Program-made: the position numbers and the translations under genes
Notes under the pieces: generated by a model
Told to the model about the DNA's origin: nothing
Database searches by the model: none
Seen by the model: the letters and a program-made list of their open reading frames with translations, nothing else
Part shown: positions 1 through 59,775 of the stretch, in pieces
How the letters are laid out: the number at the start of each line of letters is the position of its first letter
How positions within the stretch are numbered: the first letter of the stretch is position 1
Source: a bacterium
GTDB taxonomy: Bacteria > UBP6 > UBA1177 > JAKLFG01
Length of the DNA stretch: 59,775 bases
Direction of reading: 5' to 3'
Assembly: GCA_022711315.1 (NCBI GenBank)
Contig: JAKLFG010000010.1
Coordinates: forward strand, 1 to 59,775

Positions 1-1890
1 TACGCATACTTCGGCATGTCGGTCGCCCCGGCGGGCGATGTGAACGGCGACGGGTTCGACGATATCGTCGTCGGCGCCTACCTTTACGACCATGGCCAGA
101 CCGACGAGGGCGCGGCCTTTGTCTATCTGGGGTCCGCCACCGGCATCATAACGACGCCGATCGCGACCCTCGAATCGGATCAGGCCTTCGCCGATCTCGG
201 CGTTGCGGTCGCCCCGGCGGGCGATGTGAACGGCGACGGCTACGACGACATCATCGTCGGCGCCGACTCCTTCGACAACGGTCAGACCAACGAGGGGGCC
301 GTGTTCATCCATCTCGGATCGGCCTCGGGCCCCGACAATGAGGCGGATGTCATGATCGAATCGGACCAGGCCTTTTCCTTTTTGGGCCGCTCGATCGCCG
401 CGGCGGGCGATGTGAACGGCGACGGGTACGCCGACATCGTCATCGGCGCTTACTATTACGACAACGGCGAGACCGACGAGGGGGTCGCCTTTGTCCATCT
501 CGGCTCCCCGTCCGGCATAGACACGACGGCCGCCGCGACGCTCCAGGCCGATCAGGCGAACGCCTACTTCGGTCGCTCGGTCGCCGCGGCAGGCGATGTG
601 AACGGCGACGGCTACGACGATATCGTGATCGGCGCCTACTCCTATGACAACGGCCAGACCAACGAGGGGTCGGCCTTCGTGTATCTCGGATCAGCCTCCG
701 GCACCGATACGACGCCGGCCGCCACGCTGGAACCGGATCAGGCCTCCGCCTCCTTCGGTTTCTCGGTCGCCTCGGCGGGCGATGTGAACGGCGACGGGTT
801 CGACGATATCATCGTCGGTTCCTACTACTACGACAACGGTCAGACCAACGAGGGCGCGGCGTTCCTGTATCACGGGTCTCCCGATGGCGTCACCTCCCCG
901 GCGGACGCCCTGTTCGAAAAGGATCAGGCGGGCGCCGAGTTCGGCATCTGCGTCGCTTCGGCGGGCGATGTGAACGGCGACCACTACGGCGATATCGTTA
1001 TCGGCTCCTACAAATACAACGGGACCGAGACCGAGGAAGGCGCCGCCTTCACCTATCACGGCGGCGCGGTCGGCTCGCCTACGGACGGGACCTGCGGCAA
1101 CGCGGTCCTGATAGGGGCGCTTCCTTTTTCGGTGAATGGCGACCTCGCGGGCAGAACGAACGGTCTTTCGCTCTATGGCGCCGGTTGCGCCGCCGCGACG
1201 CAGGACACCAACGACATCGTGTACCGCCTCACCGTCGAGGGAGGCCGCACCTATCAGATGGAGGCGACACCGACCGACGCGGGCGACATCGCGCTCAACC
1301 TGCTCGGCGCCTGCGGCGAAGAGGCTGTCTGCTTCGACAGCGCCGGCGCGGCGACGGTCACCTACACTCCCGCACAGGACCGGACGGTCCATATCGCGCT
1401 TGAGGGCACCGGGACCTATACGCTCACGGTGTCGGTCGAAGAGATCCCCGACGAGGATACGACCGATGACGACGAGACGCTCGATGACGCCGGTGACCCG
1501 GATGAGGACTACCCACCGACGGGAGAGATAGAGACCGATCACGACATCGAACCGGACGATGTGGCAACCGACGGAGAACAGTCCGACGAGGCGGTGGACG
1601 AAGGAGCGATCGATGAGGATACCCTGGAACCGGATGATGTGGTGAGCGATGATCCGGTATCCGATGACGGTACGGTGACCGATACCGACACGACCAAACC
1701 AGACACGGTAACTCCCGATACCGACACGGCAAAACCGGACTCCCCCGCCGACCAGGACCTGGTATCGACCGACGATGAACAGCCCGATGAGGCGGCGACC
1801 GACGGACTCCTGCCCGAAGAAGATACCCCGCCGGTCGACGACCCGGGCAAGTCGCAGAACGACGGCTGTGGGTGCTCGCTGGTATTCTAA
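1..1890 (+). CDS. FG-GAP repeat surface protein, 5' partial, with acidic stalk and Cys tail
   Basis: The reading frame is open from base 1, so the true start lies upstream of the window. Six FG-GAP (integrin-alpha-like beta-propeller) units are visible, each with the calcium-loop motif AGDVNGDG[YF]DDI and spaced exactly 62 residues apart. A Cys-containing beta-sandwich of about 120 residues follows and resembles a bacterial pre-peptidase C-terminal domain. Then come roughly 130 residues dominated by Asp, Glu, Pro and Thr, and the protein stops at DGCGCSLVF. FG-GAP propellers usually bind Ca2+ and mediate adhesion or ligand binding at the surface; that role is inferred. The exact tail recurs in the metalloprotease at 25646-28183. 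There is no C-terminal membrane helix after the Cys residues, unlike MYXO-CTERM. Ligand unknown. Confidence 0.85.
   Translation, partial: YAYFGMSVAPAGDVNGDGFDDIVVGAYLYDHGQTDEGAAFVYLGSATGIITTPIATLESDQAFADLGVAVAPAGDVNGDGYDDIIVGADSFDNGQTNEGAVFIHLGSASGPDNEADVMIESDQAFSFLGRSIAAAGDVNGDGYADIVIGAYYYDNGETDEGVAFVHLGSPSGIDTTAAATLQADQANAYFGRSVAAAGDVNGDGYDDIVIGAYSYDNGQTNEGSAFVYLGSASGTDTTPAATLEPDQASASFGFSVASAGDVNGDGFDDIIVGSYYYDNGQTNEGAAFLYHGSPDGVTSPADALFEKDQAGAEFGICVASAGDVNGDHYGDIVIGSYKYNGTETEEGAAFTYHGGAVGSPTDGTCGNAVLIGALPFSVNGDLAGRTNGLSLYGAGCAAATQDTNDIVYRLTVEGGRTYQMEATPTDAGDIALNLLGACGEEAVCFDSAGAATVTYTPAQDRTVHIALEGTGTYTLTVSVEEIPDEDTTDDDETLDDAGDPDEDYPPTGEIETDHDIEPDDVATDGEQSDEAVDEGAIDEDTLEPDDVVSDDPVSDDGTVTDTDTTKPDTVTPDTDTAKPDSPADQDLVSTDDEQPDEAATDGLLPEEDTPPVDDPGKSQNDGCGCSLVF
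31..1080 (+). repeat. 186-bp in-frame tandem repeats encoding FG-GAP units
   Basis: The codon for the Ala of AGDVNGD begins at 31, 217, 403, 589, 775 and 961, so the period is exactly 186 bp in all six copies. Blocks such as ggcgatgtgaacggcgac are identical or nearly so between units. The strict period and nucleotide similarity suggest recent tandem expansion or ongoing homogenisation. The last unit decays after about 1080. Confidence 0.85.
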
Positions 1891-1901
1891 CGGCTCTTTT
1901 G

Positions 1902-1930
1902 TTGACTCCTCGTCCTCTTTCCGCTATCCT
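1902..1930 (+). promoter_or_regulatory. Sigma70-like promoter for the UbiA gene
   Basis: TTGACT (1902-1907), a 17-nt spacer, then TATCCT (1925-1930). It lies just after the FG-GAP stop and 27 nt before the chosen ATG, which is preceded by a ggagaagg ribosome binding site. Confidence 0.55.
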
Positions 1931-1957
1931 CGCCCCACGAGTTCCCGGAGAAGGACC

Positions 1958-2833
1958 ATGTTGACGATACTGCGACTCCTGCGCGTCCACCAGTGGGTCA
2001 AGAACCTGCTCATTTTCTTCCCTCTTTTCTTCGCCCTTAAATTCACCGACACCGGACTTCTCGTAAGGGCTTGCGCCGCCTTCATCTTCTTCTCGCTCAC
2101 CGCGAGCGCCGTCTATGTCGTCAACGATCTGCGCGATGTTGCGGAGGACCGCGAACACCCCGACAAACGCCGCCGCCCCCTCGCGAGCGGTGCGATATCG
2201 CACATCGCCGCCGTATTCATCGCCGCGACACTGCTACTCGCCGGGCTCGGCGGCGCCTCGTTCTACAACAAACAACTTTTCCTCATACTCGCCATCTACT
2301 GCGTGCTCAATGTCCTCTACTCGATGCTGTTCAAACGGATAGCGCTCCTCGACATCTTCGTCATCGCGACCGGGTTCCTGCTCCGGCTCATCGCCGGCAC
2401 CGAATACGCGGGACTCGCCGGCGTCCACCCGTCACAGTGGATCATCGTGATGACCTTCCTGCTCGCGCTGTTCCTCGCCTTAGCCAAACGGCGCGACGAT
2501 GTCCTGCTCGCCGGGGAAGGGAAAAAGACGCGGCACGCCGTCCACGGCTACAATCTCGAATTCATCAACAGCGCGCTCGCGGTCATGACCGCCGTCATCA
2601 TACTCGCCTACATCCTTTACACGATGGACCCGGCGGTCGCCCGCCACTTCGGGTCCGACAAGATATACCTGACGGTGATATTCGTCATACTGGGACTCTT
2701 CCGCTACCTGCAACTGACGCTTGTGTACAAGAAAAGCAGTCAGCCGACCGACCTGTTACTGCGCGACCGGTTCCTCCAACTCACGATACTCGGCTGGATA
2801 GCGCTGTTCGTGATACTCGTCTATCTGAGGTGA
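1958..2833 (+). CDS. UbiA-family decaprenyl-phosphate phosphoribosyltransferase-like protein
   Basis: A 291-residue polytopic membrane protein. It matches the 5-phosphoribose-1-diphosphate:decaprenyl-phosphate phosphoribosyltransferase branch of UbiA (mycobacterial Rv3806c type). It opens with RVHQWVKN, carries the first Asp-rich motif NDLRDVAEDREHPDKRRRP at about residues 56-74, and has a second conserved segment LAKRRDD near residue 178. Known members transfer ribose-5-phosphate from PRPP to a polyprenyl phosphate at the inner membrane. The ATG at 1958 was chosen because it has a good ribosome binding site and the family N-terminus begins there; codons upstream in frame overlap the previous gene. 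An SDR gene starts 4 nt after the stop, and prs, the PRPP synthase, is 2.2 kb downstream. Donor and acceptor specificity is inferred from family. Confidence 0.8.
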   Translation: MLTILRLLRVHQWVKNLLIFFPLFFALKFTDTGLLVRACAAFIFFSLTASAVYVVNDLRDVAEDREHPDKRRRPLASGAISHIAAVFIAATLLLAGLGGASFYNKQLFLILAIYCVLNVLYSMLFKRIALLDIFVIATGFLLRLIAGTEYAGLAGVHPSQWIIVMTFLLALFLALAKRRDDVLLAGEGKKTRHAVHGYNLEFINSALAVMTAVIILAYILYTMDPAVARHFGSDKIYLTVIFVILGLFRYLQLTLVYKKSSQPTDLLLRDRFLQLTILGWIALFVILVYLR

Positions 2834-2837
2834 TGCG

Positions 2838-3875
2838 ATGAAGGTGCTGATCACCGGCGGCGCCGGGTTCTTCGGGCTCCACATGACCCGCAAATGTGTG
2901 GCCGAAGGCGACGCCGTGACGCTCCTCGACATCGCCGAATATCACGCCGGGGAATACGACCCGCAGGTGACACTGGTCCGCGGCGATGTGCGCGACACGG
3001 CGAAGATGAGCGACCTCATCGCGGCCACCGATGTGGTCATCCACGCGGCGGCGGCGCTCCCGCTCGAATCGAAAAAAGAGATATTCTCGACCAATGTCGA
3101 CGGGACACGGAATGTCCTTGATCTCGCGCTGAAGCACCATACCAAGCGGTTCGTCTTCATCAGTTCGACCGCCGTCTACGGCGTTCCCGATCATCACCCG
3201 CTCTACGAGACCGACGAGAGGATCGGCGTCGGCCCCTACGGCGAGTCGAAGATAGCGGCCGAGGTGCACTGCGAGGAGGTTCGCGCACAGGGGCTGTATG
3301 TCACGGTCATCCGCCCCAAGACCTTCATCGGCACCCACCGGCTCGGTGTTTTCCAGATACTCTACAACTGGATCGAGGAAGGCCACAAGATACCGGTCAT
3401 CGGCAACGGGAAGAACCGCTACCAACTGCTCGAGGTCGACGACCTCTGCGACGCGGTGTTCAAGGCGTACCGCCACCCCGGCGCCGAGGCGAACGATGTG
3501 TTCAATGTCGGGTGCGCCGAGTTCCGTACCATCAACGAGGATGTCGGGGCGCTCTGCGAACACGCGAAAAGCGGGGCGCGGGTCATGCACACGCCGGTGT
3601 GGCTGGTGATCCCGGCGCTCCAACTGTTCGAGGCGCTGAACCTGTCGCCGCTCTACAAATGGGTCTACGGCACGGCACACAAGGACAGTTTCGTATCGAT
3701 AGAAAAGGCGCAGAAGGTGCTCGGCTGGCAGCCACGCTACAGTGAATCGGAGGCGCTCATTCGCTCCTACCGGTGGTATCTCGACAACAAGGGAACGATC
3801 GCGAAGGAGACCGGGACCTCCCACCGGGTCGCGTGGAAACAAGGCATACTCGCGCTTTTCAAAAGGTTCTTATGA
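2838..3875 (+). CDS. NAD(P)-dependent epimerase/dehydratase (extended SDR)
   Basis: 345 residues. The Rossmann nucleotide-binding motif GGAGFFG is at residues 7-13. The catalytic Ser/Thr lies in FISSTAVYG (about 108-115) and the Tyr-Lys pair in PYGESK (Y134, K138). The fold and length fit nucleotide-sugar or polyprenyl-sugar epimerases and dehydratases. It begins 4 nt after the phosphoribosyltransferase stop, so the two are surely co-transcribed. In mycobacteria the product of that transferase is epimerised to decaprenyl-phosphoryl arabinose by an oxidase plus an SDR (DprE1/DprE2). This gene could play the reductase part, but it could equally be an unrelated sugar-nucleotide enzyme. The substrate cannot be read from sequence. 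Confidence 0.75.
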   Translation: MKVLITGGAGFFGLHMTRKCVAEGDAVTLLDIAEYHAGEYDPQVTLVRGDVRDTAKMSDLIAATDVVIHAAAALPLESKKEIFSTNVDGTRNVLDLALKHHTKRFVFISSTAVYGVPDHHPLYETDERIGVGPYGESKIAAEVHCEEVRAQGLYVTVIRPKTFIGTHRLGVFQILYNWIEEGHKIPVIGNGKNRYQLLEVDDLCDAVFKAYRHPGAEANDVFNVGCAEFRTINEDVGALCEHAKSGARVMHTPVWLVIPALQLFEALNLSPLYKWVYGTAHKDSFVSIEKAQKVLGWQPRYSESEALIRSYRWYLDNKGTIAKETGTSHRVAWKQGILALFKRFL

Positions 3876-3915
3876 ACACATATATTATTCATGTGAACAC
3901 ACGGTGGATCCTCTC

Positions 3916-5007
3916 ATGACCTCTACAACCATGCCTGTCCTTCGCATCGGCGACCTGACGATATCCCCTCCGATCATACAGGGCGCGATGGGCGTCCGCG
4001 TTTCACGGAGCGGCCTCGCGGCGGCCGTCGCCAACGAAGGGTGCGTCGGCACGATCGCGAGCGTGGGGCTCGGCGACTACGAGCACGCGTCAGACGCCAA
4101 CCTTAACACCGTCAGCAACGAAGCGCTCCGCGCCGAGATCCGGCAGGCGCGGGCCCTTGCGCCGACCGGCATCATCGGCGTCAATGTCATGGTGGTCCTT
4201 GACAACTTCCCCGGGCTGATCGGCGTCTGCGTCGAGGAAGAGGTGGATATGATCGTCTGCGGCTCCGGACTCCCGCTCGATCTGCCGAAATACCTGAACG
4301 GGAAGGACATCAAACTGGTGCCGATCGTCTCCTCGGCGCGCGCGCTCAACATAATCTGCCGCAAGTGGAAACAGCATTACGGCCGGCTCCCCGACGCCGT
4401 CATCGTCGAGGGACCGGAGGCGGGCGGCCATCTGGGCTATTCTTTCGACGAACTCCTCGATCACACCGCGCCGACGCTGGAACAACTGGTGACCGAACTG
4501 GTCGCCTTCACCCGGACGCTCGATCGCCCGATCCCGGTCATCGCGGCGGGAGGCATCTTCGACGGCGCCGACATCGCACGGTTCCTGAGACTCGGGGCCG
4601 CCGGCGTCCAGATGGCGACCCGCTTCGTCTGCACCGACGAGTGCGATGTGCACCCCAGCTTCAAACAGGCCTATCTTGACGCCGGAAAGGAAGATACCAT
4701 CATCATCAACAGTCCGGTGGGACTGCCCGGCCGCGTCATCAAGAGCGCCTTCGTCGACCGGGTCCATGCCGGAGGCGAGGTCCCCTTCATCTGTCGGCAC
4801 CACTGCCTGCGGACCTGCGACCCGAACACGGTCCCCTACTGCATCGCAAAGGTGCTGGGCGACGCTTCGCGCGGCGATCTTAACAATGCGTTCGTCTTCG
4901 CCGGATCGAACGCCTACCGGTGCACCGAGATCGTTCCGGTGAAAAAACTTATCGCGCAACTGTCGGCGGAGCTGCTCGCCGAACTGTCGGGCCCCGACCA
5001 TGCGTGA
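3916..5007 (+). CDS. Nitronate monooxygenase-family FMN protein
   Basis: 363 residues from ATG 3916; ATG 3931 is an alternative and neither has a strong ribosome binding site. It is a TIM-barrel flavoprotein of the 2-nitropropane dioxygenase/nitronate monooxygenase family, which oxidises alkyl nitronates with FMN. Visible signatures are IIQGAMGV near the N-terminus, EGPEAGGHLG in the middle (with the conserved His), and the FMN-phosphate loop AAGGIFDG. The C-terminal part contains a cysteine cluster, CRHHCLRTC then C, seen in a subset of family members. The family is often misannotated and real substrates vary. It lies in the same orientation between the SDR gene and prs, so it may belong to the same transcription unit. 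Confidence 0.75.
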   Translation: MTSTTMPVLRIGDLTISPPIIQGAMGVRVSRSGLAAAVANEGCVGTIASVGLGDYEHASDANLNTVSNEALRAEIRQARALAPTGIIGVNVMVVLDNFPGLIGVCVEEEVDMIVCGSGLPLDLPKYLNGKDIKLVPIVSSARALNIICRKWKQHYGRLPDAVIVEGPEAGGHLGYSFDELLDHTAPTLEQLVTELVAFTRTLDRPIPVIAAGGIFDGADIARFLRLGAAGVQMATRFVCTDECDVHPSFKQAYLDAGKEDTIIINSPVGLPGRVIKSAFVDRVHAGGEVPFICRHHCLRTCDPNTVPYCIAKVLGDASRGDLNNAFVFAGSNAYRCTEIVPVKKLIAQLSAELLAELSGPDHA

Positions 5008-5053
5008 GACGATAACGGACCGCCCATAGATCTTAGGGAGAAGGAGTACGGCC

Positions 5054-6079
5054 ATGGAACAATCGCGCGGCAAACTGGGGATCATGACCTGCGGCTCGGG
5101 CAAGGCGTTCGCCGACCGGGTGGTGAAGCATGTCGAGTCGATATACGGCAAACGGCTCGCAGAAAGTGGTTTCAAATACCTGCTTTCGGAAGAGGTCCGT
5201 TTCGCCAACGGCGAACTCAAGACGGTCCTGCACGAACCGGTGCGCGGGTACGATCTCTACATCCTCCAACTGATGGACGACCCGCTCTCCCCGCATTCGG
5301 TCAATGACAACCTCATGGCGCTCGCGACCGCGGTCAACGCCGCCTACAACAGCGACCCGAACTCGGTCACCGCGGTCATCCCGCAGTTCCCCAACTCGCG
5401 GCAGGAGCGCCGCAAGGGACGCGAGAGTCTCACCGCAGCCATGGTGGCGCAGTTCCTCGAGGAATGCGGCGCGGGCCGCGTGCTCACGATAGACATCCAC
5501 GCCGAGGCCATCGTCGGGTTCTTCCGCAAGGCGCGGCTCGACAACCTGCACGCCTCGCGCCAGATCATCCACTACCTGCAGGAGAACAACCTCATATCGC
5601 CCGAAACGGTGGTGGTCGCCCCCGATGTCGGGTCGGCCGAGACCGCGCGGTTCTACAGCCGCGAACTCAAGCGCGACATGGCGATGATCGTCAAGGAACG
5701 CGACTATTCGAAGACCTCGACCGTCATATCGACGCGACTGGTCGGCAATGTGAAGGAACGCGACATCCTCATCATCGACGACATGATCGCGACCGGCGGC
5801 ACGCTCATCGCCGCCTGCCGCACGCTGAAGGAATTCGGGGCACGGCGCATCGATGTGGCCGCCACCTTCCCCTTCTTCAACGGCCCGGCGGCGCAGAATA
5901 TCGACGCGGCGTGGCACGAAGGCATCATCAACACGGTGGCCGGCACCAACGCGGTGTGGCACGGCGAGGAATTCGTCAAGAAGCATCCGTGGTACCGCGA
6001 GGTCGATGTGACGCGGCTGTTCGCCGAGGTCATTTACCGTATCAACCACATGAAGTCCATATCGGAACTGCTCGATTAA
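5054..6079 (+). CDS. prs: Ribose-phosphate pyrophosphokinase (PRPP synthase)
   Basis: 341 residues; it makes PRPP from ribose-5-phosphate and ATP in the cytosol. Visible family features are FANGEL, the ATP-binding region [15 protein letters not shown] (a divergent version of the usual RQDRK...REPISA), [24 protein letters not shown], and the PRPP-binding loop [11 protein letters not shown] near residue 240. It is slightly longer than the common 310-320 residues and clearly belongs to a divergent subgroup. A strong ggagaaggag ribosome binding site precedes the ATG. purC, which works downstream of PRPP in purine synthesis, follows 25 nt later. The PRPP-using UbiA enzyme lies upstream on the same strand. 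Confidence 0.88.
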
Positions 6080-6104
6080 CCCCTCGTTCAGCGGAGACGA
6101 CACG

Positions 6105-6992
6105 ATGTTGCGTATGGAAAAGGTCGCCGGGCGCGACACCCTGATGGAAAGCGATATCCCGTTCCTGAAGGTATTCAAAAAAGGGAAGGTGCGCGAGGTC
6201 TACGAACTGGGCGAGTACCTGCTCATCATCGCCACCGACCGCCTGTCGGCCTTCGATGTGGTGATGAAGAGCGGCATCCCGCACAAGGGGGTCTACCTCA
6301 CCAAGCAGAGTTCGTTCTGGTTCAAATTCCTCAACCAGAAAGGGTATCTGACCCATTTCGTGACCGACGATATCGCCGAGATGGCGAAACTGACGGGCGA
6401 GAAACGGCTGTGCGATCTGCCGTGGCTCAAGGGGCGCGCGATGCTCGGCAAGAAGGCCGAACTCGTCCCGGTCGAGGCGGTCTGCCGCTTCCGCGTGTTC
6501 GGGTCGGCGGTACCGGCGCTCAAGGAGAAAAAATGGATCTGGGACGCCCCGGAGATCGACGGTGAGATCAAGGAGGGGGCGCTCATCAAGAACGGCCCGA
6601 TCTTCACCCCGACCGAGAAATCGGAGACCGACGACAAGATATCGTTCGAACAGATGGTGAAGATCGTCGGCGACAAAGGGCGCGCCGACGAGATCAAGGC
6701 GAAGACCGTCGAGATATTCAAACTGGTCAACGACCACGCGCAGAAGACCTTCAACTTCGAGATAGCCGACGGCAAGATAGAATGGGGTCTTTTCGGCGGC
6801 GAACTGATGCTCATCGACGAGACCTTCACGAGCGATTCGGCCCGCTTCATGCCCGACAAGTCAAAGGAATTCTTCCGCTCGTGGCTGAAGGACCACAACC
6901 TCAAAGGTCAGGCGGTCGCGCTCCCCGACGAGGTGGCCATGGCGGTGGCCGATCTTTACGCCGCGCAGTGTCGCGCGATGCGCATACTCTAA
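6105..6992 (+). CDS. purC: Phosphoribosylaminoimidazole-succinocarboxamide synthase
   Basis: 295 residues; SAICAR synthetase, which ligates aspartate to CAIR with ATP in de novo purine synthesis. Recognisable signatures are GKVREVYELG, the ATP/substrate motif DRLSAFDVVM, and LIDETFTSDSARF near residue 228. The size fits the longer, about 300-residue form rather than the 240-residue enterobacterial type. ATG 6105 is used; ATG 6114 in the same frame is possible. It follows prs closely and is probably co-transcribed, giving a PRPP/purine pair. Confidence 0.92.
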   Translation: MLRMEKVAGRDTLMESDIPFLKVFKKGKVREVYELGEYLLIIATDRLSAFDVVMKSGIPHKGVYLTKQSSFWFKFLNQKGYLTHFVTDDIAEMAKLTGEKRLCDLPWLKGRAMLGKKAELVPVEAVCRFRVFGSAVPALKEKKWIWDAPEIDGEIKEGALIKNGPIFTPTEKSETDDKISFEQMVKIVGDKGRADEIKAKTVEIFKLVNDHAQKTFNFEIADGKIEWGLFGGELMLIDETFTSDSARFMPDKSKEFFRSWLKDHNLKGQAVALPDEVAMAVADLYAAQCRAMRIL

Positions 6993-7034
6993 AAAAACAT
7001 CTTCACGGCTGAACGGATCGGACACGGGAAAGGA

Positions 7035-7265
7035 TCAGCGATCCTCTTCGGGGGAAAGCGGGTCGGTGCCGGGGATGTCTATGCCGAGCGCCTGCAGTAT
7101 CTTGCGCTTGGTCGCCATGCGGCAGGCATAGCCTTTCTCGATGCGGTCGAGCGTGACGAGCGATATCTCAGCCTTCCGTGCGAGTTCCGTCTTGCTGATG
7201 AGGTTATTCTCGCGATACTCTTTGAGCCGGCTGAGCAGTTGCCGATCCTTGACCAGTCTCGTCAT
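7035..7265 (-). CDS. Small XRE/Cro-type HTH regulator
   Basis: 76 residues containing one helix-turn-helix of the Cro/CI type: the segment SKTELARKAEISLVTLDRIE fits helices 2 and 3, and LARKA.IS...L.RIE is typical. There is no second domain, so it is probably a DNA-binding-only regulator. It is convergent with purC and transcribed in the same direction as the WecA-like gene upstream of it, but a promoter of its own overlaps that gene's stop codon. Target unknown; self-regulation is common for such small proteins. Confidence 0.8.
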   Translation of the reverse strand: MTRLVKDRQLLSRLKEYRENNLISKTELARKAEISLVTLDRIEKGYACRMATKRKILQALGIDIPGTDPLSPEEDR

Positions 7266-7306
7266 GACCTCTCTCTATCTCGCAAAAAACAATAAACACG
7301 CCCGCC

Positions 7307-7335
7307 AGTCTATGCGGTCACCGGGCCGAAGTCAA
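7307..7335 (-). promoter_or_regulatory. Promoter for the XRE regulator
   Basis: On the minus strand, TTGACT (7335-7330), a 17-nt spacer, then TAGACT (7312-7307). The -35 box overlaps the stop codon of the upstream transferase gene. The leader would be about 35 nt with a weak ribosome binding site. Confidence 0.45.
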
Positions 7336-8717
7336 GGCCTTTCGCCTCTTTTTTCGCCGCAGATGAACAGGAAGAGCGATTTGGCCACGACGGTGAACAT
7401 CTGCGACTCGCGCGTATTGATGGCGGGCACCACCCCCTTCCAGTGCAGGCGCAGGAAATGGTCACGCTCCGCCGGGATATCGAGAAAGTTGACCGGGTCC
7501 TTGGTCCCCGATTCGAAGATGGTCTCTCCATCGGCCGTGATGAGCGCGAACCCCTGTATCGGCAGGGAGAAGATGAATTCCTCCATCTCGCGGAGCGGCA
7601 TTTGGGAAAGGCGCTCCACGAACATCCGCTCCAGCAGGTCCTCCATGCGGTTCTCGCGGTTCAGGCGATACCGTCCGAGCAGGATGTCGAGATAGCCGAG
7701 TTTCGTGATGATGACGACGATGATGACCGAGAAGACCACGATGATGAGGAACGCCTCACGATCCTTCAGGAACACCGAGAAGAGCGCGAGCGCGGTGAAC
7801 AGGATCGTGATACCGTAGAGCGTCAGCACGACGCGCCGCTGGTTCCACCCTTTGGAAAGCAGGACATGGTGAATGTGCTGGCGGTCGGCCATGAAAAGCG
7901 GCTGGCTCCGCAGGAACCGCCGGATGAGCGCCAGCGCCGTATCGAGGATCGGCACCCCCATCGCGACGATGGGCACGAGCAGGGAGACGAGCGTGTGGTG
8001 CTTCGACGCCCCTTTGAGCGAAAGCACCGCGAGGAGGAACCCGATGAACATAGACCCGGAATCGCCCATGAATATCTTGGCGGGGTTGAAGTTGTAGACG
8101 AGGAACCCGACCACCGCACCGGCGAGCGCCGCCGATATAAGGGCGACGAACTCGATATTGTTGTGGAGCGCGAGGATGAGGATGGTCACCGACACGAAGA
8201 ACGCGATGCCCGACGACAGCCCGTCCATACCGTCGATCAGGTTGAACGCGTTGATGATCCCGACGATCCACAGGATGGTCACCGGCAGGGAAAGATAGCC
8301 GAATTCGATAGCGCCGAACGGAGTGTTCAACTGGTCGATGGCGAACCCGAACCGGTACGCGGCGGCCGCGACCGCTATCTGGAAAAGGAACTTCCAGCGC
8401 GCCGGCACGCCGCGCACATCGTCGAGCAGGCCGAGCCCGCTGATGAGCAGACCGCCGCCGATGATCACGAGCGGATTGGCGAGCGTGCTGAAGAACACCT
8501 CGGAGACATTGTTGTGGTAGAAAAGCAGCAGGATGAGCGGCAGCATGGTGCCGAGCGAGATACCGACCCCGCCGATGCGCGGTATGTTGCCCGAATGTAT
8601 GGTACGGCGGTTCGACGCGTCGACCACCCCCCAACGGCGACCGTAATGGATGAGGATGGGGGTGACGACGATCAGAAAGGCGAACGATATGAGAAAGGCG
8701 GTGAGGAATGTCTTCAT
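7332..8717 (-). CDS. WecA/MraY-family polyprenyl-phosphate sugar-1-phosphate transferase with C-terminal extension
   Basis: 461 residues with about ten membrane helices over the first 340. Family motifs in order are RRTIHSGNIPRIGG, the cytosolic DDVRG loop, NAFNLIDGMDGLSSG (about 158-172), GDSGSMFIGF, and the HIHH motif near 282 that distinguishes WecA/TagO-type enzymes from MraY. They transfer a HexNAc-1-phosphate from UDP-sugar to undecaprenyl phosphate and so start O-antigen, capsule or teichoic-type glycans. About 115 residues after the last helix form a soluble extension (contains LPIQGFALITADGETIFESG, roadblock- or PAS-like in look but unassigned). A divergent promoter pair separates it from the amgK operon. 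Confidence 0.85.
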   Translation of the reverse strand: MKTFLTAFLISFAFLIVVTPILIHYGRRWGVVDASNRRTIHSGNIPRIGGVGISLGTMLPLILLLFYHNNVSEVFFSTLANPLVIIGGGLLISGLGLLDDVRGVPARWKFLFQIAVAAAAYRFGFAIDQLNTPFGAIEFGYLSLPVTILWIVGIINAFNLIDGMDGLSSGIAFFVSVTILILALHNNIEFVALISAALAGAVVGFLVYNFNPAKIFMGDSGSMFIGFLLAVLSLKGASKHHTLVSLLVPIVAMGVPILDTALALIRRFLRSQPLFMADRQHIHHVLLSKGWNQRRVVLTLYGITILFTALALFSVFLKDREAFLIIVVFSVIIVVIITKLGYLDILLGRYRLNRENRMEDLLERMFVERLSQMPLREMEEFIFSLPIQGFALITADGETIFESGTKDPVNFLDIPAERDHFLRLHWKGVVPAINTRESQMFTVVAKSLFLFICGEKRGERP

Positions 8718-8742
8718 GCGGACCCTTTAAAAGACCGGCGGT

Positions 8743-8770
8743 ATCATAACGGAAAAAAGCGAAAAATCAA
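8743..8770 (-). promoter_or_regulatory. Promoter for the WecA-like gene
   Basis: Minus-strand TTGATT (8770-8765), a 16-nt spacer and TATGAT (8748-8743), with the start codon at 8717. It is divergent to the promoter at 8795-8823, and only 24 nt separate the two -35 boxes. Confidence 0.5.
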
Positions 8771-8794
8771 ATAGCGCGGACCACAATAATAAAG

Positions 8795-8823
8795 TTGACC
8801 GCTCAACGAGTATCGGGTAAAAT
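8795..8823 (+). promoter_or_regulatory. Promoter for the amgK-murU operon
   Basis: TTGACC (8795-8800), a 17-nt spacer, TAAAAT (8818-8823); a ggaggg ribosome binding site precedes ATG 8850. Confidence 0.55.
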
Positions 8824-8849
8824 GCGCCGTTCCCCACACGGAGGGTCAC

Positions 8850-9488
8850 ATGACGGAAGAGACCTTGCGAAGCGACCGGCTCAGGATGGCCGCCGCGCTC
8901 GATCAGGCATGGATACAGTACCGCGCGAACTTCGCGCGGCTGATCCCTTTCGGCATGCTCGCCGTGTTGCCGCCGCTCGGGTTCCTGCACTCCGTGCCGC
9001 TGGGTCTGGCGCTTCTTTTCGGCGCGGAAGGGACGCTTGTTATGATGCTCGTCGACGCCATCCACCGCGCCGACACCGAGGAACGGCCCGACCTCCTGCG
9101 ACGATGCGCCCACCGCGCGTGGCACAACATCAAGAACGGCACGATCATCCTGCTGTTCGTCCTGCCGCTCCTCCTCGTGGGGTTCGCCGCGCTTATCGTT
9201 CCCTCCATCCTCTTTTTCAGTTTCTTCCTCTTCTCGTTCCACCACGCGGCGGTCCGCGACAAGTTCGCGATAGACGCCTGCATGGAAAGTTACCGGAACG
9301 GGCGGGGGCTCCGCGGACCGCTCTTCCTCGTCGCCCTTTCCTTTTATCTCGTCCTGGGCGTGCTGTTCCTCGTCGCCTACCAGTTGTCCGGCGGCGCCGG
9401 TTGGCTGGCCGTTCTCCCGTGCGCCTTTTTCCTCCCCTACTATTTCCTCGTCATCGAAGAACTCTTTCAGAGATTGGAGCAGTCATGA
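8850..9488 (+). CDS. Polytopic membrane protein of unknown function
   Basis: 212 residues. Hydrophobic segments are visible at about 30-65, 98-135 and 155-205, so four to six helices are likely; the N-terminal 25 residues look cytoplasmic. I do not recognise the family. It is the first gene of an operon whose next two genes encode a MurNAc/GlcNAc kinase-like protein and a matching nucleotidyltransferase; its TGA overlaps the kinase ATG (ATGA at 9485-9488). The tight coupling suggests a role linked to cell-wall sugar uptake or recycling, but nothing in the sequence proves transport. Confidence 0.7.
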   Translation: MTEETLRSDRLRMAAALDQAWIQYRANFARLIPFGMLAVLPPLGFLHSVPLGLALLFGAEGTLVMMLVDAIHRADTEERPDLLRRCAHRAWHNIKNGTIILLFVLPLLLVGFAALIVPSILFFSFFLFSFHHAAVRDKFAIDACMESYRNGRGLRGPLFLVALSFYLVLGVLFLVAYQLSGGAGWLAVLPCAFFLPYYFLVIEELFQRLEQS

Positions 9489-10531
9489 GCGATCGGGCCC
9501 TTGAGTACGCCGTCTTTTCCCTCCTGAAGGACTGGAAAGGGGTTCCGGTGTACGATCTTTCCATCGAACCGCTGTTCGGCGACGCATCGGGGCGCCTGTA
9601 TCACCGCATCCGTTTCGGGAAGGAGAGCGCCATACTCATGACGGTCGCCCACACCAAGCCGGGCGAGTTCGGCCGCGGCGATGCGTGGGCCGACTTCCTC
9701 GGCATGCAGAAGTTCCTCGCGTCGGTCGGGCTTCCGGTCCCGGCGGTGCTCCATGCCGACCCGGAGGAGCGACGCGCCCTGCTCGAGGATCTCGGCGATC
9801 TGACGCTGTTCGCCCATATCTCGGCCGATCCGTCCCGGAAGATGAAAGACCTGCGGATGGCGCTCGACCTGCTCATCTCGTGGCAACGGGCCATGTGGAA
9901 ACGCCGGAAGTTCAACAGCCCCGCCGACGGACGCTCCTTCACGACCGCCCTTTTCATGGAGGAGTTCCACCATTTCTACGAGTATATGATAGAGCGGCGG
10001 GTCTACCACCCCTCCTACAAGGGACTGTGGCGCAAACTGGAGAAGCGTTTCCGCAGGATAGCGCAGGAACTCGGCAACGCCCCGGCGCTCGTCAGCCACC
10101 GCGACTTCCAGTCGAAGAACATCATGATCGTGAAGGGACGGCCGCGCCTCATCGACTTTCAGGATGCGCTACTGGCCCCCATCGTGTATGATCCGGTGGC
10201 GCTCCTGCGCGACTCTTATGTCGAACTGTCGGCGGTGGAACTCGACCACCTGCTCGACCACTACTGGAAATACAATGAGGTGGCGCGCGAGGCGCTCCCC
10301 GACGCCGCGGCGTTCCGGCGCTTGTTCTTTCTCCAGACGCTCCAGCGCAAGATGAAGGACGCCGGCCGGTTCATCTACCTGCATCAGGTCAAGGGTAAGG
10401 AGTGGTTCATCCCCTTCGTCCGCCCGTCGCTCTTCTATGTCCGCGACGCCCTCGTACGGCTCGACCTGGACGACCTGCGCGAACTGCTCGCCCCCTACAT
10501 CCCCGAACTCGGCGACGGAGGCCGGTCATGA
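9485..10531 (+). CDS. amgK: Sugar kinase of the AmgK type (aminoglycoside phosphotransferase fold)
   Basis: 348 residues. The catalytic loop SHRDFQSKN (about 203-211, Brenner motif with Asp and Asn) and the Mg-binding LIDFQDALLAP near 222 match AmgK, the anomeric MurNAc/GlcNAc kinase of the peptidoglycan-recycling bypass. EDLGDLTLF is also typical. The start is the ATG that overlaps the previous stop in ATGA; an in-frame extension upstream is only shadow of the previous gene. The next gene is a MurU-like uridylyltransferase, again with an ATGA overlap, which is the pairing known from Pseudomonas putida. Together they would turn MurNAc into UDP-MurNAc without going through GlcN-6-P. Specificity for MurNAc is inferred from the pair. 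Confidence 0.78.
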   Translation: MSDRALEYAVFSLLKDWKGVPVYDLSIEPLFGDASGRLYHRIRFGKESAILMTVAHTKPGEFGRGDAWADFLGMQKFLASVGLPVPAVLHADPEERRALLEDLGDLTLFAHISADPSRKMKDLRMALDLLISWQRAMWKRRKFNSPADGRSFTTALFMEEFHHFYEYMIERRVYHPSYKGLWRKLEKRFRRIAQELGNAPALVSHRDFQSKNIMIVKGRPRLIDFQDALLAPIVYDPVALLRDSYVELSAVELDHLLDHYWKYNEVAREALPDAAAFRRLFFLQTLQRKMKDAGRFIYLHQVKGKEWFIPFVRPSLFYVRDALVRLDLDDLRELLAPYIPELGDGGRS

Positions 10532-11520
10532 AGGCGCTCCTGCTCTCCGCCGGGCTCGGGACCCGCATGCGGCCGATGACCGACCGGATACCCAAACCGC
10601 TCCTGCCGGTGCTTAATGTCCCGGTCATCGAGTACAACATCAACTTCCTCAAAAAGCACGGCGTCACCGACCTGTATGTCAATATCCACCACTGCCCCGA
10701 ACAGATCAAGGAGCATCTCGGCGACGGTAGCCGCTGGGGCGTCCGGATCTCGTACCTGTTCGAAAAGGAGATACTGGGGACCGGCGGCGCCATCGCGAGC
10801 ATGAAGGATCTCGCCACCGAGCGGTTCATCGTCATGAACGCCGACACCGTCGTTGATTTCGACATCGAGAAGATGCTCGACTTCCACATCGCCCAGAAGG
10901 CGCTCGTGACGCTCGGTCTCCTCCGGGCCCGCGAGGGACAGCAACACGCCGTGGTCGCCGCGTCGGGCGACGGCCGGCTCATACGGATGCTGGGGGGCAC
11001 CCCCTTCGCGACGCTCCCGCCCGCCAACGCCGTATTCAGCGGCATCCACCTCATCGAACCGGCCCTGTTCGACTATATCCCCCACGGCATCTACTCGTCC
11101 ATCACCTCCGAGATATACCAGCGGCTCGTCTGCGAACGGTCCGATATCGTCGGCTGGTTCATAGACGGCCTCTGGTACGATATCGGGACGCCCGATTCGT
11201 TCGTCGCCGCCTCGTTCGATCTTCTCGCCCGCCTGCCTCTTTCCTTCCCGGTCCCCCAACTGGTGGGTACGCAGGGACTTACGACGGACCAGCTCGTCCT
11301 GCTCGGCAAGAAGAGCAAGATACCGGCGGTGCCGGTCTATCCGCCGGTCATCCTCGGGGAGGGGGTCAAGATAACCGGGGCCAAGGAGGTGGGGCCGTGG
11401 CTGGTGGTCGGTCCCGGCGTTTCGATAAAGAGCGACGGCCCGGTCGCGAACGCCATCTATCTTCCCGGAGCGAAGGGCGAGGCGGTCATCCGGACCGAGC
11501 GCGGCAGGATCCATTACTAA
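10528..11520 (+). CDS. murU: MurNAc-1-phosphate uridylyltransferase-like nucleotidyltransferase
   Basis: 330 residues. The N-terminal nucleotide-binding signature LSAGLGTRMRPMTDRIPKPL, the metal-binding NADTVVDFD near 105 and GTGGAI are those of sugar-1-phosphate nucleotidyltransferases. The first 230 residues correspond to MurU. The remaining 100 residues (containing VPVYPPVILGEGVKI) look like a short left-handed beta-helix tail, which makes the protein longer than P. putida MurU and more like GlmU/RmlA-class enzymes with a hexapeptide tail. The ATG overlaps the amgK stop. Likely role: making UDP-MurNAc from MurNAc-1-P and UTP. A mannose- or glucose-1-P substrate remains possible. Confidence 0.75.
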   Translation: MKALLLSAGLGTRMRPMTDRIPKPLLPVLNVPVIEYNINFLKKHGVTDLYVNIHHCPEQIKEHLGDGSRWGVRISYLFEKEILGTGGAIASMKDLATERFIVMNADTVVDFDIEKMLDFHIAQKALVTLGLLRAREGQQHAVVAASGDGRLIRMLGGTPFATLPPANAVFSGIHLIEPALFDYIPHGIYSSITSEIYQRLVCERSDIVGWFIDGLWYDIGTPDSFVAASFDLLARLPLSFPVPQLVGTQGLTTDQLVLLGKKSKIPAVPVYPPVILGEGVKITGAKEVGPWLVVGPGVSIKSDGPVANAIYLPGAKGEAVIRTERGRIHY

Positions 11521-11542
11521 CGGGTGAGAGGAGGGACACGCC

Positions 11543-11860
11543 ATGCCGACCGACGATCTGAACAACCTGATCGGGCTCGATGACGCCAGCCTCCTCACGA
11601 TGATCATCGACGGCTCGCTCACGAGGAACCGCAGTTACGAGTTCTTCTCCACCGAGCGCGGCAAGACGATACACCGGCAGGCAAAGACCCTGCAGGGGGT
11701 CCTGCTCGACATGAAGAACGGCGCCAAGGTCGTCTCCGAGGGCAAGGACGAATGGGGGTGGCGCATCGTACTCGAGAACGCCGAGACCCGGTACCGTCGT
11801 ACCGTCATCATGAGTCCCGACATGCACGATATCTTCCGGCAACGGAAAAAACGGCTCTGA
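11543..11860 (+). CDS. Small hypothetical protein
   Basis: 105 residues, no signal peptide or membrane segment, charged C-terminus (RQRKKRL). It starts 22 nt after murU behind a good gagaggaggg ribosome binding site, so it is probably the fourth gene of the amgK operon. The middle part (KTLQGVLLDMKNGAKVVSEG) looks like a small beta-rich cytosolic protein. Family not recognised. Confidence 0.65.
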   Translation: MPTDDLNNLIGLDDASLLTMIIDGSLTRNRSYEFFSTERGKTIHRQAKTLQGVLLDMKNGAKVVSEGKDEWGWRIVLENAETRYRRTVIMSPDMHDIFRQRKKRL

Positions 11861-11864
11861 CACC

Positions 11865-13310
11865 CTACCGGATATCTATGGAGCGACCGCAGTTGCGGCA
11901 GGTCACCGCGGTCGAACGGAACAACGGCGACAGGTGTATCGGATAGCCGCACCGACAGGAGAAACTCTCCCATCCGTCGCTTTTCCGTTCGTAGACGGAC
12001 GGCGGTTCATCGGTCGGGTCATCCTTCTTTTTCGCCTCGGAGCCAAGATGCACGACGCCCGCCGTCACCGACGGGAGGATCAGTATGCGTCCGCACCGGG
12101 GACAGGGAACGCTCGTCTTGCCGAGGGTCTGGGGCACTTTCATCCGAAGTCCGCATTCGCACGGGAGGAACAGGAATCCACCGGTCGCCATGAGGATATT
12201 GCCGATATCCCTGAGTTTATCCATCTTCGCGGCCATCTTCTCCGGGCCCGCCCCGACCGGAGAGGCGTCGGATGAGGGAGCACGCAGGGGGACCGCCGAC
12301 TTGTCGCGGAGCATCCGATCGGGAATGAGTTCCGCCTCCTTTTTCACCTTCATGAAGACGCTCTGGTAATCGCGGAACCCGGCGCCCGACAGTTTGCGGA
12401 GTATCTGTATCCGCTCATGCACCGGCGGATGGGTGGACCCGGCCGAGAACAGCGCGCTCTTCCGCGCGCCGTCCGGCCCCGTTTCCTGCGGGTCGACGAT
12501 GAAGAGCGGCGCGGTGAACCGGTTGTAGTGCTCAAGCGACATCGGGCCGACCGCGAGTTTCTCCAGCGCGCTCGCGAGTCCTTCGGGGTAGCGGGTGAGC
12601 CGGACCGCCGTCGCGTCGGCGAGGTATTCCCTCTTGCGGGAGACGGCAAAATAGAAGATGCGGGCAAGAAGCGGAGCGAGCAGGGCGAACACCAGCGCGG
12701 CGATCATGATCGCCGGGTGCGACCGCGAGGAGGAGCCGAGTCTGCTGCGGCGCGAACCGCCACCGGTGAAAGCAAAGCCGCGCAGAAAGCCCTCGCTCAA
12801 CATCGTGATGGAACCGAGCAGGACCCCCGAGAAGGTCATGAACAGCACATCGCGGTTGACGATATGCGACATCTCGTGCGCCACGACCCCCTGCAGTTCG
12901 TCGCGTGAGAGATGGTCGAGAAGTCCGGCGGTCACCGCGATCGCCGACTTCTCGGGACGGACGCCGGTCGCAAAGGCGTTCATCGCGTCGTCGGCGACGA
13001 TATACACCTCGGGCATCCGGCCGAACCCGGCCGCTATCTGCATCTCCTCGACGATGTTGTAGAGTTGGGGGCTCGTTTCCTTGTTGATGCGGGTCGCGCG
13101 ACCGACCGACATCACGATGTCGTCGCCGGCCCAGTAGGCGACCGCGCCGAGTATCAGGGCGAACGCTACGGCGATACCGACGCCCCACCACGCGCCGTAC
13201 GGTTCGATGAACGAGGCGCCGATCAGCCCGCCAAGCACCGCGAGGATGAGGAACAGCGCAAAGAATATCCACTGCGAACGACGCTTGTTACTTTCTATGA
13301 GTTCCCACAC
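11865..13310 (-). CDS. htpX: HtpX-like M48 metalloprotease with two C-terminal zinc ribbons
   Basis: 481 residues. Two membrane helices lie at about 15-55 (FALFLILAVLGGLIGASF) and two more after the active site. The zinc motif HEMSH is near residue 146, followed by the downstream Glu region REYLADATAVRLTRYP. The M48B (HtpX) core ends around 330. An unusual 150-residue cytosolic tail carries two CxCG...CxxCG ribbons, about 382-408 (CECG, CPRCG) and 452-475 (CRCG, CRNCG). HtpX degrades damaged membrane proteins; the tail may recruit substrates or partners, which is inference. It is the last gene of the mglB-mglA-zinc-ribbon-lemA-htpX run, downstream of lemA as in many bacteria. Confidence 0.88.
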   Translation of the reverse strand: MWELIESNKRRSQWIFFALFLILAVLGGLIGASFIEPYGAWWGVGIAVAFALILGAVAYWAGDDIVMSVGRATRINKETSPQLYNIVEEMQIAAGFGRMPEVYIVADDAMNAFATGVRPEKSAIAVTAGLLDHLSRDELQGVVAHEMSHIVNRDVLFMTFSGVLLGSITMLSEGFLRGFAFTGGGSRRSRLGSSSRSHPAIMIAALVFALLAPLLARIFYFAVSRKREYLADATAVRLTRYPEGLASALEKLAVGPMSLEHYNRFTAPLFIVDPQETGPDGARKSALFSAGSTHPPVHERIQILRKLSGAGFRDYQSVFMKVKKEAELIPDRMLRDKSAVPLRAPSSDASPVGAGPEKMAAKMDKLRDIGNILMATGGFLFLPCECGLRMKVPQTLGKTSVPCPRCGRILILPSVTAGVVHLGSEAKKKDDPTDEPPSVYERKSDGWESFSCRCGYPIHLSPLFRSTAVTCRNCGRSIDIR

Positions 13311-13341
13311 CGCCGGTATCCCCCGTCGAGGCGCGCGGCCG

Positions 13342-13917
13342 TCAGAACTTCACCTGCGGCGCCTTCCGCTCGGTGACATCCTCTATCTGGAAGAATTCGG
13401 CCTTGTGGAACTGGAACATCCCCGCGACGATGTTCGAGGGGAACATCTCTATCTTGTTGTTGAGCAGGAGCACATCATCGTTATAGGCCTGCCGCGCATA
13501 GGCGATGCGGTTCTCGGTCGAGGTGAGTTCCTCCTGCAGGCGCAGGAAGTTCTCGTTCGCCTTGAGTTCGGGATAGTTCTCGACGGTGAGCAGGAACTTG
13601 GCGAGCGCATCGGAAAGCCCCGTTTCGGCCTGCCCCACTTCGCGCGGCGAACCGGCTCCGGCGCCCATCGCCTTGGCGCGCGCCTCGGTGACGCGGATGA
13701 ATGTCTCGCGCTCGTGCTGCATGTAGCCCTTCGCCGTCTCCACGAGATTGGGGATGAGATCGTGCCGCCGCTTCAACTGCACATCGATCTGCGACCACCC
13801 GTTCTTCACGCGGTTCCTGAACCCCACGAGCCCGTTGTAGATGGCGACGCCGAAAAGAAAGACGCCGACGACGACCGCCACGAGAAGAGCGAGGAACACC
13901 AGGATCGACCACACCAT
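13342..13917 (-). CDS. lemA: LemA family protein
   Basis: 191 residues: one N-terminal helix (about 4-26), then the LemA coiled-helical domain with YNGLVGFRNRVKNGWSQIDV and RRHDLIPNLVETAKGYM, and the NRIAYARQAYND motif near 150. The family is a membrane-anchored protein of uncertain function commonly encoded next to HtpX. The start codon lies next to the stop of the zinc-ribbon gene, with no room for a separate promoter. Confidence 0.9.
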   Translation of the reverse strand: MVWSILVFLALLVAVVVGVFLFGVAIYNGLVGFRNRVKNGWSQIDVQLKRRHDLIPNLVETAKGYMQHERETFIRVTEARAKAMGAGAGSPREVGQAETGLSDALAKFLLTVENYPELKANENFLRLQEELTSTENRIAYARQAYNDDVLLLNNKIEMFPSNIVAGMFQFHKAEFFQIEDVTERKAPQVKF

Positions 13918-13918
13918 G

Positions 13919-14338
13919 TCAGCCTCCTTTTATTGAGGTTTGTATCCGTGCCGCGAACATGTCCTGTAGAAGCGAGAACACCCGGTTCTCCGCGCCGCAC
14001 TTAAGGCAGGAGAAGAGCGTCTGCAACTCCCCGTCATCGAACCAGGCGCCGTGACCGGCGGGGCACCGGTCTATAACGAGCGGCGGCTCCGAGACGGTCG
14101 CCTGTTTCACCATCTTCGCCCCGCAGATCGGGCAGGGACGCGCCGTCTCTCCGGCGGTATCGGAAAGATCGCTGAACAGCGTCGCAAGCGCCGTCGCCTT
14201 ATCGGGGGCATCCACCAGCAGTTCGAGTTCGCCGGCATCCAGCCACAGCCCGCCGCAGGCAAGACAGTGGTCCACCTCGACGCGATCGAGTTCGAGCACC
14301 ACCATATCTTTTTTCACGCATACCGGGCACCGGAGCAT
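13919..14338 (-). CDS. TFIIB-type zinc-ribbon protein
   Basis: 139 residues with repeated zinc-binding motifs: CPVC...CLACGGLWLDAGEL at residues 4-38, CPICG...CPAGHGAWFDDGEL at about 64-95, and a third half-site CLKCG near 107. The GxWxDxGEL signature is typical of the zf-TFIIB domain family of small bacterial proteins. No signal peptide. Placed directly before lemA and htpX, it may work with the zinc ribbons on the protease tail; this is inferred from context only. Confidence 0.82.
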   Translation of the reverse strand: MLRCPVCVKKDMVVLELDRVEVDHCLACGGLWLDAGELELLVDAPDKATALATLFSDLSDTAGETARPCPICGAKMVKQATVSEPPLVIDRCPAGHGAWFDDGELQTLFSCLKCGAENRVFSLLQDMFAARIQTSIKGG

Positions 14339-14369
14339 CGATCGGTACCTCGCCGTTCCTGTTAGGACC

Positions 14370-14957
14370 TTATGACAGGGGAATGGTGCGTATCACCATT
14401 CTCACGATCGCCTTGAATGTATCGAACACCTTCTCACCCGAAAGGGCCGAGGCGACAAGTTCGGGATATCTGCCCTGCGGGTTGAAAAGTTTCTGCATGT
14501 CCGGGACCGGCGCCGCGTTGGGGAGATCGACCTTGTTGTACTGTATCACGAGCGGTATCTTATCGAACAGTATCGAGTTCATGAGCAGGTTCTTCTTGAG
14601 GTTGGAGAAACTCTCTACATTGGCGTCCATGCGCTCCACCTGCGCATCGACGACGAACACGATGCCGTCGGTCCCCTTGAGGATGAGTTTGCGCGAATGG
14701 TCGTAGAACACCTGCCCCGGCACCGAGTAGAGGTGCACCTTGACGCTCATGTCGCCCACCTTGCCGATGTCGACCGGCATGAAGTCGAAAAAGAGCGTCC
14801 GCTCGGTCTCGGTCTTGAGCGATATGAGTTTGCCGCGCTTGGCCGGGTCGACCTTGTTGTAGATGTATTCGATGTTGGTGGTCTTGCCCGACAGGCCGGC
14901 GCCGTAGTAAACGATCTTGACATTGACCTCTTTGGCGACCTTGTTGATGAACACCAT
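14370..14957 (-). CDS. mglA: MglA-like Ras-family GTPase
   Basis: 195 residues. The P-loop is GAGLSGKTTN (about 20-29), the switch region includes TLFFDFMPVD, the G3-like motif is SVPGQVFYD, and the base-recognition motif is NKVD near residue 147. These define MglA, the bacterial small GTPase that sets polarity for gliding and type IV pili in Myxococcus and relatives. The start codon shares one base with the stop of the roadblock gene (TAATG), so the two are translationally coupled. A 31-nt gap separates it from the zinc-ribbon gene downstream. Confidence 0.92.
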   Translation of the reverse strand: MVFINKVAKEVNVKIVYYGAGLSGKTTNIEYIYNKVDPAKRGKLISLKTETERTLFFDFMPVDIGKVGDMSVKVHLYSVPGQVFYDHSRKLILKGTDGIVFVVDAQVERMDANVESFSNLKKNLLMNSILFDKIPLVIQYNKVDLPNAAPVPDMQKLFNPQGRYPELVASALSGEKVFDTFKAIVRMVIRTIPLS

Positions 14958-15433
14958 TACCGGTCGCCCCCTTTGAGCAACTCGTCGAACTGGGCGTCCA
15001 GCGAGGCCGTTATCTCGTCTATGTCGATGTCGCCGATGCTCACCGCATTCTCCTCGCAGAACCGGCGGACCAGCGCGGCAAGGTCGGGCAGTACCTTCTC
15101 GACCCGCAGGCGGAGATAACCGGCGCGCACCTGTTTCGGCGCCGCCGCGAGCAGGAAATAGTTCTCCTCCACGCGCTGGAGCAGGAAGTTCTTGTCGGCG
15201 GTCTCCATGAGCAGGTAGGATATCCCGCCGCCGGCAAAGAGCGTCGAGAGCATGTCGAACGCCGTCAGGCCGCCGCTCGTGAGCGAGCCGAGCGATTCGA
15301 GGTCCATCGCCTCGCCCGTCGCGGTGGAGGCGAGGATGAACCCGTTGGTGCTCTCCAGCACGATAAGGTCGGAGAGCGAGAGCGCCTTTTTCTTTTCGGC
15401 TAGGAACGCCGCTATCTGTTCGGTCACCTGCAT
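14957..15433 (-). CDS. mglB: MglB-like roadblock/LC7 domain protein
   Basis: 158 residues. Residues about 10-125 form a roadblock/LC7 domain (LSDLIVLESTNGFILASTATGEAMD is the typical first strand-loop-strand), with a helical C-terminal tail. MglB proteins are the GTPase-activating partners of MglA; the 1-nt overlap with mglA supports that pairing. The sequence is divergent, so activity as a GAP is inferred from context. Confidence 0.8.
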   Translation of the reverse strand: MQVTEQIAAFLAEKKKALSLSDLIVLESTNGFILASTATGEAMDLESLGSLTSGGLTAFDMLSTLFAGGGISYLLMETADKNFLLQRVEENYFLLAAAPKQVRAGYLRLRVEKVLPDLAALVRRFCEENAVSIGDIDIDEITASLDAQFDELLKGGDR

Positions 15434-15468
15434 GCCGGCCTCAACGGTTGACGATGGGGAAGCAGGGC

Positions 15469-15497
15469 ATCGTAGCGTATCGGATGGCTTTTTTCAA
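15469..15497 (-). promoter_or_regulatory. Promoter for the mglB-mglA-zinc-ribbon-lemA-htpX run
   Basis: Minus-strand TTGAAA (15497-15492), 17-nt spacer, TACGAT (15474-15469). It is embedded in an A/T-rich stretch and lies 36 nt before the mglB start. Confidence 0.5.
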
Positions 15498-15531
15498 TTT
15501 TTTTGCCGATTCTTTGCGGCGCGGCGGCCGG

Positions 15532-16533
15532 TCAGTTCGCGAACAGCGTGTCCTTCTGGCCGTAAACCTGCTCGCAGGTGAAATCATCCGCCACTTTCAC
15601 ATAGATGAAGGTGCTCTGATCGTTGAGGATCGTGCTTTCCTTCTGGCTGTTGAGCGTCGGATTGGTCGCGTCGATGGTGTACTGGCTGTCGGTCCAGTTG
15701 ACGCCGCCCTCGATGCGCCCCGGAGATACGACGGTGCCGGTCAATTCGTGCGAAAGGCGCTGGACGAGATATATGTCGCCCTTGATGAGGGTCGAGGTGA
15801 AGCCGAGGGTGAACCCGGGATGGCCGTCCTCGTCATGGTCGAAGATGCGCGCATCGTTGTCGGCGGTCGGCATCAGGTCGGTCTCGACATTATCCATCTT
15901 GTACATGCCGCGCAGTTCCCACGACCGGTTCTCGACGAAGGATATCGTCCCTCCGTTGTCGGTGACGGTGATGTCGGGCTTCGGGTTCGACAGTTCGCCG
16001 GGGCGCCAGAACCAGTAGATGTCACAGAACTTCTGATAAAAGACCGTGTCACCCTGCGAGGTGGTGTTGTCTATCTTACAGATCTTCTGCTCTATCTTGA
16101 GTTCGCCGTTCTCGATCGAGACATGCCCCAGTTTATAGCGGGTCGTCGTCGAATCGACATTGCCGATGATCGTTTGTGTCTTGCTCTTGAGAATGAGTTT
16201 CTCAGCCCAGGTTCCCACGAAGGGATCGAGCAGCGGGTTCGCATCGTCGGGCTGTTCGGTATCCTCGTCGACAAGGTCGTCGCTCATATCGTCCGTCGCG
16301 TCCTCGCCGCAACAGACATCGAACTCTACTGGGGCGGTGTCCTCCGCCTCATCCTCGTCCGGCGTCTCATCGATCACCGGGGTGTCGTCCACCGCCAGTT
16401 CGTCGTTCACCGCCTCATCATTCACTGCGTTGTCGGTCGCCGCGTTGTCGGGAACCGTATTGGTGGCATTGTCGCCGCAGGCGGCCAGCAGGATCACGCA
16501 TGCTACGGCGAAGAACAGCCGGGACACTTTCAT
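15532..16533 (-). CDS. Lipoprotein with acidic linker, unknown function
   Basis: 333 residues from the ATG at 16533, chosen because an aaggag site sits 8 nt upstream and the signal peptide MKVSRLFFAVACVILLAAC begins there. The lipobox LLAAC makes it a lipoprotein. Residues 20-95 are rich in Asn, Asp, Val and Glu, with a CCGED pair. The folded part (about 100-333) starts DPFVGTWAEKLIL and looks like a lipocalin/META-style beta-sheet domain, but no family is certain. It follows the outer-membrane protein gene by 20 nt and is likely its partner. Confidence 0.75.
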   Translation of the reverse strand: MKVSRLFFAVACVILLAACGDNATNTVPDNAATDNAVNDEAVNDELAVDDTPVIDETPDEDEAEDTAPVEFDVCCGEDATDDMSDDLVDEDTEQPDDANPLLDPFVGTWAEKLILKSKTQTIIGNVDSTTTRYKLGHVSIENGELKIEQKICKIDNTTSQGDTVFYQKFCDIYWFWRPGELSNPKPDITVTDNGGTISFVENRSWELRGMYKMDNVETDLMPTADNDARIFDHDEDGHPGFTLGFTSTLIKGDIYLVQRLSHELTGTVVSPGRIEGGVNWTDSQYTIDATNPTLNSQKESTILNDQSTFIYVKVADDFTCEQVYGQKDTLFAN

Positions 16534-16553
16534 GGAACGCTCCTTCATAACGG

Positions 16554-18044
16554 TCAATAAAGTATCTTCACGAACAGACTGGTGCCGATGAGGAATCCCC
16601 CGCTCCGGAAGCCGGGGAAACCGGGGTTGTTGGTCTGGAGCCCCTGCGCCGAGGCGAACGGGACGCCCGGATCCATGTAGTTGTTGGCGTCATCGGGGAA
16701 CTCGTCGACGATGCCGCCCTCGTCCTCGCCGCGCGACAGGTCCTTCATCGTGGTGTGGTACAAAAGCCACTGCAGTTGCGCCTGCACCCCGCCCGCGACG
16801 GTGACCTTCTCGAACTCGAAGTATTCGGTCCACCCGGCGGCCCAGACGAGCCGGTGGTTGTCCACATAGGTCTCGCGCCCCGTCTGTTCGGGGACCGGCG
16901 ACTGGACGAACTGGAAGTCGAACCCGACCTGCCGCTCCTCGTGTTTGAGATGTAGACCCGCGTTCACGCTCGCCGTCTCGCGCCACTTGTCGGCCGGCTT
17001 GGTGCCGTGGCGGTTCTCGTAGGTGGACCAGTGATGCCACATGCCGCCGAGGACGGGGGCGAGTTTGTAGTCGTGGCCGATATTGAAGGCGTACGATATC
17101 CCGCCGCCTACGCGGAGCGGTTCGTACCCGTAGGTCATCGAACCGGCGCTCCCGAGATAACGCTGGTCGTCGTCCTCGTAGTCCCACCCCCACACCTGCG
17201 TCTTGTTCTGGAGTTCTATCTGGCCGTTGTCGGACTGCAGGTGGGCGGTGCCCGTGATGACGAGGTCCTCGACGGGATAGGCGGCGAACGAGAAATGGGG
17301 CGAGAGCGACCCGGTCACCTTGAGGGAGGTGTTGAGTATCTGGAAGGCCGGGTCCGACGAGTCGGGGACATAGACATCGGTCTGGGTAAGGGTATAACTG
17401 GTGAAGGAAAGCCCCGCACCGAGGTGGAGGTACTTGTTCACCTTGCCGCCGAGCCCGATCGCGATATTGAACTGCTGGGAGCGGTCTTCCAGCAGTTCGA
17501 AATGGAGCGAGTTGTTGAAGAACTGTTCCCGCTCGTCGTTGTAGTAGGGCGTCTGGGTCTGGACGCTCGTGGCGGGGAGCAGCATGTAGAGCCCGAGCGT
17601 GAGCCATTCCTCGATGATGGTCTTGGTCGCACCGAGCGCGATGACCATCTTGATGTCGTTGTAATCGGCCGAGCCGCGCTCGCTGAGCAGGCCGGCGGTC
17701 GGCAGCGGGGTGAACCGTTGGTCGCGGTAGGGCACATCGGCGCCGACGCGGTTTATCTCATTCGATGCCGCCTTGTATATCTCGTCGGTCACATCGTATT
17801 TCGGATCCTTTTTCAGGTGATCGATGAAGAGACTCTCGACCATCATGAAGAAGGCGCCCCGTCCCGAATCCTGCTGCCCGACGAGGAGCGCGGGATTGAA
17901 ATAGGCCGCCTCGGGTCCGACCGTCACGGTGCGGGCGCCGAAGGGGTTCACGCTGTCGGGGGCGCCGACCAGTTCGAGCAGGGACGAGCCATGAAGCGAT
18001 GAAAGAGCCAGCAGGAACGGTATCGACCAGAGAATGCGTCGCAT
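16554..18044 (-). CDS. FadL/OmpP1-like outer-membrane beta-barrel
   Basis: 496 residues with a Sec signal peptide (MRRILWSIPFLLALSSLHG). Near the N-terminus is LVGAPDSVNPFGARTVTVG, then GPEAAYFNPALL, the hallmark of FadL/TodX/OmpP1 hydrophobic-compound transporters. Alternating amphipathic strands fill the rest, and it ends in a strand closing with an aromatic residue (FLIGTSLFVKILY), as expected for BAM-dependent insertion. Substrate unknown. It heads a two-gene unit with the lipoprotein at 15532-16533. Confidence 0.75.
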   Translation of the reverse strand: MRRILWSIPFLLALSSLHGSSLLELVGAPDSVNPFGARTVTVGPEAAYFNPALLVGQQDSGRGAFFMMVESLFIDHLKKDPKYDVTDEIYKAASNEINRVGADVPYRDQRFTPLPTAGLLSERGSADYNDIKMVIALGATKTIIEEWLTLGLYMLLPATSVQTQTPYYNDEREQFFNNSLHFELLEDRSQQFNIAIGLGGKVNKYLHLGAGLSFTSYTLTQTDVYVPDSSDPAFQILNTSLKVTGSLSPHFSFAAYPVEDLVITGTAHLQSDNGQIELQNKTQVWGWDYEDDDQRYLGSAGSMTYGYEPLRVGGGISYAFNIGHDYKLAPVLGGMWHHWSTYENRHGTKPADKWRETASVNAGLHLKHEERQVGFDFQFVQSPVPEQTGRETYVDNHRLVWAAGWTEYFEFEKVTVAGGVQAQLQWLLYHTTMKDLSRGEDEGGIVDEFPDDANNYMDPGVPFASAQGLQTNNPGFPGFRSGGFLIGTSLFVKILY

Positions 18045-18074
18045 CAGGTGCTCCTTTCCAAACAGAACGGCCCC

Positions 18075-18102
18075 ATTATGTCGTTTTTGTCGCAGGAGTC
18101 AA
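18075..18102 (-). promoter_or_regulatory. Promoter for the FadL-like gene
   Basis: Minus-strand TTGACT (18102-18097), 16-nt spacer, CATAAT (18080-18075); the start codon is at 18044 behind a ggagca site. Confidence 0.5.
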
Positions 18103-18173
18103 ATAAACGCTTGCCAAACCGGGGCGTTCGTGCTACTGCTTTTCCGGCGACACCCGCCGCACGGAGTGCTCCC

Positions 18174-19463
18174 ATGTTGTTCCATCCCTGTTCCCAGATG
18201 AAGGACCACGAGCAGTTCCCCCCGCTGGAGATCGTCCGCGCCGAAGGTCCCTACCTCTACACCGCCGACCGGCGGCGGCTCATCGATCCGATATCGTCGT
18301 GGTGGTGCAAGTCGCTCGGTCACGGCCATCCGCGCATCCGGGCGGCGGTCGCGGCGCAGGCGGAGCGCTTCGAGCATGTCATCCTCGCGGGCACGGTGAA
18401 TCGCACCATCGCGGAACTGACCGAACATCTCGCGGCGCTCTTACCGGGGAAACGCCGTGTGTTCTACGGCGGCGACGGCTCGACCGCCGTCGAGATCGCG
18501 CTCAAGATGGCGGTTCACGCGATGATCATTCGCGGCGAAACGAAGCGCACCCGCTTCATGGCGCTCGAGAACGGCTACCACGGCGAAACGGCGCTGACGC
18601 TCGCCGTATCCGACCTCGGCATCTACAAGGAACCCTACCGGGCGCTCGCTCCCGACTACCCGATGCTCACCGGCATCCCCTACTGCTCCGGCGTCGACGA
18701 CCCGCTCTTCGCCGACTGCGGCGCGGCGTGGCCCACGCTCGAAGCGCAACTGGAACGGGAAAAAGAAACGCTCTGCGCCCTCATCGTCGAGCCGGTCGTG
18801 CAGGGGGCGGGCGGCATGCTCATCTACAGCGCCGATCTGCTGCGGCGTCTGCGCGTCTGGACCGCACAGAACGGCATCTACCTCATCGCCGACGAGATCA
18901 TGACCGGCTTTTACCGCACCGGCACGCAACTGGCCGTCGATCATGCCGGGATAACGCCCGATCTCGTCTGCCTTTCCAAGGGACTCACCGCCGGGTGGGC
19001 GGCGATGTCGGCGGTGGTGCTGTCGGGCGAACTCTACGACCTCTTTTATGCCGACTACGGCACCGGACGCGATTTCCTCCACTCGAATACCTACGCCGGG
19101 AACGCACTCGCGGCGGCGGCGGCACTCGAAGCGCAGAAGATATACGACGATGAAAAGATCGCCGGGCGGGTCGCCGCGACCGCTCCGGTACTGCGCCGCC
19201 TCATGCAGGAGGTGGCGACCGAAACGAAACTGCTGACCAATGTGCGCGGTATCGGGATGATAGCCGCCGCCGACATAAAACCGGAATTCATCAAAGCGCC
19301 GCGCACCGGGTACCGCGTCTATCGCCGCGCCGTCGAACTCGGCGCGCTCCTGCGGCCGCTCGGCAACACGATCTACTGGCTCCCGCCGCTCAATATCTCT
19401 CTTGAAACCTTGGAAGAACTCAAAGAAATAACGACCCGGGCGCTGAACGAAACGCTCGGCTAG
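18174..19463 (+). CDS. bioA: Adenosylmethionine-8-amino-7-oxononanoate aminotransferase
   Basis: 429 residues from ATG 18174, preceded by ggag; an in-frame upstream extension has no family similarity. BioA transfers an amino group from SAM to KAPA in biotin synthesis, with PLP. Signatures are ISSWWCKSLGHGHP (the BioA-specific SSWW), YGGDGSTAVEIALKMA, EPVVQGAGGM, the Asp motif DEIMTGFYRTG, and the PLP lysine in CLSKG near residue 268. The stop codon TAG shares CTAG (19460-19463) with the stop of the convergent lipoprotein gene. bioC and bioH lie 5 kb away on the other strand; bioF, bioD and bioB are not in the window. Confidence 0.9.
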   Translation: MLFHPCSQMKDHEQFPPLEIVRAEGPYLYTADRRRLIDPISSWWCKSLGHGHPRIRAAVAAQAERFEHVILAGTVNRTIAELTEHLAALLPGKRRVFYGGDGSTAVEIALKMAVHAMIIRGETKRTRFMALENGYHGETALTLAVSDLGIYKEPYRALAPDYPMLTGIPYCSGVDDPLFADCGAAWPTLEAQLEREKETLCALIVEPVVQGAGGMLIYSADLLRRLRVWTAQNGIYLIADEIMTGFYRTGTQLAVDHAGITPDLVCLSKGLTAGWAAMSAVVLSGELYDLFYADYGTGRDFLHSNTYAGNALAAAAALEAQKIYDDEKIAGRVAATAPVLRRLMQEVATETKLLTNVRGIGMIAAADIKPEFIKAPRTGYRVYRRAVELGALLRPLGNTIYWLPPLNISLETLEELKEITTRALNETLG

Positions 19464-21994
19464 AAATCGTACCGCATAATGGCGCCGCCCGGCGCAAAGA
19501 CGCGCATCTCCTCACCGTCACGGCCCGCTATCGCACTGAAGGGAGTTCCGGCGGGGGCGTGCACATAGTCGATCATCCCGACCGCGCCGAGGTTCTTGTA
19601 ATGATATATCCACCCTTCGGCGTTCATGGTGAGGTAGGCGTTCTGCTGATCGGTCGCCCAGACATCGGTGAAGGCGAGTTCGCCGTAGAGCGAAGTGCGG
19701 GCATCGTTCACCCACTTCGTCCCGTCGTAGGAGAAGATGTAGGCGGTGGCGCCGTCGGGCGACGCGCCGAGCATCCAGATGTTGTCGGCGTCGAGCGCGA
19801 AGATGCGGGTGAGATAGACCTCGGTCTCGCCGGGGGGCAGGCCGCGGTCGGTCAGGTCGGCCGGGAGCGTCACCATCCACTGCACGCCGTCCCAGTGGTA
19901 GAGCGCGTTGGCGCCGCCTGCCCAGATATCGTCGTCGGCGACGGCGGCGAGCGAGAGGATCGGCGGGTCACCCGGTATGTCGATCCTTTCCGATATGGAA
20001 CCATCGATGCGGTAGAGTTTTCCATTCCCCATGAAGGTGTCGACCACCGCGTAGAGCGCGCCGTCGACAGACGGGGAAAGGATATCTATGGTCCCCTCCT
20101 CGATGACCGCCGTCTCGGAGAGGTCGCCGTCCACCAACGACCAGACCGCACCATCGCGGTCGGCGAGATAAAGGGAGTCGCTCGTGCAGGCGACCGCCGT
20201 GGCGTTGCCGAGTGGGATATCTGGATCCAGTTGGCGCCACTCCTCGTTGTTGAAGAACAGGGAGCGTAGCCCGTCGGTGGCGAAGTAAAAGCCGCCATCG
20301 AGGGCGCAGGCACTCGTCGGCCCGATCGGTCCGGGCTCGAACGAAGCAAGCCCTTCGAATGGCCACTCAAGGGTCGTTATCCGGTCGGCCGGCAGTTCGC
20401 GCTCGAAACGGAGACCGGTGAACGACCAACAGTCCCCTTCCTCGAAGCACCAACGGACCGTCTCAGCGTCGGGACGGCTGAAAAATTCATCGCGCGCCGC
20501 CTTAAGAGCCGTTACCGTCGCCTCGTCGGGCTCGGCGGTGCTCCAGCGGGTGCCGTCGTAGTGGAGATATCCGTCGGCGGTCTCGGCGTAGATATCGTTG
20601 TAGGCACTGCCATACAGGTCGACGATGTCACGACGCGACGCCATGAAGCGCCACGCCGTGCCACTCCAGTGGGCGAAGAATCTGTCGCCCGCGACCCACA
20701 CATCGAATGGTGAATTGGCGAACAGCGCCTTCACCGCGCCGGGGAGACGCTGACGGTTCGTCGAGAAGAACTTGGTGTCCCACGAACCGGTGAAGCCGCG
20801 GTCGCCCGCGACCCACAGCCGTTCGCCGGAACGGCTCGCGCTCCGTATCGTCCCCTGTAGCGCGACCGGCATCGCTATCCACGCCTCGTCGAGGTGGCGC
20901 CACAGCATACCCTCCGCATCGGCGACGAACACCTGCCCGTCGGCAAGGGCGCCGACCATGGTGTAATCGATATCGGCGCGCGGCGGTTCGACCGTATCCC
21001 ACGCATCGCCGTCATAGCGCGCCACCGCACCGCCGTCTCCGACCGCCCAGAGTTCGCCCGAGGGAAGGCCGACGATATCGTTGAACACGGTGGAGGTCAT
21101 CGTCGAGGAGAAGTTCGTATCGTCGTGATAGAGGAGCCCCATCTCGCCGGCGGCCCAGAAAGCGCGCGGTGCGACGGCCCACAGCGCGTTCACCTTCGAG
21201 GGCAGCGCCGATACCGTCGTCCACGCTTCGCCGTCCCAGTGGAGGATGATCTCGCGACCGGCCGCCCAGATGTCGTCGGGGCCGGTGCCGTGGATGTCGT
21301 AAAGCGCGTTCTCGTTTTCGGTCCAGTGGGTCGGGAAGCCCTCCTCGTCTATCTCGCGGTCGCAGGTGAGCAGGCCATCTTTCAGGAACAGGATGCAGCC
21401 GTCGGTCGCCACCGCCCAGACATGGTCGGCGTCGGCGGCGTAGATCGCCTGCATGTTCCCCCCCTGCCGCAACTGGTAGGGTAGCCGTTCCCACGAAACG
21501 CCGTTGTAGAACATGACGGTCGAATCGCCGACCGCCCAGACATGCGTTCCGTCGAGCGCGTAGATATCGTTGAGCGTATCGCCCTGCGGATAGGGATGCT
21601 CCCAGCACCACCCCTCGTCGCAGAGCTGATGGCCGCAGACATGCGGCGTCCCGCCGCCGCCGCAGGTATCGGGAAGGAGGCACTCGCCGCAGGAGAGTTT
21701 CTCGCCGCCGTCGAGGATCACTTCGCCGCAGTTCGCGCCGATGAAATCACAGGTGCCGGGCTCGGGGCTCGGGTAGCCTTCGTCGGGGAATTCGGCCTGC
21801 GGACCGGCGTCGTCGGTAAGGAGTTCGTCCGGCTGATCCGACGAGTCGGGCTGTTCCAGCGCATCCGAAAGGTCCGATGAGTCCGAAATGTCCGACTCGT
21901 CCGGCTGGTCCCCCTCTTTCGGGGCCGAGGTGCCGGAAGAGCAGGCGACGAGCAGCGCCGCAAGTGCCGCGACGAGATACCAGAACATACGCAT
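19460..21994 (-). CDS. Large lipoprotein with WAVG-type propeller repeats
   Basis: 844 residues. The signal peptide ends in the lipobox LLVAC at about residue 18, and a Ser/Asp-rich linker (SDISDSSDLSDAL) follows. Next comes a Cys-rich module around residues 80-135 (CDFIGANCGE...CGECLLPDTC...CGHQLCDEGWCWE). The main body holds repeats of the form [VI]WA[VA]G[DE]...[YH][DN]G..W, seen at VWAVGDSTVMFYNGVSW, VWAVATDG, IWAAGREIILHWDGEAW, LWAVGDGGAVARYDGDAW and IWAGGANALYHWDGVQW. These are characteristic of beta-propellers of exported proteins. It starts 17 nt after ribF and probably rides on that operon. Function unknown. Confidence 0.8.
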   Translation of the reverse strand: MRMFWYLVAALAALLVACSSGTSAPKEGDQPDESDISDSSDLSDALEQPDSSDQPDELLTDDAGPQAEFPDEGYPSPEPGTCDFIGANCGEVILDGGEKLSCGECLLPDTCGGGGTPHVCGHQLCDEGWCWEHPYPQGDTLNDIYALDGTHVWAVGDSTVMFYNGVSWERLPYQLRQGGNMQAIYAADADHVWAVATDGCILFLKDGLLTCDREIDEEGFPTHWTENENALYDIHGTGPDDIWAAGREIILHWDGEAWTTVSALPSKVNALWAVAPRAFWAAGEMGLLYHDDTNFSSTMTSTVFNDIVGLPSGELWAVGDGGAVARYDGDAWDTVEPPRADIDYTMVGALADGQVFVADAEGMLWRHLDEAWIAMPVALQGTIRSASRSGERLWVAGDRGFTGSWDTKFFSTNRQRLPGAVKALFANSPFDVWVAGDRFFAHWSGTAWRFMASRRDIVDLYGSAYNDIYAETADGYLHYDGTRWSTAEPDEATVTALKAARDEFFSRPDAETVRWCFEEGDCWSFTGLRFERELPADRITTLEWPFEGLASFEPGPIGPTSACALDGGFYFATDGLRSLFFNNEEWRQLDPDIPLGNATAVACTSDSLYLADRDGAVWSLVDGDLSETAVIEEGTIDILSPSVDGALYAVVDTFMGNGKLYRIDGSISERIDIPGDPPILSLAAVADDDIWAGGANALYHWDGVQWMVTLPADLTDRGLPPGETEVYLTRIFALDADNIWMLGASPDGATAYIFSYDGTKWVNDARTSLYGELAFTDVWATDQQNAYLTMNAEGWIYHYKNLGAVGMIDYVHAPAGTPFSAIAGRDGEEMRVFAPGGAIMRYDF

Positions 21995-22011
21995 CGTTAT
22001 TCTCCGCTACA

Positions 22012-22959
22012 TCAGATGTCTTTGATATCGGGCAAGCCCGTCAGGTCGCGCCCGTTGAGAAAGTCGAGCGCGGCGGCGGTGTCCTCCGCTATCCTTTCGC
22101 GCAGTTTGTCGCGCGAACTGAACCGTATCTCGCGCCGTATCCGTTCGAGGAAATAGAGCGCCATCTTCTCATCGTAGAGGTCGGGCAGCGCCGCATCGGG
22201 GATATGGGTCTCTATCGTCCGGAGCGCACCCTCGGCGTCGATGGTCGGGTTGGTGCCGATGTTGGTGACGGCGGGGTACCGGACGCCGCGAAGAACCGCC
22301 GCGGTCGCGTAGACGCCGTCGGGCGGCAGGAGTTTATCGGGCGGTTGGAGGTTGAGTGTCGGGAAGCCGAGTTCGCCGCCGACCTTGCGCCCGCGCCGGA
22401 CGGTGCCGGTAACGACATACGGGAACACCAGTCGTTCGGCCGCCCGCGCCATCTCGCCGCTCATGATGAACTCGCGCACGGCGCTCGAACTGACCCGCGT
22501 CCCCTGATGGACGACCGGCGGGACGATCCGCGCCTCGACGCCGCTCCCCTTGCTCCACCACAGCAGGATATCGGTGTTCCCCTCCTGCCCGCGGCCGAAG
22601 TTGAAGTTGAAGCCGACGGTGACGGCGCTCAGCGGGAACGAACCACTCAACATATCGAGGAACGCGACCGGCGCGAGGTGCCGTATCGGCTCGAAGGGGA
22701 GCGCGAAGACCGCCGCGACGCCGAGCGCGTCGAAAAAGGCGAGCCGCTCCGCGAACGAGGTGAGCATGCGCGGCGCGGCATCGGGCTGAAGCACGGCGCG
22801 GGGGTGCGGGTCGAAGGTGACGACCGCGAGTTCCCCCGGGGCGCCGCGCGCCGCGTCGAATATCGCGCGATGACCGATGTGCAGGCCATCGAAGTTTCCG
22901 ATGACCACCGAATAACGGCTACCGCCGGGCGCCGCACCGAGATCGCGATATACCTGCAT
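22012..22959 (-). CDS. ribF: Bifunctional riboflavin kinase/FAD synthetase
   Basis: 315 residues. The N-terminal FAD-synthetase domain has the nucleotidyltransferase motif GNFDGLHIGH (about 22-31) and FNFNFGRGQEG; SSSAVREFI follows. The C-terminal riboflavin kinase domain (from about 185) has GELGFPTLNL and YPAVTNIGTNPT. It makes FMN and FAD from riboflavin. The ATG overlaps the fba stop (ATGA), so it is coupled to fba. No FMN riboswitch is visible. Confidence 0.92.
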   Translation of the reverse strand: MQVYRDLGAAPGGSRYSVVIGNFDGLHIGHRAIFDAARGAPGELAVVTFDPHPRAVLQPDAAPRMLTSFAERLAFFDALGVAAVFALPFEPIRHLAPVAFLDMLSGSFPLSAVTVGFNFNFGRGQEGNTDILLWWSKGSGVEARIVPPVVHQGTRVSSSAVREFIMSGEMARAAERLVFPYVVTGTVRRGRKVGGELGFPTLNLQPPDKLLPPDGVYATAAVLRGVRYPAVTNIGTNPTIDAEGALRTIETHIPDAALPDLYDEKMALYFLERIRREIRFSSRDKLRERIAEDTAAALDFLNGRDLTGLPDIKDI

Positions 22960-23954
22960 CAGACGCGGCCGGCCGAACCGAGGACATTGATATTCTTGTG
23001 CTTGTAGAGTTCCTTGAGCGCGTCACGGGCGGGGCCGAGGTACTTGCGCGGGTCGAACTCGGAGGGCTTTTCGGCGAAAACCTTGCGGATGGCCGCCGTC
23101 ATCGCGAGCCGCCCGTCGGAGTCGATGTTTATCTTGCAGACCGCGGAGGCGGCCGCCCTGCGCAGTTGCTCTTCCGGTATCCCGACGGCGTCCTTCATCT
23201 TGCCGCCGTACTGGTTGATGATCTTCACCTGCTCGACCGGCACCGACGACGAACCATGCAGGACGATCGGGAAGCCGGGGAGCCGTTTCTCTATCTCTTC
23301 GAGGATGTCGAACCGGAGCGGCGGCGGGATGAGCACCCCGTCGGGCGAGAGCGTGCACTGCTCCGGCTTGAACTTGGTCGCGCCGTGCGAGGTGCCGATC
23401 GAGATGGCGAGCGAATCGACGCCGGTCTTCGACACGAAGTCCACTACCTCGTCGGGCCGCGTGTAGGTCGAATGCTCGGCCGACACCTCGTCCTCGATGC
23501 CCGCCAACTGGCCCAACTCGCCCTCGACGGTGACATCGTGTTTGTGGGCGTATTCGACCACCTGCCGGGTCAGTTCGATGTTCTTTTCGTACGGATGGTG
23601 CGATCCGTCTATCATGACCGACGAGAAGCCGTTGTCAACACAGTCCTTGCACAGTTCGAAGGTGTCGCCGTGGTCGAGGTGGAGCGTGACGGGTATCTCG
23701 ACGCCCAGTTTTTTGGCGTACTCGACCGCCCCTTTCGCCATGTAGCGCAGGAGCGTCGAATCGGCGTATTTGCGCGCCCCCGACGATACCTGCAGGATGA
23801 CCGGGGAGCGGGTCTCGACGCAGGCCTGAATGATCGCCTGCAACTGCTCCATGTTGTTGAAATTGTAAGCGGGAACGGCATACTTGCCCGCCATCGCCTT
23901 TTTGAACATCTCGCGGGTGTTCGTAAGTCCCAGTTCACGGTAACTGACCGCCAT
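22959..23954 (-). CDS. fba: Class II fructose-bisphosphate aldolase
   Basis: 331 residues; a zinc-dependent enzyme of glycolysis and gluconeogenesis. Visible motifs are YAVPAYNFNNMEQLQAI, the zinc/catalytic region HLDHGDTFE near 93, DGSHHPYEKNIE, EGELGQLAGIEDE, and the phosphate-binding SIGTSHGATKF and HGSSSVP. Length fits the class IIB short form. It sits between bioC and ribF in a tightly packed minus-strand operon. Confidence 0.93.
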   Translation of the reverse strand: MAVSYRELGLTNTREMFKKAMAGKYAVPAYNFNNMEQLQAIIQACVETRSPVILQVSSGARKYADSTLLRYMAKGAVEYAKKLGVEIPVTLHLDHGDTFELCKDCVDNGFSSVMIDGSHHPYEKNIELTRQVVEYAHKHDVTVEGELGQLAGIEDEVSAEHSTYTRPDEVVDFVSKTGVDSLAISIGTSHGATKFKPEQCTLSPDGVLIPPPLRFDILEEIEKRLPGFPIVLHGSSSVPVEQVKIINQYGGKMKDAVGIPEEQLRRAAASAVCKINIDSDGRLAMTAAIRKVFAEKPSEFDPRKYLGPARDALKELYKHKNINVLGSAGRV

Positions 23955-23955
23955 G

Positions 23956-24780
23956 TCATCCTCCTTGGTTATGGTTGTTCATCGGTCGCGGCGCACTTCG
24001 TTTATGTCCCAGCACCAAAAGCGTCGTATAGGTCGCGGTCACGCCGTCGGCGCACCGGTGGTCGCCGTCGTAGCGGCGGATGATCCGCCGGAGTTCGCCC
24101 GGGGCGGCCGGGACCGGCAGGGCGTTCGTCGATCCGATATGCCGCACCGACCGAAGGAATCGCAAGGCGTCGGGATAGCGGACCGGCGTATCGAAACTCG
24201 CGAAATGGTCCACCGTGAACCCGGCGTCGAGCATCGCGCGCGCCACCTCGTTCGCCTCGAACAGGCGGTGGCCCGGATAGGGGCACCCGACGGCGTTCGC
24301 CGCTTGCCGCAGTTCGCGGAAGGTGCCGTCGACGAACAGGCAGAAGGCCAGCAGCCCCCCGTCGTTCAGGTGTCGTCGCATGTTCCGGAGCGGGTCGAGA
24401 AGCGACGAGAACCACTGGAAGGTGGATGCCGACACTATCGCGCCGAACCGTTCGCCGACCGTGAACCGCTCGCCGTCGAGTTCGCGCACCGTAAGCCCGG
24501 AGCGACCGCCGAACCGTTCCCTGAGCGTATCGACCATCGCGGGAGCGACATCGGTCACCGTGCCGCGCGCAAGGCCCATGTCGAGCAGGCGGTCGGTCAA
24601 CAGCCCGGTCCCGGCGCCGATCTCGAGGAACGGCGCGAGCGACGCGGGATCGGCGACCCGCTCCCGCACAAGGGCGGCGAGTTGTTCGGCGTTGCGTCGC
24701 TGGACGACCGCGGCGGCGTCATAGGTCGCCGCGGCGCGCGAGAAGGCGGCGACGACCCGGTCCTTGCGCAGGTCACGCAT
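23956..24780 (-). CDS. bioC: Malonyl-ACP O-methyltransferase
   Basis: 274 residues from the ATG at 24780, chosen because the family start (KDRVVAAFSRAAATYDAAA) follows at once and it overlaps the bioH stop by 8 nt. It is a SAM-dependent class I methyltransferase: motif I is FLEIGAGTGLLT, and ASTFQWFSSL matches the BioC FQW region. BioC methylates malonyl-ACP so that it can enter fatty-acid elongation and yield pimeloyl-ACP. The overlap with a BioH-like esterase strongly supports this job over a generic methyltransferase. Confidence 0.85.
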   Translation of the reverse strand: MRDLRKDRVVAAFSRAAATYDAAAVVQRRNAEQLAALVRERVADPASLAPFLEIGAGTGLLTDRLLDMGLARGTVTDVAPAMVDTLRERFGGRSGLTVRELDGERFTVGERFGAIVSASTFQWFSSLLDPLRNMRRHLNDGGLLAFCLFVDGTFRELRQAANAVGCPYPGHRLFEANEVARAMLDAGFTVDHFASFDTPVRYPDALRFLRSVRHIGSTNALPVPAAPGELRRIIRRYDGDHRCADGVTATYTTLLVLGHKRSAPRPMNNHNQGG

Positions 24781-25462
24781 CGCACGCCTCCCGCAGGGCG
24801 GCAACGGCCGCGACGACCTCGTCCCGTCGCACGAAGGGCAGGGCGTGCCCCGCCTCCGCGACAAGGCGCGCCGCCGCGCCGGGGATGAGCCGCCGCCACG
24901 CCGCGGCCGCCGCGGGCTCGACGATGGCGTCGCGATCGCCGTGCAGAACGGCGACCGGCACCGCCGCGAGTTGGCGCGGGATGCGGTAGCTCTCGAGGAA
25001 TGCCAGTTGCGCGAGGAGCGCCGCCGGATCGGTCGGGAGCGACGGCCCGATATCGCGACGGAAACGGGCGAGCCAGCCGTCGCGTATCTCGACGGCGGTG
25101 AAGAGTTGTTTCTGGAAACTCTGAAGCCCCTTCGGGTCGCCTTTCGTTATCGCGTCGCGCAGTTCGCGGACAGTGGACGGCGCCTTGCCTTCGGGGAAGA
25201 TGTCGCTCGCGACGAATGACGGCCCCGACGAGACGAGCAGTAGCCCCTTCACGAACTGAGGTTGACGGTGCAATATCTCGACCGCGAGCATCGCCCCCAT
25301 CGACCAGCCGACGAGTATGGCGGGTTCGTCGAGTTCGGGAAGTATCGGCGTACCGTCGCTGGAGAATTGAAGTGTCGGCATGAGGGCATCGGCGAAGGCG
25401 GGACGATAGGGGTCCCATACCGCGCCGCCCGCCGCAAAACCGTGGAGGAACACTATCCGCAT
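24773..25462 (-). CDS. bioH: Pimeloyl-ACP methyl ester esterase (alpha/beta hydrolase)
   Basis: 229 residues. The oxyanion HG motif is in FLHGFAAGGAVWDP, the nucleophile elbow is GWSMGA (about residue 73), the acid is in HGDRDAIV and the His in GHALPF. Size and the tight overlap with bioC fit BioH, which removes the methyl mask from pimeloyl-ACP methyl ester. It is the first gene of a five-gene minus operon (bioH-bioC-fba-ribF-lipoprotein). Other small esterases such as BioG or BioV do the same step, so the symbol rests partly on context. Confidence 0.82.
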   Translation of the reverse strand: MRIVFLHGFAAGGAVWDPYRPAFADALMPTLQFSSDGTPILPELDEPAILVGWSMGAMLAVEILHRQPQFVKGLLLVSSGPSFVASDIFPEGKAPSTVRELRDAITKGDPKGLQSFQKQLFTAVEIRDGWLARFRRDIGPSLPTDPAALLAQLAFLESYRIPRQLAAVPVAVLHGDRDAIVEPAAAAAWRRLIPGAAARLVAEAGHALPFVRRDEVVAAVAALREACDA

Positions 25463-25473
25463 CGCCGCTCACA

Positions 25474-25519
25474 CACCGTTCGAACCGGTGCAGTATAACA
25501 CAACCGCGGCAAAGGGCAA
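25474..25519 (-). promoter_or_regulatory. bioH operon promoter with candidate operator
   Basis: Minus-strand TTGCCC (25519-25514), 16-nt spacer, TATACT (25497-25492). Immediately downstream, where transcription should start, is the near-perfect palindrome CACCGTTCGAACCGGTG (25474-25490). Its place over +1 fits a repressor site. It does not look like the classical BirA operator, so the regulator is unknown. Confidence 0.45.
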
Positions 25520-25572
25520 CTAATTAAGGTCAGGGCGGGCGCGCCCGTTCATTCAAAAAAGAGGGATAGCCG

Positions 25573-25602
25573 TTGACTTTGTCTCCGACGCCGCTATATA
25601 AT
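25573..25602 (+). promoter_or_regulatory. Strong promoter for the M4/M36-like protease gene
   Basis: TTGACT (25573-25578), 18-nt spacer, TATAAT (25597-25602), a near-consensus sigma70 promoter. An aggagg ribosome binding site precedes ATG 25646. Confidence 0.65.
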
Positions 25603-25645
25603 CGCCGGAACAGGAAAGTGTCCACCAACGACTAGGAGGTCGAAC

Positions 25646-28183
25646 ATGCACAGAATCACCGTTCTCATCATGGTCCTCGGGCTGACGGCGTCGCTTTTCG
25701 CCGCCGCGCCGAGCGCGCTCAAAAAGGCGCAGGTCCGCTACGACCGCGGCACGCCGGTGATGGTCACCGGGCTGCAGGTCCCGCTCAAGGCCGACGCCGC
25801 GACGGTCGAGAAATTCGTGAAGAACGAATTCTTCCCCGCGTTCAAACTGGGGAAGGACATCTCGCTCGTCCCGTTCCGCACCGTCACGATCGACGGCACC
25901 GCCATCTTCAAGTATCGCCACGCCTACAAAGGTTGGCCGGTCGAGGGCTCCTACACCACCGTGTCGGTGAAGAACGGCAAGGCCTACCGGGTCAACAACG
26001 GCCTCGGGACCATCGATCTCGACCTGTCGAACCTCGTGTCGCCTGACAAGGCGGTCCGCGCCGCGATGGCGAAACGGTTCGCGAAACAGCCCGCCGCCCT
26101 GCCCAAGCACCTCGCCGAAAAGGTCATCATCAACATCGGCGGCGCCTACCTGCCCGCCTACCGCGTCTCTTTCGCGCCGATGTCGCTTGCCGACAACCGG
26201 TACTACTATGTCAACGCGAAGACCGGCGCTTTCATCAAGATGCACGATCGTGTGATGTACGCCGACGACGACGCTTTGCTGTCGGACGATCCGACAACGG
26301 CGCTCGACATCGCGAAGGTCTTCACGAAGAACCCGATATCGACCCCCGACCTCGTCGAGGTCGAACTGCCGTGGATCGCCCCGGCCGATGACGCCGATCT
26401 CGCCGCCGAGGCGCGCGGGTTCCTCACCGCCGAAAAGGACGGCGAGAACATCCGCAAGATCAAGGCGTTCAACTGCCCCAACAAGGACGAGAAACTGAAT
26501 CTCGAGCCGATCATCGGGTACGCGATCATGCTGCCGATCTGCTCCCCGACCCAACTCGCGAACAAGGTTGCCAACGGCAGTTTCATCTATGATGACTGCA
26601 AGGGCGACCAGACCTTCGTCGAGGCGAACATGCGCGAGGACAAGATAGACAAGTGCGCCGAGATATCGATGTATTATCACGCGTCGAAGATCTATCAGTA
26701 TATCCGCCAACTCGACACCGATTTCGAGTACCTCTCGGGCAACAAGACCGATGCGCCGCTCAATGTCATCGGCAACTTCCAGATGGTCGACATGAACGAC
26801 CTCGGCGCCATCATCGGCGGCACCGCGAAACTCGCCGCGATGGATAACGCCTTCTTCAGCCCCGACAACCCGATGATCGCCCAGTTCTTCGAGACCTACG
26901 GCATCAAGGGCGACCTGCTCGTCTTCGGGCAGGGGTCCTTCGCCGACTTCGGTCTGGACGGCGATGTGGTCTATCACGAATTCGGCCACGCCACGGTCTA
27001 CACCACCGGTCTCGACTCGGGCGGATTCCTCGACAAATACGGCATGAACGGGGAACCGGGCGCGCTCCATGAGGGCTTCGGCGACACCTTCTCGTTCATC
27101 ATGTCTGACGACCCGTGCACCGGCGAATACGCATCCGACGGCATCGTGAAATGGGCCAACTCGCAGGGCGGCTTCGTCGAGATGGATAAATATGACGACG
27201 GCGAAAAGGAATACTGGTGCATGCGCTACGCCGAGCACGAATACAAGGTCATCGAGGATTGGGAGGGCGAGGTCCACTGGGACGGCCAGCCGCACCTCGC
27301 GGCCAACTGGGCCATCTACAAACTGGCGCAGAAGGATCAGATCGGCGGCGCGACCCTTGAGGAACAGAAGGCGACCTTCACGAAACTGTTCCTGAAGACG
27401 CTCTACGCGCTCGGCACCTCGATGGGTACCCATAAACTTTGGGCCGAGACGCTCCTGTCCGAGATCGAGAACGACGACGCCTACAAGACGCACAAGACCG
27501 ATATCGAACAGATATTGACCGACTTCAACTACTTCACCGAGATCCGCGCCCGCGACGGCTCCAAGACGATAGAGCGCCTTTTCCAGGACGCGGCGGTCGA
27601 TCCGGAAGGCGGGTCGAGCCCGCTCGGCGGCGGCGGCACCTCGATCCAGATAACCGAGGGTGAGGAACAGATACCGATAGCCCCCGGCTATCTGCAGATA
27701 TACTACACCGTACCCGAGGATTTCGAATTCTCGGCGCTCCGCGTGACCGCCACCGTGGCCGCGAGCGGCGGCTCCGACCCGATGGGCGGCGGCGGCGAAC
27801 CGGACCTCCATGTGTGGGCGCGCAAGACCGATCCGATCGAGTACACGATAGAAAGTTCCTCGTCGAGCGTCGTGCTCGTTTCGGCGAAATATGACGCCGA
27901 CATCGAGAAGGACACCGCGAAGAACGGCTGGTACCTCACCGGCGTGAAACCGGGCGAGAAGTATTACCTGCAGTTCGTGAACTTCGGCTTCGGCGCCGCG
28001 ACCGTGACGAGCATCGCCATCAACGGCGAAGACTATGTCCCGGCGACCGACGATGATGTCATCGGCGCCGACGAGGACGCCATCGCCGCGACCGACGAGG
28101 AAGAGGTCGATACGGTCGTCGTCCCCGACACCGAGACCCCGGCCAAGAAAGACGACGGCTGCGGCTGCTCGCTCGTATTCTGA
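25646..28183 (+). CDS. Secreted M4/M36-like zinc metalloprotease with Cys tail
   Basis: 845 residues. A Sec signal peptide (ends about LFAAA) is followed by a propeptide with FTP/PepSY-like features (TVTIDGTAIFKYRHAYKGWPVEG). The gluzincin zinc site is HEFGH (about 445-449), and the third ligand region is ALHEGFGD near 475. A C-terminal beta domain spans about 660-800, then an acidic stretch and the terminal DGCGCSLVF, identical to the end of the FG-GAP protein at the left edge. There is no lipobox and no C-terminal transmembrane helix. Probably an exported, surface-held peptidase activated by propeptide removal. A strong terminator follows. Confidence 0.88.
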   Translation: MHRITVLIMVLGLTASLFAAAPSALKKAQVRYDRGTPVMVTGLQVPLKADAATVEKFVKNEFFPAFKLGKDISLVPFRTVTIDGTAIFKYRHAYKGWPVEGSYTTVSVKNGKAYRVNNGLGTIDLDLSNLVSPDKAVRAAMAKRFAKQPAALPKHLAEKVIINIGGAYLPAYRVSFAPMSLADNRYYYVNAKTGAFIKMHDRVMYADDDALLSDDPTTALDIAKVFTKNPISTPDLVEVELPWIAPADDADLAAEARGFLTAEKDGENIRKIKAFNCPNKDEKLNLEPIIGYAIMLPICSPTQLANKVANGSFIYDDCKGDQTFVEANMREDKIDKCAEISMYYHASKIYQYIRQLDTDFEYLSGNKTDAPLNVIGNFQMVDMNDLGAIIGGTAKLAAMDNAFFSPDNPMIAQFFETYGIKGDLLVFGQGSFADFGLDGDVVYHEFGHATVYTTGLDSGGFLDKYGMNGEPGALHEGFGDTFSFIMSDDPCTGEYASDGIVKWANSQGGFVEMDKYDDGEKEYWCMRYAEHEYKVIEDWEGEVHWDGQPHLAANWAIYKLAQKDQIGGATLEEQKATFTKLFLKTLYALGTSMGTHKLWAETLLSEIENDDAYKTHKTDIEQILTDFNYFTEIRARDGSKTIERLFQDAAVDPEGGSSPLGGGGTSIQITEGEEQIPIAPGYLQIYYTVPEDFEFSALRVTATVAASGGSDPMGGGGEPDLHVWARKTDPIEYTIESSSSSVVLVSAKYDADIEKDTAKNGWYLTGVKPGEKYYLQFVNFGFGAATVTSIAINGEDYVPATDDDVIGADEDAIAATDEEEVDTVVVPDTETPAKKDDGCGCSLVF

Positions 28184-28206
28184 TCGGTCGATACCCTATT
28201 TCCGCA

Positions 28207-28241
28207 GGACGGCACGGTGATCCCGTGCCGTCCTTTTTTTT
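28207..28241 (+). terminator. Intrinsic terminator after the metalloprotease
   Basis: An 11-bp perfect stem, GGACGGCACGG / CCGTGCCGTCC, with a short loop (28207-28233) followed by eight T residues. Confidence 0.9.
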
Positions 28242-28254
28242 ATCCGGTGAAAAT

Positions 28255-28282
28255 TTGTGTTTTTCCGGCGAGATAATAAAAT
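28255..28282 (+). promoter_or_regulatory. Promoter for the FN3 lipoprotein gene
   Basis: TTGTGT (28255-28260), 16-nt spacer, TAAAAT (28277-28282), in an A/T-rich patch directly after the terminator. The start codon at 28333 has an excellent gaggagaggaggtt site. Confidence 0.5.
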
Positions 28283-28332
28283 CGTCCCGTCGTTCGTCAC
28301 GAAGTCACACTTACTGAGGAGAGGAGGTTATC

Positions 28333-31300
28333 ATGCATCCCGCACGCTGGGTGATCCTGCTTACCATGATGCTTTTCTTCGCCGCCGCCTGCGACGAGGA
28401 CGGTCTCGCGGGGAAGAACTCGCTCGTCAAACTGAGCGAGGAACCGGCCGGCGGTGCCTGCCCGCAGGGCGGGACCAAGGTCGAGAGCGGTCTCGACCTC
28501 GACGGTGACGGGGAACTCGACCTCGACGAGGTCAGGAATGTCCAGTATTTCTGCCGCGACGCGGGATGCACCATCACCGACAACGGCGACGGCACCAAAA
28601 CGATCGCCTGTAGCGGCGACAGCAGTGTCACCGTGAAGGACGGCGCCGACGGCGCGGGCTGCGCCATGACCGACAACGAGGACGGCACCTACACCATCAC
28701 CTGCGACGGCGTATCGGTGATCGTTAGCGATGCCTCGGGGGACAACGCCCATAAGACATTGATCGTGATCGAGGAGGCGCCGGAGGGGACCTGCCCGAAC
28801 GGCGGCCAGAAGGTGACGATAGGCATCGATCGCGACGATGACGGCACGCTCGACGAGAGCGAGGTGACCTCCACACGCTACCTCTGCAACGGCGCCAACG
28901 GCCATGACTCGCTGACCACGATAGACCCGCTGGCACCGGGCGAGACCTGCCCCGCCGGCGGCCACATGATACGCAACGGCGTCGACACCGACGACGACGG
29001 CACGCTCGATGCGGGCGAGGTCGTGAGCGAAGTGGCGGTCTGCGACGGCGCCGACGGCAACGGCGCGATGACCGAGGTCTCCCCGCTCGACCCGGGCGAG
29101 GGCGGCTGCGCGGCGGGCGGCTACCTGTTCCGGACCGGCGTCGACGCGAACGGCAACGGCGCGCTCGACGAGGGCGAATACGACGAGGTGGCGGTCTGCC
29201 ACGGCGAGAAGGGCGATCCGGGCGAGGACGGCGTCTGCGCCGGCAACCATCCGCCGGTCATCGTCTCGATCGATGTCCCCGAGCCCGACGGTCTGCAGGA
29301 AGATACCTACCGGCTCGACATACCCTACACCGTGACGGTGAACGCCGACGATGAGGACGGCGACGCCCTTTCCTACGAGGCGATCGGCGGCTACGCATCC
29401 ATCGCCGCGGGCGCGGAACCGAACCAGATCGTCGTGACGCCGCGCGCGCTCGGCGGTCCCTTCTCGTTCGCCGTGATCGTCAGCGACGGGTGCCAGGTGA
29501 CGATGGGCGACTTCGTCATCGGCGAGGTGTGGGACGAGACGACCCCGCCCTTCATCGACGATCACGATATCTGGTTCGAGGACATCACCGGTACGAGCGT
29601 CTCCGTCCGCTGGGAGAAGGCGTGGGACGACTGGAGCGCGATACAGGACCTCGAATACAAGGTGGTCTATGCGCTCGACCCGGAAGAGATAGACGATATC
29701 GACCTTATAGAACTGGGCGGCGGCACGATCGCCATGGACTGGACCGTCGATGTCGACACCGCGCCGATAGCGGGACTCACGGAAGGCCAGCAGTACTACG
29801 CGACGGTGCTGGTGCGCGACGAGTACCACAACATGGCTCAGTACGACATCGCTCCCTTCACGATGCCCGATGTGACCGCGCCGACCACCGGCGGGGACAT
29901 CGCGTTCAGCGACATCGCCGAGACCTCGTTCACCGTCTCGTGGGACGGAGCGAGTGATAATCTCAGCGACCTATCGACCATCGAGTATAAGGTGGTCTAT
30001 TCGACCGATCCGGAGGAGATAGACACCGAACAGGAGGTACAGGACCTCATGGGCGACGGCGTGCTCGTGTCATGGGAGGCCGAGGTGTACTCCTACGAGA
30101 TGATCGGCATGCTCGACGGGATGGTCTACTATGTTAATGTGCTCGTCCGCGACGCGGCGGGCAATACGGTGTTGTACGGCGTCGAGAGCGTGATGACGCC
30201 CGACACCACGCCACCCGATGACATATCCGGCCTCTACGCGGTCGGACTTAACGGTCGCGTCTGTTTCCGCTGGGACGACCTGGGCGACCACTCGCTCGAT
30301 CACTACGAGGTGACCTGGACACCCAACGCTCCGGCCGAGCCGATGTCGATCCCGGCCGACGCCTTTTTCCGCTGTATCGACGGCCTGACCAACGACACCG
30401 AGTATACCTTCTCGATCGTCGCGATCGATCGTGGTAACAACGAGTCCGCCAACCCGACGACCGTGACGACGACCCCGGCCGATCCCGGCATGGGCTATGC
30501 CATCAACGGATCCATCAATTCATCGTCGAATCCGGCGGAAACGAAACTCTACCGCTTTGACCCGAGTACCGCCAAGACCACCCTCATCGGCGCGACGGAT
30601 GTGTGGAACGCCAACGGCCTCGCGGTCAATCCCGATGATGATTCCCTGTATCTCTTTGCGACCAATTGGGATTACAGTATCCCATCCCTCTATACGCTTG
30701 ACCCGCTCACCGGAGAAGCAACATGGGTAGGCGATCTCGATCCCGGCAACTTCTCCTGGACCTCCGATCTGGCCTTCTCCGCCGACGGCACGCTGTACGG
30801 GTGGGGCCGCAATTACAACGGTGCCTTCGTGATCGATCTCAAGACGGCGCAGGGGGCCTTCCTCGGCGATTCGGGCGTTACCGGCAATACCGCCGGTATC
30901 GCCTTCACCCCGGGCGGGAACCTCATCATGAAAAGTTCCAACACGCTCAACACCATCGACCTCGCGACCGGCGCGGGGACCTATCTCGCCGACATCGATG
31001 TGCAGTATTTCGAGGACGAGACCGGATGGGGCTGGGACACGCTCCGCAATGTGCTTGAGATATCCGATACCGGCATCGGTTTCTCGGTCGTCCGCACCAA
31101 TTCCTCATCTTATCTGTACGCGTTCAACTTCGACGATATGGTGGCGATACCGGTCGGCGACTTGAAGGTCGCGGGTATCAGCGCCGTGGAACTCGAACAT
31201 ACCTTCAAACCGATAGACCAGAAATTCTCCGGGATCAAGCGGTTCGTCCCCGAAAAACAGTTGGATGCGTGGACCGTCTGCCACACCGACACTTATACCT

Positions 31301-31719
31301 ATGACGACGATGGTGGCACTCCTTTTGCCGACATTCAGACCGCCTGCAAAGGCGCGAATCTCATGATCGCCTGTCGTCCGGTCGGCTCATCGCTTTTCAC
31401 CCTCGCCGCGTGGGCGCCGCGTGACGACGCCATCTACGACACTGGCACCGACACAACGACCACGCATGATGCCAACGGTGTGGCGTGGTACTTTAATGAC
31501 AACATGTCATGGGGCTTCGCTCCTGAAGGAGCCGGTGTGAACAAGGATTCTTGTGATTACGATGATAGCGTATTACCGAATCAAGATGTGCGACTCTGCT
31601 GGCATGTCTGGAGCGAGACGCTTCGCGGCGGCTATCGCTGTGGTGCCGAGAATACTGACAGCGGCATGACCGGCGGCAACGATCAATGGGAACGGGTCAT
31701 TCTGCACGCCGATTTCTGA
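28333..31719 (+). CDS. 1128-residue mosaic lipoprotein: Cys/Asp repeats, FN3 and propeller-like segments
   Basis: The signal peptide ends in the lipobox FAAAC (about residue 20). Residues 35-305 contain at least four DUF7151-like repeats, pattern CP.GG.....G.D.D.DG.LD..EV....Y.C.G, with EF-hand-like Asp loops. Around 310-400 is an Ig/cadherin-like segment, then three FN3-like domains (about 410-715) introduced by DDHDIWFEDITGTSVSVRW and similar lines. Residues 720-960 read as a propeller-like or quinoprotein-like region (LYRFDPSTAKTTLIG). A 150-residue Cys- and Trp-rich end (about 975-1128) is lower in GC than the front and may be a separately acquired domain. Likely an adhesin or matrix protein on the cell surface; function unproven. 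Confidence 0.8.
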   Translation: MHPARWVILLTMMLFFAAACDEDGLAGKNSLVKLSEEPAGGACPQGGTKVESGLDLDGDGELDLDEVRNVQYFCRDAGCTITDNGDGTKTIACSGDSSVTVKDGADGAGCAMTDNEDGTYTITCDGVSVIVSDASGDNAHKTLIVIEEAPEGTCPNGGQKVTIGIDRDDDGTLDESEVTSTRYLCNGANGHDSLTTIDPLAPGETCPAGGHMIRNGVDTDDDGTLDAGEVVSEVAVCDGADGNGAMTEVSPLDPGEGGCAAGGYLFRTGVDANGNGALDEGEYDEVAVCHGEKGDPGEDGVCAGNHPPVIVSIDVPEPDGLQEDTYRLDIPYTVTVNADDEDGDALSYEAIGGYASIAAGAEPNQIVVTPRALGGPFSFAVIVSDGCQVTMGDFVIGEVWDETTPPFIDDHDIWFEDITGTSVSVRWEKAWDDWSAIQDLEYKVVYALDPEEIDDIDLIELGGGTIAMDWTVDVDTAPIAGLTEGQQYYATVLVRDEYHNMAQYDIAPFTMPDVTAPTTGGDIAFSDIAETSFTVSWDGASDNLSDLSTIEYKVVYSTDPEEIDTEQEVQDLMGDGVLVSWEAEVYSYEMIGMLDGMVYYVNVLVRDAAGNTVLYGVESVMTPDTTPPDDISGLYAVGLNGRVCFRWDDLGDHSLDHYEVTWTPNAPAEPMSIPADAFFRCIDGLTNDTEYTFSIVAIDRGNNESANPTTVTTTPADPGMGYAINGSINSSSNPAETKLYRFDPSTAKTTLIGATDVWNANGLAVNPDDDSLYLFATNWDYSIPSLYTLDPLTGEATWVGDLDPGNFSWTSDLAFSADGTLYGWGRNYNGAFVIDLKTAQGAFLGDSGVTGNTAGIAFTPGGNLIMKSSNTLNTIDLATGAGTYLADIDVQYFEDETGWGWDTLRNVLEISDTGIGFSVVRTNSSSYLYAFNFDDMVAIPVGDLKVAGISAVELEHTFKPIDQKFSGIKRFVPEKQLDAWTVCHTDTYTYDDDGGTPFADIQTACKGANLMIACRPVGSSLFTLAAWAPRDDAIYDTGTDTTTTHDANGVAWYFNDNMSWGFAPEGAGVNKDSCDYDDSVLPNQDVRLCWHVWSETLRGGYRCGAENTDSGMTGGNDQWERVILHADF

Positions 31720-31727
31720 ACTGATAT

Positions 31728-33455
31728 CTAACGGGGGGACGAAAGTTCCACCTTCTTGAATTCAACCACGAATTTCACGACCTCGGCTACGGGGATCTCT
31801 TTCTTCTCGCCGGTCTTCCGTATCTTCACCTCGACCACCCCTTTCTCAAGCGATTTGCCGCCGATGACCACCTGCACCGGATAGCCGATGAGGTCGGCGT
31901 CGTTGAACTTGAACCCGGCCCGCTCGTCGCGGTCGTCGATGACCGTCTCGACACCCGCCGCCGAAAGTTCGGCGTAGAGTTTCTCGCCCGCCGCGACCAC
32001 ATCGGCCTTGTTCATCTGGAGCGGCAGGACCACCGCCTCGTAGGGCGCTATCGCGAGTGGCCAGATGATGCCGTGTTCGTCGTGGTTCTGCTCTATCGCC
32101 GCCGACATCGTGCGGCCCACGCCGATGCCGTAACAGCCCATGACGGCCGGTTTCTCGGCACCCGCCGCGTCGATGAAGTTACAGTGCATCTTCACGCTGT
32201 ACTTGGTCCCAAGGAAGAACACCTGTCCCACCTCGATGCCGCGGAACTCTTCGAGCACCCCGTCGCACTTCGGGCACGGCTCGCCCTTTTTGGTCTTGAT
32301 GAAATCGCCGACGATATCGGGGGTGAAGTCACGCCCCATGTTGATATTCACGACATGGTGATCGGTCTTGCAGGCGCCGGTCGCGGCGTTGAGGATGCCG
32401 GTGACGGCGTGGTCGGCAACCATCTTTATCTTCTTTTTCAGTCCCACCGGACCGGCGAAACCGACCGCCGCGCCGGTGACCTCAACGATCACCGCGTCGG
32501 GGGCCAGTTCGACCTTGTTGGCGTGGAGGTGCGCCTGTATCTTCGCCTCGTTCACCTCGCGGTCGCCGCGCACCATCACGAGCACCGGCTCGTCGTCGAC
32601 GAGATAGATCATCGACTTGATGAAACGCTCGATGGGCAGTTTCAGGAACGCCGCGACCTCTTCCACCGACTTTTTGTCGGGGGTAAGAAGCGTCTCCGGC
32701 GCCTTGAACTGCGCCGGATCGGGTTTCTGCGCGACGATCTTGGTCCGCGCCTTCTCCTCGTTGGCGGCATAGTCGCATTTCGAGCAGGAGAGTATCATGT
32801 CTTCGCCCGAATCGGCGAGCACCTGAAATTCGTGGCTTTTATCGCCGCCGATGGCCCCCGTCGCCGCGTCGACCGCCTTGAACTTGAGTCCGCAGCGGGT
32901 GAATATCGCCGTGTAGGCCTCGTACATGAGTTGGTAGGTCTTCAGCGACGCCTCTTCGTCCACATCGAACGAATAGCCGTCCTTCATCGTGAATTCGCGG
33001 CCGCGCATCAGCCCGAAACGGGGCCGTATCTCGTCGCGGAACTTGATCTGTATCTGGTAGAGGTTCCACGGCAGTTGTTTGTACGACCGGAGGTTGCGCC
33101 GCGCCATGTCGGTGATGACCTCCTCGTGGGTCGGCCCGAGGCAGAAGTCGCCCCCTTTGCGGTCCTTGAAGCGGAGCAGTTCGGGGCCGTAGTAACCCCA
33201 GCGGCCGCTCTCCTGCCACAGTTCGGCCGGCTGGACGACCGGCATCTCGACCTCCTGACAGCCGCGCTTATTCAGTTCGTCGCGCAGGATGTTCTCTATC
33301 TTGCGCAAACTCCGCAGGGCGAGCGGCAGGTAGTTGTAGATGCCGCTCGCGAGTTTCTGGATCATCCCGGCGCGGTACAGGAGGATGTGGCTCGCGATCT
33401 GCGCCTCCTTCGGCACCTCTTTCAGCGTCTGTACGAACAGTTGTGTCGCTCTCAT
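31728..33455 (-). CDS. proS: Prolyl-tRNA synthetase, bacterial type
   Basis: 575 residues. Class II motif 2 region FRDEIRPRFGLMRGREFTMKDGYSFD, motif 3 GIGVGRTMSAAIEQNHDEHG, and an INS editing domain between them (about 225-390, with TDHHVVNINMGRDF) mark the bacterial ProS that edits Ala-tRNAPro. Charges tRNAPro in the cytosol. It is convergent with the FN3 lipoprotein gene only 8 nt away, and divergent from the small-lipoprotein/EamA unit. Confidence 0.95.
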   Translation of the reverse strand: MRATQLFVQTLKEVPKEAQIASHILLYRAGMIQKLASGIYNYLPLALRSLRKIENILRDELNKRGCQEVEMPVVQPAELWQESGRWGYYGPELLRFKDRKGGDFCLGPTHEEVITDMARRNLRSYKQLPWNLYQIQIKFRDEIRPRFGLMRGREFTMKDGYSFDVDEEASLKTYQLMYEAYTAIFTRCGLKFKAVDAATGAIGGDKSHEFQVLADSGEDMILSCSKCDYAANEEKARTKIVAQKPDPAQFKAPETLLTPDKKSVEEVAAFLKLPIERFIKSMIYLVDDEPVLVMVRGDREVNEAKIQAHLHANKVELAPDAVIVEVTGAAVGFAGPVGLKKKIKMVADHAVTGILNAATGACKTDHHVVNINMGRDFTPDIVGDFIKTKKGEPCPKCDGVLEEFRGIEVGQVFFLGTKYSVKMHCNFIDAAGAEKPAVMGCYGIGVGRTMSAAIEQNHDEHGIIWPLAIAPYEAVVLPLQMNKADVVAAGEKLYAELSAAGVETVIDDRDERAGFKFNDADLIGYPVQVVIGGKSLEKGVVEVKIRKTGEKKEIPVAEVVKFVVEFKKVELSSPR

Positions 33456-33493
33456 CTTTGCACCCGTTCCCTAAAAGGACAAAAACAGCCGCC

Positions 33494-33521
33494 ACTCTAC
33501 CGCGAAACGGCGAAAAAGCAA
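33494..33521 (-). promoter_or_regulatory. proS promoter
   Basis: Minus-strand TTGCTT (33521-33516), 16-nt spacer, TAGAGT (33499-33494). The 33-nt stretch 33491-33523 is 28/33 identical to 37763-37795 in front of the UbiA gene; the two intergenic regions appear related. Confidence 0.5.
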
Positions 33522-33533
33522 TGTTCGAATAAC

Positions 33534-33562
33534 TTGCGTCGGCCCACCCACTTTTCTATACT
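33534..33562 (+). promoter_or_regulatory. Promoter for the small lipoprotein/EamA unit
   Basis: TTGCGT (33534-33539), 17-nt spacer, TATACT (33557-33562); divergent from the proS promoter. Confidence 0.5.
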
Positions 33563-33589
33563 GCGCCCGGTGTGCGGTCGGAGTACGCG

Positions 33590-33727
33590 ATGCGGCTTTG
33601 TCTTTTCGTCATCCTGACGGCGGCGCTTCTGTGCGGCGCCTGCAACAAAAAGGGCGAGCTCTTCCCCGACTACGCGATACAGAACGCCGCCGAGAGCGAC
33701 GGCGACCTGCACGAACCGGCGCAATGA
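33590..33727 (+). CDS. 45-residue lipoprotein, LptM-like
   Basis: A short ORF: signal peptide MRLCLFVILTAALLCGAC with lipobox LCGAC, then NKKGELFPDYAIQNAAESDG and an acidic end. The KGxLxxP-type motif just after the lipidated Cys recalls LptM (YifL), the small lipoprotein that assists LptD maturation, whose consensus is C..KGPL..P. Its stop overlaps the EamA start (ATGA, 33724-33727), and it has its own promoter with 'ggag' 9 nt before the ATG, which argues it is real. The LptM assignment is tentative. Confidence 0.65.
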   Translation: MRLCLFVILTAALLCGACNKKGELFPDYAIQNAAESDGDLHEPAQ

Positions 33728-34608
33728 ACCACACGCGGCGCGGCTATATCTTCCTGTTCGTCGCGATGTTCCTGTGGGGCATCCACGGACCGGCGGGCCA
33801 TTTCCTCGCCACCCGCGGGGTCGATATGCTCTGGGTCGCATCGGCCCGCGTGCTGATGGGAACGGTCATCTTCGGCGTGTTCCTCCTCATCGCCGGCAAA
33901 TTCACGATGGACTGGCGCGAACGGTGGCGCACCGTCGCGGCGCTCTCGTTCGTCGGCCTGTTCCTCAACACCGTCACCTTCCACCTCGCCCTCAACTCGA
34001 TATCGGGAACGCTGGTGATGATCATCGAGAATCTCTCGCCGGTGTTCGTGTTCTTCCTCTCCTTCGCCCTCGCCGGGGTGCGGCCGACCTGGCGCGAGAT
34101 CGTCGCCCTTATCCTGTCGCTCCTCGGGATGCTGCTCATCGTGTACGGCAAGGATACCTTCGACTTCGGCGGCGGCGATGTCACCGTCGGCATCCTCTGG
34201 GCGATCGGCGCCGGGGTCACCTTCGGCTGGTATGTCTATTTTTCGGCCGATCTGGTAGTTCCGCTGCGCGACGACCCGGTCAAAGTGATCCAGTTCCTCT
34301 TCAAGATATTCGTCATCTCGACGGTGCTCATGCTGCCGTTCCTTCTGCGCGACTGTCCCCGTCCGCAAAAGGCCGACGAATGGTTCTGGCTGGTCGAGAT
34401 GGGCGTATTCCAGTCGGGCGGCGCCTATCTCTGTTGGAACTACGCCCTGCGCGACATACCGGTCAACACCGCCTCGGTCCTGTTCCTGTTGACCATCCTC
34501 TTCACCGCGCTGAATGAACTGCTGTTCCTCGACCTCGCGCTCAACATCTTCATCGTCGGCGGGGGCATCCTTATCATCGCGGCGGGACGGATCATCACGC
34601 AACGGTAA
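33724..34608 (+). CDS. EamA/DMT-family transporter
   Basis: 294 residues with ten predicted membrane helices in two EamA halves (about 8-140 and 155-292). The first has LWGIHGPAGHFLATRG, the second FQSGGAYLCWNYALRDIPVNTASVLF; both fit the drug/metabolite transporter pattern in which the repeated half ends in a family-typical small-residue helix. It exports or imports small metabolites; substrate unknown. The start is the ATG overlapping the small-lipoprotein stop. Confidence 0.85.
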   Translation: MNHTRRGYIFLFVAMFLWGIHGPAGHFLATRGVDMLWVASARVLMGTVIFGVFLLIAGKFTMDWRERWRTVAALSFVGLFLNTVTFHLALNSISGTLVMIIENLSPVFVFFLSFALAGVRPTWREIVALILSLLGMLLIVYGKDTFDFGGGDVTVGILWAIGAGVTFGWYVYFSADLVVPLRDDPVKVIQFLFKIFVISTVLMLPFLLRDCPRPQKADEWFWLVEMGVFQSGGAYLCWNYALRDIPVNTASVLFLLTILFTALNELLFLDLALNIFIVGGGILIIAAGRIITQR

Positions 34609-34614
34609 GTTATC

Positions 34615-34733
34615 GTTGACCTCTCCGCGCGGTTCGCTATGATGTCGTCATGAAGTTCAGTCGGTGCGACATGGTCCGCGCGGCCGCCGCGCTTTTTTTC
34701 ACGCTCCTCTTCTTCGTCTGGGGCACCGCCGGG
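34615..34733 (+). repeat. 119-bp promoter/N-terminus cassette, copy 1
   Basis: 118 of 119 bases are identical to 38552-38670; the sole difference is G at 34644 versus A at 38581. It covers promoter, start codon and the first 28 codons, ends abruptly after the codons for GTAG, and the flanking sequences then diverge. Confidence 0.9.
34616..34643 (+). promoter_or_regulatory. Leaderless promoter of GT-C gene 1
   Basis: TTGACC (34616-34621), 16-nt spacer, TATGAT (34638-34643). Only 6 nt (GTCGTC) separate the -10 box from ATG 34650, and there is no Shine-Dalgarno, so transcription should start at or within a base of the A of ATG. Confidence 0.65.
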
Positions 34734-36863
34734 AAATTCTGGCGCCCGTTCCAACTCTATGTCCCCTGGTTCTACCTGCTCCTCGCCGGGCTGACGGCTA
34801 TCTTCCTCCTGCCGCCGCTCCGCGCCGCCGCCGTGGCGCTCTTTTCCCGTATCGTGCCGCGCCGCTATATCCTGTTCCCGCTTCTCGCCCTCTGCGTGAC
34901 GCTCCTCATCAACCGGCTGGTCTTTCAGGGACTCCCGCACATACAGGACAGCATCAACTACCTGTTCATGGCCGAGCAGTTCGCCGCGGGGCGGCTCGAC
35001 CACCCGATGCACCCGTTCTACGAGTTCTTCCGCTTCCTCTACCTCATACCGGACGGTGAAAAGATATATTCGCTCTTTCTCCCCGGTTATTCCCTTTTCC
35101 TCGTCCCCTTCGTGATGATCGGCGTCCCCTTCATCGTCAACCCGCTCCTGACCGCCGCCAATGTCGCGCTCGTCGGCCGCATCGCCGACGACCTCTACGG
35201 CCCGCGCGTATCGACCGCCGCGATGGCGCTCGCGATACTTTCGGTGTTTCTCATGGTGATGGGCGGCACCTTCATGGGGCACCCCTTCTGCGCCGCCCTG
35301 ACGCTCGGCACCGTCCTCTGTTTCCTCCGGGCCCGCCGCGAAGAAACGGGAAAGCGGGCGCTCCGCTACGCCGCCGCCGCCGGCTTCGCGCTCGGTTGGC
35401 TGGTCTTCACGCGGCCGCAGAACGCGCTTTTCCTCGCTTTGCCGCTCGCGCTTGCCGCGCTTGTAGAGATACGCCGCCGGGGGACGGTGCCGCGCGGACT
35501 TGTCCTCACCGCCGCGTTCTTGCCGTGGCTTGTCGCGCTCTTTTTATATAACGCCCACTACACCGGCGACCCGCTTCTGTTCAAGCAGGACCCCTATTTC
35601 AACTACAGCGAGCCGAACGAGTTCTGTCACCGTTTCGGCATCGGCCGCGGCTGTCCCCATTCGAACTGGACGGTGCTCCCCGAAGAAGGGCTCTCCTGGG
35701 GGCACGCCGCCTATGTCACCTACCGGCGGCTCTCGCCGCTCATCCTCAACACCTTCGGCCACCCGCTCCTGTTCCTGCTCATACCCTGCGCTTTTCTCTT
35801 CTACCGGTCCGAGCGACCGAAAAAGGCGCTTTTTCTCGCATCGCTGTTCCTCTTTTCGGCCGGCGGGTATTTCTTCTTCTACTTTGACGGCAATGTCTTC
35901 GGGCCCCGCTACTACTATGAAACGACCTTCTTCCTTGCCATACTCGCCGCGCTCGGACTCGTCGCGCTTTCCGACCGCATCGCCGCGACGCCCCGGCCGC
36001 ACCTCTTCGCCGCGCCGCTCGGCGGGCTTGTCGCCGCCGCCTATCTCTCGTTCGCCTTTATCGTGCTCCCCGACCTTCTCACCATCTATTCGCTCGGCTT
36101 CTGGAAGGTCGAGCGGTCGCTCTCGGCGGAGATCGAACGGCAGGGCATCCATAACGCGGTGGTCTTCATAGACCGCGAGGAACTCATCGGGTCCGGCTTC
36201 TCCGTGATGCGACACGACGATTGGGACCGGAACGATGTCATCTATGTCCGCGATCTCGGCGTCCGCCCGAACAGCGCCCTCATGCACTACTATGCGCCGC
36301 AGGGACGAAAGTTCTACCGCGCCCGCTACGAAAAGATAGAGAACAACGAACGACCGCCGGAGATAACGCCGCTGACCGACATCGAACTGCCGCCCAACTA
36401 TGTCGTCACCGAACTTGAGGACAAACTCTACCCGCTCACCGGCGCGCCCGACTACTGCAACCGGTATCCCAACCGGCCCGATCTCGACCGTTACAGCGCT
36501 CTGCCGCCCCCCGGCGAACTGGGCATCGGCTTTTCGAAAGGGGCACTCTTCTGCCGGTTCACCGCGCCGGGCCAATTCTACGACCTCGGCCAGCATCTCG
36601 CGGTCGCGGGGCGGTACTCGGTCGAATTCGTCGGGGTGACCGGTCCCGTGATGGGTGCCTTCCGCGTCCTCATCGACGGCCGCGAGGCCGGCCGCATCGA
36701 CTTCACCGGCGAACGGTACGAAAAGGTGACCCGCCGGATCGACGCCGATCTCGAAGCGGGGTCCCACCGCATACGGCTGGAACCGGAAACGAGCGGCCGC
36801 GAGGTCTATTTCCTGCTTGATCTTGTCGAGTTCTTCACCGACGCCGCGTCACGCCCCGAGTGA
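34650..36863 (+). CDS. GT-C-fold membrane glycosyltransferase, paralog 1
   Basis: 737 residues. The first 480 carry about eleven to thirteen hydrophobic helices. The first lumenal loop has QDSINYLFMAEQFAAGRL, resembling the acidic site of GT39/ArnT-like polyprenyl-phosphate-sugar transferases (Asp in an HIQDS context). Repeated GYSLF-like and YDGPR segments follow. The last 250 residues form a soluble periplasmic domain with RHDDWDRNDVIYVRDLG and a terminal beta-sandwich (AGRYSVEFVGVTGPVMG). GT-C enzymes use lipid-linked sugars and act on the periplasmic face. Paralog 2 (38587-40797) is similar along its whole length. The end overlaps the convergent UbiA gene by 15 nt. Donor and acceptor unknown. 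Confidence 0.8.
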   Translation: MKFSRCDMVRAAAALFFTLLFFVWGTAGKFWRPFQLYVPWFYLLLAGLTAIFLLPPLRAAAVALFSRIVPRRYILFPLLALCVTLLINRLVFQGLPHIQDSINYLFMAEQFAAGRLDHPMHPFYEFFRFLYLIPDGEKIYSLFLPGYSLFLVPFVMIGVPFIVNPLLTAANVALVGRIADDLYGPRVSTAAMALAILSVFLMVMGGTFMGHPFCAALTLGTVLCFLRARREETGKRALRYAAAAGFALGWLVFTRPQNALFLALPLALAALVEIRRRGTVPRGLVLTAAFLPWLVALFLYNAHYTGDPLLFKQDPYFNYSEPNEFCHRFGIGRGCPHSNWTVLPEEGLSWGHAAYVTYRRLSPLILNTFGHPLLFLLIPCAFLFYRSERPKKALFLASLFLFSAGGYFFFYFDGNVFGPRYYYETTFFLAILAALGLVALSDRIAATPRPHLFAAPLGGLVAAAYLSFAFIVLPDLLTIYSLGFWKVERSLSAEIERQGIHNAVVFIDREELIGSGFSVMRHDDWDRNDVIYVRDLGVRPNSALMHYYAPQGRKFYRARYEKIENNERPPEITPLTDIELPPNYVVTELEDKLYPLTGAPDYCNRYPNRPDLDRYSALPPPGELGIGFSKGALFCRFTAPGQFYDLGQHLAVAGRYSVEFVGVTGPVMGAFRVLIDGREAGRIDFTGERYEKVTRRIDADLEAGSHRIRLEPETSGREVYFLLDLVEFFTDAASRPE

Positions 36864-37700
36864 CGGGCCGAACTTCACCGCGAGAAAGACGAGTCCCGCC
36901 ACAGCGTACAGGATGCGGTACAGCCGCCGGTGCCGCAGGAAGTCGCCCTGCCCCGGCGCCGCGCGGAGCGACAGCGCGACCGCCGACGCCATCTGGAGGA
37001 GCGACGCCACGGCGAACGGCGCGAGGTGAGCGGGCGTCGCCATGCCGCGGAGCGCCGCGACGATGAGCAGCGCGAGGGCGGCGGCGCAGATGACGATGTG
37101 GAGCCGTATCGAGCCGGACGCGCCGTACCGGACCGCGCCACTCCGGATCCCCGCCGCGCGGTCAGCGTCGAGGTCTATCAGTTCGTGGTTGACATGACCG
37201 GCGCTCAGGATGAGCCCGAAATAGAGGGCGAGCGCAAGCGAGCGGACCCCGAGCTCCCCGAACATGAGCCACCCGATCTGGAACTGGACCGCGCCGCCGA
37301 GGATATGGAGCGCCGTCCCGGCGCGCGGGAGGTATTTCGCCCCGAAGCGGGGATAGGAATAGAGCGCCGACAGGATGAAAAGCGCCGCCGCGCAGGGTGC
37401 GGCGCGCCGCTCCACGAGCAGGAAGAGCGCGAGCGCGGCGATAAGCGACGCGGCCGCCACCGCCGGAGAGCGGTCGCCCGGCACGACCGTGAGTCGCGGG
37501 TTGGCGGCGTCGTCGGACGACCCGGCCCAACTGTTGAAGGCGTAGACCGAGAGCGTCACGAGGTACGACGCGAGGAAAAAGAGCGCCGGCCGCGCGCCGA
37601 AGAAGGCCCGCGCATCGGAAGCGGCGAAGAACGAGCCGACGAAGATGAAGCCCGCCACCAGGAACACCTCGGTGAATCGGTATGCGCGAAAGGTCCTCAT
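36849..37700 (-). CDS. UbiA-family prenyltransferase, second type
   Basis: 283 residues with about eight membrane helices. The two Asp-rich motifs are NSWAGSSDDAANPR (about 57-70) and NHELIDLDADRAAGIRS (about 168-184), as in UbiA-superfamily enzymes that prenylate aromatic or other acceptors. It differs from the phosphoribosyltransferase-like UbiA at 1958-2833, which has NDLRDVAEDR. The product is not predictable: quinone, chlorophyll-like or lipid synthesis are all possible. Its 3' end overlaps the GT-C paralog 1 stop. Confidence 0.75.
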   Translation of the reverse strand: MRTFRAYRFTEVFLVAGFIFVGSFFAASDARAFFGARPALFFLASYLVTLSVYAFNSWAGSSDDAANPRLTVVPGDRSPAVAAASLIAALALFLLVERRAAPCAAALFILSALYSYPRFGAKYLPRAGTALHILGGAVQFQIGWLMFGELGVRSLALALYFGLILSAGHVNHELIDLDADRAAGIRSGAVRYGASGSIRLHIVICAAALALLIVAALRGMATPAHLAPFAVASLLQMASAVALSLRAAPGQGDFLRHRRLYRILYAVAGLVFLAVKFGPSLGA

Positions 37701-37765
37701 GCGTCTCGTACCCGGACAGTTCCCTTAATAGACCGCGTAACGGCCGGTTTTGTTCCCGTCACGCC

Positions 37766-37793
37766 ACTCTACCCCGTGACGGTCAAAAAGCAA
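37766..37793 (-). promoter_or_regulatory. Promoter for the UbiA gene
   Basis: Minus-strand TTGCTT (37793-37788), 16-nt spacer, TAGAGT (37771-37766), matching the proS promoter in position and most bases. Confidence 0.5.
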
Positions 37794-37804
37794 TGCGGGG
37801 ATGA

Positions 37805-37832
37805 TTGACCTTCGGCCGCTCTTTGGTATGAT
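37805..37832 (+). promoter_or_regulatory. Leaderless promoter of the truncated GT-C remnant
   Basis: TTGACC (37805-37810), 16-nt spacer, TATGAT (37827-37832), then ATG after 6 nt at 37839. Spacing is identical to the promoters at 34616 and 38553. Confidence 0.6.
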
Positions 37833-37838
37833 GGCGAC

Positions 37839-37934
37839 ATGAAAGGGTCCCCTGGCGATCTTATGCGGCTTTTCTGCGCCGCCTTTTTTGTCGTGCTCTT
37901 CTTTGATCCTCCCCAACAAAAGTTAACAAACTAA
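37839..37934 (+). pseudogene. Truncated third GT-C paralog (5' remnant)
   Basis: A 31-codon ORF encoding MKGSPGDLMRLFCAAFFVVLFF plus nine more residues. It aligns with the start of both GT-C paralogs (MK-S--D--R---A-FF--LFF), and its promoter and leaderless ATG are spaced the same. After about codon 22 the similarity ends and AT-rich DNA with the next lipoprotein gene begins. The simplest reading is a GT-C gene cut down by an insertion or deletion. A functional small membrane peptide cannot be excluded. Confidence 0.6.
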
Positions 37935-37936
37935 TT

Positions 37937-38512
37937 ATGAGAAAAATACTTTCCCTCGGCTTACATCTGATCTTCTTTCTTTCCTGCAAAGAGTCCTGTC
38001 CGGAATTACAGGTCTGGGAAGCGTCCGACGACACGGTCCCCAACGAAGAGGTCTGTCCCGGCATGAGCCGCTACGCCGGGTTCAATGTCGCCGAGACCCT
38101 GAACTATCTCCAAAGCATACGCCTGACGCTGGAGAGCGTTCATTCCCTGATCCCGGAGGGCGCTCTTCCCGATGAGATCGTCTTCGGTCCCTTGAAAAAA
38201 TGCACATACGGCGACCCCCATATCCCGGCGGACGCCGGGGCGGACTGCATCCCACAGCCGTGGATGTTCTCCTTTTATGATCACGCGGGGAACGACCCCT
38301 TCCCCCATCTCATGTTGTCCATCGGACAGGCGGACGGGATACAGACAGCATCCTTGGGCGTACTCGTTGAACCGATCGTCCACTGGCACGATGATTTTCA
38401 TATCGAGACACAAAAAGGGTTCGCGCTCGGCGAGGTGCTCGAAGGCCAATTCTGTACCCTGAACTCCACTTCGTGTTATGCGTTCTCCTATCGGGTCGCA
38501 TCGAAGGAGTGA
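37937..38512 (+). CDS. Small lipoprotein of unknown function
   Basis: 191 residues with a short signal peptide, MRKILSLGLHLIFFLSC, whose FLSC is a lipobox. Cysteines recur (CPELQ, VCPGMS, KCTYGD, DCIPQP, FCTLNSTSCY) and probably form disulfides. Upstream 60 bp are AT-rich and composition is lower in GC than the flanking GT-C genes. It starts 2 nt after the truncated remnant, so it could be read from that promoter. No domain recognised. Confidence 0.65.
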   Translation: MRKILSLGLHLIFFLSCKESCPELQVWEASDDTVPNEEVCPGMSRYAGFNVAETLNYLQSIRLTLESVHSLIPEGALPDEIVFGPLKKCTYGDPHIPADAGADCIPQPWMFSFYDHAGNDPFPHLMLSIGQADGIQTASLGVLVEPIVHWHDDFHIETQKGFALGEVLEGQFCTLNSTSCYAFSYRVASKE

Positions 38513-38551
38513 ATATCTCGGAACGGTTCGTCGGTCATATTTTTCCTTCCT

Positions 38552-38670
38552 GTTGACCTCTCCGCGCGGTTCGCTATGATATCGTCATGAAGTTCAGTCG
38601 GTGCGACATGGTCCGCGCGGCCGCCGCGCTTTTTTTCACGCTCCTCTTCTTCGTCTGGGGCACCGCCGGG
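38552..38670 (+). repeat. 119-bp promoter/N-terminus cassette, copy 2
   Basis: The counterpart of 34615-34733 with a single mismatch. Similarity drops sharply beyond both ends of the cassette. Confidence 0.9.
38553..38580 (+). promoter_or_regulatory. Leaderless promoter of GT-C gene 2
   Basis: TTGACC (38553-38558), 16-nt spacer, TATGAT (38575-38580), 6 nt to ATG 38587; same as copy 1 apart from one base outside the hexamers. Confidence 0.65.
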
Positions 38671-40797
38671 CGGTTCTGGACGCCGCTCGCGGTCTATGCC
38701 CCCTCCTTCCATCTTCTTCTCGCGGGGATCGTCGTCGCCCTGCTGTTGTTCCGCGCCCCTCTGCGCCGCATACTCCCGCCGTTCCGCGACGCCGCCGTCG
38801 CGCGCCGCTATCTCCTGTTCCCGCTCGCCGCCTTCGCCGCGACACTGCTCATCGGGCTTCTCGTCTTTCAGGGGCTCCCCCACATACAGGACGGCATCCA
38901 CTACCGCATGATGGCCGACCAGTTGGCGCACGGCCGGATGGATCACCCGATGCACCCGCACTACGAATTCTTCCGCTTCCTCTACCTCATCCCCGACGGC
39001 GAACGGATAGCGTCGCTGTTCCTCCCCGGCTATCCCCTCTTCCTCGCCCCGTTCGCCCTTTTCGGCGTCACGTTCCTCGCCAACCCGCTGCTCACCGCCG
39101 CCAATGTCGCGATCGCCGGCCGCATCGCCGACGACCTCTACGGCCCCCGCGTATCGGCCGCCGCGATGGCGCTTGCGCTCCTTTCCCCCTTCCTCATGAT
39201 CATGGGCGGCACCGCGATGGCGCACCCCTTCTGCGCCTTCCTGACGCTGACCGCCGTCCTGTTCTTCCTGCGGGCCCGCCGCGAAGGGAGCGGGAAACGG
39301 GCGCTCATACTTTCCGCGGTCGCCGGCTTCGCGCTCGGCTGGCTCGCCTTCTGCCGCCCGCAGAACGCCTTCCTGCTCGCCCTGCCGCTCGCGCTCGCGG
39401 CGCTTTTCGAGATCCGCCGCCGGGGCACCGTGCCGCGCGGGCTTGCGCTCACCGCCGCCTTCCTGCCGTGGCTTTTTGTCCTGCTCCTCCATAACGCCCA
39501 CTACACCGGCGACATCCTGACGCTCCGGCAGGATATCTATTTCAACTACAGCGAGCCGAACGATGGCTGTTTCGGGCTCGGGCTCGGCCGCGCCTGTCCC
39601 AACGCGACCTGGCGGCCGCTCCCCGACGACGGCTTCACGCTCACCGCCGCGGTCGTCGTGACCTACCACCGGCTCGCGCCGCTCATCGCCAATACGCTCG
39701 GTCACCCGCTCCTGTTCCTGCTCATCCCCTGCGCTTTCCTGCTCTCTCGCGGTGGACGGATCAGGCGGGAACTGTTCCTCGGCGGGCTTTTCCTCGCGAC
39801 CGTCGGCGGGCATTTCCTCTACTATTTCGACGGCAATGTCTTCGGCCCGCGCTACTATTACGAGACCGCCTTCTTCCTCATGATACTCGCCGCGTTCGGT
39901 CTGGTCTCGCTCGCCGACCGCATCGCCGCCGCGCGCCGGCCGCACCTCTTCGCCGCGCCGCTCGGCGGCTTTGTAGCCGCCGCGTACCTGTTCACCGCCG
40001 TCGCGATACTCCCGCCGCTCTTCGATTCCTACGCCTTCGGGTTCTGGGGCGTCGGTCGCGCGCTCGCCGACGAGGCGGCGCGGCAGGGCATCCACAACGC
40101 GGTCGTCTTCATACAGCCCGAACAGTACATCGGGTCGGGGCTCGCCGCGATGCGCCACGACGACTGGGACCGCAACGACATCGTCTATGTCCGCGATCTC
40201 GGCGACCGCCCGAACAGCGCCCTCATGCATCACTACGCGCCGCAGGGGAGGAAATTCTACCGCGCCCTTTTCACCGACATACGGACCGCGACGGTGCCAC
40301 CGCTCATCACGCCGCTGGCGGGACCCGACCTGCCGCCGAACTATCTCGTCGCCGAGATGGAGGACAAACACTACCCGCTCCGCGGCATTCCCGATTACTG
40401 CAACGAATATCCGAACCGGAGCGACCTCTCAACATATGTATCCTTCCCGCCGCCCGAACGCATCGGGGTCGGGTTCTCCAAGCGGGCTTTTTTCTGCCGG
40501 TTCACCGCACCGGGGCAATTCTACGAGTTCGGCCAGCAGTTCTTTCTCGCGGGGCGCTACGCCATCGATATCGTCGGGGTGACCGGCCCCGAGATGGGGG
40601 CCTTCCGGGTGCTCATCGACGACCGCGAGGTCGGCCGCGTCGATTTCACCGGCGAACGGTACGAGAAGGTGATACGGCAGGTCGAGGCGACGGTCGCGGC
40701 GGGTTTCCGCCGCATACGGCTCGAGCCGGAGGACACCGCGCGCGGCACCTATTTCCTGCTCGATCTTATGGAGTTCTTCCGCCGTCCGGAGGAGTAG
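38587..40797 (+). CDS. GT-C-fold membrane glycosyltransferase, paralog 2
   Basis: 736 residues, alignable from end to end with the protein at 34650-36863. The first 28 residues are identical, then divergent (AGRFWTPLAVYAPSFH against AGKFWRPFQLYVPWFY). The first-loop acidic motif is IQDGIHYRMMADQLAHGRM. Shared landmarks include HPMHP.YEFFRFLYLIPDGE, NPLLTAANVA, the YFDGNVFGPRYYYET loop, RHDDWDRND and PNSALMH.YAPQGRKFYRA. The periplasmic C-terminal domain is kept. The two probably use the same lipid-linked donor on related acceptors; both are inferences. It is convergent with guaB. Confidence 0.8.
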   Translation: MKFSRCDMVRAAAALFFTLLFFVWGTAGRFWTPLAVYAPSFHLLLAGIVVALLLFRAPLRRILPPFRDAAVARRYLLFPLAAFAATLLIGLLVFQGLPHIQDGIHYRMMADQLAHGRMDHPMHPHYEFFRFLYLIPDGERIASLFLPGYPLFLAPFALFGVTFLANPLLTAANVAIAGRIADDLYGPRVSAAAMALALLSPFLMIMGGTAMAHPFCAFLTLTAVLFFLRARREGSGKRALILSAVAGFALGWLAFCRPQNAFLLALPLALAALFEIRRRGTVPRGLALTAAFLPWLFVLLLHNAHYTGDILTLRQDIYFNYSEPNDGCFGLGLGRACPNATWRPLPDDGFTLTAAVVVTYHRLAPLIANTLGHPLLFLLIPCAFLLSRGGRIRRELFLGGLFLATVGGHFLYYFDGNVFGPRYYYETAFFLMILAAFGLVSLADRIAAARRPHLFAAPLGGFVAAAYLFTAVAILPPLFDSYAFGFWGVGRALADEAARQGIHNAVVFIQPEQYIGSGLAAMRHDDWDRNDIVYVRDLGDRPNSALMHHYAPQGRKFYRALFTDIRTATVPPLITPLAGPDLPPNYLVAEMEDKHYPLRGIPDYCNEYPNRSDLSTYVSFPPPERIGVGFSKRAFFCRFTAPGQFYEFGQQFFLAGRYAIDIVGVTGPEMGAFRVLIDDREVGRVDFTGERYEKVIRQVEATVAAGFRRIRLEPEDTARGTYFLLDLMEFFRRPEE

Positions 40798-40806
40798 CGA
40801 CCGGGC

Positions 40807-42473
<1,667 letters not shown>

Positions 42474-42503
42474 CAGTTTCCACTTCCTCCCAAGTAATCA
42501 CGA

Positions 42504-43106
42504 CTACTGGCATTTGGTGGGGTCTTGATCGTCCGCAGTAGTGCCTGTGATAACTAAGTTGCTATTGTTCTTTTTCAGTTCATCGAATTGAAACAGATTG
42601 GAAATACAATTGCCCCAAATAGATAACATAGTAAGCGAAGTGTTTCCATAAAGAGAAGAAATATCTTCTATGTAATTCCTATCAACATGTAATGCTCCCA
42701 ACACATTCAATCCAGAGAGAGGTTCCAGCTCCTTTATCTTGTTGTTACTGAGTTTCAGGAACTCCAATTTCGTCAAGGTGCGGAGCGGCTCCAGCGATTC
42801 GATCTCGTTGTCTTCCGCGCCAAACCAGTCAATATTGGGTAAGTTCTCGATTCCTTTGATGCTTTTTACCCCAAACCCTGCACAGGCTAACGATTCGATC
42901 TTATTATACAAATCCGGATCATTCTTGTCCAACAAGCCTAGGTTCGCTTCGTAGTCTATTTTATCCTTTACGCACTTCGCGAACGCCGGGTCCTCGAATT
43001 CCCCCGGTTTCAGCGGCCCGTCACCGTCACAGCCGATGCAGGCGGTTAAAAGGAGCAACAACATCACTGTAGGGGCGAGATTCATCACGCCCATTTTTCT
43101 TCTCAT
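42504..43106 (-). CDS. AT-rich leucine-rich-repeat lipoprotein
   Basis: 200 residues, ATG 43106 behind a ggagg site. The signal peptide MRRKMGVMNLAPTVMLLLLLTACIGC has a lipobox (LTAC). Residues about 75-165 form internalin-style LRRs of about 22 residues: IKGIENLPNIDWFGAEDNEI, ESLEPLRTLTKLEFLKLSNNKI, KELEPLSGLNVLGALHVDRNYI. The coding sequence is clearly poorer in GC than its neighbours, with codons such as aat, ata and tta, so recent acquisition is likely. LRR lipoproteins usually mediate protein binding on the surface; partner unknown. Confidence 0.8.
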   Translation of the reverse strand: MRRKMGVMNLAPTVMLLLLLTACIGCDGDGPLKPGEFEDPAFAKCVKDKIDYEANLGLLDKNDPDLYNKIESLACAGFGVKSIKGIENLPNIDWFGAEDNEIESLEPLRTLTKLEFLKLSNNKIKELEPLSGLNVLGALHVDRNYIEDISSLYGNTSLTMLSIWGNCISNLFQFDELKKNNSNLVITGTTADDQDPTKCQ

Positions 43107-43134
43107 CGATATCCTCCGGTTATCAAATATCCCG

Positions 43135-43195
43135 CCCTGTCAAGGGAGGGCAGGGAGGGTTTGATCAAACCCCCTCTCTCCCCCTTGACAAGGGG
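43135..43195. repeat. 60-bp palindromic element
   Basis: A nearly perfect inverted repeat centred on TTGATCAA (43161-43168). The left arm starts ccctgtcaaggg and the right arm ends cccttgacaagggg, with purine-rich G arms in between. It lies within the predicted 5' untranslated region of the LRR gene. There is no T run in either direction, so it is more like a REP/MITE-type palindrome than a terminator. Confidence 0.7.
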
Positions 43196-43225
43196 ACGCT
43201 CTGTTTCCCTCATTTCATCCCATTC

Positions 43226-43253
43226 ATTATCTGACCCAGACTGAATAAGTCAA
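43226..43253 (-). promoter_or_regulatory. Promoter for the LRR lipoprotein
   Basis: Minus-strand TTGACT (43253-43248), 16-nt spacer, GATAAT (43231-43226). Transcripts would pass through the palindrome at 43135-43195 before reaching the ATG. Confidence 0.5.
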
Positions 43254-43285
43254 GAGAGAGCGGCGGTATCGGAAACAACTAAATG

Positions 43286-43314
43286 TTGACTCTTCTTGGC
43301 TCCCTCTCTAAAAT
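43286..43314 (+). promoter_or_regulatory. Leaderless promoter of the M14 protease gene
   Basis: TTGACT (43286-43291), 17-nt spacer, TAAAAT (43309-43314), then 6 nt to ATG 43321. No Shine-Dalgarno is present. Confidence 0.65.
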
Positions 43315-43320
43315 GCCCCT

Positions 43321-44724
43321 ATGAAAAAATTCATGCTCGCCATCCTGTTCCCGCTCCTGCTTGCCGCGGGAGAGAAGGAACTCTGGGAGGTGACCGTCCC
43401 GTCGTGGGCCGTCCCGAACGCCGCCGCGACCGCCGCGACGCTCGACATCGTGCGGATGACCGAGCGCGACGGCGCGGTCGTGTATCACCTCTGGGAAACG
43501 GCCGAACGGGTCGCGCCGCTCGCCGGGCTCGCCTTTTCGTCGCGGGTGGTGCCTCTCGCGCTCGAAGAGACCGAACATTACCGCGACCACGACGAGATGA
43601 TCGCCGCGATGTACGCCATCGAAGCGCGGCTTCCCTCGCATGCGAAGGTGTACGACATCGGCCGGTCGGTCGAGGATCGCCCCATCTACGCGCTCAAACT
43701 GTCGGTCAGCCCCGCCGAGAACCTGCCCGGCCCGCCCGAGATCGTCATCGTCGGGCTCCACCACGCCCGCGAATGGATATCGGGAGAGGTCGCCCTGCGC
43801 CTCGCCGAGTATCTCGCCGACCATATCGCCGACGGCACCCCGCGCATCGGCGCCATCGTGGCAGGGGCCGAACTGTGGTTCGTCCCGATACTGAACCCCG
43901 ACGGCTACATCTACAGCCACACCACCGACCGGATGTGGCGCGAGAACCGCCGGTTACGCGCCGACGGCCTGTACGGGGTCGACCTCAACCGCAACTACGA
44001 CGCCGCATGGGCCGCCAACGGCGACGCGAACGGCACGGAACCCTTCTCCGAGCCCGAGACCCGCGCGCTCCGCGACCTCGTGACGGCACCGAACGGGGGA
44101 ACGGCGCTCACCGACCTGCCGCGGGGCATACTCACCTACCACAGTTACACGCAGGTCCTTCTCTACCCGTGGTCGTCGACCTCCGACCCGGCGCCGACCC
44201 GCGACCTCATGCGGGCGACCGCCGAGCGGATGGCGGCGCTCATGCTCGCGAGCGGCGGGGAGACCTACGGCGTCAAGCAGACCTCCGAACTTTACGGCGT
44301 ACCGATATACGGCGAATGCACCGAGTGGTTCTATAACGCGACCGGGCAGGGGACCGGCTTCACGGTGGAGTTGCGCCCCGCGAATGTCGAAGGGGGCGGC
44401 TTCCAACTCGATCCGGTCTTCATCGAGCCGACGGCGCGGGAAAGCATCGTCTCCGCGCTCTATTTCATCGAAACGATACTGACGGGCACGCTCGACATCG
44501 ACACCGACGCCAACAAGAACGGCGAGATAGATTATCTGGAGATACCCGACGCGCCGCCCGACGAGGCGCCCGACGACGATGCTCTGCTGGGCGAGCCAGA
44601 CGATCCGACCCCGACCGATGATGCGACGCCGGTCACCGACGACGCGCCGCTCCCGGCGGACGACGACCATCGGCCCGCGCCGCACCCCGCGACCGGCGGC
44701 TGTTCGCTCACGACGCTGGGATGA
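43321..44724 (+). CDS. Secreted M14 zinc carboxypeptidase with Cys tail
   Basis: 467 residues with a Sec signal peptide (MKKFMLAILFPLLLAAG) lacking a lipobox Cys. The M14 fold is shown by the HxxE zinc site HHAREW (about 146-151), the substrate-binding DLNRNYD, the third zinc ligand in TYHSYTQVLLYPW, and the catalytic Glu in FTVELRP near 350. Residues about 395-460 are an Asp/Pro/Thr-rich stalk, and the protein ends GGCSLTTLG. It should cleave C-terminal residues of peptides outside the cell. Anchoring by the terminal Cys motif is my inference. Confidence 0.9.
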   Translation: MKKFMLAILFPLLLAAGEKELWEVTVPSWAVPNAAATAATLDIVRMTERDGAVVYHLWETAERVAPLAGLAFSSRVVPLALEETEHYRDHDEMIAAMYAIEARLPSHAKVYDIGRSVEDRPIYALKLSVSPAENLPGPPEIVIVGLHHAREWISGEVALRLAEYLADHIADGTPRIGAIVAGAELWFVPILNPDGYIYSHTTDRMWRENRRLRADGLYGVDLNRNYDAAWAANGDANGTEPFSEPETRALRDLVTAPNGGTALTDLPRGILTYHSYTQVLLYPWSSTSDPAPTRDLMRATAERMAALMLASGGETYGVKQTSELYGVPIYGECTEWFYNATGQGTGFTVELRPANVEGGGFQLDPVFIEPTARESIVSALYFIETILTGTLDIDTDANKNGEIDYLEIPDAPPDEAPDDDALLGEPDDPTPTDDATPVTDDAPLPADDDHRPAPHPATGGCSLTTLG

Positions 44725-44733
44725 TCTCCGACC

Positions 44734-45159
44734 TTACCCGAGTTTCTCGACGCGGCGCTGGTGGCGCCCCCCTTCGAACGGCGTGGAGAGGAATATCTTA
44801 ACGAACCGTTCGGCCTCTTCCTTCGAAACGAAGCGACCGCCGAGACAAAGGACATTGGCGTCATTGTGTTCGCGCGCCAGTTTCGCGTACTCGTCACGGT
44901 GGACGAGCGCCGCGCGGACGCCGGGATGGCGGTTGGCCATGATGGACATGCCGATACCGGTGCCGCAGACGAGGATGCCGAACTCGGCGTTCCCGACGAG
45001 GATATCCTGCGCCACGAGCGCCGCAAGGTCGGGGTAGTCGACCGAACTCTCGTCGGGACAGCCGCGGTCGATGACCATGTGCCCCTCTTTTTCGAGAAGC
45101 GCGGCGAGGTGTTTTTTCAGCGCGAAACCGCCGTGATCCGACGCGATGGCGATGAACAT
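44734..45159 (-). CDS. rpiB: Ribose 5-phosphate isomerase B
   Basis: 141 residues. The N-terminal IASDHGGFALKKHL, the Cys-containing GILVCGTGIGMSIMANR (about 62-78) and AREHNDANVLCLGGR are those of RpiB/LacAB isomerases, which interconvert ribose-5-P and ribulose-5-P. Ribose-5-P is the substrate of Prs. It follows the radical SAM gene by 35 nt on the minus strand and is probably co-transcribed; it converges on the M14 gene 9 nt away. Confidence 0.93.
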   Translation of the reverse strand: MFIAIASDHGGFALKKHLAALLEKEGHMVIDRGCPDESSVDYPDLAALVAQDILVGNAEFGILVCGTGIGMSIMANRHPGVRAALVHRDEYAKLAREHNDANVLCLGGRFVSKEEAERFVKIFLSTPFEGGRHQRRVEKLG

Positions 45160-45194
45160 GCTTTTTTCTCCCTTATCTATTCACTTCTCACGAC

Positions 45195-46127
45195 TCACGA
45201 CTCACGATCCCACACCACCGTCGCCTCTTCAGGCCACCGGCCGCTTTTCTTCGCGATGGCGACGCTCGTCTCCCACGCGGCGGGAAGGATGAATTCACGC
45301 TCCCCCCTCTTCGCCAGTCTCGCGAGCGCCTCGGCGACCACCACCTGCGCAAGATTGTCGGGATAGGGCGTCTCGACGAGGTTATCCTTCGGCAGGCCTA
45401 TCCGTATCGTCGGGATGCCCGCCTCCTGCGCCGCAAGGAAGATATCGGCGGCGCGCTCTATCGCCGCGACCGGGTCGAACCGCGCCTCTTTGCGCTGGAG
45501 CCGCTGGGCTATCTTCGTCCCGGCGAGCGGTAAAAAAGGATAGATGCGTATCGCGTCGGGACGCATCTCGGCGACGGCCCGGCAGGTCGTCGCGACATCG
45601 GCGGCCGTCTCATCGGGATAGCCGCTCATGAACTGGAGCACCACCGCCAGCCCTTCCTTCTTCAGCGTCTTCACCGCGCGCCGCGTGTCTTCCGCCGCAT
45701 GTCCGCGATCCATCGCCTCAAGGAGCCGGTCCGACATCGTTTGCGCGCCGAGTTCGACCACCTTGAACCCGCTCGTTGCGAGCAGTTTCGCCATGCCGGG
45801 GTTGAGGGTGTCGGGCCGTGTCGAACAGCGGAGAGAGCCGACGAGTCCCCGCGCGATGAGTTCCGTGCCCGCCTGCAGGTATTCGCCCAGTTCGCGCACC
45901 GGCAGGGCGGTGAAACTGCCGCCGTAGAACGACAGTTCGACCGGCCGGTCGCCCGCCGACCAGTTGCGGTACTTTTCCACGATGCCGGGGACCTCCTCGG
46001 GGAGCGCTCCCGCCCCCGCTATCGCCTCCTGATCGCAGAAGGCGCACCGGTTCGTACAGCCGCGGTGGGTGATGAAGACCGGAATGATGAGCGGTCGCTC
46101 GCTCGGCGCGATGCCGTGAAAGGTCAT
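45195..46127 (-). CDS. Radical SAM protein (ELP3/YhcC-like)
   Basis: 310 residues from the ATG at 46127, which has a gaaggaggaacc site. The 4Fe-4S cluster motif is C-x3-C-x2-C in HRGCTNRCAFCDQEAI (about 22-31). VELSFYGGSFTA is the SAM-binding GGSF of the ELP3-like class, and GAQTMSDRLL and GYPDET occur later. The core resembles the N-terminal part of COG1243 proteins, but the acetyltransferase domain is absent. Such enzymes often modify tRNA or other substrates; the target here cannot be read. It precedes rpiB. Confidence 0.8.
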   Translation of the reverse strand: MTFHGIAPSERPLIIPVFITHRGCTNRCAFCDQEAIAGAGALPEEVPGIVEKYRNWSAGDRPVELSFYGGSFTALPVRELGEYLQAGTELIARGLVGSLRCSTRPDTLNPGMAKLLATSGFKVVELGAQTMSDRLLEAMDRGHAAEDTRRAVKTLKKEGLAVVLQFMSGYPDETAADVATTCRAVAEMRPDAIRIYPFLPLAGTKIAQRLQRKEARFDPVAAIERAADIFLAAQEAGIPTIRIGLPKDNLVETPYPDNLAQVVVAEALARLAKRGEREFILPAAWETSVAIAKKSGRWPEEATVVWDRES

Positions 46128-46207
46128 GGTTCCTCCTTCAAGTACCGGAGGATTTGTATCAGCCGTCGCGCCAAGAGTCAAAAACTTTCATCGCCGCATG
46201 CGGATTA

Positions 46208-46236
46208 TTGCTTTTTACGGACGGCGCCCCTATACT
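46208..46236 (+). promoter_or_regulatory. Promoter for the vWA lipoprotein gene
   Basis: TTGCTT (46208-46213), 17-nt spacer, TATACT (46231-46236), with a ggaggg site before ATG 46265. Confidence 0.55.
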
Positions 46237-46264
46237 TGCGTCATATCGTTGGTCGGAGGGCGCC

Positions 46265-47563
46265 ATGAGACATCTTGTCGTGTCGGTATACTTCTTTTTC
46301 GTTATGCTGGCAATGGCATGCGCCAGCCCTGAGGAGGATGCGCTCTGCTCCTTTGACGAGGACTGCGGCGACACCGCGCTCTATTTCTGCGACCAGCAGA
46401 CCGGCCAGTGTCGTGAAAAGGCGGGGACGGCCGACACCGACGACATCGGCGGCGGGGACGAGGAAAAGGACGAAAGCGACATAATCGACATAAAGGACGG
46501 GGACGGAACCACAGAGTCAGGTCTGCCGGACGAGACCGTTGACGAGATCGGCTCTGATGCTCTTCCCGATGACGACACCCCGACCCAGTGGCTCGATCCG
46601 GTCACGGGGCTGACCATCGACATCGAGATAGACCAACTGACCCTCGCGTGGCAGAACCCGACGATGGCGGGGCTCACCGACATCAAGGTGGTGCGCAGCA
46701 TGATCGCCTTCCCGCAGCACATCCTCGACGGCGACCTGTTGTACGAGGGGCTCGACCAGACCTACGCCGACACCTCGGTCGACTCGGGCAAAAGCCACTT
46801 TTACAGCGTGTTCGCCTGCTACGGCGCGCTCGGATGCAGCGAGCCGGCCGTCATGGGCGGCATCCCGTGCTACGACCGGATGGACCTCGTGTTCGTCATG
46901 GATGTCTCGACGAGCATGGACTATATCCTCGCCGACCTCGAGAACGAGATCGGCGAGGTCTGGAACTATGTGTCGCAGAAGATAGAGACGACGCCGCGCA
47001 TGGGGCTCACCGTGTTCGTGGACGATGTGAAAGTGGTCAACGACGGCTCGACGCCTTACGCCACGGTCGACCAGATCAAGGGCGACTTCCATTCGTGGTA
47101 CCAGCACACCTCCAGCAACGAGCAGACGCAGTCGAGCGCGACCAACTACGACTGGCCCGAGAACTCGCTCGACGGGCTCGCGCTGACCGCCAAGAACTTC
47201 CAGTGGCGCGACCCCGCCAAAGCCTTGCGCATCATCATCCTCGCCACCGACGACACCTTCCGCGAGAAACCGGCTTCGTTCTCGAGCGGCATCGCGGTCC
47301 AGCATACCTATGACGAGACGGTGACGCTCCTGAAGGAGGGCCGCATCCGTGTCGCCGCCTTCGCCGCGAAGATCGGGGGTTCGACCGGCACCACCGATGT
47401 CCAGCCGGGGTTCTTCACCACCTACAACGGCAAGGAGCCGATCCCGGCGGCGACGGGCGGAGCGGTCTTCTTCATCGACGATGTGAAGAACGGGACGCTG
47501 TCGCTTGTCGACGCGATAACCGGGTTCGTCGAGACCGAGCGTTGCGTCGCCGGCGAACGATGA
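46265..47563 (+). CDS. Lipoprotein with von Willebrand factor A domain
   Basis: 432 residues from ATG 46265. Signal peptide MRHLVVSVYFFFVMLAMAC ends in a lipobox, followed by CSFDEDCGDT...CDQQTGQC, a small Cys knot, and an acidic linker. A fibronectin-like segment (about 110-195, LTLAWQNPTMAGLTDIKVVR) precedes the vWA domain, whose metal site is DVSTSM near 212-217. Conserved Thr and Asp positions of a MIDAS appear later (IILATDDTF). Such proteins bind ligands or matrix with a divalent metal. The next gene, rsmB, starts 16 nt later at a GTG. Confidence 0.8.
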   Translation: MRHLVVSVYFFFVMLAMACASPEEDALCSFDEDCGDTALYFCDQQTGQCREKAGTADTDDIGGGDEEKDESDIIDIKDGDGTTESGLPDETVDEIGSDALPDDDTPTQWLDPVTGLTIDIEIDQLTLAWQNPTMAGLTDIKVVRSMIAFPQHILDGDLLYEGLDQTYADTSVDSGKSHFYSVFACYGALGCSEPAVMGGIPCYDRMDLVFVMDVSTSMDYILADLENEIGEVWNYVSQKIETTPRMGLTVFVDDVKVVNDGSTPYATVDQIKGDFHSWYQHTSSNEQTQSSATNYDWPENSLDGLALTAKNFQWRDPAKALRIIILATDDTFREKPASFSSGIAVQHTYDETVTLLKEGRIRVAAFAAKIGGSTGTTDVQPGFFTTYNGKEPIPAATGGAVFFIDDVKNGTLSLVDAITGFVETERCVAGER

Positions 47564-47579
47564 GCGCGGGGACCGGACG

Positions 47580-48662
47580 GTGAACCGTTTCATCGCCGCA
47601 CTGCTCGACGAGGCGATCGGGCGTTTCGAGGAGACCCGCTGGAAGGCCGACCTGCTCCTCGCGGCCCTCTTCCGCCAACGCCACATCGGCAAACGCGACC
47701 GGACCATCCTGCGCGAACTTTTCTTCACCTACCTCCGCCGCCGCTATCTCGTCGAGAGTTTCATGCGCGCCGGGCTCACCCGACCTGACGCGGTGGAACG
47801 GGCGCGGGAGACGACCGGCGTATCGGGTGACCTGCTCCACTCCTTTCCGCCGCTCTATCGCGACGCCGCGACGGCGCGGTACGGCGACGGGGCCGATGCG
47901 GCGCTCGCATGGCTCAACGGGCGCGCCCCGACGACGATACGCGCCAATGTCCGCCGCTTCGGACGCGACGAACTGAGAAAACATCTCGCCGCCGAAGGGA
48001 TACGGTGCGTCCCGACGCCGACCGCCCCGCACGGGCTCATCGTGACCGACGGCGCATCGCAACTGACCCGCTCACCGCTCTACGAAAAAGGGTTTTTCGA
48101 ATTGCAGGATGAGAGTTCGCAACTTGCCGTGGGGTTGGTGCCCGAAGGCGCGGCGACGCTCCTTGACCTCTGCGCGGGAGGCGGCGGCAAGTCGCTCGCG
48201 ATCGCGGCGCAGCGACCCGACATCAAGATAACGGCGAGCGATATCCGGACCCATCGGTTCGACGAGATAACGGAGCGGGCGACGCGCGCCGGGACGCCGG
48301 TGACGGTCGTCGCCCCCGAAAAACCCGGCGACACCCGGTTCGATACGGTGCTCGTCGACGCCCCCTGCTCCGGATCGGGCGTGCTGCGACGCAACCCCGA
48401 GGACCGGTGGCGGGTGGGCGAAAAGGAACTCGCGGCGCTCCTCGAAAGCCAACGGACCTGTCTTGACACGGCCCTGCGCCATCTCGCGCCGGGCGGTGCG
48501 ATACTCTACCTCACCTGCAGTTACCTCCCCGTTGAGAACGAGGAAAATATTGCAAAGTTCACCGCCGCACACCATGATGTGACCGCCGACGGACCGGGTA
48601 TGCTGACCGCCCCGGGCGGGACGGCCGACCTGATGTTCGCGACGCTTTTGAGGCGACGATGA
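47580..48662 (+). CDS. rsmB: 16S rRNA (cytosine-C5) methyltransferase RsmB-like
   Basis: 360 residues from a GTG start. The N-terminal NusB-like part has RDRTILRELFFTYLRRRYLVE. The catalytic part has the SAM motif LLDLCAGGGGKSLAIAA, the catalytic Cys pair in DAPCSGSG (about 260) and LTCSYLPVENEENI (about 311), as in the NOL1/NOP2/Sun family. It methylates a cytosine of rRNA; RsmB is the closest by length, and RsmF is a less likely alternative. Its TGA overlaps the next ATG. Confidence 0.85.
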   Translation: MNRFIAALLDEAIGRFEETRWKADLLLAALFRQRHIGKRDRTILRELFFTYLRRRYLVESFMRAGLTRPDAVERARETTGVSGDLLHSFPPLYRDAATARYGDGADAALAWLNGRAPTTIRANVRRFGRDELRKHLAAEGIRCVPTPTAPHGLIVTDGASQLTRSPLYEKGFFELQDESSQLAVGLVPEGAATLLDLCAGGGGKSLAIAAQRPDIKITASDIRTHRFDEITERATRAGTPVTVVAPEKPGDTRFDTVLVDAPCSGSGVLRRNPEDRWRVGEKELAALLESQRTCLDTALRHLAPGGAILYLTCSYLPVENEENIAKFTAAHHDVTADGPGMLTAPGGTADLMFATLLRRR

Positions 48663-49855
48663 TACTTATCGACATCTCCCTGCCGCTCCTCTTCATGGCG
48701 CTCCTCATCCGGTTCCGCGTCCGGCTCGAGATCGTCCTGCCGGCCGGCGCACTTGTACTCGCGCTCCTGTTCGACATGGGGCCGATCGACGCGGCGCTCG
48801 TTTACGGGCGGCTGTTCGGCTCGATGCAGTTCCTCGCCCTGTTCTGCGTCATATTCTTCGTGATGCTCCTCGGCGAACTGATGGAGCGCGGGAAGATGCT
48901 CACGCAGATGTCGTCCATATTCCTTTCGCTCTTCCGCGACAACCGGCTCGCCGCGGCCGCCTCGACCGCCTTCATCGGGCTCCTGCCGATGCCGGGCGGC
49001 TCGCTCCTGTCGGCCCCCTTCGTCGAGAAACTGGTGCCGTCCGAGAAAAACGAACACAAACTGGTCCTTAACTACTGGTACCGCCACATCTGGGAATACT
49101 TCTACCCGCTCTATTCGGGGATGGCGTGGATCATCACGGTGATGAAGGCGCCGCCGCTCTCGATACTCCTCTACCTCGGCCCGCTCTCGCTCATCATGAT
49201 AGCCGCCGGGCTCCCCTTCATCCGCCACGCCCCGCGCGAAACGCCGCCGGGCCTCGACAGCGGGGCGCGGCCCTACCGCCTGCTCCTCATCGGCTGGCCG
49301 ATACTGCTCGCGGTCTCGGTGTCGCTCGCCGGCGTGCCGCTCTGGATAGCGGTCATCGTCGCGGTCACCGCGTTCGTCGCCGTCAACCGCGACCTCGCCC
49401 GGTTCGTGCTTCCCTATCTGTTCAGCAAGAAGACGATATTCACCGTCTTCATGACCGCCGGCATCGTCTACTTCGAACGCATCGTACGGGAAGCGGGCGT
49501 CGCGACCGCCATCTATGAGGCGCTCCGGCACACCAACGCCGAGATCGTGGTGTTCACCCTTTCGCTCGTCATCGGTCTGCTCACCGGCATCTCCATCGCC
49601 TTCATTTCGATAGTTTTCCCCATCATCAGTCCGTTCCTCATACAGAACGGGACGCTCGACATGCCGCTCCTCGCCTTCGCCTACACCGGCGGCTTCACCG
49701 GTGTCATGCTCTCCCCCACCCATCTCTGTCTCATCGTGACGACCGATTATTTCAAGACGCGGCTCTCGGCGGTCTACCCGCTCATCCTGCGGGCGGGACT
49801 CACCATGACGCTCGGCGGCGGCATCTATTATATGGTATTGCGGATGGTGGCGTGA
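48659..49855 (+). CDS. DUF401-family membrane protein
   Basis: 398 residues, ten to twelve helices. MPGGSLLSAPFVEKL and the second-half FPIISPFLIQNGTLDMPLLAFAY...GVMLSPTHLCL are typical of DUF401, a family with an ion-transporter-like helical repeat and no proven substrate. It overlaps rsmB (ATGA at 48659-48662), and its TGA touches the S8 protease ATG (TGATG). Co-transcription of three genes is likely. Confidence 0.85.
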   Translation: MILIDISLPLLFMALLIRFRVRLEIVLPAGALVLALLFDMGPIDAALVYGRLFGSMQFLALFCVIFFVMLLGELMERGKMLTQMSSIFLSLFRDNRLAAAASTAFIGLLPMPGGSLLSAPFVEKLVPSEKNEHKLVLNYWYRHIWEYFYPLYSGMAWIITVMKAPPLSILLYLGPLSLIMIAAGLPFIRHAPRETPPGLDSGARPYRLLLIGWPILLAVSVSLAGVPLWIAVIVAVTAFVAVNRDLARFVLPYLFSKKTIFTVFMTAGIVYFERIVREAGVATAIYEALRHTNAEIVVFTLSLVIGLLTGISIAFISIVFPIISPFLIQNGTLDMPLLAFAYTGGFTGVMLSPTHLCLIVTTDYFKTRLSAVYPLILRAGLTMTLGGGIYYMVLRMVA

Positions 49856-51384
49856 TGCGAACGGTAGTATCTCTCGCGTTCCTGCTGGCGACGGCGCCCC
49901 TTGCGGCGGTCGACGCCCCGACGGTCCACTATTACGGCTTCACGGGAGAGCCGGTCGAACTTCGGCGCGTCGACGACGGCACGACGCCGTGGCCGGTCGT
50001 GAGCCGCGGCGCGACGCCGATGCCGCTCACCGGTCGCATCGGTATCAAACGCGACGGCACCGACCGGATAGAGTTCGTCGAACTCGCGCCGGGGAGCGAT
50101 CCGTTCGCCGAGGCGCGGCGCCTCGCCGGAGAGCCGGGCGTCCGGTGGGCCCAGCCCGAATGGCTGGTGAAGATACGACCGCTCGCCGCGCCGGACGATC
50201 CCTACTATCCGCGCGAATGGCACCTCGACCAGATCGGCGCGCCGGCGGCGTGGGAGATAACGGCGGGGTCGCCGCACACCGCCGTCGCGGTCGTCGATTC
50301 GGGCGTCGACCGCACCCATCCCGACCTCGACGCGAACCTCGACGCGGGAAAGGACCTCACGGGTGGCGGCTCGACCGATTGCGACCGACCGACCTCGGGC
50401 GGCGACGCGTCGCTCATCGCGGCGCACGGCACCTGCGTCGCGGGACTCATCGCCGCCGAGAAGGACAACGGCATCGGCGTCGTCGGGGTCTGCCCGCTGT
50501 GCCGTGTGATACCCGTCAAATTGCTCCGCTACGATGAGACGATGATACCGGTCAGCCGCATCTACGACGCCATAGCCGCGGCGGTCGACGCCGGGGCCGA
50601 CATCATAAACAACAGTTGGGGCGACGAGGACACCGACGCGTCGGGGAACTGTATCGCGGTACCGCTCGACAGTTACCGCGCCGAAGCGATACGCTACGCC
50701 AGGGAACACGGGCGCGCCGGCCGCGGCGCCCTCACCGTGTGGGCCGCCGGTAACTCGTCGTGCGACGCAACGCTCAACGAGAATCTGAAACTGCCGGACA
50801 TCCTCGTCGTTTCGGCGCTTGCCGCCGATGGATCATTCGCCGAATATTCCAACTACGGCGGCCCGGTCGACCTCTGCGCCGGCGCCGCGAACTGGACGAC
50901 CGATATCACGGGGCGCGACGGGGTGAACGACCGCCTCGCCGCCGGACCGACCGGCGCATATGACCACACCAACCAGTTCAGCGGCACCTCCGCGGCGGCC
51001 GCGGTCCTGTCGGGCATCGGGGGACTTCTGTACAGCGCCAACCCGCTCCTCTCGTTCGCCGAGGCGCTCACCTGTCTACGAGAGCACACCACCGCCCCGA
51101 CGGCCGACTGTCCCGCGGGCGGATGGATCGCATCTTCCGGCGACCCTTATGCCCCGGCGGGGGCGCAACGCTCGCCCTGCTTCGGCTTCGGGCTTCCCGA
51201 CATCGAGGCCCTGCTCTCGGGCGCCCGCGACGGCTCCTGCGGCCCCGTCTACAGCGGGTGCGACACCGATGCGACCTGCGGAGAGGGCTTCACCTGCGAC
51301 ACGACCCGCCGCGAATGCAGGAAGACCATACAGCCGGAGCGCCCCGCCGCCTCGGGAGGCTGCGCGATCGTCCTGCTGGAATGA
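49855..51384 (+). CDS. Secreted S8 subtilisin-like serine protease with Cys tail
   Basis: 509 residues from ATG 49855 (TGATG overlap); a GTG one codon earlier is an alternative. Signal peptide ends at PLAAVDA. The catalytic triad is visible: Asp in AVVDSGVDRTHPDL (about 148), His in AAHGTCVAGL (about 192) and Ser in FSGTSAAAAV (about 379). An N-terminal I9-like propeptide precedes the domain. The extra Cys pairs (CPLCR, CDTDATCGEGFTCDTTRREC) near the end resemble a disulfide-rich cap. It ends PAASGGCAIVLLE. Secreted, probably surface-held through the C-terminal motif (inferred). Confidence 0.9.
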   Translation: MRTVVSLAFLLATAPLAAVDAPTVHYYGFTGEPVELRRVDDGTTPWPVVSRGATPMPLTGRIGIKRDGTDRIEFVELAPGSDPFAEARRLAGEPGVRWAQPEWLVKIRPLAAPDDPYYPREWHLDQIGAPAAWEITAGSPHTAVAVVDSGVDRTHPDLDANLDAGKDLTGGGSTDCDRPTSGGDASLIAAHGTCVAGLIAAEKDNGIGVVGVCPLCRVIPVKLLRYDETMIPVSRIYDAIAAAVDAGADIINNSWGDEDTDASGNCIAVPLDSYRAEAIRYAREHGRAGRGALTVWAAGNSSCDATLNENLKLPDILVVSALAADGSFAEYSNYGGPVDLCAGAANWTTDITGRDGVNDRLAAGPTGAYDHTNQFSGTSAAAAVLSGIGGLLYSANPLLSFAEALTCLREHTTAPTADCPAGGWIASSGDPYAPAGAQRSPCFGFGLPDIEALLSGARDGSCGPVYSGCDTDATCGEGFTCDTTRRECRKTIQPERPAASGGCAIVLLE

Positions 51385-51409
51385 CACGCCGCCCGGCCCC
51401 ATCAAAAAG

Positions 51410-51437
51410 TTGATTATCTCCCGCATCATGTTACAAT
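51410..51437 (+). promoter_or_regulatory. Promoter for the chemoreceptor gene
   Basis: TTGATT (51410-51415), 16-nt spacer, TACAAT (51432-51437); 31 nt of leader before ATG 51469. Confidence 0.55.
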
Positions 51438-51468
51438 CGCCCGGTTATCAACGATAGAGAGTGCGACC

Positions 51469-52854
51469 ATGACCTCTTTCATTCGCTGGCTGAGCAGCCG
51501 GAAAGCCATCATCGGTTTCGCGATACTGCTTTTCGTCACCTTCCTCTCCTCCGAATGGTTCCTCCTCTCCAAGGCACAGCACGCCGCCGACAGCGCGGTC
51601 CACCACCTGGAAACGACACTTTCGGCCAAGGGCGACCCGCGCGCGGTAGAACAGGCGCGGGACTTCGCCGAGAACTATCGCGCCGACGGGATCGGACTGT
51701 TGCCCTCCTTCCTCGTCACGCTGGTCCTCGAGATACTCCTGACCTTCCTGTTCCTCATCTTCCTGCGCAAGGTCCTCTACATCCCGCTCATGAAACTGGC
51801 GGCGGTGTTCGAATCGCTCAAGGAGGGCGATTTTTCCCAGCGGGTCGAGATAGCCAACGATCACGACCTCGCGCCGCTCGTTGACGGGTTCAACCGCACG
51901 GCCGGCAACATCGAACACATCCTGAAGACCATCCGCACCAGTTCCGAACAGGTGCTCACCTCGGCTCAGGAGGTATCGTCGGGCAACAACCAGCTATCCA
52001 TCGCCACCCAGCAGATGGCCTCCTCGCTCCAGCAGACCGCCGCATCGGTCGAAGAGATAACCGCATCCATACAAGAGGCGGCGGGGCTCTCGGCGGAGGC
52101 GGCGACCAAGATGCGCCGCACCACCTCCGACGCCGAGACCGGCGCCAGGATGCTCGCCGAGATGGCCTCGGCGATGGGCACCGTGAAGGCGTCGGGCGAC
52201 AAGATACAGGAGATCGTCAATGTCGTGAACGACATCGCGTTCCAGACCAACCTGCTCGCGCTCAACGCCGCGGTCGAGGCGGCGCGTGCCGGCGAGGAAG
52301 GCAAGGGCTTCGCAGTGGTCGCGAGCGAGGTGCGCAGTCTCGCGGCGCGGAGCGCCGACGCGGTCACCGAGATAAAGGAACTGGTCGAGAAGAACGAAGA
52401 GAACATACAGAACGCGACGGCGCTCTCCACGCAGACGACCAAGGTACTTCTCCAACTGGTCAGCCGCGTGCAGGAAGCCAGTCTTTCGATACAGGACATC
52501 GAGAAACGGTCGAAAGAACAGGCAAGCGGCATCCACCAGATAAATTCGGCCATCATGCAGATGGACGAGGTCACCCAGCGCAACGCCTCGCTCGTCGAGG
52601 AACTCGCGAGTTCGGCCGAGGATATGGCGAACATCTCGCGGCAATTGGCGTCGGAACTGGAGAAGTTCCGCGTCTCGGAGCAAAGCCCCGCCCGTCCCCG
52701 CTTCAACGAACCCGCCCCGACACCCGCGCCGCCGAAGGGGCGCATCCCGAGCGCGGCGCCGGCACCCCGTCCCGCGCCCCCTCCCCCGTCCGCCGCGAAC
52801 GCGAAGAACCAAGAGAACAGTTTCTTCGATGATGACCAGTTCGAAGAATTCTGA
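51469..52854 (+). CDS. Methyl-accepting chemotaxis protein
   Basis: 461 residues. TM1 about 15-35, TM2 about 78-98, with only about 40 periplasmic residues between them, so the sensor is minimal. HAMP-like sequence (about 100-150) leads into the signalling coiled coil with the conserved hairpin tip [20 protein letters not shown] (about 258-277), [15 protein letters not shown], and Gln/Glu-rich methylation helices on each side. A Pro-rich tail of about 45 residues ends [10 protein letters not shown]; the last five, QFEEF, recall the CheR-binding pentapeptide. It controls motility or another chemosensory output; no che genes are in the window. The next gene overlaps it. Confidence 0.92.
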
Positions 52855-54712
52855 CCGATACCTTCTTTTGCGGCTCCTCGCGTTCTGCCTCGCGGCGGGG
52901 CTCGCCTGCACGCGGAACACCCCGGCGAGCGTCGATACCGACATACTTCCGAAGGCGCCGAACGACCGTATACGCGACTACCTTGAGATCGTTGATTCGG
53001 TCGGCGGACGACCACTCCGTGACGGAAGAAAACTCTTCCTTTCCCGTGCCGACGGCGAGGTGCGCCACCTCTTCGTGCAGGAGCCGGACGGCTCGACCCG
53101 TCAACTGACCCGCGGCCCCGACGCGATCGACGACTACGCGGTGAGCCCCGACGGGTCGAAGATCCTCTACCTCTCCTCGCAGGGCGGCAACGAACAGTAC
53201 GACATCCATCTGCTGACGGTCGCCGACGGCGCGACGCGACCGCTCCTCGCCGATCCGGCGGTGAAGACCGAGAACCCCGTCTGGATCGACGACCGCTCCT
53301 TCCTCTATCTTTCGAACGAGGTCAACAAACGCGACTTCTATCTGTACCTTTACGATCTCCCGGCCGGCACGAGCAGGCTACTTGTCGAAAAAAAGGGGGT
53401 ACAGGCCATCAGCGACGCGCTGGGCGCCGACCGGATACTTTTTCACACCATATTGAGCAACTCATCGACCGTTCCCTATCTGGTCGAGAAAGGGAGCGCC
53501 CGCAAATTGAAGGGCGCACAGGAGGACCGGCTCTACCGTACGATCGGATTCCTGCGCGACGGAACGATGCTGGTCATCACCGACGAGGGAAGCGATATCG
53601 AATACCTGCAGATACGCGACCGTGGCGGCAAACGGAGCACGGTCCACGCCGGCGCCTGGCCGGTGGAGCAGGCCCTCATCGAAAAAGAGGAACGCGACCG
53701 CGCCGTATTCTGCACCAATGAGGAGGGATGGTCGGTCTGCCACCTCTGGCATCGCGGCGTCATACGGGAACTGCCGACCGGACGCGGCATCGCGACGCTC
53801 ACCGACTTCGCCGGCGGCCGCCTGTGGTACACGCTCTCGCGCCCCGACGCCATACCGCGTCCCTTCGTGCTTGATGTCGCGGGCGGCGCGCCCGAACCCT
53901 TCGGCATCACCGATGCGCGCGGCGTCGACATCGCCGCCTTCGTCGCCCCCGAAACGCGCCGCGCGGTCTCCTTCGACGGCCTTTCGGTGCCGTATCTTCT
54001 TTTCCTTCCCAAGGGAGCGACGCCCCCGTACCGCACCATCACACACTATCACGGCGGCCCCGAAGGACAGGCACGCGCCGGGTTCAATCCCATGTTCCAA
54101 TACTATCTGAAGAAGGGGTTCGCCATCGCCGCGCCCAATGTGCGGGGCTCCACCGGTTACGGCAGGCGCTACGGCGCACTCGACAACTACAAACTGCGCA
54201 TGGACGCGGTCAGTGACGCCGGCGCGGTGATGAACGATCTGGTCGCCCGCGGCGTTTCGTTCCCCGACCGCTTCATCGCCATGGGCGGCAGTTACGGCGG
54301 CTTCATGACGGTCGCTTCGATGGCGCAATTCCCCGACCGCTACCGTTGCGGCGTGAATGTGGTCGGCGTGGTCGACTTCATCAATTTCCTCAGGAACACT
54401 CGCTCATACCGCAAGGCGCTCCGCGAGGCGGAGTACGGCCCACTCGAGGACGAGGCGTTCCTCCGCGCGATCAGCCCCACCACCATGGCCGACCGCATAA
54501 AAGGAAAACTTTTCATCGCCCACGGCGCCAACGATCCGCGCGTCCCGGTGAGCGATGCCTATATCCTCGCCGAGAAACTCACCGCCGTCGGGAACAAGCC
54601 CGAGATGCTCATATTCGACGACGAAGGGCATGGGTTCCGGAAGAAAAGGAACCGCATCGAATTCAACGAGCGCGCCGCATCCTTCATCAACACCTGCGCG
54701 CCTCTTCAGTGA
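52829..54712 (+). CDS. S9 prolyl oligopeptidase-family lipoprotein
   Basis: 627 residues. It begins 26 nt before the chemoreceptor stop, at ATGATG; the second ATG at 52832 is equally possible. The signal peptide ends with lipobox GLAC (about 26-28). A WD-like propeller (about 60-350: [28 protein letters not shown]) covers a C-terminal hydrolase with nucleophile GGSYGGF (Ser about 488), Asp in GANDPRVP (about 568) and His in EGHGF (about 600). This is the S9C/dipeptidyl-aminopeptidase-like architecture: it cleaves short peptides. As a lipoprotein it should sit in the periplasm or at the outer membrane. Confidence 0.9.
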
Positions 54713-55243
54713 ACCGAGAACGAAAACCTTTTTTCTGACGCAACAGACATTCGAAAGACTTTTCCTGTTCGGCGAAAAAAGAGAGCCTTTTCACCAAAAT
54801 AAACATTCCTTGCCTCGAGCAGTTCGTATCTGGCTTTTCAGAAAGGAAATACCTCCTGACGGTGACGAGGCGCGAGCCGTCATCTTCCACAATGACGATT
54901 TTTTAACAAAAAATCTCTCTTTTTTTTCCATTGATAAGAGCTCTCGAATGCCTTTCTTATTGGCATTCCAGAATAACTGATCCTGCCTCACCCCTATTTT
55001 TCAACCCTCTTTTCATCCCGATATCACATAAAGCCCGAAATGACGCGGCGACAAGAATGTTTAACTCTTGAATGCCATATACGAAAAGGCATTTACGAAT
55101 AACAGCCAGGCAACACCATGTTATTATTATGCTTTTTCTTTTCGAACTTTTATTCTTCTAAAAATCAGGTGTTAGCAAAAACGATAAAAAAGAAAACAAA
55201 CAGCCGAACTCCCTTATTCTTTTGATTTTTTTAAAGAAAAAGG
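54713..55243. other. AT-rich intergenic tract before HU with hairpins
   Basis: About 530 bp with far more A and T than the genes around it and no convincing coding frame on either strand. It holds a weak terminator-like hairpin (54878-54906) and two small hairpins built on the same word, GAATGCC/GGCATTC at 54948-54970 and GAATGCC/GGCATT at 55070-55093. The stretch just before the HU promoter (tttgatttttttaaagaaaaa) looks like an UP element. I see no RNA gene. Confidence 0.6.
54878..54906 (+). terminator. Weak intrinsic terminator after the S9 peptidase
   Basis: Stem CGTCAT (54878-54883) / ATGACG (54892-54897) with an 8-nt loop, followed after one A by eight T residues (54899-54906). Confidence 0.45.
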
Positions 55244-55272
55244 TTGACAAATCTCCCTTTTCTGCTAATAAT
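55244..55272 (+). promoter_or_regulatory. Strong promoter for HU
   Basis: Consensus TTGACA (55244-55249), 17-nt spacer, AATAAT (55267-55272), with an A/T-rich upstream element, consistent with high expression. Confidence 0.7.
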
Positions 55273-55314
55273 GCTTTTGTCGTTTAGTAACCCGAGTTAT
55301 GGAGGAGAACATCC

Positions 55315-55623
55315 ATGGCGAAGAAGAACACACTGATCGCGAAGACGAAGACCGATTTCCTCAAGGTGATGAAGGACGGCCTTGCGAAGCATGTCGCGCT
55401 GACCAACGAGCAGACCAAGAAAGTGTACGATGTGTTCGTTCAGATCATGAAGGACACCATCGCCAGCCAGAACAAGCTCAACCTCAACGGCATCGGCACC
55501 TTCAAAGTGTCGAACCGTAAGGCGCGCATGGGCCGCAATCCGCAGACGGGCAAAGAGATCAAGATCAAGGCCTCCAAGACCGTCGGCTTCCGTCCCACCC
55601 CGAGCTTCAAGAAGGAACTGTAA
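55315..55623 (+). CDS. hup: HU/IHF-family DNA-binding protein
   Basis: 102 residues. The DNA-binding arm region is intact: GIGTFKVSNRKARMGRNPQTG, followed by KEIKIKASKTVGFRPTPSFK. It is a histone-like nucleoid protein that bends DNA. The N-terminus (MAKKNTLIAKTKTDF) is about ten residues longer than typical HU. It has its own strong promoter, a ggaggag site and a terminator. IHF cannot be excluded, but a homodimeric HU is the simplest reading. Confidence 0.92.
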   Translation: MAKKNTLIAKTKTDFLKVMKDGLAKHVALTNEQTKKVYDVFVQIMKDTIASQNKLNLNGIGTFKVSNRKARMGRNPQTGKEIKIKASKTVGFRPTPSFKKEL

Positions 55624-55654
55624 GAAAGTCGTTCCTCGAGAACCGTTTTTCGCC

Positions 55655-55682
55655 ACCTCCCGGCAACGGGAGGTTTTTTTTT
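55655..55682 (+). terminator. Intrinsic terminator of HU
   Basis: Stem ACCTCCCG/CGGGAGGT closed by a GCAA tetraloop (55655-55674) with nine T residues (55674-55682). Confidence 0.9.
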
Positions 55683-55684
55683 GC

Positions 55685-57310
55685 CTAGAATCGATCCTCG
55701 GAAGACGGGAGCGGCGAGGGTTCCGGCACCGTGTGCCATGATGCGTTTCTGAATCGCGGACGCTTGGCGAGATCCCGGCGTGCCGCGGAAGGTATCGAGC
55801 CACGCAGATGGAGCGAGGAAACGCTCATCAGGCCGCACCGGCTGACATCGCGTTCGATCGACATCGGAAGCGCGTCGAGTTTACGCTGGACATATTCGGC
55901 GGGGAAATTATACCGCTGCGTCTCCACGACGCGACCGACCCCTCGTCCCTCGCGAATGCAATAGGCGTTACCCGGCAGGCTGTAGATGCGTTCGACCCCG
56001 TTCTCGGAAAAAGGTGCCGTAACGAAAGGCAACGAGGAAAGGAAAAGCGCGCAGAGGGCTACGCGCCGCTGCCAGCCGCGAAGAAAGATGACGGCCGCGG
56101 CCAGCCCGTAGAAGATCGCGAACCAGAATGCCCCGGCCTGCCGGAGCGGTACGAGCGTCGGATCGGACAGCACGGAGAGAAAACGCATATCCTCGGTCAG
56201 GATGTGCGCCGCCACCTCGGCGGGTATCAGGAGAAATGATGCGACCGACGGCAGGAAGGGGAACAGGATCTGCACCGGTATCAACAGCAGCACCACGAGA
56301 CCGGCGAACGGGATGACGATGAGGTTCGCGAGCGGCGCAAGTAACGGCAGAAAACCGGAAAGTTCGGCCGAGACCGGCAGCAGGAAGAAATTTATCAACA
56401 CGGTCAGCGACACGATGGAAACGATCCTTGACCGGGAGAGGCGGCGCCACACCATGATGACGGTGAATACCGAAAGAGCGCTCATGATGAAACTCCAACT
56501 GCCCATGCTGCGCGGCAGTATCATCGCGGTGGCGATGAGCGACCACAGGAACATCTGGAACGGATGCGCCGGCACGCCGGTCACAAGGAAAAGATCGAAC
56601 AGGAACAGGAACAGCGCGGCGCGCACGGTCGGGGCGCCCCAACCGGTCAGGGAAAGGTACCAGAACAGTACAAGCGACTTGATCGCGATGCTCAACAGGA
56701 GGGCGCCCCGCGGCGAAAACGCGGGGGAAAAGGCAAGCAGACGCGTCACGAAATGGAGCAGGAGGAACAAGAGACCGATATGGAACGCCGATATCGCGAC
56801 GACATGCATTGTACCGGTCTTGAGGAACGCGGCCCGCTCATCGGCGGAAAAAAGCCGCTTGCCGGTCGCAAGGGCGAGCAGGACCGTCGAGTCGCTTCGG
56901 GTGCGGATAAGATCGTTCAGTTGCTTGCGAAGGCCACGATCAGGGACCTTTTCAAAGGAGGAGAGGAACGGCAGTCCGCGATCCTGCATCACCGCAGTAT
57001 CGAAGAACGCTATCTCATCTCCCTTCCGGGGGATCACCGTGCCATCGTGACGGAGGACCGTGCCGTTCTCGAGGCGGATGACCTCGCTATCGGCCGTATC
57101 GACCTCATGCGTCTCCTTCATCGGCAGGATATCCCTCGCCGCCGTGACATGGCCAGCCGTCGCGAACAGGAAGGCCGCTATCACCGACGCCGCGTACGAG
57201 CGCTGGGACAGGAACGCGGCAAGCGCCATGACGCCCACGGCGATCACGAGCGGCGCACCGCCATAGTAGGAGCAGAAGAATAGGACTGGGGGGAGCAGGT
57301 ACCGTGCCAT
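55685..57310 (-). CDS. comEC: ComEC/Rec2-like DNA-uptake channel protein, short form
   Basis: 541 residues. An N-terminal OB-like region (about 60-130) precedes the ComEC competence domain, seen as GTMHVVAISAFHIGLLF near 165-182 with the family His and Ser (usual form HLLAISGLHIG; Ala replaces Gly here). About ten helices follow to residue 440. The C-terminal metallo-beta-lactamase nuclease found in many ComEC proteins is missing; the last 100 residues have Ser/Arg-rich sequence with no zinc motifs. ComEC carries single-stranded DNA across the inner membrane. ComEA and pilus genes are not in view. A leaderless start is predicted. Confidence 0.82.
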   Translation of the reverse strand: MARYLLPPVLFFCSYYGGAPLVIAVGVMALAAFLSQRSYAASVIAAFLFATAGHVTAARDILPMKETHEVDTADSEVIRLENGTVLRHDGTVIPRKGDEIAFFDTAVMQDRGLPFLSSFEKVPDRGLRKQLNDLIRTRSDSTVLLALATGKRLFSADERAAFLKTGTMHVVAISAFHIGLLFLLLHFVTRLLAFSPAFSPRGALLLSIAIKSLVLFWYLSLTGWGAPTVRAALFLFLFDLFLVTGVPAHPFQMFLWSLIATAMILPRSMGSWSFIMSALSVFTVIMVWRRLSRSRIVSIVSLTVLINFFLLPVSAELSGFLPLLAPLANLIVIPFAGLVVLLLIPVQILFPFLPSVASFLLIPAEVAAHILTEDMRFLSVLSDPTLVPLRQAGAFWFAIFYGLAAAVIFLRGWQRRVALCALFLSSLPFVTAPFSENGVERIYSLPGNAYCIREGRGVGRVVETQRYNFPAEYVQRKLDALPMSIERDVSRCGLMSVSSLHLRGSIPSAARRDLAKRPRFRNASWHTVPEPSPLPSSEDRF

Positions 57311-57316
57311 GCGCCC

Positions 57317-57344
57317 ATGATAAAAGAACCGCCGCCATTGTCAA
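57317..57344 (-). promoter_or_regulatory. Leaderless promoter of comEC
   Basis: Minus-strand TTGACA (57344-57339), 16-nt spacer, TATCAT (57322-57317), then 6 nt to the ATG at 57310; no ribosome binding site. Confidence 0.6.
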
Positions 57345-57406
57345 AAAGAGTCCGTCTGGACTTTTTCGACTCCGTCGGTATATCATGGGGACAGAGGAGG
57401 AGTCCC

Positions 57407-58897
57407 GTGAAGAAACTTCTGGTCGTGCTGCTTGTCCTTATCGCCGGAGCGGCGTTCTATCTTTACGACCGTACCGCCGGGTACCGGGAAGTGCGGCTGT
57501 GTCTCGTGGTGTCCTCGGACCTCGGCGCCGGTGACCGGACGCAGACCATGGCGCGCGCCGTCACGGCGATACGGGACCTTTCCCGCTCCTGCGACGGGCA
57601 GACCATCGTCGTCGATGCCGGCGGACTCATCGGCGGCGACACCGCCGAATGGATCGTGCGCACCGATCCGGCCCTCCCTCTTCCTGAGGCCGCCTTTCTT
57701 ACCGCGGCGGGATATCGTTCCTTGAACCTTTCCCCCGGCTATTTTCGTCTCGGCGCATGGCGCGTCCTGCAACTCCTGCAACAGTCGGGCGTCTCTGCGA
57801 TGACCGTCAATGTCACCGGCGGCACACCGCAACGGCTGGAGGTCGACGGCGTCTCTCTGACGCTGTACGGCCTTTCTCTTTCCCCCGATATCGCGGCCCT
57901 GCCCACCGGCATCTTCGAGGGGATGACCTTCCAACAGCCGTTCAGTTCCTCTCCGTTCGCATCCGGAGAGCAGGCCGGAGACCTTGCCATCCTTCTGCTC
58001 CACTCCGACAGCGTTTCCTTCGCCGGCGCCTCGCGCATGGAATCGGCCGATCTTCTTTCCTCCATTCATACCCAATTCCCCTTCCTGCGCCTGATCTTCA
58101 GCGACATTCCCTTCCCCTCCCGGCTTTCGTCGGACAGATCGGAAGGTCCCCGACTGATATCCTTTACCCCCGGAAAGCCCTCACTCTCGGTGACCGACAT
58201 CCGCATCATAAAGCATGACGGGCGCTCTCGCGGCATAATCGCCGGGATGAACACCCGCTCCATAGACATCGCAAGAACGCCTCCCGACCCGCAGATGCGC
58301 GCCGTTCTCTCCTCGTTCGGGGAAAAGGTCGCCGCCGCCGCCGGACAGGTCGTCGGGACGACCCTGACCGGTATAGACCTTGCCCGGTCAAGGTCCGGCG
58401 ACAATTCGACCCTGCGTCTTTTCCACGAAACGCTTCTCGCCATCGCCGCCGATGCCGGTCACCGCGCCGACATCAGCATCGCGATCCACCCCTTCAGCGA
58501 CATGACGAGGCGGCCCGGCGCGAAGATCGCTCTTTCCGATGTCGCGAGCATGGTGCCGCAGGACCGCTTCCCCGTGCTTATCAGGATATCCGGCGCGCGT
58601 CTCGACGACCTCCTTGCTACCGCCACGGAGGCCTATCCTTCCGACACCGTGGCCCTTTTCCCCTTCTCCTACCGGATCGGCAGCGATGGCTCTTTTCTCT
58701 TCACCGATCGCCGGTTCTCTCCCGACCGGCGCTATATCGCCGTGATGGACGGGCGTATCGCCGATCTTCTCCTCGGCGCCGAGGATGAAGAGGTCTCCTT
58801 CGAGTCGGCGCTTCCCGAAACACTCGCCTCCCGTTTGACCCGCGCCTTCCCCTCGCATCTTTCGGCCCCCTTCGCGCCCCTCTGGAAGCGCGAATGA
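57407..58897 (+). CDS. Degenerate 5'-nucleotidase/UshA-like exported protein
   Basis: 496 residues from GTG 57407 (gaggagg site 57393-57400). An N-terminal hydrophobic segment ([18 protein letters not shown]) probably anchors it. The order of parts matches UshA: a phosphoesterase-like half, then a 5'-nucleotidase C-terminal domain (about 310-470, [20 protein letters not shown] and [19 protein letters not shown]). However, the metal-binding signatures of the first half are lost: SSDLGAGD replaces the usual TNDx[10 protein letters not shown] replaces DAGDxxxG, and [10 protein letters not shown] stands where GNHEFD would be. It may bind nucleotides without hydrolysing them. A promoter with TATATC or TATCAT lies just upstream. 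Confidence 0.72.
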
Positions 58898-58906
58898 CCT
58901 TTTTGC

Positions 58907-58934
58907 TTGCAATCGGCCCCTGTCCCATTATGAT
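58907..58934 (+). promoter_or_regulatory. ahcY promoter
   Basis: TTGCAA (58907-58912), 16-nt spacer, TATGAT (58929-58934); the leader of about 27 nt is too short for a SAH riboswitch. Confidence 0.5.
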
Positions 58935-58967
58935 GTTTTTCGCACTCATACTGATCGTGGAGGTAAC

Positions 58968-59775
58968 ATGAAAGACCATCAGGTACGGGACATCACGCTC
59001 AAGGATGCGGGCCGCAAGGCGATAGAACTCGCCGAGATCGAGATGCCGGGGCTCATGGCGGTGCGCGAACGCTACGCGAAGATAAAACCGCTCAAGGGAG
59101 CGCGCATCACCGGGTCGCTCCACATGACGGTCGAGACGGCGGTGCTCATCGAGACGCTGAAGGCGCTCGGTGCCGATGTGCGCTGGGCCTCCTGCAATAT
59201 CTTCTCGACGCAGGATCACGCGGCGGCGGCCATCGCGGCCTCCGGCACGCCGGTCTTCGCGTGGAAGGGAGAGACGCTCGAAGAATACTGGGAATGCACC
59301 TTGAGGGCGCTCTCATTCCCGAAGGGGCGGGGACCGAACCTCATCGTCGACGACGGCGGCGACGCGACGCTCATGATACACAAGGGCGTGGAGATCGAAA
59401 AGAACCCAAAACTGCTTGGGAAGAAGACGGGCAACCGCGAACTCGACATCGTCATGCGCATCCTAGCCCGTGAACACAAAAAGAACCCGACCAAGTGGCG
59501 CGACATGGTCAAAGCTCTGCGCGGCGTCAGCGAAGAGACCACCACCGGCGTCCACCGGCTCTACGAGATGATGAAGGAGGGGAAACTGCTCTTTCCCGCC
59601 ATCAATGTCAACGATTCGGTCACCAAGTCAAAGTTCGACAATAAATACGGTTGTCGCGAATCGCTCGCCGACGGCATCAAGCGCGGCACCGATGTGATGA
59701 TCGCGGGCAAGATGGTGGTCGTGTGCGGCTACGGCGATGTCGGCAAGGGGTGCGCCCAGTCGATGCGTTCCTACG
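58968..59775 (+). CDS. ahcY: Adenosylhomocysteinase, 3' partial
   Basis: 269 residues to the window edge; the gene continues beyond. It splits S-adenosylhomocysteine into adenosine and homocysteine. Visible are [41 protein letters not shown], the [15 protein letters not shown] motif, [34 protein letters not shown] with the catalytic Lys/Asp, and the NAD-binding [18 protein letters not shown] at the edge. A strong gtggaggt site precedes the ATG. As the enzyme that recycles the product of SAM-dependent methyltransferases, it serves several enzymes in this window. Confidence 0.95.

Follow-up and report, generated by a model that had tools for sequence, protein, structure and literature searches.

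Two-enzyme oxidation-reduction is the usual account of lipid-linked arabinofuranose synthesis, and its enzymes DprE1 and DprE2 are prominent drug targets. The mycobacterial DPA pathway comprises the DPPRS Rv3806c, Rv3807c, DprE1, DprE2 and the Emb/Aft GT-C enzymes; DprE2 is a classical-type SDR, and GalE-type SDRs need no partner oxidase. A different arrangement is described in the main text of PMC11127046 for the pentofuranose system of C. youngae O2, which consists of ORF15, a PPPRS with a HAD domain, the SDR epimerase ORF13, a MATE flippase and a GT-C enzyme of family GT136; there, ORF13, a single GalE-like SDR, decides between Xylf and Ribf. Among the papers listed in our literature searches, which lay outside most subscription journals, none but that one was seen to describe such a pairing of SDR and UbiA, and nothing turned up on y4nL/y4nM.

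The DNA analysed here (the window) is 59,775 nucleotides long and constitutes one entire contig of a fragmented bacterial genome (83% complete, 110 contigs), so that sequence upstream of base 1 is missing. Open reading frame coordinates and Pfam families confirm a run of four genes on the + strand, in the order originally predicted and separated by spacers of 4, 40 and 46 bases: a DPPRS/PPPRS-like UbiA-family polyprenyl-phosphate phosphoribosyltransferase (1958-2833, 291 aa, PF01040), an extended GalE-fold SDR (2838-3875, 345 aa, Epimerase PF01370), an FMN protein of the NMO family (3916-5007, 363 aa, PF03060) and a ribose-phosphate diphosphokinase or PRPP synthase (5054-6079, 341 aa, Pribosyltran_N PF13793 and Pribosyl_synth PF14572). 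Upstream lies an FG-GAP repeat protein (16-1890, + strand, PF01839) and downstream purC, encoding SAICAR synthetase (6105-6992, + strand, 295 aa, SAICAR_synt PF01259). As the ORF picker is rough and missed some real genes (the SDR in three loci and UbiA in four), gene maps are indicative and key assignments rest on tblastn, HMM or Pfam matches.

The UbiA protein passes the NCBIfam model PRK12324.1-2 'decaprenyl-phosphate phosphoribosyltransferase' (245 bits, cut-off 234) but fails two sibling models that share this name (191 bits versus 207 and 149 versus 474). Its best PDB match is the DPPRS 8j8j (E 3e-36), with the NDxxDxxxD and KR motifs aligned. Loop II, NDLRDVAED, aligns to NDVRDVEAD of 8j8j and keeps the N, D, D and D that, according to the main text of PMC11127046, PPPRS requires for activity; the loop IV Glu is Asp in the window. 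Four of its six closest relatives outside the order (L246-L249) sit in gene sets with DprE1 and DprE2. These data support the original assignment of a PRPP:decaprenyl-phosphate phosphoribosyltransferase-like enzyme, to which the SDR is linked. They also bear on the alternative that UbiA makes another isoprenoid lipid, which the SDR would oxidize in the manner of sterol or hopanoid dehydrogenases. The two sibling models that UbiA fails, and the matches of the SDR to a 3-beta-HSD model and, below cut-off, to HpnA, would fit such a role; the PRK12324.1-2 and 8j8j matches, the preserved motif, the company of the closest relatives and the phosphatase and GT-C neighbours described below speak against it, and we regard it as improbable.

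A structural comparison of the SDR with DprE2 had been suggested; the SDR is of the extended GalE type, whereas DprE2 is short (model of 252 positions). Its predicted structure (pLDDT 89.7) matches sugar 4-epimerases and 4,6-dehydratases (VIA Z 32-35), and in a fold search with this model 4,6-dehydratases and decarboxylases rank as high as epimerases. Residues T6, G7, G10, D31, S109, T111, Y134 and K138 are invariant in 48 aligned sequences including that of the window, and G13 is conserved in at least 90% of them. The SDR shares with GalE and related extended SDRs the fold, the catalytic Ser/Thr, Tyr and Lys and the Asp ending the second strand, yet it is only ~20-28% identical to them, has UbiA as its genomic partner and, unlike most aligned epimerase chains, carries a conserved C-terminal tail (residues ~320-345). 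The combination found, an SDR with NAD-binding and YxxxK motifs alongside a PPPRS-like UbiA and with no DprE1 or DprE2, is that of a single-SDR pentofuranose system. As in the C. youngae O2 system set out in the main text of PMC11127046, a UbiA-type PPPRS occurs with one GalE-like SDR (TGxxGxxG, YxxxK) and without DprE1/DprE2; the likeness to ORF13 is by description, as that text gives no accession for a sequence comparison. GT-C and flippase genes lie with the pair in some distant loci. Unlike in C. youngae O2, the phosphatase here mostly has a gene to itself, whose family varies, and the pair is often unlinked.

Within the order, UbiA and the SDR are adjacent in 9 of 23 SDR-bearing genomes from six genera. 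Two UbiA-bearing genomes of the order lack the SDR, and one SDR-bearing genome (72% complete) lacks UbiA. None of the genomes of one genus (g4) shows the adjacency; their SDR adjoins an rsmI-type gene in 13/13 loci fetched and tsaD in eight, a housekeeping setting. Of 580 SDR loci that were found, 80 were kept, and in 14 of these UbiA adjoins the SDR (3/12 from the order, 11/68 outside), a count that leaves out a weak fifteenth neighbour (E 4e-7). The 11 outside loci are titled as WOR-1, WOR-3, Omnitrophota, Patescibacteria groups, DPANN archaea or plain 'bacterium'; no adjacency was seen in the other 57, within flanks of at most 6 kb. Among the matches listed from 72,556 plasmid records, at least 10 of 15 SDR records (of 16) are also among 40 UbiA records (of 88), and at least nine pairs lie within 6 kb. 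In a survey of 341 genomes outside the order, the SDR occurs with UbiA in 26/26 genomes from 21 family-level groups, against a base rate of 132/341 (Fisher 4e-12, a statistic that ignores phylogeny). Adjacency was not seen in these 26 genomes: UbiA and the SDR are on different contigs in 24 of the 25 with a UbiA position, and ~42 kb apart in the remaining one. In 14 of these genomes (L252-L265) the surroundings of UbiA revealed no recurring partner. Ten UbiA neighbours were scanned; the eight from these 14 genomes matched PfkB (in two cases), HisI and GT2, any remaining matches being weak or absent, and the other two, from L249 and L250, are HAD genes. Separately, two of these neighbourhoods (L253 and L258) contain a further extended SDR that matches the SDR profile.

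A search of the rest of the genome for DprE1, as the original prediction had suggested, gave no full-length match. ALO (PF04030) had no matches in the window's own genome and FAD_binding_4 only two loci, and a DprE1 hidden elsewhere in it was rejected on these grounds. Since this genome is only 83% complete, the argument from absence is carried by the relatives: full-length DprE1 (NF053785) was found in 0/25 order genomes, five of which have partial FAD-domain matches (best 3e-8), and DprE2 (NF053786, E<=1e-25) in 4/61 genomes in all, none of them from the order. In contrast to the mycobacterial DPA pathway, whose first enzyme belongs to the same family, an extended SDR stands in place of DprE1/DprE2. 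Outside the order, 27 of 31 DprE1 genomes have UbiA, and 105 of 132 UbiA-bearing genomes lack DprE1. No outside genome has both the SDR and DprE1, versus 5.3 expected among UbiA-bearing ones (p 0.001, phylogeny being ignored). In a careful UbiA tree of 34 of the 42 rows, with L060, L063, L177, L193, L206, L243, L244 and L261 dropped as long-branched, the UbiAs of the order join those of five DprE1 genomes with support 100/100, and a single change of partner is allowed (support 73/81). A quick tree that includes long-branched rows requires three changes, two of them forced by starred branches; one further UbiA (L262) is in neither tree. As the careful tree allows one change, repeated partner swapping was dropped as a claim.

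The same data weigh on a second alternative, in which the SDR makes or epimerizes a nucleotide sugar that enters the same glycan of the cell surface as the UbiA-derived pentose, so that the two proteins share a glycan rather than a substrate and the pentose stays ribose, as in C. youngae O1. Among solved folds, nucleotide-sugar epimerases and dehydratases come closest, several loci resemble polysaccharide clusters by eye, UbiA and the SDR are unlinked in the survey genomes, and many UbiA genomes (79/132 outside the order) have neither the SDR nor DprE1. However, the 26/26 co-occurrence, the adjacency in unrelated groups whose other genes differ and the exclusion of DprE1 argue that the SDR acts on the product of UbiA, and we consider the nucleotide-sugar role unlikely.

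The FMN protein had been proposed as a flavoprotein that takes the place of the oxidase. Accordingly, it would oxidize polyprenyl-phosphoryl ribose for reduction by the SDR, so that a TIM-barrel flavoprotein would play the part of DprE1 in a reaction shared by two enzymes. Its gene starts 40 bases past the SDR and adjoins it in all four genomes of two genera (g1 and g2), and the order has no full-length DprE1 match. Yet its closest PDB chains are 9jsy, 9lt5 and 7e1q (E 5e-69), and C293, C297, C301, C309 and H172 match the Fe-S ligands and active-site His of FabX from Helicobacter pylori (PMC8626469). Moreover, no match to the FMN protein (E<=1e-20) turned up in any of the 15 genomes of genus g4, 13 of them with both UbiA and the SDR, and in four genomes (G006, G014, G018 and G022) it occurs apart from UbiA. 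The original prediction had named regular occurrence away from the cluster as a refutation, and these findings agree with that. Genomes with the SDR-adjacent copy hold a second one, ~50% identical, elsewhere. The gene is near the SDR in 2/80 SDR loci, and within the order beside it only in the two genera mentioned, which account for four of the five genomes of one family; in the fifth the contig stops within the SDR. Among the 341 outside genomes the protein is independent both of UbiA (28/68 versus a base rate of 132/341) and of the SDR (7/26). Given this signature and distribution, and a GalE-type SDR that needs no partner, we reject the FMN protein as the sugar oxidase and rate the divided reaction as very improbable. 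The protein is most likely a fatty-acid enzyme unrelated to the pentose pathway; we read it as a FabX-like, predicted [4Fe-4S] acyl-ACP dehydrogenase/isomerase that came to lie next to the pair in one family. Unlike H. pylori FabX it sits beside UbiA-SDR there.

The PRPP synthase passes TIGR01251 (289 bits, cut-off 113), but within the order it adjoins the pair, like purC, only in genus g1 (two genomes), and it was discarded as a conserved pathway gene. Outside the order, two genomes carry a more distant PRPP-synthase relative, at 2.6 and 5.1 kb from UbiA. Of the supposed PRPP-to-polyprenyl-pentose island, UbiA with the SDR stands, while the FMN protein and PRPP synthase fall away as conserved members. 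The conserved unit is UbiA plus the GalE-fold SDR, accompanied by phosphatases whose family varies and, in some loci, by GtrA or GT-C genes. An inositol-monophosphatase-family gene is beside the pair in three genomes (G001, G002 and G004), and in the sister genome G001, where it matches PF00459, the FG-GAP gene lies between it and UbiA; G003 lacks it in the 2.9 kb preceding UbiA, and in L050 and L051 none of the mapped ORFs flanking UbiA is such a gene. PAP2 accompanies the pair in 3/3 DPANN loci, a small HAD-like gene lies between UbiA and the SDR in 3/3 Patescibacteria loci, and in NGR234 a HAD is fused to UbiA. GtrA follows the SDR in two loci, and a PMT_2/TMEM260 GT-C gene is beside the pair in two others. 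In the window the pair has neither a flippase gene nor a GT-C gene next to it, and none was recognized among the neighbours scanned there and in L034. The two GT-C proteins predicted 29-35 kb away are probably the ORFs at 34650-36863 and 38587-40797, which have no Pfam match and match a putative glycosyltransferase subfamily weakly (34 and 39 bits), far from its cut-off of 200.

On the basis of these results we favour, with moderate confidence, a pathway of UbiA, a phosphatase and a lone SDR that would epimerize polyprenyl-phosphoryl ribose, as is reported for C. youngae ORF13, with arabinose, xylose or a different pentose as the outcome and with the FMN protein outside the pathway. The computations show the family assignments, the linkage and co-occurrence of UbiA and the SDR, the lack of DprE1/DprE2 matches and the mutual exclusion; the steps themselves, from the substrate and the carbon inverted to the part of the phosphatase and the final glycan, we infer as follows. 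UbiA would move phosphoribose from PRPP onto polyprenyl phosphate, and a phosphatase whose family varies by lineage, in the window's close relatives perhaps the inositol-monophosphatase-family gene upstream of UbiA, would take off the 5-phosphate. The SDR, a proposed single-enzyme polyprenyl-phosphoryl ribose epimerase, may then use bound NAD to oxidize and re-reduce the sugar, inverting either C2 (to arabinose) or C3 (to xylose) on its own and so replacing both the DprE1 oxidase and the DprE2 reductase. After flipping by a GtrA-, SMR- or MATE-type carrier, the lipid-linked pentose would serve as substrate for a GT-C glycosyltransferase. The stricter version, in which one NAD-dependent GalE-fold enzyme inverts C2 to arabinose as a widespread alternative to DprE1-DprE2 in many bacterial groups and in archaea, with interchangeable phosphatases, we advance only tentatively. 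Co-occurrence and mutual exclusion point to a directly testable substrate. If one ordinary epimerase does serve many lineages in this way, genome-based prediction of pentofuranose glycans would change, and DPPRS-like genes without DprE1, such as those of the 105 outside genomes, need not stop at ribose.

The window spans an entire contig (G000:C2) from a genome of 2.67 Mb that is 83% complete, and its nucleotides 16-6992 encode on the plus strand an FG-GAP protein (16-1890), a putative polyprenyl-phosphate phosphoribosyltransferase (UbiA, 1958-2833), an extended GalE-fold SDR (2838-3875), an NMO-family flavin protein (3916-5007), PRPP synthase (5054-6079) and purC (6105-6992). The co-oriented block of UbiA, SDR, NMO-family protein and PRPP synthase (1958-6079) described in the original prediction is thereby confirmed. 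Within the order of 25 genomes, PRPP synthase and purC lie next to the UbiA-SDR pair in only two genomes, both of genus g1, and neither gene was found near the pair in G002 or G004 of the same family; outside the order, a PRPP-synthase relative (29-31% identical) is found 2.6 kb (G052) and 5.1 kb (G057) from UbiA. The window also encodes, on the minus strand (36849-37700), a second UbiA-family protein (PF01040) that passes no NCBIfam model and is flanked by 737-aa and 736-aa proteins (34650-40797), both weakly matching one putative glycosyltransferase subfamily.

The first UbiA protein exceeds the cut-off of the curated model PRK12324.1-2 (245 versus 234 bits) and falls short of two sibling models that carry that name too. 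Among PDB entries it best matches 8j8j, a decaprenyl-phosphate phosphoribosyltransferase (E 3e-36), and its motif NDLRDVAEDREHPDKRRRP aligns with NDVRDVEADREHPTKRFRP of that enzyme. Mutating the N and D residues of the same motif abolishes the in vitro activity of the C. youngae enzyme (PMC11127046). Outside the order, the six nearest relatives of this UbiA include four that belong to DprE1/DprE2 sets, either directly (G119, G360) or with one gene separating UbiA from DprE1 (G345, G230); of the other two genomes, G267 carries DprE1 on a separate contig and G310 lacks it. A careful tree groups the UbiAs of the order with those of five DprE1 genomes (support 100/100), and UbiAs of other SDR genomes fall apart from this group. 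By these trees, UbiA may have changed partner once or more often.

The flavin protein had been suggested to replace the DprE1 oxidase as a new solution to the epimerisation. Its closest PDB chains (9jsy, 9lt5, 9k7h and 7e1q; E 5e-69) we take to be H. pylori FabX. This assignment agrees with the FabX study, which gives C300, C304, C308 and C320 as [4Fe-4S] cluster ligands and His182 as the active-site residue (PMC8626469); C293, C297, C301, C309 and H172 of the window protein align with them. The gene directly follows the SDR in G000, G001, G002 and G004, the contig of G003 stopping within the SDR. The same four genomes carry, at another place, a second copy of about 50% identity (in pieces in G001); such a paralogue outside the cluster (L129, 8083-9555; L130, 8680-10185) is extended at its C-terminus by about 130 residues in which GYEQ/KR-type repeats recur, a feature that the cluster copy lacks. 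G006, G014, G018 and G022 carry a FabX-like gene away from UbiA, and none of the 15 g4 genomes has one at E<=1e-20, 13 of them carrying UbiA and SDR. Among 341 genomes outside the order, 68 have a FabX-like gene; UbiA accompanies it in 28 (base rate 132/341, p 0.68) and SDR in 7 (p 0.44). Only two loci among the best 80 of at least 580 SDR relatives have an NMO gene nearby, both from the window's family. The flavin protein is thus no regular partner of UbiA or SDR, and its FabX-type residues and independent distribution do not bear out the flavoprotein proposal.

UbiA and SDR themselves adjoin in 9 of the 23 SDR-bearing genomes of the order (G000-G004, G014, G015, G018, G022). A 381-aa protein follows the pair in G022 (L067, 2107-3252); by sequence it presumably resembles GDP-mannose 4,6-dehydratase. 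The SDR is not beside UbiA in the other 14, all g4; an rsmI-type gene lies near it in all 13 g4 SDR loci fetched and a tsaD-type gene in 8, with gene families scanned in L115. Several g4 loci (L039, L040-L049, L052) place UbiA near ORFs clustering with FabG-type reductase and beta-ketoacyl-ACP synthase, families checked in L039. An SDR-alignment scan of genome_contigs gave at least 580 relatives; among the best 80, UbiA is beside SDR in 14 (one small gene between in three), namely 3 of 12 order loci and 11 of 68 others: L184, L181 and L185 (WOR-1), L189 (Omnitrophota), L194 (WOR-3), L211, L216 and L231 (Patescibacteria groups), and L177, L193 and L206 (labelled DPANN archaea). SDR relatives also occur in 16 plasmid records (34-47% identity in the 15 listed) and UbiA relatives in 88 of 72,556; ten of those 15 recur among the 40 listed of these 88, the two genes lying, by coordinates, within 6 kb of each other in nine and about 11.8 kb from each other in the tenth, and UbiA was inside the stretch in four of five regions viewed. 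A haloarchaeal Natronococcus plasmid (L243) carries SDR and UbiA alongside genes annotated as DolP-mannose mannosyltransferase, PHP-domain and GT39.

Across 366 genomes (SDR E<=1e-50, UbiA E<=1e-20, DprE1 NF053785 E<=1e-40), 49 have SDR, 156 UbiA and 31 DprE1; outside the order the counts are 26, 132 and 31. All 26 outside SDR genomes, from 21 family-level groups, have UbiA (Fisher 4e-12), as do 27 of 31 DprE1 genomes (p 8e-9), and SDR and DprE1 coincide in none of the 341, where 5.3 such genomes would be expected among those with UbiA (p 0.001), all three statistics ignoring kinship. UbiA occurs without either in 79 of its 132 outside genomes, and the SDR is only 35-37% identical in 4 of the 26. 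This association is co-occurrence, not adjacency: of 25 genomes with UbiA placed, the two genes are on separate contigs in 24 and about 42 kb from each other in G182. The 25 order genomes yielded neither a full-length DprE1 match nor any DprE2 match; the same models detect both beside UbiA in G034 and G055.

T6, G7, G10, D31, S109, T111, Y134 and K138 of the SDR are invariant in 48 aligned sequences including the window's, at least 90% of which retain G13. The second strand ends in an Asp, as is typical of enzymes that use NAD. The predicted model (pLDDT 89.7) resembles UDP-sugar 4-epimerases and 4,6-dehydratases (VIA Z 32-35, rmsd 2.2-3.3 Å over 290-316 residues; also by Foldseek). Most epimerase matches stop at around residue 320. 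Beyond it a conserved tail (HRxxWxQGILxxxK), which includes a short helix, runs to 345 and might touch the membrane.

The phosphatase family beside the pair varies. An inositol-monophosphatase-family gene lies upstream of UbiA in G001, G002 and G004; the 2.9 kb preceding UbiA in G003 contain none, and the ORF maps around UbiA in loci L050 and L051 show none either. PAP2 overlaps UbiA in all three DPANN loci, a small HAD-like gene separates UbiA from SDR in all three Patescibacteria loci, and HAD and UbiA are fused in NGR234. GtrA is downstream of SDR in L211 and L216 and also present in L177. Next to the pair, L181 and L185 encode PMT_2/TMEM260 proteins and L189 a protein with no Pfam match; on rhizobial plasmids an annotated SMR transporter gene and the SDR gene overlap. 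Such phosphatases, GtrA/SMR and GT-C proteins would be the parts expected to make, flip and use a polyprenyl-phosphoryl pentose; in the window no gene recognised as encoding such a flippase or GT-C protein lies next to the pair. Rhizobial plasmids L241, L242 and L266 carry a compact set of HAD-UbiA fusion (checked in NGR234), two SDRs, SMR transporter, GMC-type oxidoreductase and a 658-aa protein with many hydrophobic stretches and no Pfam match; pMLa (L245) shares the SDR, SMR and GMC genes, and the part of it viewed shows no UbiA annotation. This GMC flavoprotein could be a candidate unusual oxidase in such a pathway.

In C. youngae O2, genetics and NMR show that ORF13, a GalE-like SDR, alone changes the side chain from ribofuranose to xylofuranose; this system shares with our pair a UbiA phosphoribosyltransferase and a GalE-type SDR, with no DprE1/DprE2 (PMC11127046). 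Since the arrangement is that of C. youngae O2, we propose by analogy that the epimerisation in a polyprenyl-pentose pathway is carried out by the SDR. It may invert C2 or C3, and may share ancestry with ORF13. What stands, we propose, is a broadly spread one-enzyme alternative to DprE1/DprE2 rather than a flavoprotein solution.

Follow-up and report, generated by a model that had tools for sequence, protein, structure and literature searches.

How two long-diverged paralogues come to begin with almost the same 119 bp is the question raised by a contig of 59,775 nt (hereafter the window, meaning the whole stretch that was analysed), which belongs to a MAG of 2.67 Mb in 110 contigs that is 83% complete. 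Gene 1 (34650-36863) and gene 2 (38587-40797) encode proteins of 737 and 736 aa, respectively, whose first 28 residues are identical; all features of the locus from gene 1 to gene 2 lie on the + strand unless stated otherwise. A preliminary description had reported that positions 34615-34733 and 38552-38670 match at 118 of 119 positions, and that the matching unit comprises a -35 box, a -10 box, the start codon and 28 codons. Nucleotide alignment bore out the match and all of these elements are present. At gene 1 they are TTGACC (34616-34621), a 16-bp spacer, TATGAT (34638-34643) and an ATG at 34650. The sole mismatch between the two copies (G at 34644, A at 38581) is the base directly after the -10 box, the longest exact run common to both is 89 bp, and the 28 common codons contain 0 synonymous and 0 non-synonymous differences. 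The sequence to the left of 38552 is unrelated to that to the left of 34615. A search of the whole MAG found the 119-bp cassette at these 2 places only. Other repeats were noticed in the window, namely five direct repeats with a 186-bp period at 10-1053, within an ORF for a repeat protein (16-1890), and diverged repeats of ~90 bp with Gly/Asp-rich motifs at 28443-29180, within a 1128-aa ORF (28333-31719).

Beyond the cassette, the residues had been described as mostly different. This is not so, as the two proteins are 69% identical across 730 residues, and alignment of the complete genes at the nucleotide level gave identities of ~0.7-0.9 in most 60-bp bins. Nor is identity uniformly high over the entire genes, with dS of 0.60 and dN of 0.22 between the bodies. 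The contrast between the 28 shared codons and the diverged bodies is far beyond chance. The 119 bp are conspicuous in that they are new, while the rest of the gene pair is old.

The two genes had been labelled glycosyltransferase paralogues. That they are paralogues is clear from their identity; for the enzymatic label it is the predicted fold that speaks. Neither protein matched a Pfam family, and a match to NF047440 was weak and below its cutoff. The AlphaFold model of the gene 1 product (pLDDT 82) suggests a multi-pass membrane protein resembling GT-C-fold glycosyltransferases, with Foldseek matches to OST, PglB, AglB, ArnT and ALG9/12 (E 1e-6 to 1e-4, TM about 0.4), and a C-terminal CBM6/35-like domain, which matched CBM35/36/6. 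Between the paralogues lies a gene for a UbiA-family prenyltransferase (36849-37700, - strand; Pfam PF01040).

The order gene 1, UbiA, gene 2 is common to the window and to three relatives, the same-genus MAG G001 (JAKQHE010000208.1; relatives of Ca. Sumerlaeota) and the same-family genomes G002 and G004. In all three relatives the 5′ ends of the paralogues differ from each other. Gene 2 of G001 is uninterrupted, begins MKGSPGDLMRLFCAAFFVLLFFVWGTAGRFW, and has a promoter and N-terminus that differ from those of gene 1; its 5′ end matches that of the window's gene 1 at only 76 of 119 positions. The body of the window's gene 2 has 93% nucleotide identity to G001 gene 2 versus 76% to gene 1. At the other gene, the 5′ end of G001 gene 1 matches that of the window's gene 1 at 118 of 119 positions and the cassette is therefore native to gene 1. 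Since one difference in 119 bp also separates the gene 1 copies of the two species, the single mismatch between the window's copies proved unusable for dating the event.

Alignment of the window with G001 revealed a single insertion, with flanks that are 92-99% identical and a gene 2 body that is collinear (92-95%). No homologue of the lipoprotein-like gene contained in this insertion was found in G002 or G004, and it is also missing between UbiA and gene 2 of G001. The window holds the derived state, because G002 and G004 have gene 1, UbiA and gene 2 without the lipoprotein gene. Two causes proposed in the preliminary description are excluded by these comparisons. Selection on the 5′ end does not account for a G001 gene 2 that combines so different a 5′ end with a nearly identical body, and a family-wide modular promoter-plus-signal unit is at odds with orthologues whose 5′ ends have each diverged, and with only two copies in the genome. 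For the gene 2 body compared with G001, dN/dS is 0.30, a figure that indicates purifying selection and also covers the time before the event; this is consistent with gene 2 still being in use.

A closer inspection of the window revealed that 37804-37903, adjoining UbiA, is one more 5′ end, diverged from the other two, which the preliminary description had overlooked. It matches the intact 5′ end of G001 gene 2 at 94 of 99 positions and retains TTGACC (37805-37810), TATGAT (37827-37832), an ATG at 37839, and 21 codons plus two bases of the next. Its counterpart in G001 runs straight into the gene 2 body. In the window it ends at codon 22/23, where the insert of ~648 bp (37904-38551) begins. An origin from a third paralogue was ruled out by this contiguity with the gene 2 body in G001, and the remnant is the 5′ end with which gene 2 originally began, now severed from it. 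The break has created a 31-codon leader ORF (37839-37934) with the translation MKGSPGDLMRLFCAAFFVVLFFDPPQQKLTN, followed by a stop, which ends 2 nt before the ATG of the lipoprotein gene. The old gene 2 promoter thus probably drives the lipoprotein ORF through this leader, with translational coupling suggested by the spacing.

The direction of copying was read from diagnostic sites, defined as those at which the gene 1 copies of the two species have the same base and G001 gene 2 has a different one. The window's gene 2 is of gene 1 type at 42 of 42 such sites within 38552-38643. No diagnostic site lies within 38644-38670, and downstream of 38670 there are 111 sites of gene 2 type versus 22 of gene 1 type. 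On these sites, gene 1 is the donor and gene 2 the recipient; the certain copied tract is 38552-38643 and the right breakpoint falls within 38644-38670. The reverse direction, with gene 2 as donor, was ruled out by the native state of the gene 1 5′ end in G001. The 27-bp stretch in which the junction falls, CTCTTCTTCGTCTGGGGCACCGCCGGG, was common to both paralogues beforehand. The sharp edge noted at codon 28 is real, and it lies there because this previously shared stretch ends at that codon. No microhomology is visible where the copy begins on the left (TTCCT/GTTGACC).

The insert begins with the terminus of an IS3-family IS, TGATCCTCCCCAACAAAAGTTAACAAACT (37904-37932), which is 93% identical over 29 bp to an IS present elsewhere in the source genome, at contigs C57 and C67, the C57 copy being near-complete. 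By itself this match is modest (E 1.3e-4), yet the left junction at 37904 coincides exactly with the first base of the terminus (TGATCC...). The ORFs of the IS at C57 match HTH_Tnp_1, HTH_21 and rve, a pairing of HTH_Tnp_1 with HTH_21/rve that is typical of the IS3 family. A related form of the IS end is found at two contig ends of G004; in the source genome and in G004 copies of the end terminate contigs, as repeats would. The C57 element (17000-20222, reverse strand) itself lies at a contig end, and its right end is directly repeated over 92 bp, with the right terminus at two offsets (1269 and 1361). Beyond 37932, no further sequence of the C57/C67 IS was found in the insert, nor was a right IS end or a target-site duplication, the right side being occupied by the gene 1 copy.

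The insert is without orfA/orfB transposase genes, and its only gene is an orphan ORF of 191 aa (37937-38512), which on inspection by eye has a signal peptide and a lipobox-like FLSC and is a putative lipoprotein. Its GC3 is 0.70 versus 0.79-0.89 in neighbouring genes. It had no match in Pfam or NCBIfam, and no credible homologue among 60 relatives, viral contigs and plasmids, where matches with E of 0.006-0.06 were too weak. A search for a hairpin or terminator just upstream of the copied promoter gave nothing better than in shuffled sequences. A lipoprotein gene of another kind was observed in G001 (contig C143, reverse complement, ~728-3205), where an RCC1-repeat lipoprotein gene of ~2.4 kb stands between the gene of an EamA transporter and gene 1. 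It is bordered on either side by ~17 bp (GGGACGCATxxTCACxC) from the 3′ end of the EamA gene and may be a parallel to the insert in the window.

The start signals follow one pattern throughout. TTGAC...TATGAT-N6-ATG was found at both genes in the source genome, G001, G002 and G004, with zero occurrences in a reversed-pattern control. In the window the -10 boxes end 6 nt before the ATG at each of the 5′ ends (34638-34649, 37827-37838 and 38575-38586), and the mRNAs of this gene family are probably leaderless throughout the lineage. Because it contains a complete promoter with the -10 box 6 nt from the ATG, and a leaderless mRNA is expected, the copied unit would be self-sufficient.

Taken together, these data make it very likely that an insert severed gene 2 from its own start and that a copy of the gene 1 promoter and start now stands in place of the lost one, a judgement that applies to the event as described and not to its route. 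Comparison with G001 shows that gene 2 once possessed a promoter and N-terminus of its own, which are now stranded at 37804-37903. It also shows that, since its lineage diverged from that of G001, gene 2 has been interrupted at codon 22/23 by an element that brought an IS3-family end together with a lipoprotein-like gene and parted the body from its promoter and start. Gene 2 has been restored by a copy of gene 1 that starts immediately upstream of the -35 box, ends within codons 20-28 and is joined in frame to the body; the 27-bp shared stretch may have served as homology for the joint. As an outcome the same promoter now precedes both paralogues, and the severed one lies upstream of the lipoprotein ORF. 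The arrangement is known from one MAG and only 29 bp of the IS are present.

The product of this event is well established, and the route to it may have been templated copying, duplication and deletion, or one-sided recombination with incoming DNA. The likeliest route may be that the broken side of gene 2 invaded gene 1 and copied outward past the promoter, after which the copied end would have been end-joined to the insert with loss of the right terminus of the element. The same joint could equally have arisen by duplication, if a deletion then connected gene 1 to gene 2. Here the region would have been duplicated in tandem, with the insertion falling in one gene 2 copy, and a deletion across the shared stretch, from the second gene 1 copy to gene 2, would have fused the start to the body. 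An ordinary crossover would suffice, the neighbours being ~76% similar and 4 kb apart, a working gene 2 would be kept throughout, and promoter capture through duplication and deletion has been documented experimentally (PMC11111574). However, two or three steps are required that have left no extra trace, and only by chance would the duplication joint have fallen where the copy now begins, immediately upstream of the -35 box. As an account of the whole locus we regard this as possible rather than probable.

The insert and the 119-bp copy may instead have arrived jointly, by homology-facilitated illegitimate recombination (HFIR) with DNA of a related strain whose lipoprotein gene stood directly upstream of the gene 1 promoter, the 27-bp stretch anchoring the right side and the left side being joined illegitimately. 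One homologous and one non-homologous end are what HFIR would be expected to leave (PMC3240628), the insert is AT-richer, as its GC3 indicates, and in G001 another lipoprotein gene is inserted right upstream of gene 1. However, with the left junction precisely on an IS terminus, transposition is a better fit than an illegitimate joint; a donor locus so arranged was not encountered, and 27 bp is a short anchor. Joint arrival by HFIR is rather unlikely in our view.

A metagenome assembly artefact, in which the short IS end or the 119-bp repeat had seeded a chimeric join, deserves consideration in a MAG of 110 contigs and 83% completeness, whose contigs elsewhere terminate at the same IS end. Nevertheless, the two copies are told apart by the base at 34644/38581 and by left flanks that bear no relation to each other, they share no exact match longer than 89 bp, and the reading frame is intact across the joint. 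Moreover, the insert is flanked on one contig by the correct G001-syntenic neighbours, an arrangement that would not result from a random chimera, and we judge an artefact very unlikely. Plain gene conversion, or purifying selection keeping the 5′ ends of the diverged paralogues alike, would explain why 118/119 identity is limited to the 5′ end, and is highly improbable given that these ends differ between the paralogues of G001, G002 and G004 and that the original gene 2 5′ end survives upstream of the insert. The recent gene conversion proposed in the preliminary description was thus right as to recent copying between the paralogues, from gene 1 to gene 2. As plain conversion of a homologous tract it does not fit, because gene 2's own 5′ end was left 648 bp upstream and was not overwritten.

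A broader reading of the replacement of the gene 2 start would be that this lineage repeatedly gains single genes for secreted lipoproteins, placed within resident genes or at their edges, by a mechanism through which the lost end of the interrupted gene is copied as well and the insert becomes tolerable. We consider this improbable; if true, the 5′ end of the window's gene 2 and the EamA 3′ end in G001 would be two independent products of that process.

Lastly, we compared the locus with known systems. IS3-family ISs share with it the left terminus, TGATCC..., related to that of the near-complete C57 copy, whereas the insert here has neither transposase nor right end and carries an orphan gene instead. 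HFIR likewise borders foreign DNA with one homologous and one non-homologous joint (PMC3240628), but the left end in the window is an exact IS3-type terminus. Gene conversion between paralogues also produces a short, near-identical, one-way tract with a breakpoint in shared sequence; here, in contrast, only one edge is homologous and the 5′ end of the recipient is kept as a scar behind the insert. In promoter capture by rearrangement (PMC11111574) a promoterless coding region regains expression through the promoter of a neighbour, as gene 2 would have done. However, the joint in the window adds a start codon and 22-28 codons taken from a paralogue and fused in frame at the corresponding point of the gene, while gene 1 as the donor remains intact.

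Our literature search found no specific description of exactly such a case. The ancestral and derived states, the donor, the severed original and the insert are all readable at this locus, which allows donor and recipient to be named and the breakpoint to be placed to within 27 bp. It illustrates how a gene broken by insertion can return to use with the promoter and start of a paralogue, and how a promoter left without its gene may be taken over by a newcomer. It also cautions against reading nearly identical 5′ ends in paralogues as a sure sign of selection on a module. Set beside these systems, the locus is a clear natural case of 5′-end replacement by a paralogue rather than a new kind of system.
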